A stretch of DNA of 64,000 nucleotides from Chytriomyces cf. hyalinus JEL632 (Eukaryota; Chytridiomycota; Chytridiomycetes; Chytridiales; Chytriomycetaceae): the NCBI GenBank assembly GCA_025435555.1, contig JAIWWG010000111.1:26226-90225 (forward strand), given 5' to 3'. Each line of letters begins with the position of its first letter. Position 1 is the first letter of the stretch. A program made the translations under genes and the position numbers. The notes under the pieces are model-generated. The model was not told the origin of the DNA. It saw only the letters and a list, made by a program, of their open reading frames with translations, and made no database searches. Shown here in pieces: positions 1 through 64,000 of the stretch.

Positions 1-5
1 TAGCG

Positions 6-548
6 TTGAAACGATTGACCGGGTACTTGGTGAACACAAAAGGACTGGAACTAACGTACAGGACCGGAAAGGAGAACTCAATCGAGGCGTGGGTCGATGC
101 CAGTCATCTCAGCGAGGGAGCATATGGAGTGAGTGGACATGCAGTGTTCGTCGGAGGGAACCTAGTCAGCTGGAGATCCCGGAAACAGAAGTTGGTAGCA
201 CTATCATCGATGGAAGCAGAAGTAAATGCGTTAGTAGATGTCATCAAGGAGGTGATGTGGCTAAGAGAGTTACTTACCGATTTGGGTGTCTCGGGTATCA
301 AAACCACCATCTATGAGGATAACCAGGCGGCCATAGCTTCGAGCAGAAACGCCATCATCAACGACCGTACAAGACACATGCTCGGGAAGACCACATTCGT
401 AAGAGAAGCTATCAAGGAACATAACATTGAGTTAGTGTTCATACCTACCAAAGATCAGAAGGCGGATGGACTTACCAAGTCAAAAGGACCAAGCGAGTTC
501 GAGAGGTTCCGAGCCGCGATGGGGTTGGAGACTAGCGTCGCTGGGTAG
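6..548 (+). CDS. Ty1/copia Pol, RNase H C-terminus (partial)
   Basis: This is the 3' end of a Ty1/copia polyprotein; the window starts inside it. The roughly 180 visible residues form the RNase H domain, which degrades the RNA strand during reverse transcription. The acidic catalytic pattern is visible as VDAS (first Asp), SSMEAE (Glu) and EDNQAAI (second Asp). The tail with KADGLTK is characteristic of copia elements. The stop codon at 546-548 is followed by a short purine run (GGGGAG), a plausible polypurine tract, and then directly by the LTR, the expected order for the 3' end of a copia element. The frame is open with no visible lesion, so the element may be young, but gag, integrase and reverse transcriptase lie outside the window. 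Confidence 0.9.
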   Translation: MKRLTGYLVNTKGLELTYRTGKENSIEAWVDASHLSEGAYGVSGHAVFVGGNLVSWRSRKQKLVALSSMEAEVNALVDVIKEVMWLRELLTDLGVSGIKTTIYEDNQAAIASSRNAIINDRTRHMLGKTTFVREAIKEHNIELVFIPTKDQKADGLTKSKGPSEFERFRAAMGLETSVAG

Positions 549-554
549 GGGGAG

Positions 555-744
555 TGTTGGAATCCCCAGCGTCAGTGCCTCGCTCATGAGATTGTTGGGC
601 GGCACTTGGGTGGTTCATGAGATTGTTTTATTGTCGTTCATTAGCCACCGGTTTTCTCTTATTACATTTCTATCGGACTTTATTTTAAGTATTTAACACG
701 GTATGTTCGGACAAATAAAGATTACTCTTTCACAAAACTCAACA
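555..744 (+). repeat. 3' LTR of the copia element
   Basis: A 190-bp segment begins TGTTGGAATCCC and ends CAAAACTCAACA, giving the TGTTG...CAACA inverted termini typical of copia LTRs. It starts six bases after the Pol stop codon. An AATAAA-type polyadenylation signal lies inside near 713-718. The next five bases (ATGAG, 745-749) would be one copy of the target duplication; the other copy is outside the window. Confidence 0.85.
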
Positions 745-804
745 ATGAGTATGAATGCGTACCATTTGGACACACAGATGTTTACATGACTGCGTTCTCT
801 GCAG

Positions 805-1235
805 GCCGGAATACGACGTCCGGATTTTGGAGAGGTATTGTTGGACGCACCTCTTGTACATATTCTGACAGGGGTCGTAGAGTTTCCAGGCGATGGGGCA
901 GAAAAGCGGATCATTGCCTTCCTTTCAGCCGCAAAGGGAGTCGGGACTGTAATCACAGTCCTTATCATATTGGGAATCATCTTTGCACTCTTCCTAAGCT
1001 TTATATTGTGGAGATCGAAAGACCATCCGGCCGTCAAGGCTCTCTCTTTGCCGGAAGCAACGATTTCCTTGATGGGGGCTGTTGTATCATACGCATCGTT
1101 GCTATTCTATCTTGGAGAATTCAACAAATTGTTTTGCAAGTTGCGGATATCGATGTTTCTTCTTGGATTTTCAATGATTATGTCGGCAATGGTCTTCAGG
1201 AGCGCTCTCATGATTTTGATGTTTGGCAAGAAACG
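805..1235 (+). pseudogene. class C GPCR-like transmembrane exon (fragment)
   Basis: A frame downstream of the copia LTR encodes three hydrophobic helices: a first near the motif GTVITVLIILGIIFALFLSF, a second around ISLMGAVVSYASLLFYLGE, and a third around LGFSMIMSAMVFRSALMI ending in FGKKR. Spacing and the FRSALMI...GKKR end resemble TM1-TM3 of class C (GABA-B-like) receptors, where the third helix is followed by a basic intracellular loop. A CTCTGCAG acceptor at 797-804 and a GTGAGG donor after 1235 would frame this as an internal exon. No matching extracellular ligand-binding domain or TM4-TM7 exon is seen nearby, so I call it a fragment. The exon start is uncertain because other frames are also open at 745-840. 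Family assignment is by pattern only. Confidence 0.5.
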
Positions 1236-1300
1236 CGTGAGGAAACCAGCACTTTTGGCGCGTCGCATACGTGTTTTCCTCGGTCGTCGCACGCCCCGCT

Positions 1301-1549
1301 TTATGGAGCAATGATCTGCTGCCTGTCTATTCTCTCCAACAAAAACTTGAAAAGTTCCAACATGAGTAGTGCGAAAAACGCTTTCATTTTGTCGAGGTCG
1401 CGAACTTCGCACTGGCAGGAAAATGCTTCAAGTAATCGATAAAACTCATCAGAATCGATGCGTGCGCTGACCGCAGTCTTTAATTTGGCATGTAATTCAT
1501 GCGCAGGTAGGTGCACCAACGGTTGGAAACAAGAATCGACACCAAGCAA
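1301..1549 (-). other. small minus-strand open frame, hypothetical
   Basis: An 82-codon frame without an ATG at its beginning, rich in predicted helix (segments such as SDEFYRLLEAFSCQC and FFALLMLELFKFLLE). It overlaps the tail of the GPCR-like exon region in antisense. It could be an exon of an unrecognised gene or chance. I do not recognise a family. Confidence 0.15.
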
Positions 1550-1678
1550 GACAAGTCACAAAAAATGTGTTGCAGTTGATCGTAACCTTTCCAATCAAAA
1601 AACGTACGTGCGCATCAACGAAGGAGGTACACCATGTAACACGCAATGTAACCGCTGGCATCTCCAGTCTTCCACGAA

Positions 1679-1710
1679 GACCGACCGACCGACCGACCGA
1701 CCGACCGACC
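1679..1710. repeat. (GACC)8 microsatellite
   Basis: Eight perfect tandem copies of the tetranucleotide GACC. The rest of 1550-2177 shows no convincing gene. Confidence 0.95.
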
Positions 1711-2185
1711 AGCAAATCACACGCGAAAAGTAGATTTTATATTAGTACTAGCTACATACACACAGGCTAACTATGAAGATCTCCACCTTATCCATGGTAC
1801 CGCTGAATGCTTGATGTCTGTGTGGAGCCTTGCCTCCTTCAGTAGAATGTGACACCTGCTAATGTGAGATATGGCCTAAGCTCTATGTCCGATATGCCTC
1901 CATGAAGCCAATTATAGACGCTCTAGGTTTACGACTAGTTTACATGAGGATCCTTATTACAGCAGTCAGTGTTAATAAACATTGTCGCCATTAAGAATCA
2001 AAAAGATTCAACTCAACAAACAAGGGAGTCCACCCACCATCATGATCATGTCTGGAGATCTGTGTGTGTATGTCAGATGAGTACGTCAGTTCTTCCCATT
2101 CTTACTTCAGCTGATGCATGCATGCATGAATGTATTTGATGCAATTTTTGATTGACGCGTTGGAGTGATTCATCACTAACAGACA

Positions 2186-2286
2186 CACCTAGTCTGAATT
2201 AAGGGGTGGACAAAAGTCGGAATTTAATTAAATAAATACCCCGATTTAAGTCCCCCCCTGGCATGAAATTCACCGTGAAAAAGAAA
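2186..2286 (+). repeat. KDZ left terminal inverted repeat
   Basis: 101 bp matching the reverse complement of 8169-8269 with only scattered substitutions. It carries an AT-rich stretch and, near its inner end, ATGAAATTCACCGTGAAAAA, which on the other side supplies the start codon of the leftward gene. Here that ATG opens a short frame that is out of register with the transposase. Confidence 0.93.
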
Positions 2287-2296
2287 CAGCAAGAAC

Positions 2297-4980
2297 ATGG
2301 GCCCACCCAAGCAGCGAGGTCGGCCACCCAAAATCGACCAGTACGTAGGTCTGCCTGCAGCAAAACGAGTAACTAAGCGACGACAAGCAGCATCTGCCGA
2401 AATCGAATTCAATGAGGACGAATTCCTGACCTGGATGCGGAGGGATCCTCACCCATCTGACCATGTGCCGCCAGCGCCACAAGCAAGAACACAGCAGTTG
2501 GAACCCCAATCGCAACATCCAGCACCAGCAGACGAAGCTGCAGACGATCCAGCCTGTTGTGTCACGGATGCCTTTGACGAAGCCGTTTCAAACCAAACTG
2601 TCGACAATCCTTCAGACACGGACACAGACATGGACGAAGATTTCGAATTTTGTACTGTTGGAGAGGATGGCCTGCTTACAGATGCACCGTCAAGGCATCA
2701 CCAACGCGAGTGCCAGAAGTTCGTTGACTTTGACAATCACAAGGCTGGTATGCTTGCCGAATATGCGAAGCTGGTCACTGCGAATCTTACTGGCTGCATT
2801 TGCAGTGTTGATGGTTGTGAAATGGTGGCAGTTTATCGATGCTACACATGTCGAAGTGCCGGCATTTTGAAGTCAGCCCACTGCGAAGCGCATGCAGGGA
2901 TTCACTGGAACGAAACACTATGCCATCGAATTCTTAATGCCTCAGACCAACCCCTGGAGCGCAATTTACGTCGACTGGATTGCTGCGAAATGTCACCTGT
3001 TCACAGTGGGAATGTTGCACAGCTGAATACGCAAGACTGCAGCGAACAAGTCGTATGTCACACTTGCATCAATCACAGCATTTCATCTATGCTCATGGGG
3101 CTTGGCTTCATGGTGAACAGAGTTGCAAAGCCAGGTTTGTATAATCTGAATTCTCATGCCAAATATTGACACACAAACATCTTGCAGATCACGCGTTTGC
3201 TGTCCCTATGGTGCAAGTAGCATTGAAAGCTCGAATTCATGGAACCTCATACGAAAGCTGCGCTGCAATTTTTTTCTCTGATGCATCAAAGAGTGCTCGA
3301 AATAAAGGACTGTATCAACCATTCATGGATGCAGTTCGGTTCTTTTCTGGATTGTCGCAGGCTGTTCAACATGGAACAGTTTATGCACCTGATACTGTCG
3401 GTTGGGGTAAAACAGTGTGTCCTATGTGTGAAGGAAATGGAGATGGCAAGTATCCAATTGTTTTGAAGCAAATGGATGGATTTGAATCAGCGCGAAAGAG
3501 AGCAGTTGCGTATGGTGGGGGTCACAATCATGGGCACTACAGTTGGTCTCGTCAGTTCTGGTGCAAACCTGGTGAGGACTATGTTGCTGGAGCCAGTGAG
3601 AAAGGAATGACTGCGACAGTTGAGAGCCTTGGCTGCTCATCCCGGCACCATTCTGGAGAAGAAGAGAGAAGTCTGGCAAAGAAACGAAATCAGCAAAGCC
3701 AATATGATCGAATTGTCCATCAAGGCTGCATGCATGATTTCTTTGAGCGGATTTTCAGTATGTTCAACTGCTTCAGTCTGCACTTCAAATACTCAAGTTT
3801 TGTTACAGATGCAAAAGGGGAGCGGCTGTTGTACTGTGACACAGTGATTCAAATGGTTCGCAAGCAATATCCAAATCGCGAATTGATACTGTCATATGAC
3901 GTGATATGTAAAGAAATAGCACATTTGCAGCAACCGTACATGCTGCGGACAAAAGTCGAAATGCCGTACATTGCAGTGCTTCCAGTTATGCATGCTCAAG
4001 CACATTCCAAAGAATGCCAAATCAAATTCAGTCCGCGAATTATTGCAGGCCTTGGAACAAAACTTGATGGTGAGGGGGTGGAGCGAGAGAACTCAAGGCT
4101 TGCGAAAAGCATTGGGCTGACAGTCGGTGAAACAGAAGGCAATCGTGAACTAGATATCTCACTCATTGCAGAAGACTACAACCGTTCAAAGCTGCGATCA
4201 GCTTTGAAAATCATTTCGCGTAAATTGGATCTGGCGTACATGGACTTGGCATCAATTGAAGCTGCTATTGGTATCCCCTCAGACTTAAACAGAGGGAGCT
4301 ATAGACGTTTTATTGATGAAAACAACACTTGGCGAACCAATCTGATGAAAGATCGTTGCAATCATAATTCTGACATGACATCTGTTGAGGAGGAGATGTA
4401 CCTGCTTCGCGAACAAGCTGATGAACAAGCTCGTACAATCACCCGTACAAGGAAAATCCTTAAGACTCATGTCGGCACAAATGTAGCATCAAAACTTCGC
4501 CGCCACCTCAAATCTCAATACAATCAGTTGAACTCTATTCTGGACAAACTCAACAACCTAAGCAATGGAACATCTGATATAACTGTTCAGCAAATCATTG
4601 ATGAACTGGAATTGAAAGGCATATTAGAGGAAGCATTGACTCAAAAGTATTGGCGAGGAGTTGAGGACATTTACCATTGGCGACACGCGTTGCGAAACTT
4701 CATAAAGTTTTATGAAAAGCGTGTGGACAATCACAATGGGCAATGGGTGCAGCGACTGGAGGCTGTTGACATGTGCGACAGCCCTTTGCTATCTAAGGAA
4801 GCTTTCAAAGCAATTCTTAGAAGAAACCTGAGAGAGGAGACGGGATTTCTTGAACGTGGTCGGGACTTGGAACAAAACTATGCTACTGGCCGGAAACCTT
4901 ATCTTAATACCCACTTAAGTCAGGTACATGAAGGGTTCAAGCTGAAGATTCACAAATTGCACTTTCAATTAAAGATTTAA
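2297..4980 (+). CDS. KDZ transposase with CxC cysteine cluster
   Basis: A two-exon gene: exon 1 is 2297-3134, exon 2 is 3188-4980, with a 53-nt GT-AG intron (GTTTGT...CTTGCAG) that joins the frames exactly. The product is 876 residues. The N-terminus has an AT-hook-like RGRPPK (residues 7-12), then an acidic stretch. A cysteine/histidine cluster at about residues 167-210 (CIC-x4-C, YRCYTC, C-x2-H, H, C) matches the CxC zinc-binding module of KDZ proteins. The RNase H-fold transposase core follows: YDVICK near residue 516 carries the probable first catalytic Asp; MHAQAHSKEC and GLGTKLDGEGVER (Glu575/Glu578) carry the later conserved His, Cys and Glu. The tail is helical. It would excise and reinsert the element at its inverted repeats. 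The start ATG lies just inside the left repeat. Confidence 0.88.
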
Positions 4981-5930
4981 AAGGTCCCCATTGCTTAATA
5001 TTGCATGCCAACCAAATCAACCTTTAGAGGAGAATAAGATGGGAGATAAGAATGATATTGCAGAGACTGACACTAAGCCTTGCTATGCAGATCCTCCTTC
5101 TAAGTTGTGAGTATGTTCTGTGATGCGTTGAACACCAAAGACGCGTCAAATTTCCTGCCCAGTTTGAAAACTTCAGTTTCACAGCAAGCATGTAAGGTTA
5201 TGAAGTACAAATCAGTAAATGAAGAGATTTGAAAGTACTGTCTGGAAGTGTTTCAAGTTAGACTTGCCAACTTGATCAAACAGCAATTACCAAGCGCATC
5301 ATGCCTGAAAAGTCATGGCTGTTTATACACATCCTTGATAACCCTTGATAACCTATTTCAAATGGGCATAACAATGGCTTTGGTATTTGGTGGCCATCTT
5401 CACAGCTTTGAAACATGTTGTCAGTCTGTTTGCTGCATTTCCATCCTGGAAGTCAGTATCATGCAGTCACAGTGTTGCAGTGGTTTGAAATTGCAACAGT
5501 TTGCTAAGAATCTTTATTCAGGTGAGGTACCTGAACCTCATCTGTCGCATGTTTGTTCATTCAGGTCTTCCTGCTTTGCCCATCTGTTTGTCGCATTCCA
5601 AGTTAAACATAAATAAAAACATGCTGAAAATTACTCCCAATAGTCCCTACAAGCACGCTGTCTTGGGGCGTCCATCGGATCAGGATCCAATCATGGCATA
5701 AGCGTAAGTTGAGTCTTTGCAAGGCTGAGGCAGTTATTCCTCAATCTCAGTTGTTTGCCATACACCCCTAGATTGTGAACTGCCACTTGTCCCTGTCAGC
5801 CACTGCTCTCTTTGGCCTCTACTCTCCTATTTGTAGCCTGGAGCCCTGGGGGCAATGGTGAAGCGGCTGAATCCATCTGGACAATCTGCCATGGCTCAAG
5901 CATGTTGCCTGCCATGATGATGCTCACTCA

Positions 5931-6299
5931 CGCATTTTGATCCCCAAAACTATTTCTCACGCATCTTGTTCCCGAAACACTGTTTCTCACGCACCTTGAT
6001 CCCCGAACGCTATTTCTCACGCATTTTGGTCCCCGAAACGCTATTTCTCACGCATCTTGATCCCCAAACGCTATTTCTCACGCGTTTTGACCCCCGAAAC
6101 GCTATTTCTCACGCATTTTGGTCCCCGAAACGCTATTTCTCACGCATCTTGATCTCCAAACGCTATTCTCACGCATTTTGACCCCCGAAACACTATTTCT
6201 CACGCATTTTGGTCCCCGAAACGCTATTTCTCACGCATCTTGATCCCCAAACGCTATTCTCACGCATTTTGACCCCCGAAACGCTATTTCTCACGCATA
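5931..6299. repeat. 29-31-bp minisatellite with trimer higher-order pattern
   Basis: About twelve tandem units of the form CACGCATTTTGGTCCCCGAA plus ACGCTATTTCT. Units differ at the same few bases, and types alternate in a repeating three-unit order (TTTTGGTCC, TCTTGATCC, TTTTGACCC), seen three times from about 6020 to 6290. It lies between the two KDZ gene blocks. Open frames across it are a by-product of the repeat. Confidence 0.92.
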
Positions 6300-6533
6300 T
6301 CGTGCATGTGCCACTACAAGTGACGGTCATCTGCCCACCTTTTTCGAAATCTGCGCAATTTTGGAACACGGCTCTTCTGGCCGACACGTAACTTGTATTA
6401 TCGAAATTGTGTAATATTGGAGTCAGGTGGTTGAGATGACAGATGATGGTGCTGCTATAGTGTGAGTAAACTTTATTTGTGTGGCTTAGCGTGCGCAATT
6501 CAAGCAGCTTGTTGATGCTGTTTTTATTTTAGA

Positions 6534-8192
6534 TCAATTAAACTGCATATTAAGCATTGTTGTGATGGCCTCAACTCCGCCACAAGCTGGAATCATCAAC
6601 TGAGTAGAATTGGAGCTGCCGCTAGAAAACATAGCTGCGTCCAAAGTTTCGATTTCATCTGCACCCAGGCGTGAGTCCGGCAAGTTTCCTTGATTGTCAA
6701 TGTATTCTTGATCAGTGTTTTCGTCCATAGGCGTCCCACTGGCAACTGCATCAGTTTCTGCAAGCAACACTGGATTTCGCTCCAGTATATCCAATTCAAT
6801 CTCATTGAAGTTTGCATACTTGGCAACAGAACTTGGCCAGTCTGTTTGTTGTTAGTTTAGTGAATAGCATGTTCATATTAAAGTGTTTTTGTACACACTC
6901 ATCATTCGAACTCCATGGACTTTTCCTTCCCGCAGTTCCCTTAGTGGAACTCTTGTTGCATCAGGCTTGAACTTTTGATACAGTCTCAGCAAATCTCCCT
7001 GGAATGTTGCACGTCGCGCGTGCACTCCTCCAACAGCCACTTTTCGAAGAGCAATTATGTTACTGTTTGGCCCCATCCTTTGCCTCAGATCTAAGAATGT
7101 CAGCACTTTGGATGTCTGGTACTGTATATCCCCTTTCGCTGTTTGTCTCATAGTTTGTTCAGCTAAATCTCCAAGAGCCACAGAGACAATGCGGCGATTG
7201 TCATCTGATTCGTATGGCAATCTTGAAGTGCCAACATGAGTTCCACCAATCTTCACTAATAGAGGTTTCAGTTATCAATCCAGTCAAAGGCTGTTTTGTA
7301 ACATACCAAAATTTCTGATTGCAGTTGCCATCGTCAAATAAGCCTTTCGCTGTGCTTCCCGTATTTCTGAAATGCTTCCTCCAGTTGAGTCCATATTTTC
7401 TTTACTTGCATATATCTGATCGCGTGCCATTCTTTCGTATTCATCACGCTCATCTTGACTCAGAGCTGCCCATTTACTCCCAAGCTGTACACCAGACTCA
7501 GAGGTGACCATTTGAAACTTGTTCATCCGAAGCAGTTCAGCCTGACTGTTGTCTTTCTTCAGGGCTTTGTTTGCATCTGTGTGAGGCTGTTGTGACTGCT
7601 GTCGCAAATATGATGCAACTGTCTTACCGTTAAGATCTCTCCCAAGCTTCCGCAGAAACATCTGGTAGCCGGGCATCTTTTCGGAGGCGACAATGCGCAC
7701 TTTGCGAGGCCTCTGCACCAGGATGTCATTGAGTTCTTGCAGATCAGCAGGACTTGACAGATTCTTCTCAGGTTGCTGATCACAGGTGGGTTCTGGTCCC
7801 GCTGCAGGCACAGCACGTACATCCCCTGCGGCTTTTCTCCTTGCCTGCCGATAGTTGTTGATGAAAATCTGAAATGCACTGTTAACAATCCTCAACCCAG
7901 TTATGCATTGTCATTGAATAAACAGGATTGAAACAACCTTTATTGTTTCGATGTCACATTGCAACTCTGTGCTCAAAGCAGTGATTCTGTCAGTGCAGCT
8001 CACTTGATTCACCAGTCCTGCATGGTCGACTTCATGGCGCACTCGACCCTTCTGTTCTTTTGTCAATGGCATCTGAGTTGTTTGCATGTGCAGTGGGTAA
8101 GTTGTCTGCTCATGAGAGGCTGTTGTGACTACATTCACCTTGGTGTCCGAACTTTTGTTCCAAGTCTTTTTCTTTTTCACGGTGAATTTCAT
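6534..8192 (-). CDS. KDZ-borne accessory protein with HMG-box-like segment
   Basis: Four exons on the minus strand: 8192-7938, 7868-7307, 7255-6899 and 6841-6534. GT-AG introns of 69, 51 and 57 nt restore one frame of 493 residues. The start ATG lies inside the right terminal inverted repeat. Exon 2 contains MPGYQMFLRKLGRDL and, after an insertion, GSKWAALSQDERDEYERMAR, which together resemble the first and third helices of an HMG-box DNA-binding domain. The last exon is acidic and ends near MLNMQFN. I do not recognise the whole protein. A plausible but unproven role is DNA binding during transposition. The gene converges on the transposase gene. Confidence 0.75.
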
Positions 8193-8269
8193 CCCAGAAG
8201 AGGACTTAAATCGGGGTATTTATTCAATTAAATTCCGACTTTTGTCCACCCCTTAATTCAGACAAGGTG
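8169..8269 (-). repeat. KDZ right terminal inverted repeat
   Basis: 101 bp, inverted match to 2186-2286. The start codon of the leftward accessory gene (8192-8190) lies within it. The 8-bp duplication AACAGACA follows at 8270-8277. Confidence 0.93.
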
Positions 8270-8315
8270 AACAGACAGCTTCTTTATTTATATATTCAAA
8301 TATTTACACTACGGG

Positions 8316-8705
8316 CAATAAATATTCTTGCACAAGAATCCTCAAAAATTCTTGTGGATGAATTTCGAGGATTCTTGCACAAGAGCGCTCAACAAGCCTC
8401 TTGCCCAAGAATGCAGAAAATTCTTGTGCAAGAATATGGATATTCATCCACAAGAATGCGCGATATTCTTGTGGATGAATACTGGTATTCTTGCACAAGA
8501 ATCGGGATTTCCCGACATTCTTGCACAAGAATCCGGATTTCATGCTTGTGCAGGAATACAGTTGCCGATGCTTGCGCAAGAATGCTCAACAAGCATCTTG
8601 CACAAGAATCCCACAGAAATTGATCTACAAGAATGCTGCCAGAATTGATCCACAAGAGCACCACAAAATTGATCCACAAGACTTCACGCGTATTCTTGCC
8701 AATTA
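8316..8705. repeat. left subterminal repeat array of the CACTA-type element
   Basis: A dense run of near-palindromic motifs of the types ATTCTTGCACAAGAAT, ATTCTTGTGGATGAAT and AATTGATCCACAAGA, spaced by about 5-15 bases and present in both orientations. In CACTA elements such arrays are transposase-binding sites. Open frames through this block are artefacts of the repeats. Confidence 0.88.
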
Positions 8706-9665
8706 ATGCAGAATTTAATAATTATTAAATAAAATCCTTTTTTTATTGATGATAAATAGCGGAGGAACAGAAAGGAAGGAATGGTGAATTAAGGAATCAT
8801 TGAAGAATTAAAGATGCTCGACGTTCGCAGAGCAGCGCGGCAGTGCGCATTGAATCCGCGCTAAGAAGAGATGCTCGCGCGCGTGGAGTTCTTGGCGTGA
8901 TAGCTGTTTGATGCAGCCAGAAGCGTTAAATTGTCGGCTCGAACGCAATAAAATAAATTGGCGACTTCTCACTTCTTTTTTCCAGCGCAGAGAGAATCTC
9001 TGGGCACATGCTGTTCAATCAATTTATATTGGCAGTTGCCTGCGACAGTCAGAGGGTCGGATGTTAGATCAGTTCATAAATGATGTTAATAAAACAGAGA
9101 CGCCTTACATTGTAACATTATACGCGGAGAATCCATACTCATCAGAGGAACTGCGTGGCTGGACTTGACTGTCAGGTTGCGACAAGGCTGAATGAAGGAA
9201 GGGAAAGCTGATTGGGCTGTTCAGCATTTGCAGAGTGATGATAAGGTTGTTGATGCAAACCTGCATGCTGACGGATTGCTGTGAGTGGGCTTGCCTCACC
9301 TGTTGGGAGGCGTGTTGGGAGGGGACTGATCGGCTCGACTGGTCATACTGGCTGAAAAAGGGAGAATCATCTTGATTTGATGTGTATGACGCGCAACTGA
9401 TAAATAAATATCCCACAAAAATCCCCGAAAGCAGAATTGAGATGAACAACATTGATGAACACTCCTTCAAGAATTTGAAGTGTCTTTATTCATTTGTATA
9501 CCGTTCAATATTTCGTGCAAGTTCTTTGATCTGTGCACGCGTCAAATTGCTTGTTGCTGCCAATCTTTGTCGATAAAAAAAATTCAAGATTCACTGGACG
9601 AGAAGCCATTGGTCGAATCCATCCATTCACCTCCTTCTGTCTATCTGTCCGTCCGAAGACACCTC

Positions 9666-9947
9666 TCAAACCTCTCCAATGCGCCTGGAGACGTTTGAGT
9701 GGCCGTCTTTGGCAGCATCTCTCTCCAATCTCTGCCATATTGCATCTGCGCTTGCTATCATCACATCTTCGGTCCAGTCCACGCCGAAGCGGCGTGCTTG
9801 CTTATGAGGGGTACCTGGGCTTGCAGGGCAGCAGCAGCGAACCAGGAGTAATCTGTCGAAGCCCCTTCCCTCGTCTTGCGGAGCCACCAATCTTTCCGAA
9901 CACACGCTGCAGCTATGGAATATGAAGTCATTGTTTGGCAATCTCAC
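9666..9947 (-). other. open frame inside the CACTA-type element, hypothetical
   Basis: A 93-codon ATG frame with segments such as RRFGVDWTEDVMI and ADAIWQRLERDAAKDG that look protein-like. Possible GT/AG sites exist around it, so it may be part of a spliced cargo gene or a captured host fragment. No family recognised. Other frames nearby (9105-9470 minus, with a hydrophobic start) are no better supported. Confidence 0.2.
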
Positions 9948-10269
9948 GCCGCTGGAATTGCCGGTATCAATCCATCTTTATTGCTCAATCCTTTCTTGGC
10001 GAAATTGTGTCGAAGTGAGTTCTTTCACCCACATCTCACATGGAACCTTCTTGTGTGGAATCCTCATCTCTTTTGTTCTCATATTCTTAATTCTCGTCTA
10101 TTTTATTCAGTTATTCTCCTATTTTTTCTATTTTCACCTCAACGCCATGCCAACTCTGTTAAAATAAACACGTCGCATCTTTATTGTTCATTGACAGTCT
10201 TCTTGTTGCTCCGTTTCCCAGCGTTTTCGTTCAAAGCGACCATTTTTATTCAGCTGCTGCTCTCTTGTT

Positions 10270-10600
10270 AGGGTTCATTCACGTGTGTGCGCATTCCTGT
10301 GGATCAATTTCTGTGCTGTGGATTCTTGTCAACTAATTCAGCCGTCCTCACATTCTTGTGGATCAATTCCGGCAGCATTCTTGTGGATCAATTTGTGTGG
10401 ATTCTTGTCAACTAATTCAGCCCGTCTCGCATTCTTGCACAAGAATATTCTCGAATTCTTGTCAATTGAATTCATTTCTTGTCTTGCACAAGAATATTCC
10501 GGCATTCTTCCACAAGAATCACCCGCATGCTTGCACAAGACTTTTCGCATTCTTGTGCAAGAATATTTTCCAGAAATCAATTCACAAGAATAAAAATTGC
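10270..10600. repeat. right subterminal repeat array of the CACTA-type element
   Basis: The same motif family as at 8316-8705 (ATTCTTGTGGATCAATT, ATTCTTGCACAAGAATA, ATTCTTGTCAACTAATT), mostly in the orientation inverted to the left array, ending at the terminal repeat near 10586-10608. Confidence 0.88.
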
Positions 10601-10670
10601 CCGTAGTGTACCATTATCAATAAGAGCTTGCTACGGTAAAAGATGCTATAGTACAGCACCGATTGGGGTG

Positions 10671-10699
10671 GATGAGATGAGATGAGATGAGATGAGATG
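10671..10699. repeat. (GATGA)n pentanucleotide microsatellite
   Basis: Nearly six perfect copies of GATGA just outside the right end of the CACTA-type element. Confidence 0.95.
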
Positions 10700-10724
10700 C
10701 ATTGAGAGACTGAGAGAATACGCT

Positions 10725-10919
10725 CTAACGTCCACTCTTGCCATCAACCCTGGCACTGATGAGAGGAGTCGCTTGCACTCCTGGATCATACATTCGCATG
10801 TACGCCAGCATCACCATCGTATCCAACCCAAATTCAAGTTCCTTCTTGCGCTTGAATGCGTTCTTTCTGCCTTCGACCGTGTATGAGAGCGATATGGAGT
10901 GCACAGAGTTGAGGCACAT
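10725..10919 (-). CDS. small hypothetical protein (64 aa) with TATA box
   Basis: An ATG-started frame of 64 residues with a basic patch (EGRKNAFKRKKE) followed by a hydrophobic and conserved-looking stretch (GLDTMVMLAYMRMYDPG) and a basic end. A TATATAAA box lies about 60 nt upstream on the same strand (10987-10980), the spacing seen for other genes here, which favours a real gene. It could also be the first exon of a longer one. No family recognised. Confidence 0.4.
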   Translation of the reverse strand: MCLNSVHSISLSYTVEGRKNAFKRKKELEFGLDTMVMLAYMRMYDPGVQATPLISARVDGKSGR

Positions 10920-10979
10920 TGTTACTGATGTCCTTCCCGTTCTAGAGTGAAATTGACGGAGTATTTGAACTTATACCCC

Positions 10980-10987
10980 TTTATATA
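10980..10987 (-). promoter_or_regulatory. TATA box of the small minus-strand gene
   Basis: TATATAAA on the minus strand about 60 nt before the ATG at 10919. Confidence 0.45.
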
Positions 10988-11286
10988 GTCTTGTCCCAAG
11001 AAAGCGCCGATCGGAGGAATGCATCGCCGTTTCGTGTTATTGCCTCAATTTCTGTGGCGTCAATATTGGCCGATATGTCAATGCAGATCTGGGCATGAAA
11101 CGCCCGAAGAAAACCCCCCAAGAAATACATCCAGCCGAAACATTACCGAACCAACCGGGGAAATACCTCCATTGCTGCAATGAACTGCTGTTCCAATAAT
11201 AAACCCAATCTATTTTTTGTAATTTAAAAAAATGAACCGCACGTGCGTACAAATACGGCGACGACGCCTGTTTCACGCTCCTCGCA

Positions 11287-12877
11287 ATGCTCGCCGGTGC
11301 CGGCCTCCTCCTCAGTCTCTCTGGAATCATTGAAACCCCGCTACTCCACCCCTCCGCCCAACCCAATGCACAAACCAGAAACAACTCCCGATTCAAAACA
11401 TCGAAACCCAATTCCGCAACAACAATCGCAATTGCCCTCAAAAGCGGTATCGAAACATTCAATGCCCGTGTAGACTCTCAGTTAGGACTCGTTCCTGGAC
11501 AAGAAGGACGGTGTCCATGTTGTCCTGGTTGGGGATAAAGAGGCAGTCTCGAAGGGTGGGCATACGATGGTGGATGTATACACGGGCGAGTTTGAACGAG
11601 CAAAGAAAGCGGGTAGAAGAGAGTGGAAAGAGTGTCGTGATTCCAGACGGGCGAAGGAATGAGCAATAGGCTTGTTCAATGCAACTACTTTGAAAGCAAA
11701 CATAAAAGTCAGGCGTATGGAACAAGGGCACAATAGTAACGATACTAGTACCTAGTGGGCTGGTTTGACAGTGATGGATGGAGAGCCGATGCTCACAAGG
11801 TACTTTTTCATTCGTCCTCAGGTCTTGTTGAAATATGCGCTGACTGCGATGGTAGAATTTGCCCGGGTTTCGACTACTCTTTGAGAAATTCCCTGACGCG
11901 GACTTTTTCATGATGATCGACGACGATACTTATGTTTTTTTGTGAGTGCGTCCTGCCTGCCCATTTCGAAAAACTCAGGCGAAAGAAATATCGCAAACAC
12001 AGAGACAACCTTCAACGATACCTTTCACGATACGATTCATCGCAAAAACTGTATTTCGGACAAGCGAATCGATTTCGAGGTTGCGATGGTGTGATGGAAT
12101 ATGACGATTCGCTCAAGGCGCCACTTGTTGCTCAAGGCGGTGCAGGCATCATCATGTCTAGGGGTGCTCTTGAAGCCATGTTGAAAGTTGTGGATGAATG
12201 TATTGTGAAATACAATGGATGCTGGGGTAAATGTTTCCTTTTACTCGATCCCATTCACGCATCTAATTTATTGTTTTTCGAAAAAAAGCTGGCGATATCC
12301 GCGTGGCGCTTTGTCTTCGCGATGCCGATATTCGATTACAACACTTGGCTGGATTAAACGGATGGCCGTGAGTGCTTGTATCAATCATTTCACGAACAAA
12401 AACACTCAACAAGCATAACAAAAATCCAACAGCCCACAAGGAAACTTCATCTTCAGTCCAAACCCATGCGAAGTCCCCTTCACATACCACCACGTCCTCC
12501 CCGACCAAATGAAACAAATCCACGACATCGAACAATCCTTCCAAACCAAACACCCAAACCGCGCGCTTCCAAGCGCACACATGTACCATGCATTCCAAAA
12601 ACCCTCTTTGAACCCACAAGACCGCGACGATGCGATTCGAGACAAGGATGTTGAACGTGTCGGGCGAACGTTCATGAATTTTAATACTGCCACGTTTGAA
12701 GAATGCGAGCGGCGGTGTATTTATTATTCTCAATGTGTGAGTTGGTTTCATGATGCAAAGAAACGGTGTTGGTTGAAAAAGTCGCCCGGTGGGAAGGAGA
12801 AGTTGGAAGGGGTTTGGAGTGGGGTGTTGCCAAACCGGTTCGTGTGTGAGGAGAAGCCCTGGTGGCGCATCTTCTAA
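11287..12877 (+). pseudogene. GT31 fringe-like glycosyltransferase with PAN tail, copy 1 (frameshifted)
   Basis: A type II membrane glycosyltransferase of the fringe / beta-1,3-galactosyltransferase type (GT31), expected in the Golgi. An N-terminal hydrophobic anchor (AGAGLLLSLSG) precedes a stem. The catalytic part shows FPDADFFMMIDDDTYVFL (the metal-binding DDD motif), then after an intron (GTGAGT...CACAG, near 11941-11999) YFGQANRFRGCDGV and AQGGAGIIMS. Two more introns follow (about 12227-12288 and 12367-12431), then FIFSPNPC...YHHV and a cysteine-rich PAN/apple-like module (ECERRCIYYSQCVSWF...CWLKK) to residue end GVLPNRFVCEE. The 3' half is clean. The 5' half has a single-base shift near 11507, stops at about 11660, and another shift near 11845, so the copy is probably inactive unless unrecognised introns exist. 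Confidence 0.65.
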
Positions 12878-12998
12878 CTGAGACGAAGGGGGCAATGCTT
12901 TTATATACAACCGTTTTCTTTCGGGTTCCTTGGGTATTTAATTTGTGTGTGTGTATGCAAAACGGAGACTGGGAGTAAAAATAAATTACAACATTTAT

Positions 12999-13820
12999 TC
13001 ACATGCATACTTTGTGTTCCAATCGTTTCACGCGTGATTCGAGTGCTGAAATGCGGCTTGTCAAATCTTGCGCGTTTGGCTCGAGCCTCGGTGTCCGTGT
13101 CCTTGTCCTTGCACGTTCTTCTGTCCCGCGCTTCGTCACGTTACTTTCTTCAGCAACAACAGACGCGATACTCTCTGACGGTGCGTGTGTGGGCCACAAA
13201 AGTTTCTTCCAATCAGTCTCCCTTCTTACATTCGGATCTGCTGTCGTAGCCAATGATTCGATGGCTGTAGTTGATGATCCCACGTACTGAAACAATAGAT
13301 CTAACATTATATGCGTGCTTCTTTATGCGTTCGGCTGCTTTGTTTGATGGACGCAGGGAATTGTGGGATGTTGAAAGTGGTCCATCGCTCGAGAATCAAC
13401 ATTCGAAAGTAGCTTCCTCTTGCATAGAGAAGGATACAGCTGTGGCGGGTCGAAGATGGGATATTCTAGCAGACGAGAATCGGTGAAGAAGCCTGATGAT
13501 CCGATGGCGCAGGTGATAATGATCGTCGCGAAGCCTCGTCGACTCGGCATTCCATCTCGTCCCGTTCAAACTCCTGCACTGCAGGACCGCTCTTCCACAG
13601 ACACAGGCATACGCAGCAAAGCAACGTCCTTCGACCCAGTTGCAACAGGACACTGCCTCGATCGCGAGAGCGTCTCAAAGAGCGTTGTTGCAGTCTTCCC
13701 CGGCTTGAACGCCCGTCTCAGTTTACTCTTTTGCTTGACTGCATGCGCAGAGAGTGTACGTATTTGCGCTCGAGTTCCGCGTCCAAAGCCCTTTTGCCCG
13801 TTTCCGCCAGTCCAGTTCAT
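12999..13820 (-). CDS. hypothetical gene starting MNWTGG
   Basis: A minus-strand frame opens at 13820 with MNWTGGNGQKGFGRGTR, then basic helical sequence (KQKSKLRRAFKPGK). A MNWTGG start followed by basic sequence recalls a family of fungal hypothetical proteins, from memory only. A TTTCAG acceptor near 13290 leads into an exon ending with a coiled-coil-like segment (LTSRISALESRVKRLEHK, stop at 12999). Exon joins between about 13566 and 13290 are not resolved: frames ending DHQASSPILVC and TIPCVHQTKQPNA both occur there. It lies between the two GT31 copies on the opposite strand. Function unknown. Confidence 0.4.
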
Positions 13821-13959
13821 GATGACTTTAACTTGTGTTTGTTGATAAAATATGGTTCAAATGCTTGGGCGTTTATTCCAGACAAGGGGGCTGTCAACCC
13901 AAACAAATCTCATCTCCACCTTCCTTACCATCCAAACCATCACATAGACCTCCCTCGCA

Positions 13960-15688
13960 ATGTCCAAACGCGTCTTCACAATCCCTCGGAAGCCGCGTCT
14001 TACAGTATTGGTCGTCTGCATCCTAATCGCTGTCGTCATTCTCGAAAACCCAATCAACTGCCTCGAAAAACCAACCGACGCTTCTTCATCATCCTCGAAT
14101 ACCGAACAACAAGCAATTCTTTCCTCACCACGAATCGCCATCGCATTAAAAACCGGCTCAGAAACGCTTATACACACGCGCAGCGACACAACTGCTAACG
14201 TTCCTTTCAAACACGAGTTCAATTGATTTAATGATAGTTGGAGAGTCGCCAGGTTATTCCATCGGCGGAAAAGAGATGGTGGATGTGTATACGCGCGTGT
14301 ATGAGGATGCAAAGGCACGTGTTCAAGCATCTTCTGCGGATAAGGAATGGATACAGCGGATGCAGTATTTGGACAAGCATCCGAGTATTGTAAAACACTT
14401 GAAAGAAGAAGTGGATGCATCAGAGAAGGAGAAGGGGCCAATTGATTCGTCAGAAAATGAGTTGGTGAAACAGGATGATCATTTGCGAAAACGGAGTGGA
14501 TTGTCGCGCAGAGGGTCCACGAAAGTTGGTCTTGAAAAGGGGTTTGTAGTTCCTGGACAGAAGGCAAAGACAAAGGGATGGTGAGATTTGTCTTTTGAAC
14601 CATCATTTATGTCAGTAATAACGCGCTGTTCAACCCTCGCAGGACGCTGGACGCGCATAAAAACTTGCCTGCATTTCGTCTACTTTACAACAAGTTTCCC
14701 AACGCAGACTGGTACATTATGATTGACGATGATTCATACATTTTCCTGTGAGACCCAATGCAAGCTGGAACAAGAATTCATGGTCTAAAGTCCGTTTATT
14801 CCCGCGCAGAGACAACCTTCGACATTTCTTATCTAAAAGAGATCCCATCCGAAAATCATTACATTGGCCAAGCAAACAGATTCCGAGGATGCGATGGAGT
14901 CCGCAAAATGGGAGACGGGCCCAAATTTGCGCAAGGCGGATCAGGAATTGTCACGTCTCAAGGCGCCTTAAAGACAATGATGAACATTATCGATGTTTGT
15001 ATAATGCGGTATAAATCCTGTTGGGGTGAGAGTCCTTTGTTGCGAATATCAAAATAATTCTGATTTCTGGATTCTTTCCTTTCACAACAGCCGGTGATAT
15101 TCGCGTTGGTCTTTGCATGCGTGATTCAGGAATCCTTGTTGAACATTTTCGCGAATTCTATGGATTCCCGTGAGTTGTATCACTGTATCTCACCATTCCC
15201 ATCAACTCATTTCTCAAACTACACAGACCCAATGCAGACTTTGGATTCCCCGATGATCCATGCACCCGCCCACTCGTATTCCATCACTCGACACAGCATC
15301 AAATCCAAATATTCCATGAGATTGAACGCGCGAAATCTAAACTTCTTGACTCAAAAGGACCCACTTTCATCACAATGAGCGACTTGTACCATCACATGAA
15401 CTTTAAAACGGCAGTACGCGGTTTCGAAAGGGCAAACGCCGAGCGCGTATCAGAATGCAAAGCAACACGGCCGTCAAAGGAAAGTTGTTAGAAGGAGACG
15501 CGGTTGTGATGCCGCCTGGGAGTGTGCCTGAAGCATGTCTCGCGCAATGCGAGGGAAAGGAAGAGTGCGTTGCGTGGGTGCTGGATGACGCTGGATTATG
15601 TACGTTGATGGCCGGGCCTGGGAAATTCATTGAGAGGAACGGGAGTTGGAGCGGCGTATTGGTGTCGCGCTACAAATGTGGCCTGTGA
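13960..15688 (+). pseudogene. GT31 fringe-like glycosyltransferase with PAN tail, copy 2 (frameshifted)
   Basis: A paralogue of copy 1 with the same order: N-terminal anchor (LTVLVVCILIAVVIL), the segment IAIALKTGSETL, stem, NADWYIMIDDDSYIFL, YIGQANRFRGCDGV, AQGGSGIVTS, four introns at the matching places (for example GTGAGA after 14581 and CGCAG before 14642), FHHSTQHQIQIFHEIE, and a PAN-like tail (EACLAQCEGKEECVAW...CTLMAG). Three single-base shifts break it: near 14226 in the stem, near 14850 before YIGQAN, and near 15450 before the PAN module. Each lost frame resumes immediately in the next register, so the lesions look recent. An AATAAA lies just after the stop. Confidence 0.68.
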
Positions 15689-15893
15689 GCTGTCAATAAA
15701 GGATTTTCGAATTCACGCTTTTGCGGCGCTCACAGCACTAACTACCATAAAATCATCGCCCCTGATGATTTGGCAATGTTGCTGCAAATGTGGCTGGTGA
15801 GTTTATATTTCGAAGTAGCGCGTTGCAATTTCAAACTAGAGTGCATTTCGAATCAGATGCTACAAATGGTGCCGCCGCCAATGTTTATTTTAC

Positions 15894-15901
15894 TATAAAT
15901 A
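15894..15901 (+). promoter_or_regulatory. TATA box of oxidoreductase copy 1
   Basis: TATAAATA 49 nt before the ATG at 15950. Confidence 0.5.
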
Positions 15902-15949
15902 CGGGGTTCAGAGAAGGGCGAAAAGCCAAGATAATTTGTTCCATTCGAA

Positions 15950-17014
15950 ATGGCCGCCGACACAACTCCAATCCCAGCAACGATGCAAGCCATCACCTTC
16001 AGCAAGTTTGGAGATTCCAGCGTACTTGAATACCAAACCATCGCTACACCACTTCTTACCGAGAAGGACAACACGGACTGCGTGTTGGTTCGCGTACACG
16101 CTGCCGGCGTGAACCCCGTGGACCACAAACTTCGTAAAGGCGAAATGACCGCGCTGGTCACTGTAAACTTTCCAGCAATCCCCGGTATCGACTACGCGGG
16201 TGTCATTGCTGCCGTACAGGCTGGATACTCGGGACCGCTGAAAGTGGGTGACCGCGTGTACGGAAAGACTGCCAATGTCCAAGACAAGGGCCCATATGCG
16301 CAGTACATTAAGCTCGATACAAAGGTGGATCTAGTAGTTCCGCTTCCAGCAAACGTTTCGTTCAATGATGCTGGCGGCGTTGCAGTCGTGGCGTTGACTG
16401 CATACGTGGGTCTTGTGCCGTACGGAGGACTTTCGAAAAACGTTGCTGAAAACGTAGGACGTAAAGTGCTCGTGATTGGCGCGTCAGGTGGAGTCGGCAT
16501 GTTCGTTGTACAGATGGCCAAGTTGCTTGGAGCGCACGTCACCGCCGTTGCATCTGGCAAGAACAAGGATTTTGTCCTCAACACCCTTGGAGCGGATGTC
16601 TTCTTGGATTACACGACTGCGCCGCTTACCGAGCGGTTATCCACCAAAAATGAATTTGACGTCATTTATGACACTGTGGCCGGCGACAAGGGTAAAAACT
16701 GGGAGCTAGCGCAGACCATTCTCAAATCAAGCGGTCTATTCGTGAGTCCAGTCCCACCGTTTGATGGACCCGTCAGTGTGGGCAACATGGCCAGCATGAT
16801 GGGAACTATGGCGTGGAGAGGTGTGACGAGTTCGCGGCGCTACAGATTCATTTCATCAGCCCCAGTTTCTGACTTTCCAATGGTTGCGGAGTGGATTGCG
16901 AACGGTAGTTTGAAGCTGGTTACGAGCGTGGCTCTTCCTCTTGCAGAAGCCAAAAAAGCGCAGGAGCTTAGCGAGACTGGACGCACGGTCGGAAAGATTG
17001 TGTTGAATCCTTGA
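15950..17014 (+). CDS. MDR-family NADPH:quinone oxidoreductase-like, copy 1
   Basis: A single-exon, fully open gene for 354 residues in the medium-chain dehydrogenase/reductase superfamily, closest in feel to quinone oxidoreductase / RTN4IP1-type proteins. The N-terminal GroES-like domain has LVRVHAAGVNPVDHKLRKG and GDRVYGKT. The Rossmann domain has the dinucleotide loop GASGGVGMFVVQMAKLLGA near residue 177. The structural-zinc cysteine cluster of alcohol dehydrogenases is not seen, which fits a zinc-free NADPH-dependent reductase. The substrate cannot be read from sequence. It is the intact member of three tandem copies. Confidence 0.88.
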   Translation: MAADTTPIPATMQAITFSKFGDSSVLEYQTIATPLLTEKDNTDCVLVRVHAAGVNPVDHKLRKGEMTALVTVNFPAIPGIDYAGVIAAVQAGYSGPLKVGDRVYGKTANVQDKGPYAQYIKLDTKVDLVVPLPANVSFNDAGGVAVVALTAYVGLVPYGGLSKNVAENVGRKVLVIGASGGVGMFVVQMAKLLGAHVTAVASGKNKDFVLNTLGADVFLDYTTAPLTERLSTKNEFDVIYDTVAGDKGKNWELAQTILKSSGLFVSPVPPFDGPVSVGNMASMMGTMAWRGVTSSRRYRFISSAPVSDFPMVAEWIANGSLKLVTSVALPLAEAKKAQELSETGRTVGKIVLNP

Positions 17015-17184
17015 GAAATGGTTATTTTGGGTGTCACATTTTTCGATCCTGCATACAGTTGTCACAGTAAACTATTCAATTCAAATTCACACCTGCCGTT
17101 GAACATTACGCGTGGAGCGCATACAATACATCAAACTGAGGATGACTTCAATTCCATTTATTTGTGCAAACATCAAACAAAGGA

Positions 17185-17455
17185 GGCACAAGGCAAAACA
17201 AAGGAATGGTAAGTCACATCTTTCATGTTGTCATTTGTTCGCTTCAGAAAGAGTGTAACCCTGCTAACGTTGCCAGGACTTTGGGCACCCATAAAACCTT
17301 CCCGTCTTCTTTGTAACAAGTTTCCGAACGCAAACTGGTTGCTGTCTGAAAATAAAAACGCGTGTTTCAGCGTCTCTTTTATCCCCGCCAGAGACAACCT
17401 TCGGCTTTTGTCCAAACCGAAAATCATTCACCCAATCTCGCAGCAGTGAGGGAAA
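17185..17455 (+). pseudogene. GT31 glycosyltransferase relic
   Basis: This short stretch matches the exon-intron-exon junction of GT31 copy 2 around 14565-14830. AAAACAAAGGAATGG and a GT donor are followed by sequence parallel to the HKNLPAFRLLYNKFPNADW exon, now with stops, then an AGACAACCTTCG segment parallel to the next exon start. It lies between oxidoreductase copies 1 and 2, showing that the two families were duplicated together or rearranged into each other. No coding capacity remains. Confidence 0.65.
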
Positions 17456-17638
17456 TGCAGCGCGTACTGGGCCTGGGACATTTGTTGAGCTGTGTTAATG
17501 CGGCTTGTGAATTACTAATACATGATTTCGAATCAGAGGTAACAGTGGGGGTATGGGGGTACTGACGCTGATCATTTTTGCAATGGTATCATAAACACAC
17601 GGTCTGTGTGAAGCAAGATTTGTTCTTTTGATTCGAAA

Positions 17639-18693
17639 ATGGCCTCTTCAGTCCCAGCAACAATGCACGCAGTCACCTTCAGCAAATACGGCGATTCCAG
17701 CGTGCTCGAACACGGAACCGTTGCAACTCCACTTCTTGCCGAGAAGGACACGAGCTGCGTTCTTGTTCGCGTGCACGCTGCCGGCGTTAACCCCGTCGAT
17801 TACAAAGTCCGCAGAGGCGACATGTCCGCAATGGTCGCTATGCCGTTCCCAGCAATCCTTGGTATCGATTACGCTGGTATCATTGCCGCCGTGCACGCTG
17901 GATACTCGGGACCACTCAAAGTTGGTGACCGCGTATACGGCAAGACTGCCGGTGTCCAGGGGAAAGGCACATACGCCGAATACGTCAAGATCGATACGAA
18001 ATTGGATTTGGTTGTTCCACTGCCAGCAAACGTTTCTTTCAACGATGCTGGTGGAGTTGGTGTTGTCGCGTTGACTGCATATGTGGGTCTTGGTGCCGTA
18101 TGGAGGACTTTCGAAAGATGCTGCGGAAAATGCTGGGCGCCGAGTCCTTGTGATTGGTGCATCTGGTGGTGTAGGGATGTTTGTTGTTCAAATGGCCAAG
18201 CTGCTTGGTGCTCATGTGACTGCCGTTGCATCTGGAAAGAACAAAGACTTTGTGATCAACACCCTCGGAGCGGATGTCTTCTTGGACTACACGACTGCAC
18301 CTACTCACGGAGCGACTATCCACCAAAGATGAATTTGATGTGATATACGACGCTGTGGCTGGCGACGATGGAAAGAACTGGGAACTGGCCCAAACAATTC
18401 TCAAACCAAGCGGCTTGTTCGTCAGTCCAGCAGCACCCTTTGAAGGTGGTATCAGTGTCGGTAATGTGGCCAAATTTGCGGGAACTCTCGCCTGGAGAGC
18501 TGTCATGAGTTCGCGTCGCTACAAATTCATTTCAGCAATCCCGGTTCCAGATTTTCCGCCAGTCGCAGAGTGGATTGAAAAGGGAAGCTTGAAACTCGTC
18601 ACAAGTGTGGCTCTTCCCCTCGCCGAGGCCAAAAAGGCGCATGAGCTGAGTGAGTCTGGACGTACAGTCGGAAAGATTGTGCTGAATCCTTGA
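17639..18693 (+). pseudogene. quinone oxidoreductase-like, copy 2 (two frameshifts)
   Basis: Closely related to copy 1 over the whole length and ending with the same TVGKIVLNP tail. One extra base near 18092 (TTGGTG where copies 1 and 3 have TTGTG) moves the frame before the dinucleotide-binding loop. A second extra base near 18301 moves it again before LSTKDEFDVIYDAVAG. Everything between and after stays readable in shifted registers, so inactivation, if real, is recent. Confidence 0.75.
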
Positions 18694-18978
18694 ATCAGCG
18701 TGTTTTGTTTTTCATCGTGTAGTTATGACAGTAAACTATTTCATGCTGCATGCCTGATTTTATACAAGTCGCGCTGGACTTCTGTAAAGGCATGTCTGTG
18801 ACACGCTCTGTGCTGAGTACCCGAACGGCGACCTGATGACGGAGAATTTTCATCAGCACCCAAAAATTTTGCTCAGGCTTTTTCAGGGTTTGGGAAAGAT
18901 ACGCGCTCACCGCTTGCGCTTATTCCTCCCGTGACGCATTTCCAACCAAAGAGCAAGAAGGGTTTGTTGGAACTTCAG

Positions 18979-18984
18979 TATAAA
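18979..18984 (+). promoter_or_regulatory. TATA box of oxidoreductase copy 3
   Basis: TATAAA about 45 nt before the ATG at 19029. Confidence 0.45.
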
Positions 18985-19028
18985 GATGGATCTGGAAACA
19001 CGCTTGTTGGAGCACAAATCCTTCCAAA

Positions 19029-20086
19029 ATGACCAACGACACTCCAATCCCAGCAATAATGCAAGCAATCACCTTCAGCAAGTACGGCGACTCCAGCGTG
19101 CTTGAACACCAGACCATTGCAACTCCGGCCCTGTCAGACAAGGACACAAGCTGCATCCTTGTTCGCGTACACTCTGCCGGCGTCAATCCCGCCGACTACA
19201 AGGTTCGTAAAGGCGACATGGCCACGATGGTCAAGTTGCACTTTCCAGCAATCCCTGGTCTCGACTACGCAGGAATCGTTGCCGCAGTTCACTCTAAATA
19301 CTCGGGGCCACTTAAAGTTGGTGATCGCGTGTATGGCAAGACTGCCGATATGCAGGACAACGGCACTTATGCTCAGTATATCAAGCTCGATACAAAGCTG
19401 GATTTGGTTGTTCCACTGCCGGAAAATGTTTCATTCAACGATGCTGGCGGCGTTGCAGTCGTGGCCTTGACTGCGTATGTGGGCTTGGTGCCTTACGGAG
19501 GTCTTTCGAAAAATGTTGCAGAGAATGCGGGCCGCAGAGTATTGGTGATTGGTGCATCGGGGGGAGTTGGCATGTTTGTTGTGCAAATTGCCAAGTTGCT
19601 CGGCGCTCATGTTACCGCCGTTGCGTCTGGCAAGAACAAAGGCTTTGTTGTCAACACACTCAAAGCGGATACCTTCGTCGATTACACTCTCTCACCGCTC
19701 GCACAACAATTATCCACCAAAAACGAATTTGACGTCATTACGATGCAGTGGCTGGCGACAATGGAAAAAACTGGGAACTCGCGCAAACCATCCTCAAACC
19801 AAGCGGTTTATTCGTGAGTCCAGTCCCGCCATTCGACGGACCCGTCAGTGTGGGTAACATGACCAGCATGGTGGGAACTATAACCTGGAGAGCCGTATCA
19901 AGTTCTCGGCGCTACAAATTCATTTCATCCATTCCAGTCTCTGACTTTCCTGTCGTCGCGGAATGGATTGCGAAAGGTAGTTTGAAGATGGTAACAAGTT
20001 TGGCGCTTCCTCTCGCAGATACCAGAAAAGCTCAGGACCTAAGCGAGACTGGACGCACAGTTGGAAAGATTGTGTTGAACCCTTGA
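19029..20086 (+). pseudogene. quinone oxidoreductase-like, copy 3 (one frameshift)
   Basis: The third tandem paralogue, starting MTNDTPIPAIMQAITF, with an intact GroES-like half and the loop GASGGVGMFVVQIAKLLGA. Near 19739 one T is missing compared with copy 1 (GTCATTACG against GTCATTTATG), which ends the first frame about 25 codons later. The remainder resumes as AGDNGKNWELAQTILK and ends TVGKIVLNP. A single-base change separates it from an intact gene, so sequencing error cannot be excluded. Confidence 0.75.
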
Positions 20087-20207
20087 TTCGCTTGGTTGGT
20101 TATCACAATAAACAGTATTTGGTGTTAAGTGAAGAAAGATCCGTCTGGTGCTCACAGCAGCAGCACGCAAGTTACAATCGATGAGTCGAGTCCGAAAAAA
20201 ATAAGAG

Positions 20208-20278
20208 TGCATCAGCCGGGAATCGAACCCGGGACTACCGCGTGGCAGGCGATAATTATACCACTAAACCACTGATGC
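20208..20278 (-). tRNA. tRNA-Gly (anticodon GCC)
   Basis: Read on the minus strand, a 71-nt cloverleaf begins GCATCAGTGG and ends with the pairing CTGATGC plus an A discriminator. The D-arm is GGTTTAGTGGTATAAT, the anticodon loop reads CTGCCAC with anticodon GCC, and the T-arm is CCGGGTTCGATTCCCGG with a perfect five-base-pair stem. A-box and B-box promoter sequences are intact. No intron. Confidence 0.97.
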
Positions 20279-20400
20279 TGTCATTTTCTCAAAAAATGAC
20301 GGCAATATCTTATTAATACAGAACTAAACTTAACCACTTTGGGAGCGTTTAAAACTTTCACTTCACAGAAAACAAATCGGCAAATAAACTGGGCACTGCG

Positions 20401-23400
20401 ATGAGCGTCTTTGGTAGCTCAGTCTTTGGGCCAAAGGCAACAAGCACGACGCCCGTTTCCACAGAATCGAAGCCGAGATTCGCAAACAAGTCAGCCGTCT
20501 TCAACACATCCACACCCATCGCATCAACCCCACATCCGCAGTTCACACCGAAGCAGCCCGCCAGTACGGTTTCAGATGCACCGAACAACAGCGATCGAAC
20601 CGCGCGTTTTACAGATGCTCCTGATGGGAACAAGTTTCTTTTGGTGATTGGCCTGGGTTTTCTTTTCACCTCATTGCGAATCTGATGCATCTCTTCTGCT
20701 TATCGGTGGATAATTAGATGAAGAGCCAGCGAGATGCTTTGAAGGAAAAGTACATCCGAGAGGGAAAGATTCTGGCGGATGACGCAAAAGTCTCATTGAA
20801 CGACGCGGTGTCGTTGGTGGGTGAATGTCTCGATATGTGTCCAGAGTTTGAGCGGCATGAAAGAGAATATCAGCGTGGATTGCATCCATTGGAAAAGGTG
20901 CGAGAGTGTTTTTGGTTCAATTTGAATGTGGATGATGGGGAACTTGACCTTTCGCAGATTCCAGGAACAGAACTTGTGGACCACCAGCGGGCTGTAAAGA
21001 GATACAGGCGTTCAGCTTCAGACGGACATACCTTGCTACCCTGTGATGTTCGACCGCCGCACATTCTCATCGTACGTCACTGTTGCATGCAGCAAAGCCA
21101 ACCAAAACTGACCACCATGAAACACCATTAAAAAAAAAAGAAAACTCTGGACTATCTGTTCCACACTGTGATTGCCGAACACGGTCTTCAAGAATCGCAG
21201 CCGTTTGTGCGCGACCGAACTCGTGGAATTCGAAACGATTTCACACTTCAAAATTATCGCCAGATGGAAGCGATTGTGTGCCATGAGCGAATTGCGCGAT
21301 ATCACATTGTAGTCGCGTCTCAACTCATTGCGCATGAAGGATTCTCTCTGCAGCAAGAAATGGAGCAAATTCGAAAAAGTACAAATCCACATCTTTGTTC
21401 TTGCATCTGTTCGAAGCTCAACCGGCATTGTTTGTCTACCACGATATCCAGCTCTTCAAAGTCTCCGCGAATATTACACGGATATGCGTAAAGAATCCAT
21501 CCCATGCCCCAACGAAGCTGAATTCCAAGCATACTACATTCTATCACACATTTGGAACAACGACATTGCAACTCTCGCCGAAACACTTCCATTTCACATC
21601 TTCAACGACCCACGCGTGCAGCTCGCCCTCGAATTCCAGCACCTTGCACAATGCAGCACGGCGCCCGTGTTCAAAGGCATGAAACGCAGTTTGGGCAGTC
21701 TCTCGTATTACACGCGTTTTTTTGCAAAAGTTGCAGACACTCACACATCGTATCTTGTGGCTGCGTTGTTGCATCAGGAATTTGACCGTGTACGTTGTAA
21801 TGCGTTGAGGAGCATGAACCGTGTTTTGTGGGATTTGGAGCCAAGAGTTTCCTTGCTCGAATTGGCTGCTTTGTTGGGCTATAATGATGAGCAGGAAGTG
21901 GCGACGGTGCTGGAGTACTACGAAGTGAAGGTGGAGGAAACAATGGAAGGGGAGTGGGTTGCTTGTTTGGGAAAGGATCCGCCAACGAAAAACTCAAAGC
22001 TCAAGTCAAAAACGTTTCAAGGTAGATTTCAGTTGTTTTGCCTTTCGCGTCGAGAAAACTGCTTTGCTGAGTGAACATTAGATGGGAAACGAGTGAGTCT
22101 GCAACCGCGGCCTTCAATCCGTTTGGTGGGATCGAAAGCAGCTGGCGTACAAATTCAGGATATAATTGACGGATTTGATGTTGGAGTCGCGAAACCAGTT
22201 CCGTCCCCTGACGGGTACACTGCAAAATCAAACATTGCGCCACCATTCACCTCACCCACTATCAAAAAGCATATGCCTGCAAATTCTTTTTCCGATGCAA
22301 AACCGATGCAGAATTGGAGCGGAAATAGCCATCACGACTTTGAACGGACAGCTTCCTATCATCATCAAGCAACAGCGCTGTTTCCGCATTACCCATTTCC
22401 AGCAAGTCACAACCGGCTATGGACGCATCGAAACCAAAATCTTCTGCATTCGGTGGATCCTCTGTGTTTGGAAGTTCAGTATTTGGACCGAAAGCAGTTG
22501 GCGCGAAATCCGGTGTGTTTTCAAACTTGTCGCAGTATGCGCCAGAATTATAACCGCAAAATGCGACGAATTCAGAAATCAAAGTTCCAAATCCAACTGC
22601 TGAACCAAATAATCTCGCAAACCCGATCGAACTGCCCACATTTTTAAGCAACCCGAACAAATCAACACCTGCAATGCCATCCAGTCAGTCACTTCCGCCC
22701 GCGAATAATCAGGGTTTCTTTGCTGGGCTGACCGCGGATTCCGCTGACATTTCTGAGAAACAATTTTCGACTCCCCAGATTGTGCCACAGCCAACCTCCT
22801 CAACTCTTCCCAGCTTTACTGGATTTGGTGTATTGAATAGTTCAATACCTCGTGAAAGCTCTACAAACCGATTGCCTCCTCGACCAACATTTGAAGTCAC
22901 AGCCCAATCATTGAGCAAGGAACCACACCGTCCCAATGCGCCAATTTCCTTCAATCAACCCGCAGCACCGTTTCGAATCGATCATCCGCTACAGCAATCG
23001 CAACCTATACCCACAGTCCTTCAGTGCGAAACCTCAACCCGCAACTTCCAACGAAGTTGACCTCATCAACGCATTCATTGATGACGAAATCCTCACCATG
23101 CTTCGTGAAGCTGTTCAAACTGACCAATTCCTCGTTCAACCTTGGGCAAACGAATTGATGCTCCAAGTTCTCGACGACCAGACGGCGACTATCGTGCAAG
23201 AAGTTTACGAATCCTTGCAACTTGCACGCGCGGAGGCAGTGGCAGCAGATTGCCTGCGCAGACAAACCGGTGCCTTTCGCAGGTGGTTTTGCGTTGCCCA
23301 AAGGCGTGCGGTGAAGAGAGAAGAGAGCGAAAAGAGGCGGCGCGAGAAGGCAGCGCGGTTTTATCGCGATGTACTATTGGGCAGCGCGTTTTTGAATGGC

Positions 23401-25831
23401 GCTTCTTTGGTTTCGCAAAGGCCAAAACAAGCAGCGGCGACTCGATTCGTGAGCTCTTGTTGATTTCTGGGTATAAAAGTATTAACTTTGTTTGATTTCC
23501 AGCGCATCGAAAGCCCATCACCACCGCCTCGCCCTCTCATTGACGTGACTCAATTCATGTACTTGGATATCCCAAAACTCATTCTCGAACCATTATGGAC
23601 CAAAACGTACGCACCATCAAACCAATCTATCCCGCCAAAGGAAAAAGCAACTCCACCGCAACTTCAATGGAAACTCGTCATTTCCACTCCATCATTCTAC
23701 ACCCAGAATCAGCAGGAATCAGCTTCTGATTTCAACCGGATAGCGTCTCTATGGACTTGTAGTAAGTTTGGTGCGGGCGGCGATGGGAGTGGAGATTCTA
23801 GGGTTGGTATGGCACCAAGTCGATGGATTGGGGATGAAACCGCGGATGAAAGCGATTCATGGAGGCATAGAAGTAAAGAAGTAGGAGGATACGTTCTTAA
23901 CGAGTTGCGGCGATTGTGCATCGATTTACAAGTGACTGAAGGATCTGGGGTACCGTTAAAAGTGCGAAAAGCTGCCGCGAAGGATGTGCGGTTGAGTGTT
24001 CATGTCACGCATGTGCATGTGGCCCAGGAAGCCGCTTATCCATTGAAGGAAAACTCTGCTGCAGTTTCAAGTGGAACGCGGGCTGTTTTGTTCCAGTTGA
24101 GCGTGTTTGATTGGGAGGCAGGAATTGAGATGAGGTGAGTGCATACATTTTCCCTCGTTCGCCATCCTGTCATGGAGCTCAATCCTTTTTTTTTTGTCTT
24201 TCCAATTTCTAGTACCTGGTGGGAAGCGGAAAGAGAGCGTCTATACTCTCTCTTGAGCACTCTACCCCTTGGCTCACAAGTGCCCCTGGTTTTGTGGTAT
24301 TTCCCAAGCGCATCACTTTCAGCAGAAGAATTTGTCCAAGATATTGCCACCCAGTTCAATCTGGAATCGGTCCTCGTTGATAATGGAGGCCCGGTTACTG
24401 CAATTGATATTCGAACTGTCCCTATGCGTCGAGAAAACGAGATTGAGTTTTTAGAGGCTGTGGATTTGTTGGAGAGATGCGTTGTGTGGATGGCTGAAAA
24501 GTCTGAGTCGCAGCCATTCATTCGGAGTCAAGTTGTGAAAGGTATGATTTTTGTGGTTTTACTGCATCCTTTTGGAAAGTGGTCTCATTATTGGGGCTTT
24601 GTAGATTTCATTGAACCGTACGCGGCAGATTCGGTTCGACTTGCTCTGAATCGAATCGAGATTCAGATGTCAAATCTTGATTTTGGTGAGCACAAAATAT
24701 GAAATATCTCTTTCAAAGCAATCTCATTGAAATTCTATTGCATGAACAGTGCTGGATGTCTCTGCCCACGTTTCCTCCTTTAACACCATCGTGAAAATGT
24801 ACAATGCCCAACTTGAAGGCATTATCTCCTTGCTCGCCAACAAAGATAACGGCATGATTCCTTGGCCATGTGCAGAACTATCAGCCGTCTCTGCATCTTT
24901 AACAACTCTGCGCCGCGTTTACCCCCCAACGTCCTGGAATTCCTTGGAAGCTCTTGAGACTGTTCAAACCACCTTGGAATCATTCAAGTTGCCTCAAATG
25001 CAACTCATGCAGCAGGGAAATGAAAACATCAACGGGGGCAGCAACAATGCATCAAGAAACTTTCAAGAAATTAAGCAGCAATATCAAGAGTATATCGGGA
25101 CTCTGTCGCAGTCATCTCTAGTCAGCAACTCGAATTCCCTTCTTTCCATTTTATGGAGCCGTCTCGCCCAGTTTGAGAAAACGCGACTGTTTTCAAAAAA
25201 GTTTACAAGAAATGGAAATGCGTCCACCGGTTTCCCACTGAGTAAAGTGGGCCTGGCTTTGATAAGCGAAGGTGTGGAAGCACTCAAAACACAGTTGCAG
25301 CAACTGGGTCAAAAGATTTGCGGAGGAGTGGATGAAGTGAAAAGCCCTTGGTACGACTGGCACCAAATACCGACTGTGGCGTCGGAATTAACGCGCGCTT
25401 TGGATGGAATTGTTAGTGACTGGGAAACTTCAGTAATGCAACCTTGGACAAGCGCAGTCAAACTGAAAGAAACGGTAAGGGACACATCTCCCGTTTCTTC
25501 AGTCGAATCGCGACCGATGGCTTTCCGCGAAGACCGCGTGCTGTTGACTCCCACACCAAAATCGAGGAGACCCACTTTTCTGAGTGAATCTTGGTCTTCA
25601 GGCTCTCACATGTCTTCGCCACATAGCATTCGATATGGAACCCCGTTGCCGAGAGCGTTGTTGGAAATTGGGGAGGAATCATATTCGATTTCTTCTCCTG
25701 CTGCAAAGAGTGGTACAACACAGTCACACATTCGTCAAAGTCCTCATACGAGCGCATTGAAACGGCGGATGCAGGAGACAATTGCACTTTGTAGACTTGA
25801 GGCAGAGAAAACGAAGCGTCTCGCAAAATAA
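20401..25831 (+). CDS. SAC3: SAC3/GANP-family mRNA export factor
   Basis: A multi-exon gene. The N-terminus is FG-like (MSVFGSSVFGPKA). The SAC3/GANP core follows: GECLDMCPEFERHERE, VKRYRRSASDG, LPCDVRPPH, then LDYLFHTVIAEHG, TLQSLREYYTDM, EFQAYYILSH and LSYYTRFFAKV. In yeast this protein scaffolds the TREX-2 complex at the nuclear pore. Later parts include an FG-like stretch (GGSSVFGSSVFGPKA), a basic helical region (KREESEKRRREKAARFYRDV) and a long C-terminal domain ending EAEKTKRLAK. Exons I can join: 20401-20643, 20718-21071, 21141-21378, 21452-22021, 22082-22512, 22576-22969, 23025-23448, 23503-24134, 24213-24541, 24605-24685, 24750-25831. Inside 22082-22512 the frame changes near 22340-22400, meaning an unrecognised intron or an indel. 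Confidence 0.85.
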
Positions 25832-25967
25832 AATGGGTCGACTCTTCGAGGCTATCCATTGAAACCCAGCTAGTATCATTGTAACAGAAAATAGAACAGG
25901 TGGGCGGAGAGGACTACGTCTGTTCTTTTCTCTTTATTGAGAGAAGCAACAAGTGACATAAGCCATC

Positions 25968-26395
25968 TCAGACTTGCGAAGCTGATGGAGTCGTTTCGGC
26001 CAACGCACGAATCTTGTCCGCAACTGCAGATTCGTCCAAGTTTTCGAGAATGATTTTGCGTTCGACACCGTTGGCTGCCCAGCCAAGTTAGCAACAGAGC
26101 ACTGCCAGAGAACAAAGGGAAACATGAATGCCCACCATATCGTCCAAAAACACGCGCCTGCACATTCTGTGCCTCTCGAACGAGGATCGGAAGAGATGGA
26201 TTTGCTTGCTTCAGCGCCGAGTACTGTGACACAACAAAGTCGCTGATGGTGTTTGACGTCAGGAGAATGCTGCGATACGAAGAGGGACATCTTGCGAGAG
26301 GTGTGTTACCGGACTCCTTTTGATCCTGGGTTGGTTGGGCTGCTGTGGATGCGCAACTCTTTCAGCGCGGATGGGAATCGTGCGAATTTGCTCAT
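25968..26395 (-). CDS. NDUFA2: NADH:ubiquinone oxidoreductase subunit NDUFA2/B8
   Basis: Three exons, 26395-26310, 26242-26136 and 26074-25968, with GT-AG introns of 67 and 61 nt, give a 99-residue protein, the usual length of this thioredoxin-fold complex I accessory subunit. Diagnostic segments are ALKELRIHSSPTNPGSKGVR, then after the first intron DFVVSQYSALKQANPSLPIL and VREAQNVQARVFGRYANG. It acts in the matrix arm of mitochondrial complex I, so this fungus has a conventional complex I. The start is the first ATG upstream of the conserved ELRIH-like strand. Confidence 0.92.
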
Positions 26396-26455
26396 TTTTT
26401 TATATTTATATTTTACTTTACCAATCATAGTAAATAAAACTGTAAAAAACTGGGC

Positions 26456-28800
26456 ATGCGTCATCTGCTCGAATTGCCCATCGAAGTCCTGGTGCAAATC
26501 TTTTGGCAGCTGGGCCCGTTCAAGGTCGCAAAGTATCGGCGAATCTGCCGTTTCTTCAATACCGTCTTAACCGGCCCTCCCTTCTCGAGTCTGATTGGCC
26601 TCGTTCACATTGGACACAACCAACAGAGACTGGTCGATTGACAAAATGGATGTCTTCTGTTTCGTTACACCGGCGCGTTCGGGGGAAGCCTTCTTGGCAA
26701 ATGTGCAAAAACATGTGGACTGTTCATCAGAAGCTGGAGCGTTCCAAAAGTTCCCCGTAAACAATCTGAATGTGGTCCAAATCAACCTTCTCACGGCAAC
26801 CGACGCAGTTTCGCTGGTTAAAACCGTCCAAGCCTCCGACTGGACAGGAACTTCCCGTTTGGCTGGTCCCCTGCCAAATGCGATCGGCTGCCTGGAAGCA
26901 AATGACATCATTGGACTTTGGAGGCCATTTCCTGTCTGGCTCGATTCCGCAAAGTATCGGCAAACTGACAAAACTGACGGATTTGTATTTGGAGGGCAAA
27001 CATGTTTGTGGCCCCATCCTGTCCGAGTTGGCGAATCTCATCAATTTGACGAAACTAAACCTGAGTCGCACGCACCTTAACGAAACGATACCCGACAGAT
27101 TTGGGAACCTTGTCAACCTTAAGGTGCTAAGGATCCCCAGCGCCATGCTGACTGGACCCATTCCTGTGAGCTTTCGGAACTTGGTCAACTTGGTAGAATT
27201 GCGACTGCAAAGTAACGAGCTTTCAGGCACGGTTCCAGACGTATTTGGAGGAATGAGCAAACTACAAACTTTGATGTTGCACGACAACCATTTCGAAGGG
27301 CCTGTACCGCGATCCATCGGTGAATGCACTGCAATTGACGACTTTGAAATGCGAACGGAATAGCTTTTCGGGCTCTATTTCTGAATCGATTTTCCGACTA
27401 CCACTGCTTCAGTGTGTGAATTTTGCAAGCAACTTGATCATTTCGAAAACTCCTGCCAACTCGTGCCGAATCTATCCGAAATGGGAGGCACGCGGCTGAG
27501 CCGGAATGTTAATACGGTCTCCGATTGTGTATCTGAAGCCACATCTCTGTCTCCATCAGCGTCGCTTGATCTCCAGTCATCAAGTATTGCGTCGAATCAA
27601 ATCGAACGAGAAGGCACACATATTGGAGGTTCACTATCATTAACAAGGTTGAATCTTTCTCGCAACAGACTCTCTGGGAGACTTCCGAACTACATCACAT
27701 CACTGACAAACCTCAAGGACCTTCGCCTGAATGAAAACAATCTCGATGGTCCATTTCCACCCGAAATTGGAGGGTTCGCAAACTTACGTACATTGTCACT
27801 TTGCAGGAACCAATTCTCTGGATTAATTCCTAACTTGATATCCGGTCTTGCGGCATTGAGAAACTTGGACCTTAGCCGGGAACCTGTTTGTTGGCGGGAA
27901 TTCCATATTCAATCACCTCGCTTGCACATCTCAATCATCTTGATCTGAGCCACAACAGTCTTAGTGGTCGGTTACAGACGGAAATTGGATTGCTGAGTTC
28001 CCTCGAAGTTCTGAACCTCAGCCACAATTGCTTCTGTGACGAAATTCCTCTGTCAATACGAAGCCTGACGCGTTTACGGACGTTGGATCTCAGTCATAAC
28101 CTGCTCACCGGCGAGATTCCGCCTTGCGTTTTTATGCTAGTCAAATCTCTCCACGCTTCAGTTGAACAACAACAACCTCACTGGCCCATTGCCTCCACTG
28201 ACCAGGATGCAAATTTTGGACCTTAGCCACAACCAGTTGACCGGTTCTGTGCTGAGAAGTACCTTGTATGTGCCCATGCGCTCTCTAAAACTGAGTCACA
28301 ATCAACTGTCGGGCCCGCTGCCGAATTTTGGAGAATGGATGCACATTGAAACCCTTCACCTGGATCATAATCAATTCTCTGGCCGCCTGCCGACGGGTAA
28401 CGGATACCAAAGGAGTCTGAGGAGCGTGAATTTCAGCTACAATCAGTTATCAGGCCCTATTTCTGAGTTTATGTCATCTCTCGTATTCACCGAAAGCTTG
28501 AATCTGAGCAACAACAGCTTCAGCGGAACTCTGGACCCGTTGGTCGCGTCATAGTCTGCAAGAAATTATGACACTGGATTTGAGCAACAATCAATTGAGC
28601 GGGTTGATTCCCGAGGAGCTTTTAAGGAGTTGTCAGGTGAAGCTGTTGGATATGAGCGGGACCCAGTTTGAAGGGGGATTTGCCGCAACATATTCGAACG
28701 CAGGCGGGGGGCAGTTCGGTGATTCCGCTTCGGTGGGAGAGTGAAACTGAATCCCGGCCGTCGGATGGCACAAGCTCGTTCGGCCAGTTGCATCAAGATA
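26456..28800 (+). pseudogene. F-box/LRR array copy A (many frameshifts)
   Basis: Starts MRHLLELPIEVLVQIFWQLG, an F-box that would bind Skp1, then a linker and plant-type leucine-rich repeats (LxxLxLxxNxLSGxIP). Compared with copy D it has an extra base near 26620, another near 26890, and further shifts near 27330, 27885, 28150 and 28550, so the repeats run through several frames. The splice donor used by copies B-D is replaced here by AAATGG near 27478. The copy ends in a first C-terminal LRR block around 28745. Confidence 0.85.
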
Positions 28801-29373
28801 TTGGAGGTTTGGTCTATATGAGCACTTTAGATATTAGCCACAATCAATTTTCCGGTTCCTTGCCAGAAAGTATCTTGCAAGTGCCCTTACGCTCTCTAAA
28901 ACTGAACCACAATCAACTGTCGGGGCCACTGCCCAAGTTTGGAGTGTTGCGGTGGATTGATACCCGCCACTTGGATCATAATGAATTCACTGGTAATCTG
29001 CCAACGGACACGCAAGGCTTGAGGGCATCTGAAAAGCGTGAATTTCAGCTACAATCAGTTGTCTGGCCCCATTTCTGCGTTCATGATGTCTCATAGATTC
29101 ATCAAAAGCTTGAATCTCAGCAACAACTGCTTCAGCGGGACTCTACCTGGTGGGTCGCTTCAACACTTGGAATTCATCGAGACACTCGATTTGAGCAACA
29201 ACCAGTTGAGCGGATTGATTCCCGAGAGTTTTGATAGTTGTAGCCGGTTGGCGCTGTTGGATCCAAGCAGAAGCGATTTTGAAGGAGATTTGCCGGAACG
29301 GTTTCGAACGCATTCGGCGAACAACATGGCGATTTCGTTTCGGTGGGAAAAGGAAATCGATCCCTTGTTATAA
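28790..29373 (+). pseudogene. second C-terminal LRR block fused behind copy A
   Basis: From a segment equivalent to LHQDIGGLVYMSTLDISHNQ, the C-terminal repeat region starts again (LNHNQLSGPLPKFG, LNLSNNCFSGTLPGG, DLSNNQLSGLIPES) and runs to a proper end, RWEKEIDPLL. It duplicates the block already present at 28200-28745, with one shift near 29030. This looks like an unequal crossover product between array members. The following 29374-30038 contains shared intergenic sequence of the array and no gene I can support. Confidence 0.75.
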
Positions 29374-30038
29374 TGGTGAGATATGGTTGATAAAGTGTTC
29401 AAAAATATTGGATGCCAACGTGCAACACCTTCTACTCACTGATTCTGCATTTCTGCAGCTGGTACTCATTAAACCGTGTGAGTTCTTCGAAAGGACAAGG
29501 TTTTGACAGAACCGGAATTCAATATCCAGCAATCGATCCAGTGACTCTGCTGTGCGCCATCAAAGTCAGTCATCTCGTAAGGATGGCAGATATCGGCTTC
29601 ATTCGAAAATGCTGCCAAGTTTGCAATTTGTGTTGATGATTCGAGCTTGGTGTAACTCTTAGCGGAACCTGGAGAGTCGCTTTTGATCAGGACGCGGCTG
29701 GCCACACGCGTTGCTTTCGCGATTATTTTCCAGCACGGCGACAGTTTCCTCCTGCATGGCAATACAGGCCATCTGTATTTAACGCTGGTAATACAACTTT
29801 GAAGATTTCTCCAATTCACCTTCAAGTTTTCTCCCGCATGCAGCCAGCCAACGGTCGGAGTTGCGCTTTTGGTCAATGCATTCCACCGTTTTCACAGCAG
29901 CATTCCCTCAGAGTTTCTCACTCTGCGAAATCCTCAGGCCTCAGGAACCTTAAAAAAAGACCATAAAACGCGCCTCATAATACAAAGCAATGTTCAACAA
30001 TTTTAGGGTTGACTTTATATTGTCGAAAAAACGAAGGC

Positions 30039-32244
30039 ATGGACAACTTGCCCACCGAAGTGCTGGCGCAAATCTTTCTGCAGCTGGACCCGTTCGAGAT
30101 TGCAAAGTATCGACGAGTCTGCCAGCTCCATCAGCAACGTTTTGACGGCACATCCCTTCTCGAATCTGATCGGCCTGGTGAATATTGGGCAAATCTTCGA
30201 GCAAGTGGAAGTCATCTGTTTCGTTACGCCTGCATCGTTTGGGGAGGCCTTCTTGGCAAAAGCACAGAAACACGTGGACAATTTATGCAGAGCCTGGCAC
30301 ATTCAAGACGGCAGCCCGTGAGCAGTGCCAAGGTCCTCCCAATCCACCCCCTTGAGGCAATCAACGACGTATCCCTATTTGAGAAATTGAAGGATCGTAC
30401 CTTGTCTGGCCCCCTCCCGCGCGCTTTGGGCAACATGGCGAAACTCACAATTATGAATTTGAGTGGCCATTACCTGACCGGCCCTCTCCCGTCGGAATTG
30501 GGAAATCTCGTCAACTTGAGGACTCTGAGTCTCAGCCACATGCATCTTGAAAGTGCGATACCCGACAGTTTTGGGAATCTGATCAACTTGGAGGAGCTGG
30601 ATATGTCTGAAGCCAGGCTGATTGGTTCAATTCCTGCGAGTTTGGGGAATTTGATCAACTTGGTCAAGTTGAGTCTACGCCGCAACAACCTTTCAGGCAC
30701 GGTGCCAGATATGTTTGGAGGCATGACCAAGCTGCAAACTCTGATGTTGGAAAACAACAATCATTTAGAAGGGCCGGCTACCGCGATCCATCAGTCAATG
30801 CATGCAGCTGACGAGTCTGAAGTGCGAAGGGAATAGATTTTCGGGTTGTGTCCCTGAATCGATATTTCGACTGCCGTTGCTTCAGACCGTGAATTTTGGA
30901 AGCAACTTGATTATTTCCGAAACTCTGCCGACTTACCATGCGAGCGGCGAATTTATCGGTATGGAAGACGCGCGGGCTGACTTCCATTGTTAATGCTGAA
31001 TATGATCTGAAACAATTGTTCCATCTCCATTAGCGTCGTTCGATCTCAAATTACCGAATGTCGCGTTTAATCAACTTGATGAAGGCGCGGTCCAAGGAGA
31101 GGTTTCGCTAATTCTGTCACAGCTGGATCTTTCTCGTAACCAACTCTCGGGGACACTTCCAAACTACATCTCATTGCTGACAAGCCTCCAGAACCTGTAC
31201 CTGCATCAAAATAACCTCAACGGTCCGTTACCATCTGAAATTGGAAAGTTAGCGAAATTGGAGATCCTGTCACTCGCAAACAACAAAATCTCTGGTGAAA
31301 TTCCAGACTCCATATCCGGTCTTGACGCGCTGCAAAAGCTGGACCTCAGCTGTAACATGTTCAGCGGCAGTATTCCAGATTCAATCACCTCGCTTGTAAA
31401 TCTCACTTATCTGTTGCTGGAGAACAATGAGCTCAGTGGTCCGTTGCCCGCGGAAATTGGACTTTTAACTTCCCTCCAGTTTCTGAACCTCAGCCACAAC
31501 CGCTTCTGTGGCGAAATTCCAGAGTCCATACGAACCCTCGGAAATTTGCGAACTTTGGATCTGAGTCACAACCAGCTCTCTGGCGAGATTCCACCTGGAA
31601 TTACCATGCTCTCGAATCTCATCTCTCTTCAATTAAACAACAACAGTCTTTCGGGTCCAGTGCCTCCAGATATTGGAGGTTTAAGTCTGCTCTCTTTGGA
31701 CCTCAGCCACAATCGATTAACTGGTTTTGTGCCGGAGAGCGCTCTGTCGTGGCGTTTACGCTGCATTTGAATCATAAAAAGCTGTCGGGTCCGCTTTTCG
31801 AAATTTGGAGCAATGCGGTGGATTCAAACCCTGCATTTGGACCACAATAAATTCTCTGGCCACCTCCCACCAGATGCGCTCGGCCTGATGTGTCTAAAAA
31901 GTGTGAATCTCGGTTGCAATCAGTTGACAGGCCCTATTTCTGCGTTCATATTTTCCAACATGTACATCGAAAGCGTGGATCTGAGTGACAACAGTTTTAA
32001 CGGGACTCTTGCCTGGGAGTTTGGAGAAATGGAACGAATCAAGATGCTCAATCTACGCAACAACCAGTTGTGCGGCTTGATTCCCGAAAGTCTTGATAAC
32101 TGCAGAATGTTGGAGCTGTTGGATCTGAGCGGAAACGAATTTGAAGGGGATTTGCCGGAACGTTTTCAAACGCAGTCAGCGGACAAGTCGGGGATTTCTT
32201 TTAGGTGGGAGACTGAGAAAAGAACAGTCGCCGTCATCGCGTAG
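30039..32244 (+). pseudogene. F-box/LRR array copy B (frameshifted)
   Basis: Begins MDNLPTEVLAQIFLQLDPF. An extra base near 30127 (CTGCCAGCTCC) throws the linker out of frame until about 30310, where a small deletion restores it. Another extra C near 30777 ends the first half. The array intron is present (GTATGG donor at 30959, TTAG acceptor at 31033, 75 nt). The second half, from 31034, has clean repeats (NLYLHQNNLNGPLPSEIG onward) until a deletion near 31760, and a final open block to 32244 (DLSGNEFEGDLPERF). Parts are nearly identical to copy C. Confidence 0.82.
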
Positions 32245-32648
32245 TGCTCGTGTATATACTGGGGAAGTCTGAATAAATTGATCGATTGAACAATTCGGGG
32301 CGCTATCAAATCACAGGTTCTGCATTTCCACAGTTGAGATTTACTGCTGAGAATCGAGAGGCTAACTAAGTTGCGTGTCCGTGTCACCGAGAATGGATTT
32401 TGCTCATGTGTCCAGCAATCGATCCAGAGACTCTCTTGTATGCCATGGGAAGTCCGTTCTCTCGTCAGGTTGGCAGATTCGGGTTATTCGAAATACTGCC
32501 AAGTTTGATATTTGTGTTGAGGATTCGAGCTTGGTCAGGCCTCGGGGACCTCAAAAAAAGACCGCTCATAATAACAAACGGCCATACAAAGGAACGAAAC
32601 CCTCATGTTCAACAATTTGAAGTTCAAAAATCATAAAAAAACCAAGGC

Positions 32649-32659
32649 ATGGACAACTT
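32649..32659 (+). pseudogene. separated 5' start of F-box/LRR copy C
   Basis: ATGGACAACTT, in the same upstream context as the start of copy B, is cut here by the Plavaka-type element. Translation from this ATG now runs into the element and stops within about a dozen codons. The rest of the gene resumes at 38022. Confidence 0.85.
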
Positions 32660-32960
32660 CACCGCCAACGAAAAAACCGACCGATAACGGCCGCGAAAGA
32701 AATCGGAGCGGAATCGGCAAAGCTTTCGGCCGAAATCGGCGTCGGCCGGGATCGTCACCGATTCGGCAACGATGACCGGTTGATTTGCCTGTCAGTAAAC
32801 TGTTGAATAAACTGCTAAAAAACGGGCCGATTGGCGGAGAATAAACGGCCGCTTTTGAAATCGGCCGTTATTCGGTCGCATGACACTGAAGATTGTCGCC
32901 CGATTTTTAGCCACAGATCATCGGCGGATGAGCTGGAGAAAAACGGCCGTTTCATCGGCA
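32660..32960. repeat. left subterminal CGGCCGAT-rich block
   Basis: Repeated short motifs around AATCGGCCG, GATAACGGCCG and AAACGGCCG in both orientations, matching the composition of the right end (about 37835-38019). Likely transposase-binding sites, by analogy with CACTA elements. The stretch 32961-33567 has no supported gene. Confidence 0.75.
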
Positions 32961-33567
32961 GAAAAGCGGTGCTAGAGATAAAAGTGACAAAAAGGGGACT
33001 TGAACCAGCATACCACGCAGTGGATGCGAGGGTTCCCACGACTATCCTGCATGCCCAGTGACGATGGGACGGAATAGCTAATAGTGTGGAATGGCTCTGA
33101 GTACGAGGAGTTTTTCTGAGGATTGTCTTTAAGAGAATTAAGAGTTGTAAGAGAAGCTGCTTTATTCAAGTGAACGAGGAGCGCTTTAAATATTGAATTC
33201 CAGTTTTCTAAATAAAGAGTTTTCCAAAAATGTCGTGGGAAGTGGCGAGAGAGATTTCGACATGTCGAAATCCGGTTCCAAAAATGTTGTGAAGAACGGT
33301 TCCAAATATAGCTGAAAGGCGAGAGCGGTAGTTACGTGATCAGGCTGATTACGTAACAGAGGGCTTTGACAAGACTGAACATAAAACACTTAAAAGGCTG
33401 CGCTCTTATTTTGTGAGAGGATTTCATGACCAACCACTATTTGCCAATCAATTGCTCCACCAAATCATCTCCTTTCACCTTTGTTTTGCAACACTACATG
33501 GGCCTTGGACCTCAAGTGCTCAGACAGGCTCTCAATTCTTTATTGAATCAAAGAAGCAACAAACATC

Positions 33568-36494
33568 TCAAGCTTTTGAGAGTAAAAAGTCAAGGAACAC
33601 ATCTGTTTGGGCACTTCCAAGTGTGTGATGACATTCCATGCGAAAGGGATTTAGAAAATACGTGTTCAAAGTTGAATGTGCAATAGATCCATCTTGTCTC
33701 CAGCTGCACAAAAACTGCTCTTCCCAGCAGTCGTGACTGACATCTGCTTGGTCATTGATATTGCCAACAGGGACATAGAAGTTGTTGTGCAAACTACATG
33801 CACGTAATCTCCATGATGTTAACTGGCCGTTCAGCTCTAATTCTTGCATTAGACAAGTTTTGGTGTGCTCGTTATGTTGAATGACTTTTCCAATACGGCC
33901 CCAGTTGTCAAAAAAGAAGAATCTGCCAATCTGAATGCGAGCTCTTGATGGAACTGGCCTGATGGGAGGGAACAAATGCTTGACTATAATGGAATTTGCT
34001 CCAAGTTCAAGTAATCCAGGCCCTCCTCCTGATGCCCCTCGTAAATATGATACTGTCCCTTCCCGAATTGCAAATGCCCATGCCACATCTCTTGATGGTG
34101 AATGCCGATTTGAATTTGCTATGTCTTTGCGCACATCTCCATTCATTTGTTCTGGAACTTCAACAGCATACAGAGACAGTGGTCCCCAGATCCGGAAATT
34201 ATCAGGGAGATGAGAAAGTAGATGGACTTTGAGCTTGTCTTTTGCTGATGGCAGTGAAACATGGAACAGACGCTGAACTGCAATGGTAGCCTTTTGGAGA
34301 TGGCGGTACCTTAACTCAAAGTGTGGATACTTGGAATCATATGCCAGTTTCGTAAGAATTGCACCAGCAAGCCAAAGCCAAGTTAGATTTGGCTGAAGCC
34401 AAGGGAAGAATAATGGCCCTATTTGTGCAAGGCCCTTGAAGTCTTTTCCATTCATGCTTCCAATGTAGCGAGTCACTTGTTTTGATGACAAATGACAGTG
34501 TTGATAGGTTGAGATGATTGCAAATAGAGATGCAGCTCTGAGTTTGAGAGACCTTGACTTCAGCTTTTCTTTGGACTCTGTCCCCAAGTATTTCATGACT
34601 CCAAGTAACAGTGTATGGAGAATTTCAACTGGAGTTTGCGCATGAGGTGAAAAACCAGGGAGGGAGAGATAGATGTTGGCGTGCTCAGATGGAACAGTTA
34701 TCCCAGTTGCTTTTCTCAGAGACTCTGATTGTGTTTTGTTCATCTGTGCCATTCGAGACAGTACTTGCTTGGTTTCATATAACCATCGATAAGGATGAAG
34801 TTGCATGCAAGTGGATGGACTTCCAATAGGTGCAGTGCAAACTCGACAGTTGAAGTCACTTCGTGCTCCAGCTTGATGGCATATTTGGGCTGCACGTGGA
34901 TTATCCACAAGCATTGCAAGTAATTGTGAAACAACAATCACATCCTCTCCGGTGCTTGAGTCAAGTACTTTGATTCCAAGAGATAGAGGGCTGCCTGGTG
35001 ATTTATTCAGTACTGCAATGTCAAAATAAATACAGATTAATGTTACCTTCTCTCAAATCGTGCAAGACAACCTCAGCAATATCTGACCATGATCCAGTGT
35101 TTGTAGTGGCAGCAAAGTTGATATATCGAGGACCATAAAACTTGTGCGGAAGCAATGGAAATATAACGAAAAAGTTTTCAAAGTGGTTGTAGCGCTTGGT
35201 TGTGTTTCCTGAAGTTTCATCTGAGCTGCAGATGACTGGAAAGTTGATGACTTTCCGGCCATTTGCTGAACAAATTCAGTTACTATCTTCAAAATAAATG
35301 CTTGCACACAAACCTCGAATACTGAGATTGCCCCTTTGAACAAGTGTCATTGCATCCCCTGGATGCAGTTCAACTGTAGTTGTGAAGTTTTGCAACAACA
35401 CAGAATGGAAATGCTCAGCAACTTGCCCAAATGCCACAATACCAGGTTTTGGAAAACACTTAATAATGCCTTCTTCAAAATTGGGCATTACAACAGTATC
35501 TCTAAAAGTGATATCAGCTAAATCACTAAAAACATTTAAGGAAGATCTCACCCAGCGTAAAATCGAGTTGAATTGTTGTCCATCCAAAGGCAAGGCGCTC
35601 TCACAGAAAATGCTAATGACTCAAAAATTTCTTGTGGATGTGTTGATAACTGTGGACCATATCGGATTTCCTTTGCAATAGATGGTGTTGCAAACGCAGA
35701 TTCAATGAGCTCAGGAATAGGCCTGACAAAGATTTGAATGCCTGATGCAGATTTCCTTTCAATGGGCTGCACTTTGCAAAGCTTCTTGCGTAGCTTCAAA
35801 ATTGCATTCAAAGAAGGGCACTTGACTTGCAGCAGTTCAAATATTCCCCAGAGAAGTTTCATTTGAGTAATACTGATGCGGCGACGCTTAGCAAATAGCA
35901 GACTGAATAGCAGAGCATGTGTTCTTGATGGAAATGGGTAGAAATGGCTGGATCCAAAGTCAGAAGCTGCATCATCAGAGTCCATATCAGAACCATCATC
36001 AGAGTCCATATCAGAACCATCATCAGTGTCTGACAATTCCATGTCAGTTCTATCTGACTGATCAATACTGTTGCTGTCGCTTGTGCTGTGATGTTCATCT
36101 GGTCCAGCCACAATTGCGCATTGTTCTTCTGCTCTGACACTTTTGTCACTGAGACAATCATTGGAATCTGCTGGCAACAGATCTGTCAGTCCATTTTGTA
36201 AATTGCTAACCCAGTCAAAAAGCCTTTACCTGCTTCAGTCTCAGCAATCATATTGATGCACTCTTGGTTGAATGCAAGGCTGTCAAAACTTTGCTGAGCA
36301 GAGCTTGTACTCTTGCATGAATGCATACTCCAAGCATCATCTGATTCCGACTCATTTGTGCAACGCTGCAGATGATGGTTCAGATTCCTTGCCCAGCGTT
36401 TCCCAGCAAATGGCGTGTTGCAGTTTGGACATCTGTGCTGACTTTGATGCATGTTGGGCACAAATTGGGATGAATCACAGAACAAATTGGGCAT
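33568..36494 (-). CDS. Plavaka-like transposase
   Basis: Five exons on the minus strand: 36494-36230, 36182-35552, 35501-35314, 35265-35047 and 34994-33568 (the last acceptor could also be at 35013, same frame). They give about 909 residues. The start has a zinc-finger-like set, C22, C25, H41, C45. An acidic repeat (SDMDSDD) follows, then FYAGDTVVM, the core VICSSDETSGNTTK (probable first catalytic Asp), a CRVC pair, TPVEILHTLLLGVMKY, LPDNFRIWGPLSLYAVE and MNGDVRKDIANSNRHSPSRD, the last a hallmark of Plavaka transposases. Introns of 47-52 nt join exactly. The frame is undamaged. Confidence 0.85.
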
Positions 36495-36520
36495 GTCGGA
36501 ACAAATTGGAGCAAAGAAAA

Positions 36521-37650
36521 ATGAGCCTCAGAACTGATCAGCATGCAAGGGTGATCTGATACAGTGTATCTTCCACTGCACAGGGGTCAATCAGCTTTAC
36601 TTTCCAGGGATCTACTGGCCAGCCAGTTTCTTACCGCCCTCGTCATCAGGATGAAGAGTTTGACCAATTCAGCCCCCAACAAAGGGGACCTGCCAGATTC
36701 TCCAACTCACCTCTTCAGGCTGGTCCATCAACTCAGATTGGTATGTTGCCTTTCACTACATGATGTTTCTCACCTCACTGTCTCATTCAAATTCAGATAT
36801 GCAGCCCTTTGTCTCTGTGATCAGAGATCTGAAAGAACAGTTTCAAGAGCAGGCTGAATACAGTAACAGTGAAACCACAGCTTTGAGGCAGTCTATTGCT
36901 ATGCTCAGCAATAGCTTTGTGCCCAAGATGCGTGAGACAATTCCAAAAGCGTTGAGGACAGACATCAAACGTGCAAATGAGAAATATTTTGTCGCAACTG
37001 CCACCAAGTACGTTCTGAAACCAAATCTCACTAAGATAGAGGTGAAAACAAGTCCTATTGATATTCATCTTTATTAACTCTGCTTCTTCACATTCAGCAT
37101 CACCTTGAAACAGAATGGGGACCCTTGATTGCAACATACAATGAAGATCAGCGCACCATGTTTATTGAAGAGATCAAGAGCTCATTTCGAAGCGCTCGCG
37201 ACACTATGGTGAAGAAGGTGAGTTGATGGCATTGAGTATGAATGGCTCTGTTGTGCTGAACTAACTTTGCATTAATAGATCAAAGGACACTACAATAAAA
37301 ACACCGCTAATCTCACCCTTCAAAAATACGCTGTAGTTGTATTCGGTGATAGGTGCAAGTTGACGAATGACGTTCTGAAGCGTGCAGCGTTGATGGTAAG
37401 TGTTTCACGATGTTTCGCAATTGTGACACGAATATAAATACTCACCTTCACACAGCGCAGAGTCCGTGGTATGTTGAGGGTGAGGGTTCCCTACTTTGCG
37501 ATCCTCATCGAGGAGATGAGGCGCATTGCAGGTCTTGGGCCGGGGGGTCCTGCTGAACTGGAACGGATCAAGGCCTTAGATCTGGCAACATACACAGATC
37601 AGGGCCCACAGGCAGCCGCTGACTCAAATGATGAGAACGAAGGGGTATAA
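36521..37650 (+). CDS. Plavaka-element partner gene, unknown function
   Basis: Six exons (36521-36550, 36584-36740, 36797-37041, 37098-37217, 37279-37395, 37456-37650) with GT-AG introns of 33-61 nt yield 287 residues in one frame. The short first exon (MSLRTDQHAR) is the least certain. The protein has a Gln/Pro-rich start (FSPQQRGPARFSN), a helical middle (DLKEQFQEQAEYSNSE, FIEEIKSSFRSARDTM), basic patches (MRRVRGMLRVRVP) and an acidic tail (DSNDENEG). I recognise no domain. It starts divergently 26 bp from the transposase start, so the two probably share a promoter and may act together in transposition. Confidence 0.65.
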
Positions 37651-37834
37651 TCGCTGCTCACCTCAACAGCGGCATTGTTCCTTGCGACGGGTGGTCTTGC
37701 GACAGCTGGTCTTGCGACGAGTGCTCATTTTATACATAATAAATTTTTAACTTTACGAACGATAAATATTTTATTTTACTGCCCATAAATCCAGCTTTTG
37801 GGTTGACCGTTCATCGACTGGTTTGCAGATACGC

Positions 37835-38019
37835 GGCCGATATGCTTGCGAGATACGGCCGATAGGTTTCCGATGTTCGACCGATAAATCGGAAGAACAT
37901 CGGCCGAATGGCGTGAGCGTCCGGATCTCGGCCGATTTATCGGTCGTGTATCGTCGCCGCATCGTCGCCGTTTTCGACTGATAAATCGGCCGATTTCGCC
38001 CGTGAAAAGATTGGGGGTG
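37835..38019. repeat. right subterminal CGGCCGAT-rich block and terminal repeat
   Basis: Motifs CGGCCGATTTATCGG, GACTGATAAATCGGCCGA and GGCCGATATGC recur here, ending in ATTGGGGGTG, the right terminal repeat. It pairs with 32660-32960. Confidence 0.75.
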
Positions 38020-38021
38020 TT

Positions 38022-40193
38022 GCCATTCGAAGTGCTTGTGCATATCTTTCTGCAGCTGGACCCTTTCAAGATCGCAAAGTACCGACGAGTCTGCCACTCC
38101 TTCAACGACGTTTTGACGGCACATCCCTTCTCGAATCTGATCGGCCTGGTCAATATTGGGCAAACCAACCAGCAAGTGGAAATTGTCTGTTTCGTCACGC
38201 CTGCATCGTTTGGGGAGGCCTTCTTGACAAATGTACAGGAACACGGTGACGATTCATGCGGAGCTGGAGCATTCAAGAAATACCCATTAAGCAGCCTAAA
38301 GGTTCTTCCCATCCACCCACTTGATTCAATCAACGACGCTTCCCTGTTCGAGAAATTGAAGGGCCATATCTTGTGTGGTCCCCTCCCACGCGCTTTGGGC
38401 AAGATGAGGAAACTCACGATTGTGAATTTGATCGGCCATTACCTGACTGGACCTATCCCTTCGGAATTGGGAAATCTCGTCAACTTGAAGACTCTGAGTC
38501 TCAGTCGCATGCGTCTTGACAGTGCAATACCCGACAGTTTTGGGAATCTGATCAATCTGGAGGAGTTGGATATGTCTGAAGCCAAGTTGACCGGTTCAAT
38601 TCCGGCGAGTTTGGGGAACTTGATCAACTTGGTCAAGTTGAGTCTGCAGCGTAACGAGCTTTCAGGCAAGGTACCGGATATGTTTGGAGGGATGACCAAG
38701 CTGCAAACTCTTGTGTTTCACAACAACCATCTAGAAGGGCCGATACCGCGATCCATCAGTCAATGCATGCAACTGACGACTCTGAAGTGCGAAGGGAATA
38801 GATTTTCAAGTTCTATTCCAGAATCGATATTCCGACTGCCACTCCTTCAGTACGTGAGTTTTGGAAGCAACTTGATCATCTCCCAAACTTCACCAACTCA
38901 CAATACAAGTGGCGAATTTGTCGGTAAGGAAGAGACATGTCCTGACTTCCAATTAATTGACCTGAAACAATCACTCTGTCTCCTTTAGCATCGTTTGACC
39001 TCAAGTCACCAGATGTCGCGTCGAATCAACTTGATGAAGACACGGTTTCGCTGTTTCTGTCACAGCTGGATCTTTCTTGCAACCAGCTCTCGGGGATACT
39101 TCCAAACTACATCACATCACTGAAAAGCCTTCAGAACCTGTACCTACAAGAAAATAACCTCAATGGTCCGTTACCATCAGAACTTGGAAGGTTATCAAAA
39201 TTGGAGATCCTGACACTCGCAAACAACAAAATCTCTGGTGCCATTCCTGACTCCATATCCGGTCTTGCCGCGTTGAGAAATCTGGACCTTAGAGGCAACT
39301 TGTTCAGCGGCAGTATTCCAGATTCACTCACCTCGCTTGTCAATCTCACTTATCTGTTGCTGGAGAACAACAAACTTAGTGGTCCGTTGCCAGCGGAAAT
39401 TGGACTTTTAACTTCTCTCCAGTTTCTGGACTTCAGTCGCAACCACTTCTGCGGTGAAATTCCAGAGTCCATACGAACCCTCGGAAATTTGCGAAGGTTG
39501 GATCTCAGTCACAACCGACTCTCTGGCGAAATTATACCTGGAATTTTTATGCTCTCGCATCTCATCTCCCTTCAATTGAACAATAACTCCCTGATTGGGC
39601 CATTGCATGCAGATATTGGAGCTTTGACAGGGCTGACCACATTGGACCTCAGCCACAATCAATTGACGGGGTCCGTGTCGGAGATCGTTTTGCCGCGGCG
39701 TTTGAGCACCCTCAATTTGAATCACAACAAGCTGTCGGGTCCGCTTCCGAAATTTAAAGCTATCCGGTGGATTCAAACCCTGCATTTGGACCATAATCAA
39801 TTCTCTGGCCACCTCCCAGCAGATTCGCTCGGCCTGATGTGTCTGAAAAGTGTGAATCTCGGCTGCAATCAGTTGACAGGCCCTATTTCTGCGTTCATAT
39901 TTTCCAACATGTACATCGAAAGCGTGGATCTGAGTGACAACAGTTTTAACGGGACTCTTGACTGGGAGTTTGGAGAAATGGAACGAATCAAGATGCTCAA
40001 TCTACGCAACAACCAGTTGAGCGGTTTGATTCCCGAGAGTCTCGATAACTGCAGAATGTTGGAGCTGTTGGATCTGAGCGGAAACGAATTTGAAGGGGAT
40101 TTGCCAGAACGTTTCCGAACGCAGGCAGCGGACAAGTCGGGGATTCCTTTTCGGTGGGAGACTGAGAAAAGAACAGTCGCCGTCATCGCGTAG
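38022..40193 (+). pseudogene. F-box/LRR array copy C, body (5' end split off by transposon)
   Basis: Resumes at codon 4 (CCATTCGAAGTGCTT, PFEVLVHIFLQLDPF) right after the TT duplication. Exons 38022-38923 and 38989-40193, with a 65-nt GTAAGG...TTTAG intron, are fully open. Together with the 11 nt at 32649-32659 they total 2118 nt, exactly 706 codons, so the gene was intact before insertion. The protein has an F-box, a linker with VCFVTPASFGEAF, about eight repeats before the intron and about thirteen after it, ending RWETEKRTVAVIA. There is no in-frame ATG between the element and the F-box, so the body probably cannot be translated as before. Confidence 0.88.
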
Positions 40194-40563
40194 TGCTCGT
40201 GTATATACTGGGGCAGTCTGAATAAATTGATCGATTGAACAATTCGCGGCGCTATCAAATCACAGGTTCTGCATTTCCACAGTTGAGATTTACTGCTGAG
40301 AATCGAGAGGCTAGCTAAGTTACGTGTCCGTGTTACCGAGAATGGATTTTGCTCCAAGCGATGATTGCCCTGAAGAAGGAGGAATGGGTTTCGCGGAGCT
40401 GTTCGCACTTTCAGCACGAGTAGTTTGGGATTGCCCTTTATTTATTTTTTACATGCGGAGGCTGGAAGTTGGAATCAGCACATATGATCTTTGAACATCA
40501 TCCATCTCCTGAATCATGTTCAACATTTTCAACTTAACTTAGGAAAAAATAACTGGAGCTTGC

Positions 40564-42806
40564 ATGCGTCAACTGCTCGACGTGCCCATCGAAGTCCTGG
40601 TGCAAATCTTTTGGCAGCTGGAACCGTTCAAGATCGCAAAGTACCGACGAGTCTGCCGATCCTTCGACGATGTATTGACCAGGTCTCCCTTCTCGAACCT
40701 GATTGGCCTCGTTCACATTGGACACACCAACAGAGACTGGTCGATTGACAAACTGGATGTCTTCTGTTTTGTTACACCGGCGCGTTCGGGGGAGGCCTTC
40801 TTGGCAAACGTGCAAAAACATGTGGACTGTTCATTAAAATCAAGATACTTCCAGAAGTTCCCCGTGAGCAATCTGAATGTGGTCCAAATCAACCTTCTCA
40901 CAGCAACCGACGCAGTTTCGCTGGTTAAAACCGTCCAAGCCTCCGACTGGACAGGAACTTCCCGTTTGGCTGGTCCCCTGCCAAATGCGATCGGCAGCCT
41001 GAAGCAAATGACATCATTGGACTTTGGAGGCCATTTCCTGTCTGGCTCGATTCCGCAAAGTATCGGCAAACTGACAAAACTGACGGATTTGTATTTGGTG
41101 GGCAAGCACGTTTGTGGCCCCATCCTGTCCGAGTTGGCGAATCTCATCAATTTGACGAAACTAAACCTGAGTCGCACGCACCTTAACGAAACGATACCCG
41201 ACAGATTTGGGAACCTTGTCAACCTTAAGGTGCTAAGGATCCCCAGCGCCATGCTGACTGGACCCATTCCTGTGAGCTTTCGGAACTTGGTCAACTTGGT
41301 AGAATTGCGACTGCAAAGTAACGAGCTTTCAGGCACGGTTCCAGACGTATTTGGAGGAATGAGCAAACTACAAACTTTGATGTTGCACGACAACCATTTC
41401 GAAGGGCCTGTACCGCGATCCATCGGTGAATGCACGCAATTGACGACTTTGAAATCCGAACGGAATAGCTTTTCGGGCTCTATTTCTGAATCGATTTTCC
41501 GACTACCACTGCTTCAGTGTGTGAGTTTTGCAAGGAACTTTATCATCTCCGAAACCTCACCAACTTACAATTCAACTGGCAAATTCGTCGGTATGGAAGA
41601 CACACACCCTGACTTCCAATTGATTTATAAGTATGACCTCAACAAATCGTTTCGTTTCCATCAGCGTCGCTCGATCTCCAGTCACTAAATGTCGCGTCGA
41701 ATCAAATCGAAGGAGGGGTTTCGTTGTTTTTCTCACAGCTGGATCTTTCTCGTAACCAGCTCTCGGAGAGACTTCCAGACTATATCACATCGCTGATAAA
41801 CCTCCAGAAACTGTACCTGCAAGAAAATAACCTCAACGGTCCGTTACCACCTGAAATTGGAAGGTTATCAAAATTGGAGGTTTTTTCCGTTCGCAGGAAC
41901 CAATTCTCAGGCGCTATTCCTGCCTCCATATCCGGTCTTGGCGCGCTGCAAAAGCTGGACCTCAGCTGTAACTTATTCATGGGCAGAATTCCGGATTCAA
42001 TCGCATCGCTCGTAAATCTCACTTCTCTGTTGATGGAGAACAATGTGCTCAGTGGTCCATTGCCGGCGGAAATTGGACTTTTAACTGCTCTCGAGGTTCT
42101 AAAGCTTTGTCGCAACCGTTTCTGTGGTGAAATTCCAGAGTCAATACGACGCCTTGGAAATTTGCGAACATTAGATCTGAGTCACAACGAACTCTCTGGC
42201 GAAATTCCGCCTGGAATTTTCATACTTTCAAACCTATACACACTTCAATTGAACAACAACAACCTTGCTGGTTCATGCCATCCACGTATTGGAGCTTTGA
42301 CAAAGTTGGACACGTTGGACTTCAGCCACAATCAGTTAACTGGTTATGTGCCGGACAGTATTTTGCCGCGGCGTTTGAGCACGCTAAGTTTGAATCATAA
42401 TAAGCTGTCAGACCACAATGAATTCTCTGGCCACCTCCCAGCAGATTCGCTCGGCATGATGTGTCTGAAGAGTGTGAATCTCAGCTGCAATCAGTTGTCA
42501 GGCCCCATTTCTGCGTTCCTGTTGAATGTGTCCATCGAAATTCTGGATCTGAGCGGCAACAGTTTCAACGGTACTGTTCCCAGGGAGTTTGGGGACATGA
42601 AAAGAATCAAGACGCTTGACCTGAGCAACAACCAGCTGAGCGGGTTGATTCCCGAGAGTCTTGACAGGTGCTATGGGTTGGAACTGCTGGATTTAAGAGG
42701 AAACCAATTGGACGGGGATATGCCAGAACGTTTTCGAATCCAATCAGCGGACAAACTGGGGATTCCTTTTCGGTGGGAGGGAAAAAAAAAGAGTCCTGAA
42801 CCTTGA
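40564..42806 (+). CDS. F-box/LRR protein, array copy D (intact)
   Basis: The only array member with a start, stop and undamaged frame. Exons 40564-41590 and 41665-42806 flank a 74-nt intron (GTATGG...CATCAG) and give 722 residues. The F-box is at residues 1-45 (LLDVPIEVLVQIFWQLEPF, KYRRVCRSF). A linker with VFCFVTPARSGEAFL follows, then plant-type 24-residue LRRs such as LTSLDFGGHFLSGSIPQSIG. No signal peptide or membrane span is seen. It would fit an SCF ubiquitin-ligase substrate receptor in cytosol or nucleus; targets are unknown. Relative to copies C and H it lacks about 20 residues near 42408, an in-frame deletion that fuses two repeats (NHNKLSDHNEFSGH). Confidence 0.9.
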
Positions 42807-42910
42807 ACCTGAATTGCGAGAAACTCACGGGCCTTTGAACATTTTTACTTAAAATATAGCTTGGCTGAAGTCATAAACAGAATTTAAATAAAAAAGCCAA
42901 GTCAGTAAAT

Positions 42911-43810
42911 ATGCATCTGCTCGACTTGCCCCTAAGTCCTGCTGCACATCTTGTAGCAGCTGGCCCGTTCAAGGTCGCAAAGTACCGACAAGTGTGCCGC
43001 TCTCTCAACAACGTATTGACAGGGCGTCCCTTCTCGAACCTGATTGGCCTGATCCATATTGGACGCACCCATAGGAGATGGTCGAAGGGCAAGCAGGATG
43101 TCTTCTGTTTCGTAACATCTGCATCCTTTCGCAGGGACTTCCTGATAGACGTTCAGAAACACGCACGGTCTTCATCCATGTCTGAACAATTTGAAAAGTA
43201 TCGCGTGAACACTCTGAATGCGCTGGCAATCAACCCTCTCACGGCAACCATCGAGGCTTCCCTGTATGAAAGCTTTCCCCACCAAACATGGTCATTACAT
43301 GCAACTCGAAACCCTCGTATGCCAAGAGAATCGATTTTTGGGTTATATCCCAGACTCAGTGTGCTTCAGAGTTTGAATTTTGAAAAATACTTGATAAACT
43401 CGAAGAGTTCGCGTACTAGCGCCGAACGCATCGAAATGGGAGACACGCAGCTGACTCCAATTGTTGTTGATATCGAATTTGATCGTGTAATCTCTCCGTT
43501 CCCATCAGCGCTTGATCTCCAGTCTCCGAATGTCGCATCAAATCAACTCGAAGGAGTTTCAGATTCGATGTTAATGTCGCGGGTGGATCTCTCTCGAGCT
43601 CATCTACCTCGGAAACTACCGATCGGTATTTCTTGGGCAGTGCATATCGGCACACCTTGCTCCAACGTGTCGATCGGAACCTACGGCGCATCAGCATCTG
43701 CGCTTCCATCTTCAATGAAACTGCTCGCATTTATGTTTGTTGATCTGTATAATTTGCTTAGACCAAATATGACTTGTCAAATCGGCAGAAATAGTCAAGT
43801 CGTTTATTGA
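42911..43810 (+). pseudogene. F-box-derived copy E without LRRs
   Basis: A 299-codon frame begins MHLLDLP like other copies, but residues 8-18 read LSPAAHLVAAG where others have TEVLLHIFLQLD: two compensating single-base shifts replace the heart of the F-box. The linker continues normally (NLIGLIHIGRTH, VFCFVTSASF), but the N-terminal LRR block is gone. After the former intron region (read as coding here) only a stub remains (LDLQSPNVASNQLEG), followed by unrelated sequence to the stop. Unlikely to function as an F-box protein. The following 43811-44274 shows no supported gene. Confidence 0.7.
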
Positions 43811-44274
43811 ATGTAACCTTAAATCCGCTTGCTACAACTGCCTCGGCAGGCATGTAGACTTGCTCTACCGGGGCATTCTCAGCGTCACCAGCCTCTTCCA
43901 GGAACTGTGCATGGAGCACGGTTCGAGGTCAAAACCACAGCCCCGAATACGCAGCTGAAGAGTGTAACTTTGTGGGAATAATTTCCAACGTCAAACCCAA
44001 TCAATTTTAATTTTTTATTCACGGCCAACAACATTTTTATGTGGCACAAACCCAATCAATTTACATCCATTTGTTGTTCCTTTGCTTCCAACGTCGCGAC
44101 TCATTTTGGAACAAGCGCGGATGGAGACGGGCAGGCTTCGGTTCTGGGATCTGATCTGCTCGTGTGCGCTGTGCTGTGCTGGAAAAATCAAGCATTGTCA
44201 CAATGCACTTCGTTGGAAAATTGCACCTGCATTTCATAAAAAAAAATTTTGTTTCCAAAAAACGTCGCAGAAAA

Positions 44275-44582
44275 TGGAAGGAGTGGGAGTTCAGACCGAA
44301 CTGGCAGAGATGGTTGCTAACATCAGAGAAATTCAAAAGGAATTCACTGAGGGAATCATCAACCTCGACAAGGCGGCAGAGGAGAGGCAGACGGCCCTCG
44401 TCGAGTACTACCGCACCCAGATACAAAGCAATCTTCAAAGGGAGAGGGACCTGCGAAAGCACCTCGAAATAGCTATTAATACGGAGCGGGCGAAGGCACG
44501 CAAAGCGTTGGAGAAGGAGAGGGAGCGCAAAGATTTGGAGCGGGAGATCACCCGCACCTCAAACAGTGAGCATTCTATTTAA
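44275..44582 (+). CDS. short coiled-coil protein, hypothetical
   Basis: From the ATG at 44275 (MEGVGVQTELAEMVAN) a 102-codon frame is almost entirely charged helix with heptad-like spacing (QRERDLRKHLEIAINTERAK, KALEKERERKDLEREI). A GTGAGC donor near 44564 and a TTATTCAG acceptor near 44610 allow a second exon. An AATAAA lies near 44680. The frame also extends upstream to 44082, but that part looks non-coding. No family recognised. The following 44590-45235 holds only weak frames. Confidence 0.35.
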
Positions 44583-45239
44583 CATACATGAAACATTGTT
44601 GTTTATTCAGCAAGCTGCTGTCAATTCTAGCCTTCTCGCTGCTGCAGTACTTATTTCTTCAGCCTTCGCCCGCACCCTCAATAAAATAGGATCCTTCCCG
44701 TGCTTCTTCTCCAAGTATACGTACGAAAAGATATGACACTCAGTCAGATACAGATGGGCAGCAGCTCCTGGACTTGTCGCTTCATACTGAATGCGGTCTC
44801 CGAAAGCGTTTCTTGAAGTCAGCCGAAGTACCGGAGTAGATTCCGGCTTTAACGATATTCTCTTGGAGCCGCTGGATGAAGAAGGGAAGTTGAAAATAAA
44901 TGGATTCTACTTATTCGCCACTTGCTTTATAGGCCCTACAACAGCTTCTACGGTGATTCATACGTCAAGAAAACAGCGGCACTTGTGACATTCGGCCGTG
45001 CAATCGTGATGGCTGATCGTTTGCTCCCAGTACAGTCAGTCGCAGACACAAATCAAAGTTTCGCTGAGCACAGTGTCAGCAGTTTGCATCCTTGTTTTGA
45101 CAGCATCCGCCAGGAACACACCCAACATGCCACAGCTCGAGAAGTGGCGCTGTAGAATGTGGTGCAGTGGACGCAATTGTCGAGAATGCGTTACTTGGAA
45201 TTTGCGATGCTGGTAATGAGGGTGATGCTGGTAATGAAG

Positions 45240-45572
45240 CTGTTGCTGCCAAATGCATCTTGACTACAATCAATTCTCTGGACACCTGCCGCTGGGTGCG
45301 AAAAGCCTGGAGTGGTTGAACCTGAGCTACAATCAGTGGTCAGGTCCCATTTCTACATTCATACGTTCTTCCATCTTCACCAAAAGCTTGAATCTCAGCA
45401 ACAACAGCTTCAACGGTACTTACCCTGGGAGTTGGGAGACATGACACAAATCAAGGCGCTTGATTTAAGTCAAAATCAATTCAGCGGATTAATTCCCGAG
45501 AGTCTTGATAACTGCAGTCCTTTAAAACTGCTGGATCTGAGTGGAAACCATTTTGAAGGGGATTTGCCGTAA
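45240..45572 (+). pseudogene. F-box/LRR array fragment F (C-terminal repeats only)
   Basis: A fragment with HLDYNQFSGHLPLG, LNLSYNQWSGPIST, LNLSNNSFNGT and, after a one-base shift near 45425, ALDLSQNQFSGLIPESLDN and LDLSGNHFEGDLP followed by a stop. It corresponds to the last five or so repeats of the other copies. No F-box or upstream repeats precede it. Confidence 0.75.
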
Positions 45573-45886
45573 CGTTTTCTAATACAGTGGGTGGGCAAGA
45601 CAGTGATTCTGTTTATTTGGGAGACTGAAGACAATTCGATGTACTGTATCGATGGTGAGATGTCTGAATAAAGAGTTTCAGAAATTGTAGTTCGGGCAAA
45701 GTAGAGTCGCGATTCGGCGTTTCCGCAACTGGCTCTTGTTCATGACACGTTTGTTAATTGATATCCATGTATTTGGAGAGATCCGGGATGGCTGTTCTAA
45801 CCCGTCATTCCCTGCGCTCATTTTGCACTTGAAATCCGACTTGTGTTCAATGCACCCAAAAAATTAAACTAAAAAAAAATATAACA

Positions 45887-48147
45887 ATGCATCTGCTCGA
45901 CTCACCCACCGAAATCCTGCTGCAAATCTTTCTACAGCTAGACCCGTTTAAGGTCGCAAAGTACCGAAGAGTCTGCCGTTCATTCGGCAATGTGCTGACA
46001 GGCCCGCCGTTTTCGAATCTGATTGGCATGGTTCACATTGGACAAACCAGCAAACGGGTGGAAGTCTTCTGTTTCATTACCCCTGCATCTTTTGGAGTGG
46101 ACTTCTTGGCAACCGTGCAGAAGCTCGTGGACGATTCATACGAAGATGGAGCATTCGCAAAGTATCCCATAAATGCTCTGACCGCATTTCGAATCAACCC
46201 TCTCACGGCAATCGACGAGGCTTCCCTGTTCGAAAGCTTCCCATGCGCATTGAAAGCTTCGAGCAAAACTTTCCGATTGGCTGGACCACTGCCAAGCACG
46301 ATCGGCAGCCTGCCGCAGTTGACATCGCTGGACTTTGGGAGCCGGTTTGGTCTCATTTCGCGCAGCTTGGGCGGTGTGGCTTATCACACAAATGTGAATT
46401 TGGCAGGGCAGACCGTGACTGGTTTAATCCCGTCGGAGTTGGGCAATCTCGTCAATTTGAAGCATTTGAATCTGAGTCACACGCTTCTTGATGGCGCAAT
46501 ACCTGATAGTTTTGGAAACTTGGTCAACCTGGAAGTTCTTGATATTTCCAGTGCTAGGCTTACTGGCTCAATTCCTTCGAGTTTTGGCAACTTGATCAAG
46601 TTGGTGGAAATGCGACTGCAGTTGAACAAGCTTTCAGGAAAGGTGCCGGATATATTTGGAGGGATGACCAAGCTGCATACGCTGTCATTAGACCACAATA
46701 ATTTCGAAGGACTGGTACGAGAATCCATCGGCCGATCCATGCAGACAACACTGGAGTGCGAACGTACGAGATCGATTTTCACATCCCTTCATTCTGCGAA
46801 TATTGAAAGAAACTTGATAATCTCGAAAAGTCCGCTCACTTGCAATGCCGGCGGCGAAGTTGCCGAAATGGAAACTACGCAAATGAATTCAATTGTTGAT
46901 CCTCACTCCAATCGTATTACTGGAACTATCTCTCCATTTCCGCCAGCATTGCTTGATCTCCAATCTCTGAATCTCGCATTGAATCGTTGTGCAGGCCCAA
47001 TGACGGAGTTGTGGAGTTCACCTCACAGCTTGATCGTTCGAAATTGCAAAATTGCGTCGCATCACTGAAAAACCTTGAATACCTTCAACTCCATGAAAAT
47101 AACCTCGAAGGTCCGTTGCCAGCTGAAATCGGAGGTTTAGCAAGCTTGAAGATCCTTTCACTTGATACAAACCAGCTCTCTGGCGTTATCCCTGATTCCA
47201 TATCCGGTCTTGTTGCGTTCAAAAAGCTGAACCTTAGCCGGAACTCGTTCGTTGGCAGGATTCCAGATTCAATAACCTCGCTGGAAAATCTTGCTCAACT
47301 GTTTCTGCAAAACAATCGGCTTGCCGGTCGGTTACCGACGGAAATTGGATTGCCGAGTTCCCTCGAATTTCTGAACCTCAGCCACAATTGCTTCTGTGGC
47401 GAAATTCCTCTGTCAATAGGAAGCCTGACGCATTTGCGGACATTGGATCTCAGCCATAACCAGCTCTCTGGCCAGATTCCACCCAGTGTTTTCATGCTTT
47501 CGAATCTCATTTTGCTTCAATTGAACAACAACTGCCTTTTTGGTCCGTTACACCAAGATATTGGAGCTCTGACCAGGCTGAACCAGTTAGACATCAGCCA
47601 CAATCAGTTGACTGGTTCCGTGCCCGACAGCATTTTGCGGCTGCGTGTAAATACTCTTAAACTGGATCATAATCAACTGTCGGGCGCGCTGCCAAAATTT
47701 GGAGCATTGAGGTGTATTGAAACCCTCAACCTGGACCACAATGAATTCTCTGGCCATCTGCCAACGGACACGCGAGGCTTGAGGTGTCTGAAAAATTTAA
47801 ACTTGAGCCACAATCAGATATCCGGCCCTATTCTTTCATCCTTGTTGTCAAATTTGTCGATCGAAAGCATGAATCTGAGCAACAACAGCTTCAGTGGTAC
47901 TCTTCCCTGGGCGTTCGGAGATATGAAACGAATCAAGGCGCTCGATTTAAGCAACAATCAGTTCAGTGGATCGATTCCCGAGAGTCTTGATAGTTGCAGT
48001 CTTTTGGAACTCCTGGATCTGAGTGGAAACAAATTTGAAGGGGATTTGCCAGAACGTTTTCGAACGCAGTTGGGAGACAAATCGGCAGGTCCGTATTGTT
48101 GGGGCACCAAAAGCAGCACCATCACCGAGAGTGAGGGGCTTGAATAA
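45887..48147 (+). pseudogene. F-box/LRR array copy G (single frameshift)
   Basis: Starts MHLLDSPTEILLQIFLQLDP and reads through the F-box, linker and N-terminal repeats. The segment that is an intron in copies B-D (46866-46946, 81 nt) is in-frame coding sequence here because the donor is AAATGG. One shift near 47000 separates the two halves; the second half then runs clean from about 47040 to 48147 (NLEYLQLHENNLEGPLPAEIG to the end ITESEGLE). One indel from intact, so expression or sequencing data could restore it to gene status. Confidence 0.8.
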
Positions 48148-48326
48148 AGGTTTTTGAAGTTGCGTTCAAGGGAAGAGTCGGCACGCTTCAAGTCAAGTAT
48201 CGGGCGTTCAATGAAAGTGCTGAATTTAAGTGCTCATTTTTCTGCATTGAAATCGCCATTCAAATCCAGCACTTGTGTTCAACAATCGGGATATCTGTAA
48301 ATAAAACTGTAAAATACATCCAAGTT

Positions 48327-50568
48327 ATGCATCTGCTGGACTTGCCCGTCGAAGTCCTGCTGCACATCTTTCTGCAGCTGGACCCATTCAAGGTCGCACA
48401 CTATCGGCGAGTTTGCCGCTCCTTCAACACCGTATTAACAGACCGCCGTTTCTCGAATCTGATTGGCCTCGCTCATATTGGACGCACCCACATTGACTCG
48501 ACGAGGGGCAACAGGGATATCGTCTGTTTCGTTACACCAGCATGCTTTGGGAAGGATTTCTTGACTCAAGTGCAAGCGCACGTGCGGAATTCACATGTAC
48601 TTGGACGATTCGAAAAGTATCCCATCAGCACTCTGAATGCGGCCCCGATCAATCCTCTCACCGAAATCGACGACGTTTCCTTGGTTGAAAGCCTGAAGGG
48701 CCATACCTTGTCTGGTCCCCTTCCGCGCACTTTGGGCTACATGACGAATCTTACGATCGTGAAATTGGTTGGCAATTACGTGACTGGCCCTCTCCCGTCG
48801 GAATTGGGCAATCTCGTCAACTTGAAGATTCTGATTCTCAGTCCTACTATGCATCTTGAAGTGCGCATACCCGACAGTTTTGGGAATCTGATCAACCTTG
48901 AGGAGCTGGATATGTCTCAAGCCAGACTGATTGGCTCAATTCCGGCGAGTTTGGGGAACTTGATCAACTTGGTCAAGTTGAGTCTGCAGGGTAACGAACT
49001 TTCGGGCAAGGTGCCGGAAATGTTTGGAGGGATGAGCAAGCTGCGAACTTTGATGTTGGACGTCAATCATTTGGAAGGGCTGATACCGCGATCCATCGGT
49101 CAATGCATGCAGCTGGCGACTCTGAAGTGTGAAAAGAACAGATTTTCGGGTTGCATCCCTGAATCGATATTGCGACTGCCACTGCTTCAATGCGTGAATT
49201 TTGGAAGCAACTTGATTATTTCCAAAACTCCGCCGACTCGCAATGCGGGAGGGGAATGTGTCGAAACGGTAACTACCCAGCCGACATCAGTTGCTGATTC
49301 TGACTTTGATCATACCACTGGAACCATCTCTCCATCCCCATCAGCGTCGCTTGGTCTGCAGTCACTGAATGTTGCGTCAAATCAACTCGAAGGAGGCAGA
49401 GTTTCGCTGTTCCTGTCACAGCTCAATCTTTCTCACAACCAGCTCTCTGGGACACTTCCCAACTACATCTCATTGCTCACAAATCTTCAGATCCTTTACC
49501 TGCAAAACAACATCCTCAAGGGTCCGTTACCAACTGACATTGGAGGATTACCAAAGTTGCAGCTCCTGCATCTAGGCAACAACCAAGTCTCTGGCACCAT
49601 ACCTGACTCCATATCCGGTCTTATCGCGTTGGTCCACCTGGACCTCAGCCGGAACTTGTTTGTTGGCAGCATCCCAGCTTCAATTACCTCGCTAGAACAT
49701 CTCATTTTTTTCAAAATGGATTACAATGAGCTGAGCGGCCGGTTGCCGATGGAAATTGGACTTTTTCCTTCTCTCAAGACTCTCATCCTCAGTCACAACT
49801 GTTTTTGTGGTGAAATTCCCACAGTCAATAGGAAGCCTGACGCGTTTACGGACGTTGGATCTCAGTCACAACAAACTCTCGGGCGAGATTCCACCGTCCA
49901 TCTACACGCTTTTAGATCTATCGACTCTTCATTTGAACAACAACAACCTTGCTGGTGGATTGCATCCAGATATTGGAGCCATGACCGAATTGACCACGTT
50001 GGACCTCAGCCACAATCAATTGACTGGATCCGCGCCCCCGGAATTCGTTTTGCTGCGGCATTTGAGCACGCTCAAGTTGAATCATAATGAACTGTCGGGT
50101 CCGCTTCCGAAATTTGGAATGTTGGGTTGGATTCAAGATGTGCAACTGGACCACAATCATTTCTCTGGCCACATCCCAGCTGACTCGGTCACTCGGATCA
50201 GCATGAATAGAGTGAATCTCAGTTGCAATCAGCTGACAGGCCCTATTCCTGCGTTCATATGTTCTTGTGTGTACATCGTAAGCCTGGATCTGAGTAACAA
50301 CTGCTTCAACGGTAGTCTTCCCCGGGAGTTCGGAGAGATGAAACAAATCGAGCTGCTCGATTTGAGCAACAACCAATTCAGCGGATTGATTCCCGAAAGT
50401 CTTGATAGGCTGCGATCTTTTAGAACTGCTGGATCTGAGCGGGAACCATTTTGAAGGGGATTTGCCGGAACGTTTTCGAACAGAGTTGGTGGACAAGATA
50501 GTGATTAAGTTTCGCTGGGAAAAGGAAATTGAGTCGCGTCCGTCGAATTGTTCTGATTGTGGTGAGTA
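48327..50568 (+). pseudogene. F-box/LRR array copy H (two frameshifts)
   Basis: Starts at MHLLDLPVEVLLHIFLQLDP; the frame is also open upstream, but this ATG matches the other copies. The former intron segment (49264-49344, 81 nt) is coding. An extra base near 49820 (ATTCCCACAGTCAATAGG against ATTCCTCTGTCAATAGG in copy G) and another near 50409 (AGGCTGCGATC) break the C-terminal half, which otherwise continues to a natural end near 50568. Confidence 0.8.
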
Positions 50569-50826
50569 AAGATTTTTGAAATCGGTTTCAACGCGTCCCG
50601 CATTTTGCGTCATCACGTGGAAAGGGTAACGAGGTGTTCATGAGGTCCAGCGTTGCATCATTTTAATTCTCTCAACTTGATCAAAACATGAAAAGTACTG
50701 CGAACGACCATACAGCAACAGCCGGATAAAATAGCGGACTCAAGAGAAAAAAAGAAAAAAAAGGGCAACAACATGGCTTAAGGTTAGGGGGGCGGCAGGT
50801 TCTTGGATGCAGGCCAGTCTAGATGC

Positions 50827-51460
50827 TTAGAGGCGCTCACGCTTGTAGAACTGTCCGTTGAAGCTACCGTTGGGGTCCATCAACTGCAGATAGAGGAACG
50901 AGAAGAGTCAGGTATGAGATAAAAAAATGGCAAACGGCAAACGCAAGAAAGTCGATCGCACCTTGACGGTGAAACCCTGGGGAACATCCAGGAATGGGGA
51001 CTGGTTTCTGCGGTTCCAGACAACGTCCTGGGAGCGAGCCAGACGGCTGACGTACCAGGAGGCACCGGTGACGGCAACACCCATGATGGCAAAGATGGGG
51101 TAAACCTGTTTAAAGAATGGCGGTTTAGAAACGGTTGAGATGTTGGTGATTGCGGTTGTAACAGGGATGGAAATTGGTTGACAGGTGCTGTCAAAATGTC
51201 AGGCGGCGATAACCGACAGAGGCAGCGATATGCTGGTCTGTTATGCATCGGGATGGGGGTTTATCCAGCGGCGTCCACCGGCAAGAGTGAAGGCAAGGCA
51301 TGAGAGTTGACAGGTGCCTGGCCAGTTTACCCAGAAGGACAACGCTGTCACGCGGACTCATCCGCGCTCATTCCAGGGATTGACCGGCACCACGTCAGAG
51401 GAAGTAAGGATGACGCATACTTACACAGACGGGGACCTTGGTGAGAGTGTACATGCCCAT
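50827..51460 (-). CDS. NDUFA4/MLRQ-like mitochondrial subunit
   Basis: Three exons, 51460-51425, 51105-50962 and 50883-50827, give 78 residues. The first intron (319 nt, GTAAGT...AAACAG) is unusually long for this window; the second is 78 nt. The protein has one membrane helix (VYPIFAIMGVAVTGASWYVS) followed by RLARSQDVVWNRRNQSPF, the pattern of the MLRQ/B12D family (NDUFA4, now assigned to cytochrome c oxidase in animals). It should sit in the inner mitochondrial membrane. The remaining sequence up to 51872 shows no gene. Confidence 0.82.
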
Positions 51461-51872
51461 GGTGAATGAATCCGATCTTTTTTTTTTTCCGTCCTTATCG
51501 GAAACCAACGGAATTTATCGGGACAACACATGTGCGTTTACTTGTTTCAGTTTAAATATTTATGAAATCCGATTCAGTATATTTGCCTCTGAAACGCGTT
51601 CCAGTTGCGCGTCTAAAGAGCACATGGGAGTGTGTGGATATTGGTCCCAGAGTCTCGAGCATGTTTGGAAACGGTACCAGCGACTCTGACTCGACACTGT
51701 CAGTTGCAACCGAGCGTTTCCAGTTTCTCTGAATGAGGTCGTGAAATCTGCAGCTGTACATTTCTGACACATCACATAAGCTCTTACCAGATGTACGCTC
51801 TCAAGATTTATTTTATTACATGAGGGTGTTTGAAATTGTCAGTAAACAAAGCTGTACGCACTGGCCGCCCGC

Positions 51873-53131
51873 ATGCCTCGCCTGAATAGTTTCGCGAATT
51901 CGAATTTATCGAATGCCACATCCACCAACAGCACCATTCCCACGCTTGAACCGGATTCCAGCGGCGGAGGCGGAGGATCGGGTCTAACAATCCCACAATA
52001 CGCGTTGCTGTCGATCATTGTTGGGCTTGTGATCGAAATATCCTTCACTGGGATCCTGACAATCACGTTACGCGTGCTAAGAAAAGAGAGCAAGAACTTC
52101 TGGAAAATGGCGTGTCTGATGCTGTTTTTCAACGTGTGGTGCATTGTGTACATGGTGTTCTTCACGCTCAGCTACTTTGCGGTCAAAGAGAACTGCGTCT
52201 TGATCAACTCGTCGTCGAATGTTTCTTCTCATTTGTTTTACGTCAGTTATGGTGAGATGGAGTGTTTTTTGTTTTTTTTTTTCGTTGTTTTCGTTGTTAT
52301 TTTACATTGATTGTCATCATACGGCATTCGGCAAACTATATTTGGATGACTAATCACGCGTTGGTTGTAGACGTCTTCATGCTGTACAAAACCTACGCCG
52401 TCAGCAAGCGCAACAAAGTTGTGCTGGCCATCATTGTGCTACTTCTTGCGAATCGCGCCGTTTGGAGCATCTGGGACATTGCAAAGTCCACTGGCGTTTA
52501 CGATGCCGACACTGATGTTTGCGCATACTATCAATACCCGTTGAGCGGATTCGGATACAACACAGCCGACCTGATTATTGACGCGTTTTGCACAATCGTT
52601 TCGATCGCAGCAAACTGGGCATATTTGTTTACTTCGTTTGGACAGCTGGGTGAAGTCATTGCAAAGGAGAACAGTAAGCATATTTGTTTTGATGAGGAAT
52701 TGACATTGAAACCTTGCTTTACCCTGGTAGTATTACGGTCTGTTTTGGTTCTGTCAGTCAACTCGTACCTCATGTACGTCAACTTGCATGTCCAGGACCT
52801 CATGACGATTTTGGTGGCGTACATGCTTCAGAATTACACCTACACGCGTGCCGTGAATGCAGAGTTGTTTTGGGTGGAGGAGCGCAGAAATGTGATGCAG
52901 AGCTCTCTCGATACTGGGCAGTGGAGGCCGTTCCGGTGGGTACAGTGCCAGAGCAAGTATCGCTCAGCAACTTCAAAAGACGACTATATCAAACTCGACG
53001 CATCAAAAAAGCTTCAATCCTCAGAACAGTGCGTCATGATTGGAAGAGAATATAAAATAAAAGAACCCTTATTAAATACACCCTTATCCTTGCATTGCCC
53101 ACCGAATTCGCATTCGCATGCTTGCATTTAA
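51873..53131 (+). CDS. multi-pass (about 7TM) membrane protein, array copy 1
   Basis: Exons 51873-52251, 52371-52673 and 52731-53131 give 360 residues. A Ser/Thr-rich, N-glycosylatable N-terminus ends in a Gly-rich linker (SSGGGGGSGL). Hydrophobic helices follow: YALLSIIVGLVIEISFTGI, ACLMLFFNVWCIVYMVFF, VFMLYKTYAV, VVLAIIVLLLANRAVWSIW, IIDAFCTIVSIAANWAYLF, SVLVLSVNSYLMYVNL, and LMTILVAYMLQNYTYTRAV. Between helices four and five is a conserved loop with CAYYQYPLSGFGYN. The family is not one I can name; receptor-like topology suggests sensing, but that is inference. The second intron (57 nt) has no stop and keeps frame, so it could be retained. Subfamily I (LRKESKNFWK). Confidence 0.8.
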
Positions 53132-53219
53132 ATCTTTTAAGAACGAAGCTTAGTCAATGCAGGCGTCCAACGTGAGATTTTCTTTCAAAAATTGTTCATT
53201 TTGAAACCATGGCGCCCGA

Positions 53220-54353
53220 ATGGTCAGCGTTCACCACATGTCCAACATCGCCAACACAGAAATCACGACGAATTCCACATTCTCGAGCACTAAAAATTCT
53301 ACAGTTGCTGCCGCAAACAATGGCGGTGGCGGCGGTGGATCTGGCCTCTCGATGGTCCAATACGCGTTCCTTTCAATTACTGTCGGTCTCGTGATTGAGA
53401 TTTCGTTCACGGACATAATTACCATCATTATGCGTCTCCTCAAAAAGGACGGGAGCAACAACTTTTGTTAGGGTCGATCATGCTCTTTTTCAACGTTTGG
53501 TGCATCATCTGCATGGTGTTCTTTACACTTGAGCTCCTTCGCAGTCAAGGAAAATTGCTTGGTGATCAATGAAATGACAAACATCTCCTCGCACATGTTT
53601 TACGTGAGTTATGGTGAGTCAGCGCTGCCTGCATGTTTTATTGGATAGTTCAGTGACTCAACAAACACCCGCTCTAAATCCAGACGAATTCATGCTCCAC
53701 AAGACATATGCTGCAAGCAAAAGAAATAGAGTTGTGTTGAATTTTATTGCTATCATTGTGGCTGTGGACCGGTTGGGACATTGCAAAGTCTACTGGTGTT
53801 TACGATCCAGAGACTGATATCTGCTCGTACTATCAATACCCTTTGAGTGGCTTCGGATACAATGCGGCCGATTTGATTTGCGACGCGTTTTGCACGGTCG
53901 TTTCGATTGGGTTCAACTGCCAGTACTTGTTTCCTTCCTTCGGGAAGATTGGAGAAATGATTGTGAAGGATAACGGTAAGATCACACTTTGTCAGCAAAG
54001 CCTAAATTTCAGTGCTGCGCTCGGTGCTAGTCCTTTCTATCAATTCATACCTGTTGTACCGTGAATTAAATGTCACCGATCCAATGACCATTCTGGTTGC
54101 GTACATGCTACAGAATTACACGTAGACTCGAGCATTAAATGCGGAAATGTTTTGGGCAGAGGAGAGGAAGAATGCCTCCGGCAGTGGGAGGGAGCCAGCA
54201 CACCCCAACAACAGCGGCGCAAGCAATGCCGCAAAGTTGAACACATCTAAGTGGTGCCGTGAAGCCAGCGATATGATCGTGTTTGAAAACGGGGTGGGTT
54301 CGGGTGTGGGGTACAAGTTGTTGGGTCAGCTCAAATGGGCAATTTCTTTGTGA
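53220..54353 (+). pseudogene. 7TM array copy 2 (degenerate)
   Basis: Subfamily II. It opens normally (TNSTFSSTKNST, a GGGGGGSGL linker, AFLSITVGLVIEISFTDI) but hits a stop after GSNNF near 53470. A deletion near 53762 removes part of helix four (VDRLGHCK in place of DRAVWTGWDIAK), and an in-frame TAG at 54123-54125 interrupts the last helix (NYT-stop-TRALNAE in normal order). Splice sites are still recognisable (GTGAGT near 53613, CCAG near 53682). Confidence 0.78.
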
Positions 54354-54595
54354 TGGCGCCGGATTGAATCGGCTGACAGTTATTAAAGAAATACAACGCC
54401 TCCAGCTTTGAACATTTCGATCTATATCCATCATTTTGAAGTACTATCTTGTTAATTCGCTCCAACTTGTTAACGGAAGGACGCGATTTGGCCGATTAGT
54501 TTTTGAAGAACGAAATTCAGCCGTTGCAGCCTGATGGAATTGTCAACACAAAAAAATACTTGTCAAACAACCCCACTTTAAAAGCACGACTCCCA

Positions 54596-55655
54596 ATGGT
54601 TCACTTTCAACGCATGTCTAACAACGCCAACATATCAGTTTCGACGAATTCGACATTTACAAGCGCTACAAACTCTACTCTTGTCACTGCAGACGGTAGC
54701 GGTAGCGGTGGTGGATCGGGTCTCTCGATCCCCCAGTACGCGTTCCTCTCAATTATTGTCGGTCTCGTGATTGAAATTTCATTCACGGGCATCATCACCA
54801 TATCTCTGCGACTCTTTAAGAAGGGCGGGAGCAACAACTTTTGGAAGATTGCTTGGCTGATGCTCTTTTTCAATGTGTGGTGCATCATCTACATGGTGTT
54901 CTTCACACTGAGCTTCTTTGCAGTCAAGGAAAACTGCGTCGTGATCAACACAATGTCAAACATCTCCTCGCACATGTTTTACGTGAGTTACGGTGAGATA
55001 GTCCTGATGCATAATTCATTTGCATGATTTTGAAACTCAATAACACGCATTCTTTATGCAGACGTATTCATGCTTTACAAGACATACGCCGTCAGTAAAA
55101 GCAATAGAGTCGTTCTGTACTGCATTTTTGTTATTGTGGCTGATCGAGCTGTTTGGACCGGCTGGGACATTGCAAAGTCCACTGGCGTTTACGATCCAGA
55201 GACGGATATTTGCGCGTACTATCAGTACCCGTTGAGTGGATTCGGATACAATGCGGCCGATTTGATTTGCGACGCGTTTTGCACGGTCGTGTCGATCGGG
55301 TTCAACTTCCAGTACTTGTTTACTTCGTTCGGGAAACTTGGGGAAATGATTGTGAAAGATAACGGTAAGATGATCCCTCATCAGCGAGAGCCCGGAACTG
55401 ATGCTTTTTGTTGCAGTGCTTCGCTCAGTTCTGATCCTTTCCGTCAACTCATACCTGCTGTACGTGAATCTGAACGTCAGCGATCTAATGACCATTCTGG
55501 TGGCGTACATGCTTCAGAACTATATGTACACTCGGGCATTGAATGCAGAAATGTTCTGGGCAGAAGAGAGGAAGACTGCCTCCGTCATCAGCCGCAGTGC
55601 AAACAACGCTGCCAAATTTAACGCATCGAGCAGCGCCGTGAAGTCTACCGCATAA
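54596..55655 (+). CDS. 7TM array copy 3 (intact)
   Basis: Exons 54596-54992, 55062-55364 and 55417-55655, introns of 69 and 52 nt, 312 residues. The start could also be the next ATG at 54614 (MSNNANIS). The N-terminus has several NxS/T sites and the linker GSGSGGGSGL. Helix order is as in copy 1, with the subfamily II signature LFKKGGSNNFWKIAW after helix one and VKDN before the last exon. The C-terminal tail is short and Ser/Asn-rich. Intron 1 and its surroundings are identical to copy 6 over at least 60 nt. Confidence 0.83.
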
Positions 55656-55959
55656 GCTAGGTTCAAAGTGCGGGGGTGAAAGTTGCGGGGACTCAAAGGA
55701 GCAATTTCCTTTCGTTATGATGGCGCCGGCCTTTGAATGAACCATTTGGCGCCTGCTTGGAATGTTTTTTAAACAAGGTAGCAGTGCCGCACTCGGACAT
55801 GCTATCAGCTCAGCGAGAATGTGTGTTGGTGAAATATCTGATGCAACCCATTGCAACGCCTCATGTTAACTTTTACCAGATGTGTTTGCGCTCTGAAGAT
55901 TGATTTTAATCTTGACCGTTTTTATTTTGTTGAAATTGTCGATAAGCCAAAACACACAC

Positions 55960-57145
55960 TGGCCCATTTACATCGCCTGGCCAGCTTTGCAGATTTGGAT
56001 CCCTCGAATGTCACATCAGCCTATCAGCTCCATTCTCCCGCTAGAACCGGAGGCCAGTAACGGAAGCGGGGGTTCGGGCTTCTCGATTTCGCAATTCTCG
56101 TTGATATCGATCTTCATTGGACTCGTGATCGAAGTGTCGTTCACTAGGGATTCTGGCAATCACGCTACGCGTGCTGAGAAAAGAGAGCAAGAATTTCTGG
56201 AAAATAGCATGGCTGATGGTGTTTTTCAACGTGTGGTGCATAGCGTTCATGGTGTTTTTCACACTCAGCTTCTTTGCGGTCGAAGAGAACTGTGTCTTGA
56301 TCAATTCCTCGTCGAATGTCTCTGCGCATTTATTCTGCATCAGTTACGGTAAACAATGGACGTGTTTTGATCGAGTGTGATGACTAATCAGCAGTTGAAC
56401 CTTATTTTCATTACGAATAATTCTCTCGTTCCAGACGCGTTCATGTTCTTTAAAACCTACGTCATCTGCAAGCGTAAACAAACAGTGCTGGCCTGTATTG
56501 TCCTTATGCTTTCCCACCGCGCTGTTTGGACTGTGTGGGACATCGCCAAGTCCACGGTGTTTACGACCCGGTCACCGACGTTTGCGCGTACTATCAATAC
56601 CCTTGAAGTGGGCTCGGATACAACACTGCAGGTTTTATCATTGATGCGTTTTGCACGCTCGTGTCGATTGTGGCCAACTGGGCATATTTGTTTACTTCGT
56701 TTGGACAAGTGGCCGAGGTTGCTGCAAAGGAGAATAGTAAGTCATCGTCTCTCTTTGATGAAAAGAAAAAACGGGCCTCAATTTTTGGAGTTTTTTTCCC
56801 GACCAGTTCTGCGGTCAATCTTGATTCTGTCAGTCAACTCGTACATCTTGTGCGTCAACTTGTACGTGCAGGACCTTATGACGATACTCGCGGCGTATAT
56901 GGTTCAGAGCTACACTTACACACGCGCAGTGAATGCAGAGCTATTTTGGGTTCAAGAGCGCAGAAGTGCGACGCAGAATTCAGCCGATGCTGGTACTGAC
57001 AGCGAAGGCCAGTTGGGGCGGAAACGTCGGCAAAGCGAGAATTATCCAGCAGCAAATGCAAAAGACAAGGGCCCTGCAAAACTCCACTCATGGAAGCAGC
57101 TTCAATCCCCAGAACAGTGCGTCATGATTGGAGGAGAAATAATGT
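55960..57145 (+). pseudogene. 7TM array copy 4 (degenerate)
   Basis: Subfamily I. The start codon seen in copy 5 is changed (TACATCGCC where copy 5 has ATGCATCGCC). Single-base changes break the linker near 56030 and helix one near 56147. After an intact exon 1 end and splice site, exon 2 loses frame near 56558 (CCACGGTG) and changes register again near 56606. The last exon (FWVQERRSATQNS) is readable. The tail shares CVMIGGE with copy 1. Confidence 0.75.
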
Positions 57146-57366
57146 GTTGGGAAACGGTAGAAGTGACACTGACTCGACACACTGCAACAGCACTGTCAGT
57201 TCAGCGGGAATGCGATTATAAAGCTACACATGTCTGTAAGCTTTTACCAGATCTGCGCTCCCACCATTTATTTTTTGTGAAAATCACGGCGGAAACGTTT
57301 TTTTTTTTTTTTTTGAACTTGTCGATATGGAACTTGTCGATAAACAAACACTTGTCCTGCCCTGCA

Positions 57367-58529
57367 ATGCATCGCCTGGTCAGTTTCGCAAACTCTGATT
57401 CCTCGAATGTCGCATCCAACGGCAGCTCCAATCCCACGCTTGAACCGGAATCCAACAGGGAAGGCGGCCTTTCGATCTCGCAATTCGCGTTACTGTCGAT
57501 CATTGTTGGACTCGCGATCGAAGTGTCATTCACCGGGATCCTGGCAATCACACTGCGCATGCTGAGAAAAGAAAGCAAGAACTTCTGGAAAATGGCGTGT
57601 CTGATGTTGTTATGCAACGTGTGGTGCATCGTGTTCATGGTGTTTTTGACACTCAGTAACTTTGCGGTCAAGGAAAACTGTATCGTGATCAACGCGCTGT
57701 CGAATGTTTCGGGTCATTCTTTTTATGTGACATGTGGTAAAGCAACGGAGTGGATTCTTTTTTGATTGGGCACTCTAATTTTCGGCGAACATTTTTATGG
57801 ATGACTAATCACGCGTTCGTTCGCAGACGTCTTTTTGCTGTACAAGACATACGCAGTCAGCAAGCGCAACAAACGAGTGCTGGCCTTCAGTGCCCTTCTT
57901 CTTGCCCATCGCCTTGTGTGGAGCCTGTGGGACCTTGTCAAGTCCGGCGGTGTTGTTGACCCGGTCACAGATATGTGCTACTACAACCAATACCCGCTAG
58001 TCGGATTCGGATTTAACACTGCAGATCTGATCATTGATGCGTTTTGCACGCTCGTGTCGATTATGGCAAACTGGGACTACTTGTTTACTTCGTTTGGACA
58101 ACTGGCCGAGGTTGTAGCAAAGGAGAACAGTGAGGCTATCATTTTTCTTTGATGATAAAAGCATCAAATTAAGGTTGGCATCTTTGCCTTTTCCACTGCC
58201 CAGTCCTGCGGTCCGTCTTGATTCTGTCCATCAACTCGTATGTCATGTACATCAATTTGCATGTTGAGGACCTCATGACAATTCTGATGGCGTACATGCT
58301 TCAAAACTACGCTTATACGCGTGCAGTGAATGCAGAGACGTTTTGGGTTGAGGAGCGCAGGAGTGCGATGGAGAATTCAACCAATGTTGGCACTGGCAGT
58401 GGACGGCATTCAGGTGGATCTGCTGTAAAACGAAGCACCAGCCAGCGAACTTCGCAGCTGCAAAAGGCGGGGAACCTGCAAAATTCGACACATCAAAACA
58501 GCTTCAATCCACAAAACAGTGCACCATGA
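57367..58529 (+). CDS. 7TM array copy 5 (intact)
   Basis: Exons 57367-57736, 57827-58129 and 58204-58529, introns of 90 and 74 nt, 332 residues. Subfamily I (LRKESKNFWKMACLM). The N-terminal linker lacks the long glycine run of its relatives (ESNREGGLSIS). Helix four differs (LVWSLWDLVKSGGVVDP), and the helix 4-5 loop reads CYYNQYPLVGFGFN. The C-terminal tail (about 70 residues) is Ser/Gln/Asn-rich. Confidence 0.82.
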
Positions 58530-58751
58530 TTGAAATGGAATACAAAACATTTTCAAATCGTTTGCTGCGAAGATCTGTCATTTTGGAACGCATTGTCAAG
58601 GTAATCCTCTTCAACATGTTGATGGATGCACGCATTCCGGCTGTTTAGTTCTCTGAAGAGAACGAACTTTGCATTCCAAATGTCCAACATGAAAAATTGT
58701 CAAAGCGCTTTGAACTGATCAAACAACCTCATTCTAAAAACGCGGCTGCCC

Positions 58752-59810
58752 ATGGCCAGCCTTCAACACATGTCCAACAACGCCAGCACATCGATCTCGG
58801 CGAACGCGACATTCACAAACACTACAACCTCTACCTGTTGCTGCTGTGGATGACAGCAGCAACGTGGTGGCGGTCTCTCGATTTCCGAAAATGCGTTCCT
58901 TTCGATTATCGTCGGTCTGGTGATTGAGATTTCATTCACAGGCATCATCAGCATCCTTTTGCGACTCTTTAAAAAGGGCGGCAGCAACAATTTTTGGAAG
59001 ATTGCATGGTTGATGCTTGTTTTCAATGTGTGGTGCATCATCTACATGGTGTTCTTTACTCTGAGTTCCTTTGCAGTCAAGGAAAACTGCGTCATGTTGA
59101 ATACAATGTCGAATGTCGCATCGCACCTGTTTTACGTGAGTTACGGTGAGTCAAATATTTTTATTGCATGATTTTGAAACTCAATAACACGCATTCTTTA
59201 TGCAGACGTATTCATGCTTTACAAGACGTACGCCGTCAGCAGAAACAACAGAGTCGTTTTGTACTGCAATTTTGTGATTGTTGCTCATCGAGCTGTTTGG
59301 ACCGGCTGGGACATTGCAATGTCCACTGGTGTTTACGATCCAGAGACGGATATTTGCGCGTACTATCAGTACCCGTTGAGTGGATTCGGATACAACGCGG
59401 CCGATTTGATTTGCGACGCGTTTTGCACGGTCGTGTCGATCGGGTTCAACTTCCAGTACTTGTTTACTTCCTTCGGGAAGCTTGGAGAAATGATTGTGAA
59501 GGACAACGGTAAGTCATCGCTCGTCGATGAAGCATGTAATTGAACCTTGCTCTCAGTACTGCGCTCGGTGTTGATCCTTTCCGTCAACTCATACCTGTTA
59601 TACGTGAATTTGAACGTCGCTGATCAAATGACCATTCTCGTGGCATACATGCTGCAGAACTACATGTACACTCGTGCATTGAATGCGGAGCTTTTCTGGG
59701 CTGATGAGAGGAAGATTGCGTCCCTCCAAGGGCGGGAGCCAACAAAGAACAGCAACAGCGGGGCAAACAAGATAAACTCATCGAGCAGTGTCGTGAAGTC
59801 TGCCGCGTGA
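58752..59810 (+). pseudogene. 7TM array copy 6 (single in-frame TGA)
   Basis: Exons 58752-59145, 59206-59508 and 59557-59810 join in one frame of 317 codons (stop included) that is open except for a TGA at 58851-58853 in the linker before helix one, where relatives have glycines (GGA to TGA is one substitution). No in-frame ATG lies between the stop and helix one. The transmembrane part is otherwise undamaged and very close to copy 3. It is either a very young pseudogene or a read-through candidate. Confidence 0.72.
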
Positions 59811-59980
59811 TCGTTATCTCCAAGTGGGTGTGGGGGATCACAAGTTACGGGAGCTCGTCCAAATGAGCAATTTCCATTCGAAGATGACGTCGGACAGAAC
59901 CGGCTGACTGTGCGTATAAATAAAGAAAAAAGAGCCGCCTCATTTTTGAACATTTGCGGTTACTTTGAATTTTTGCAGCC

Positions 59981-61727
59981 ATGCTCCAAGTCGAAGAAAA
60001 GTCCATCGAAATGCAACGCACGGCCAAGCAAGCGTCCAAGGTTCTCCGCGTCGAGTCCATGCAGAAGGACATTGTCCGCGTCGAGTACGCCGTCCGTGGT
60101 GAGATCGCCATCAGAGCCGAGGAGCTGCGCAAGGTATTACACACCCATCACACGCTTCTCACCCATGACATTCTAACCATCGAATCAACCCTCTCATCCG
60201 ATCAAAAGCAACTCACTGTCTCACCCAACTCGCTGCCGTTTACCCGAATCACAAACTGCAACATTGGAAACCCACAGCAACTTGCCCAGCGTCCAATCAC
60301 CTTCTTCAGACAGGTTGCTGCCTTGGTCGACTATCCCGATCTTCTCCGTAGCGAAAGCGATCTGTTCAAACCAGACGCGCGCGAGAGGGCCACAAAGTAT
60401 TTGGCGGCGATTGGCTCGGCGGGCGCTTACTCGCACTCCCAGGGTGTGCCCATTGTGAGACGGGAAGTGGCTGACTTTATCGAGAGTGAGTGATCGCTGA
60501 TGCCCTCTTTATCGTTCAACTAAACCCGATCGCTGTTTCAAGAGAGAGACGGCTTCCCTGCCGATCCCGAAAACATATTCTTGACGGCCGGGTAATTTTT
60601 AATGTTTGTGAGTCACCCATTTGAAACTAATCTCCTTCACGCGTGTCCAGTGCATCACCAGCAGTCCAACTCGTCCTGAACTCGCTCATTTCGCACCCAA
60701 AGGTCGGAATCATGATCCCCATTCCACAGTACCCACTGTACACGGCTTCCATCGCCCTCTTCAACGGAACTGCTGTTCCTTACTATCTCGACGAAGCCAA
60801 GAACTGGGGTCTCTCGAAAGAAGAGCTTGCAAGAAGTTTGGCCAAGGCCCGTAGCGAAGGTGTCGAAGTTCGTGCTCTCTGCATCATTAACCCGGGTAAC
60901 CCAACGGGCCAATGTCTGTCGTTGGAGAACATGAATGAAGTTGTCGAATTCTGCAAAAAGGAAAACATTGTGCTGTTGGCCGATGAAGTGTACCAGACCA
61001 ATATTTACAAGCCTGCTGAGCGTCCTTTCCATTCCTTCAAGAAAGTTGTGAAAAGGTGGGGAACTCATTTTTGATTTGTAAGAGATCTTCTTCGCGTTAG
61101 TAACAAATCTTGTTTGTATCCAGCAAGGGTCCAGAATACGACAACTTTGAACTCATCAGCTTCCACAGTGTCTCCAAAGGAATGGTTGGAGAATGCGGTC
61201 GTCGCGGTGGATACTTTGAATGCACCAACATTGACCCAGAAGTCATGGCGCAATTCTACAAGATTGCTTCCATCTCACTGTGCCCACCTGTCCACGGACA
61301 GCTCATGGTCGGACTCATGACCAACCCACCCAAAGAAGGGGACGCTTCGTACCCGGAATACCGCAAAGAAATGGACGACATTTACCAATCCTTGGTTCGC
61401 CGCTCCAACACGCTTGCGAAAGCGCTCAACAAATTGGAAGGTGTTTCTTGCAACGAAGCTGAAGGTGCCATGTACCTGTTCCCAACAATCACGCTCCCAC
61501 GTAAAGCGGTTGAAGCGGCGAAAGCGCTTGGAAAGCAGCCAGATGACATGTACTGCATGGAGTTGTTGAACGAGACCGGTGTGTGTGTCGTTCCTGGATC
61601 AGGGTTCTGGCAAAAGGAAGGAACGTGGCACTTCCGATCCACTTTCTTGGCACCAGAGAATCAGATGGGAGAGTTTGCCGAGAGTTTGGCGCGGTTCCAT
61701 GAAAAGTTTATGAACAAGTACCGTTGA
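59981..61727 (+). CDS. alanine aminotransferase
   Basis: Five exons (59981-60133, 60209-60489, 60545-60589, 60651-61055, 61124-61727), 495 residues, the usual length for this family. It interconverts alanine plus 2-oxoglutarate with pyruvate plus glutamate using pyridoxal phosphate. Visible hallmarks: YAVRGEIAIRAEELRK, NCNIGNPQQL, PITFFRQVAALVDYP, GAYSHSQGVPIVR, PIPQYPLYTA, INPGNPTGQCLS, LADEVYQTNIY, then FHSVSKGMVGECGRRGGY, with the cofactor lysine at about position 313. The C-terminus VPGSGFWQKEGTWHFRSTF is typical. No clear mitochondrial presequence is seen. The first intron (75 nt) is stop-free and in frame, so it could be mistaken for coding. AATAAA signals follow the stop. Confidence 0.95.
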
Positions 61728-61849
61728 TCAGAATGCTGTTCCTGTTCCCGCTCTGTCGTAAATAAAGCATTTTAAGTGTGTCGTAAATAAATTTAGTGGT
61801 GCCCCAAAACGTGTGTCCCAATTCAAAATTACCTGACAACCAAACAACC

Positions 61850-62293
61850 ATGGCCGAGATTGGAGCACAACTTTGGGAGCTATGGGCCCCATACCACGAA
61901 ATCCTGGCACAAAAGATCATGGGCCCCGTGAACGGATACATGGTCATCATGATCTCAATCCAACTGCTGATCCGCCTCTGGGGTACCTCGTCAAGCGGCA
62001 AAGTCGAAGCCAGCCACATTCTCGTCAAGGACGAATCCAAAGCAAAAGAGCTGCGCGAAGAACTCGTGAAAGCCGATGGAGACCCAGCCCTGTTTGCGAA
62101 ACTGGCCGAGAAACACAGCACATGCCCATCAGGGAAGAAGGGTGGATCGCTGGGAAGCTTTGCAAAGGGAAGCATGGTGCCCGAGTTTGACAAGTACTGC
62201 TTTGACCCGGAGACAAAGGTGAACCAGGTTTCGCAGCCAATCAAGACTCAGTTTGGAAGCCATTTGGTTATGGTGACAAAGAAGCCAGAGTAA
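61850..62293 (+). CDS. parvulin-type peptidyl-prolyl isomerase with membrane anchor
   Basis: A single exon of 147 residues. The first half has an N-terminal hydrophobic helix (about residues 24-46, NGYMVIMISIQLLIRLW). The second half is a parvulin rotamase domain: EASHILVKDESKAKELREEL, FAKLAEKHSTCPSGKKGGSL, GSFAKGSMVPEFDKYCF, and the final strand QFGSHLVMVTKK. It would catalyse cis-trans isomerisation of peptidyl-prolyl bonds. The membrane helix suggests an anchored form (mitochondrial or endoplasmic reticulum; not decidable here). The start ATG has a good context (CAACCATGG), and an AATAAA follows the stop near 62342. Confidence 0.88.
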   Translation: MAEIGAQLWELWAPYHEILAQKIMGPVNGYMVIMISIQLLIRLWGTSSSGKVEASHILVKDESKAKELREELVKADGDPALFAKLAEKHSTCPSGKKGGSLGSFAKGSMVPEFDKYCFDPETKVNQVSQPIKTQFGSHLVMVTKKPE

Positions 62294-62459
62294 AAAACAG
62301 AACTCTTTTATGTGCTTGTTGCAAGTATTACATGCCTGGGTGAATAAAGCGATGTTTTGTGTATGATCTTGGGTATCTGTTTACTTTTCCACACACCAAA
62401 CGCGAATCCCTCTCTCCAGAAATGTTCAATGAGCGACAGCTGTATCATTCTACACGTTA

Positions 62460-63531
62460 TCAACTCCTTTCAATTGTTCCGACATTTGTTGGTGGTGAAG
62501 TATTGGCCACGTTGGGTTGAGAACCCTGAGGCACATCACGGTTCGACCCGGCCTTTGAATGCTGACTACCGGCCTTGCTCTTGTTTTTACTGCGACTGGC
62601 ACCGGTAACGCTCGTCTGAGTGATTGCCTTTTTGCGGATACTTTTGAACACGGTCTCGGCATTCACACATCGCGCGTAAATGTAGTTTTGCGCTTGGTAC
62701 GCCATTGTGCAGTCAAACGCGTTGGTCCAATTGAGCGCCGCGTAGATTTCAAATGAATTGAGTGCAAGGATGATTAGGGACCGGAGTACTGCAAAAGAGG
62801 GGAGGAGGAATAATTATCAAATCCTTTTTTTGGTTCAATAAGATATACCCACAGTTCTCTTGGATCAACACTTTCCGAATCTGCGAAATGGAAGTCTTGA
62901 GATGCTTCCAATTGTCCGCAAGAGCCACGATCGTTGAAAACACGTCGACAACGATATCCGCGCTGTTGTATCCAATTCCAGAGACTGGGTACTGGTAGTA
63001 CGCACATCTTCTTTCTTCAGAGTCCCAATAGCCGTGCGATTTGGCAATATCCACAACAGCCCAAGACACGCGGTAAATGCCAACAGCGATGCAGCCAATG
63101 AGGACGTTTGGACTGAATGCGCTGACGGCGTACGTTTTCATGAGCATAAACACGTCAAACCTGATGATCCGAGTTTAGAGGAATTTGCAAGTTTCCATCA
63201 TTTAAAGCAAGTTAATTCACAAGACATAAAAGATTTGCGCAAAGAAAACCGCCAAGAACTGCCCAAGAACGCAATTATCTTCCCCAAGCAGATTGCTCCA
63301 TACCGTGATACTAGCGTACATAACGGTAGAAATGTTGAAGGCTATCGTGATGATGGAAGAGACAGGGACTTTCTCTTCGTCGTAGAAATGACAGGCTGCT
63401 GCAATGAGTCCGCTGCACGCAATTTCAATCGTCAGGCCTGAAGTCAGTGCGAACGCAATCGATTGGACATGGGTCAACGCGGATGCGTGTGCAAGGGGTT
63501 CGAAAAGAGTTGGCAGCGTTTGGTTACTCAT
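62460..63531 (-). CDS. divergent 7TM-family relative (copy 7)
   Basis: Three exons, 63531-63221, 63160-62853 and 62788-62460, join into 315 residues. Architecture and intron phases match the array at 51.8-59.8 kb: N-terminus, helix pair, a phase-shifting intron right before FDVFMLMKTYAVS, the loop CAYYQYPVSGIGYNSADIV, IQEN at the next splice site, and a last exon with AYQAQNYIYARCVNAETVF and a basic Ser/Asn-rich tail. Helix one differs (SIAFALTSGLTIEIACSGL), and there is no Gly-rich linker. It lies on the opposite strand beyond AlaAT and the parvulin, so it may represent the older single-copy form. The stretch 63610-64000 shows no gene. Confidence 0.8.
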
Positions 63532-64000
63532 TGTATTTGAAACTTTTTGGTTTGAATTATGCCTGGAGAGCCCATTGTCGGTGCCGCCTAAACTTAAATA
63601 CAATGCTTTAACTTCAAAAGTATTAAACTTTATATTCTAACCGTCAATGCTTTAATTCCAACTTCAATTGAAGAAGTTGCCGCTTCTTTGACATCGCCAG
63701 CAAGGAGTTGAGGGTGAGGATAACAAAATGTCCGAAAAAATGAAAGAATGAGTACATTTTTTCATCCGCGTCGCGCGTGTATTACATAAATGATTCATTA
63801 TTCGCAGTTTTTCGCTTGCAGTTTTCTTGAATGAGCACTGCCCGAAATAGCGAAATTGACACGGAAATGAACAAGTGGGTTTGACTGGCCCAGCTAATTA
63901 AGGTTACGTGTCACATAAAGTTTAACTTCGAGTTCTGCTTTCATATCGGTGGCATCATCGCGGCTTCACAAATAAACACAGCTTCCTGCGCTTATTCTAA

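What the first reader, a model, noticed from the sequence alone, without database searches (positions are those of the whole stretch)
32649..40193. A 5.36-kb Plavaka-type transposon splits an F-box/LRR gene in codon 4
ATGGACAACTT at 32649-32659 and CCATTCGAAGTG from 38022 are the two sides of one gene, shown by paralogue B reading ATGGACAACTTGCCCACCGAA. Between them lies an element with CACC-type inverted ends and a TT duplication. Removing it with one TT leaves 2118 nt, an exact 706-codon open frame with one intron, so the host gene was intact when hit and has not yet decayed. The insertion is probably recent.
Basis: seen in the sequence. Interest (0 to 1): 0.82.

Follow-up and report, generated by a model that had tools for sequence, protein, structure and literature searches.

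The report
Transposon splitting a fungal F-box gene
A 5.4-kb cut-and-paste jumping gene with two apparently intact genes of its own has landed in the fourth codon of a probably fungal F-box/leucine-rich-repeat gene, probably recently; this is a clean example of an ordinary kind of event.

Summary
The insertion is real. A 5,360-bp element (32660-38019) with ends CACC(G/C)CCAA...TTGG(G/C)GGTG sits between two copies of TT, in codon 4 of an F-box/LRR gene. Paralogue B (30039) shows the uninterrupted site with one TT. The host frame is otherwise open (706 codons with stop, one 65-nt intron). The element holds two divergent predicted genes with introns (910 and 287 aa) and dense CGGCCG subterminal repeats, a layout like CACTA/EnSpm.

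The label 'Plavaka-type' does not hold as tested: Pfam's Plavaka model gives no match, and the ends are neither published Plavaka type. CAC...GTG ends lean to EnSpm, but the 2-bp duplication differs from the 3 bp given for fungal EnSpm. The safest filing is the wider CMCT clade, and even that rests on ends, duplication length and a loose motif; no relative was found in three collections, none meant for fungi.

'Recent' is supported by the lack of any stop or frameshift. The event is ordinary; the subfamily may be undescribed.

The parts
32649..32659 (+). first 11 nt of the split F-box/LRR gene (gene D): ATG GAC AAC TT
   Evidence: matches paralogue B at 30039
32658..32659 (.). left copy of the 2-bp target-site duplication (TT)
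   Evidence: B has a single TT here
32660..38019 (.). complete DNA transposon, 5,360 bp, CACCGCCAA...TTGGGGGTG
   Evidence: only one copy in the window
32660..32668 (+). left terminal inverted repeat CACCGCCAA
38011..38019 (-). right terminal inverted repeat, CACCCCCAA on the minus strand
32688..32949 (.). left subterminal repeats: 6 CGGCCG hexamers
37834..37992 (.). right subterminal repeats: 5 CGGCCG hexamers, with CGACCGATAAATCGG-type repeats in both orientations
33568..36494 (-). transposase candidate, 910 aa, 5 exons: 36494-36230, 36167-35552, 35501-35314, 35265-35047, 35012-33568; all four introns GT-AG; later in-frame ATGs (36452, 36326, 36251) are possible starts too
   Evidence: open frame under hand-placed introns; GT-AG check; no transcript evidence
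36521..37650 (+). second protein of the element, 287 aa, 6 exons: 36521-36550, 36584-36740, 36797-37041, 37098-37217, 37279-37395, 37456-37650
   Evidence: open frame under hand-placed GT-AG introns; stop coordinate; no transcript evidence
38020..38021 (.). right copy of the target-site duplication (TT)
38022..40193 (+). rest of the split gene D: F-box and LRRs; intron 38924-38988; stop at 40191-40193
   Evidence: Pfam F-box-like 1.5e-5, LRR_1 2e-19 on 38020-38922
30039..32244 (+). paralogue B, closest relative in the window (86.9% identity), uninterrupted at codon 4 but, against D, with single extra bases near 30125, 30293, 30309, 30778, 31795 and a 4-base gap near 31757
   Evidence: positions as MAFFT placed them
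40564..42806 (+). paralogue E, open throughout: intron 41591-41664 (74 nt) at the same place as D's intron gives 722 residues

Best explanation
[quoted passage not shown] Shown: precise ends, duplication, empty site in a paralogue, an otherwise open host frame, two open frames inside the element under predicted GT-AG introns, dense subterminal repeats. Inferred: the 910-aa minus-strand protein is the DDE transposase; the 287-aa protein may bind the subterminal repeats, as TNPA does in Spm/En; the insertion removed the normal start of the F-box part and is recent; the element can still excise or move.
For: Ends and duplication. Element open frames: (4 of 4 introns of the transposase and 5 of 5 of the second gene are GT...AG, as I placed them). 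Subterminal repeats: 11 of the window's 21 CGGCCG lie in the two 300-bp ends; 11 observed against a mean of 0.57 and a maximum of 5 in 2,000 dinucleotide-preserving shuffles of those ends. Residues named for CMCT transposases by PMC12730594 (three catalytic D, D, E; 2 C and 3 H; passages) can be placed at D372, D466, CRVC 485-488, H562, HLLSH 693-697, E714. DUF4218, a domain of plant CACTA ORF1 (PMC8978399, passages), is weakly matched around HLLSH...E (E 0.17). Recent: no stop or frameshift in D; under neutral decay the chance of that falls to 0.086 at 1% and 0.025 at 1.5% divergence if frameshifting indels are 0.08 per substitution (my assumption), and to 0.1 at 3% on stops alone. D's own branch is richer in synonymous changes than B's (42 S: 33 N against 29 S: 46 N plus 1 stop; 151 of 265 differences could be polarised; Fisher P 0.049 without the stop), so D was under constraint for much of that time.
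Against: No transposase model matches above cut-off. The DUF4218 hint appears only in a 125-aa segment that I chose around the motif; the full protein, the 480-aa exon and a 392-aa segment holding the same stretch did not show it. No relative in IMG/VR, GTDB genomes or PLSDB, none of which is meant to hold fungi. A looser D-D-CxxC-H(3-4)H-E pattern also occurs in 34 of 500 shuffled versions of the protein, and in the real one it first matched from another D (285) than the one I placed, so the motif is weak. The structure prediction of the largest exon failed (mean pLDDT 34.2). Other copies of the element could not be sought: no whole genome is held and the window has one copy. The constraint test is borderline and B and D may have exchanged sequence.
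Confidence: 0.88

Rival explanations
1. It is a true Plavaka element, as the first reader says (a narrower reading inside the CMCT one).
For: 2-bp duplication fits Plavaka (2 or 3 bp; PMC12730594 passages); the CMCT residues can be placed; stretches such as TPVEILHTLLLG look to me like Plavaka proteins (recalled, from no call).
Against: PF18759 (Plavaka, 325 positions) is not among the matches at E<=10 for the full protein, the large exon or three segments. Ends CACC..GGTG are neither TGT..ACA (PlavakaA) nor CATCA..TGATG (PlavakaB).
Confidence: 0.4
2. It is a fungal EnSpm/CACTA element proper (also inside the CMCT reading).
For: CAC..GTG ends, the signature given for fungal EnSpm in PMC12730594; subterminal repeats; two-gene layout; weak DUF4218 match in one chosen segment (E 0.17).
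Against: Duplication is 2 bp, not the 3 bp given there for fungal EnSpm; no other CACTA domain such as Transposase_21 was matched.
Confidence: 0.35
3. Gene D still makes a product: a near-cognate start (CTG 37978, GTG 38002, TTG 38011 or GTG 38017, in the element's last 132 nt) gives an F-box/LRR protein with a new N-terminus, or the first in-frame ATG (38404) gives an LRR-only protein, so the open frame reflects continued selection and not youth.
For: The frame is open from 37888 through the junction into gene D; the first in-frame ATG after the junction is at 38404, before the LRRs that Pfam matched.
Against: No in-frame ATG between 37888 and 38404, so the F-box would need a non-ATG start; there is no transcript evidence either way.
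Confidence: 0.15
4. Assembly artefact or chimera of two paralogues.
For: The gene lies in a tandem array of similar copies; B and D are 94-98% alike in five 100-column blocks at their 3' ends.
Against: An exact 2-bp duplication and matched inverted ends at the junctions, with both gene sides matching B up to the junctions, would not be produced by a random misjoin.
Confidence: 0.03

Closest known systems
Plavaka (PlavakaA and PlavakaB), fungal CMCT transposons (PMC12730594, passages seen)
   Same: 2-bp target duplication; D, D, E with CxxC and HxxxH can be placed; found in a genome that looks fungal
   Different: ends CACC..GGTG instead of TGT..ACA or CATCA..TGATG; no match to Pfam PF18759
Fungal EnSpm/CACTA (PMC12730594, passages; CNIRT6 of Cryptococcus, PMC12810828, passages)
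   Same: CAC..GTG ends; subterminal repeats and two open frames, as described for full-length CACTA elements (PMC8978399, passages)
   Different: 2-bp rather than 3-bp duplication; no significant match to CACTA transposase models; CNIRT6 has 24-bp inverted repeats beginning CACTG, here about 9 bp beginning CACC
Plant Spm/En (PMC2613891, passages seen)
   Same: two products, subterminal repeats that one of them binds in Spm/En
   Different: in Spm/En the two products come from alternatively spliced transcripts; here two divergent genes; the second protein shows no named domain
CNEST of Cryptococcus neoformans (PMC12810828, passages seen)
   Same: CMC element with 2-bp duplication
   Different: TA duplication, 33-bp inverted repeats, about 7.2 kb

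Membership tests
CMCT clade | 5'-CA..TG-3' ends in most cases | tested here: met
   CACC...GGTG; feature from PMC12730594
CMCT clade | 2-5 bp target-site duplication | tested here: met
   TT, pinned by paralogue B
CMCT clade | DDE transposase with CxxC and H(3-4)H between second D and E | tested here: inconclusive
   residues can be placed, but a looser pattern occurs in 34 of 500 shuffles and no homologue or structure confirms it
Plavaka | match to Pfam PF18759 | tested here: not met
   no match at E<=10 for full protein, large exon and 3 segments; HMMER filters may lose weak matches
Plavaka | ends TGT..ACA (A) or CATCA..TGATG (B) | tested here: not met
   CACC..GGTG; definitions
Plavaka | 2-bp (A) or 2-3-bp (B) duplication | tested here: met
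   TT
Plavaka | transposase falls in the Plavaka clade of a tree | not testable with these tools
   no reference Plavaka protein turned up in the collections on hand
EnSpm/CACTA | CAC..GTG ends | tested here: met
   definition
EnSpm/CACTA | 3-bp duplication (fungal EnSpm as described) | tested here: not met
   2 bp
EnSpm/CACTA | Transposase_21 or DUF4218 domain | tested here: inconclusive
   only DUF4218 at E 0.17, 12.2 bits against a cut-off of 27, in one of three segments; not in the full protein or the large exon
EnSpm/CACTA | subterminal repeats near both ends | tested here: met
   11 CGGCCG in the two 300-bp ends, shuffle mean 0.57, max 5 of 2,000
F-box/LRR gene family | N-terminal F-box followed by LRRs | tested here: met
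   F-box-like 1.5e-5, F-box 5.2e-5, LRR_1 2e-19 on 38020-38922

The most novel reading that the evidence does not exclude
The element represents an undescribed CMCT lineage, intermediate in features between EnSpm (CAC..GTG ends, subterminal repeats) and Plavaka (2-bp duplication), with its own end signature CACC(G/C)CCAA, a CGGCCG-based subterminal code, and a compact divergent two-gene core whose first possible start codons lie 26 bp apart and whose second protein has no known domain.
Probability: 0.35. Interest if true: 0.45.

Novelty: new member of a known kind. Interest (0 to 1): 0.3.

Why it matters
It gives a base-exact, complete copy of a CMCT-type element with its empty site shown by a paralogue, so ends and duplication length are fixed from one locus; both are used to class these elements. 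It also shows an F-box/LRR array in which copies have been lost by indels and now one by transposition. For a specialist in fungal transposons it is a useful type specimen; for others it is ordinary.

Tried and rejected
Relatives of the transposase: the search for related loci with the 480-aa large exon in IMG/VR found no pattern match; in GTDB genomes 9 stretches matched a pattern and 0 of 9 were confirmed; tblastn on PLSDB found nothing at E<=1. A degenerate DNA pattern for TPVEILHT hit 3 IMG/VR contigs; tblastn of the whole transposase against the file of the three loci gave only 8-10-residue identities at the pattern and three other chance-level matches (best E 0.27). A longer version hit 0 GTDB contigs. 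PDB sequence search: two esterase sequences at E 0.7, chance. Structure of the large exon: mean pLDDT 34.2, not used for any fold search. Other matches below cut-off that I take as chance: ELO at 0.0079 on a frame outside my exons, PCSK9_C3, PaaD zinc ribbon, Rad50 hook and Sgf11 at 0.04-0.21, ING 0.64 on the 287-aa protein, and a flavorubredoxin model at 0.0078 (15 bits, cut-off 711) and HpaR at 0.11 on it. Second copies of the element in the window: none. Normal-intron reading: rejected, since the six other copies with an aligned 5' end (A, B, E, F, H, I) lack the insert. Age from the two inverted repeats: not possible, they are only 9 bp. Papers: 9 of 10 searches used; 'chytrid' with 'Plavaka' gave 0 papers, 'chytrid', 'F-box', 'leucine-rich repeat' and 'expansion' gave 1 irrelevant paper, 'Chytridiomycota' with 'CACTA' and 'transposon' gave 1. 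Passages of PMC9674265 and PMC11244446 were seen and gave no end or duplication data for Plavaka. No paper was read whole.

Full report
What was claimed and what is there. The sequence bears this out. The element runs from 32660 to 38019 (5,360 bp). Its first 9 bases and the reverse complement of its last 9 agree at 8 positions (CACC[G/C]CCAA), and the same TT stands on both sides (32658-32659, 38020-38021). CACCSCCAA occurs only at these two places in the window, in opposite orientation (by count alone not unusual, 23 of 100 shuffles had two or more). Among 26,280 random position pairs that shared a 2-bp flank, none had an inverted repeat of 8/9. One coordinate is off by one: after the second TT comes G at 38022, and CCATTC starts at 38023.

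Why these are the two sides of one gene. Paralogue B begins at 30039 and reads through the site with a single TT. The 25 bases up to the left junction agree with B at 23 positions. The 100-column block that spans the junction matches at 73 of 91 ungapped columns, the block before it at 48 of 81. From the right junction on, gene D aligns with B over 2.3 kb at 86%. With the flanks joined and the 65-nt intron 38924-38988 removed the frame has 2,118 nt, 706 codons with the stop, and no internal stop. Six other copies in the window with an aligned 5' end (A, B, E, F, H, I) carry no such insert, so it is not an ancestral intron.

The host array. Between 26.4 and 50.6 kb there are several F-box/LRR copies and fragments. 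E is open throughout, with an intron at the same position as D's (41591-41664, 722 residues). H and I could be kept open only with introns placed elsewhere by search, and I shows frame changes in the tblastn pieces, so I leave their state open. D was therefore one of few copies with a plainly open frame when it was hit.

The element's genes. On the minus strand, placing four GT-AG introns of 62, 50, 48 and 34 nt by eye gives a 910-aa frame from 36494 to 33568 (check). On the plus strand, five GT-AG introns of 33-61 nt give a 287-aa frame from 36521 to 37650. The two first possible start codons lie 26 bp apart, in divergent orientation; later starts are possible for the transposase. These models are predictions; no transcript was available. 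The 910-aa protein has a CxxC...HHxxxC cluster near its N-terminus and an acidic repeat. Residues fitting the published CMCT pattern can be placed: D372, D466, CRVC at 485-488, H562, HLLSH at 693-697, E714. A looser pattern of this kind also occurs in 34 of 500 shuffled proteins, and in the real protein it first matched from D285, so it is only supportive.

The element's ends. CGGCCG occurs 21 times in 64 kb; 6 are in the left 300 bp of the element and 5 in the right 300 bp. Shuffles of those ends give a mean of 0.57 and at most 5 in 2,000. The 300-bp limit and the hexamer were chosen after seeing the sequence. In plant Spm/En, TNPA binds subterminal repeats and both TNPA and TNPD are needed for transposition (PMC2613891, passages); by analogy the 287-aa protein may do the first job. 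This is inference: nothing in Pfam or NCBIfam matches it above a cut-off.

Which family. PMC12730594 (passages) gives PlavakaA as TGT..ACA with 2-bp duplications, PlavakaB as CATCA..TGATG with 2-3 bp, fungal EnSpm as CAC..GTG with 3 bp, and unites them with others in a CMCT clade with mostly CA..TG ends and 2-5 bp. This element has CACC..GGTG and 2 bp, which fits CMCT but none of these subgroups fully. Pfam holds a Plavaka model (PF18759), and it does not match, whereas the KDZ model does match another transposase in this window (PF18758, 5e-14), so the scan itself works on this genome. The only hint of family is DUF4218 at E 0.17 over the HxxxH...E stretch, in one 125-aa segment that I chose; longer queries holding the same stretch did not show it. 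DUF4218 belongs to plant CACTA ORF1 (PMC8978399, passages). I scanned 15 element-derived queries, some overlapping, in Pfam, and other matches at that level are plainly chance, so the hint is weak. I therefore file the element in CMCT and leave Plavaka against EnSpm open.

Age. There is no long terminal repeat to date. The host frame shows no stop or frameshift. If it has decayed neutrally since the hit, that has probability 0.086 at 1% and 0.025 at 1.5% divergence with an assumed 0.08 frameshifts per substitution, and 0.1 at 3% on stops alone. Of 265 D-B differences (120 synonymous, 145 not, in codons without gaps), 151 could be assigned with E and I both as outgroups: 42 synonymous and 33 non-synonymous on D's branch, 29 and 46 plus one stop on B's (Fisher P 0.049 without the stop). 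With I alone the counts are 59:51 and 43:64 plus one stop (not tested). This is borderline, but fits D having been functional for most of that time. A rival, continued use of part of the gene from a non-ATG start or from ATG 38404, is not excluded.

Mechanism. Most likely, in steps: the transposase recognises the CACC ends with help from proteins on the subterminal repeats, cuts, and joins to a TT target with a 2-bp stagger; repair duplicates TT. Shown here: the product of that reaction. Inferred: the proteins' roles. The effect on the gene is loss of its normal start; the next in-frame ATG (38404) is the 129th codon from 38020 and would omit the F-box.

Organism. No tool named it. Short GT-AG introns and the KDZ transposase suggest a fungus; I suspect a chytrid because plant-like LRR F-box arrays are familiar to me from there (recalled, from no call).

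Noticed in passing
window 2297-4980, +: A second DNA transposon gene: KDZ transposase (PF18758, E 5e-14) in the second of two adjoining open frames of 290 and 604 aa.
   Followed up: partly
window 31879-32405 and 39828-40355: The 3' ends of B and D, including the 3' flank, are 94-98% alike in five 100-column blocks (29 of 32 in the last, short one), while the blocks of the gene body before them are 76-93% alike: looks like recent gene conversion or unequal exchange.
   Followed up: partly
window 26474-50540, +: Tandem array of F-box/LRR copies, several with frame changes or reduced to fragments (A, B, F, I and others), one plainly open (E).
   Followed up: partly
window 5927-6298: Tandem array of a 31-bp unit (12.3 copies), also read as a 91-bp unit (4.1 copies).
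   Followed up: no
window 15950-19817, +: Three tandem zinc-binding-dehydrogenase-like genes; the second and third open frames are short (234 and 262 aa against 354), so they have introns or are broken.
   Followed up: no
window 35970-36030: 24-bp tandem repeat inside the transposase frame, coding for an acidic DDGSDMDS repeat.
   Followed up: no
window 61110-62293, +: Class I/II aminotransferase fragment followed by a parvulin-type (PPIC) prolyl isomerase.
   Followed up: no
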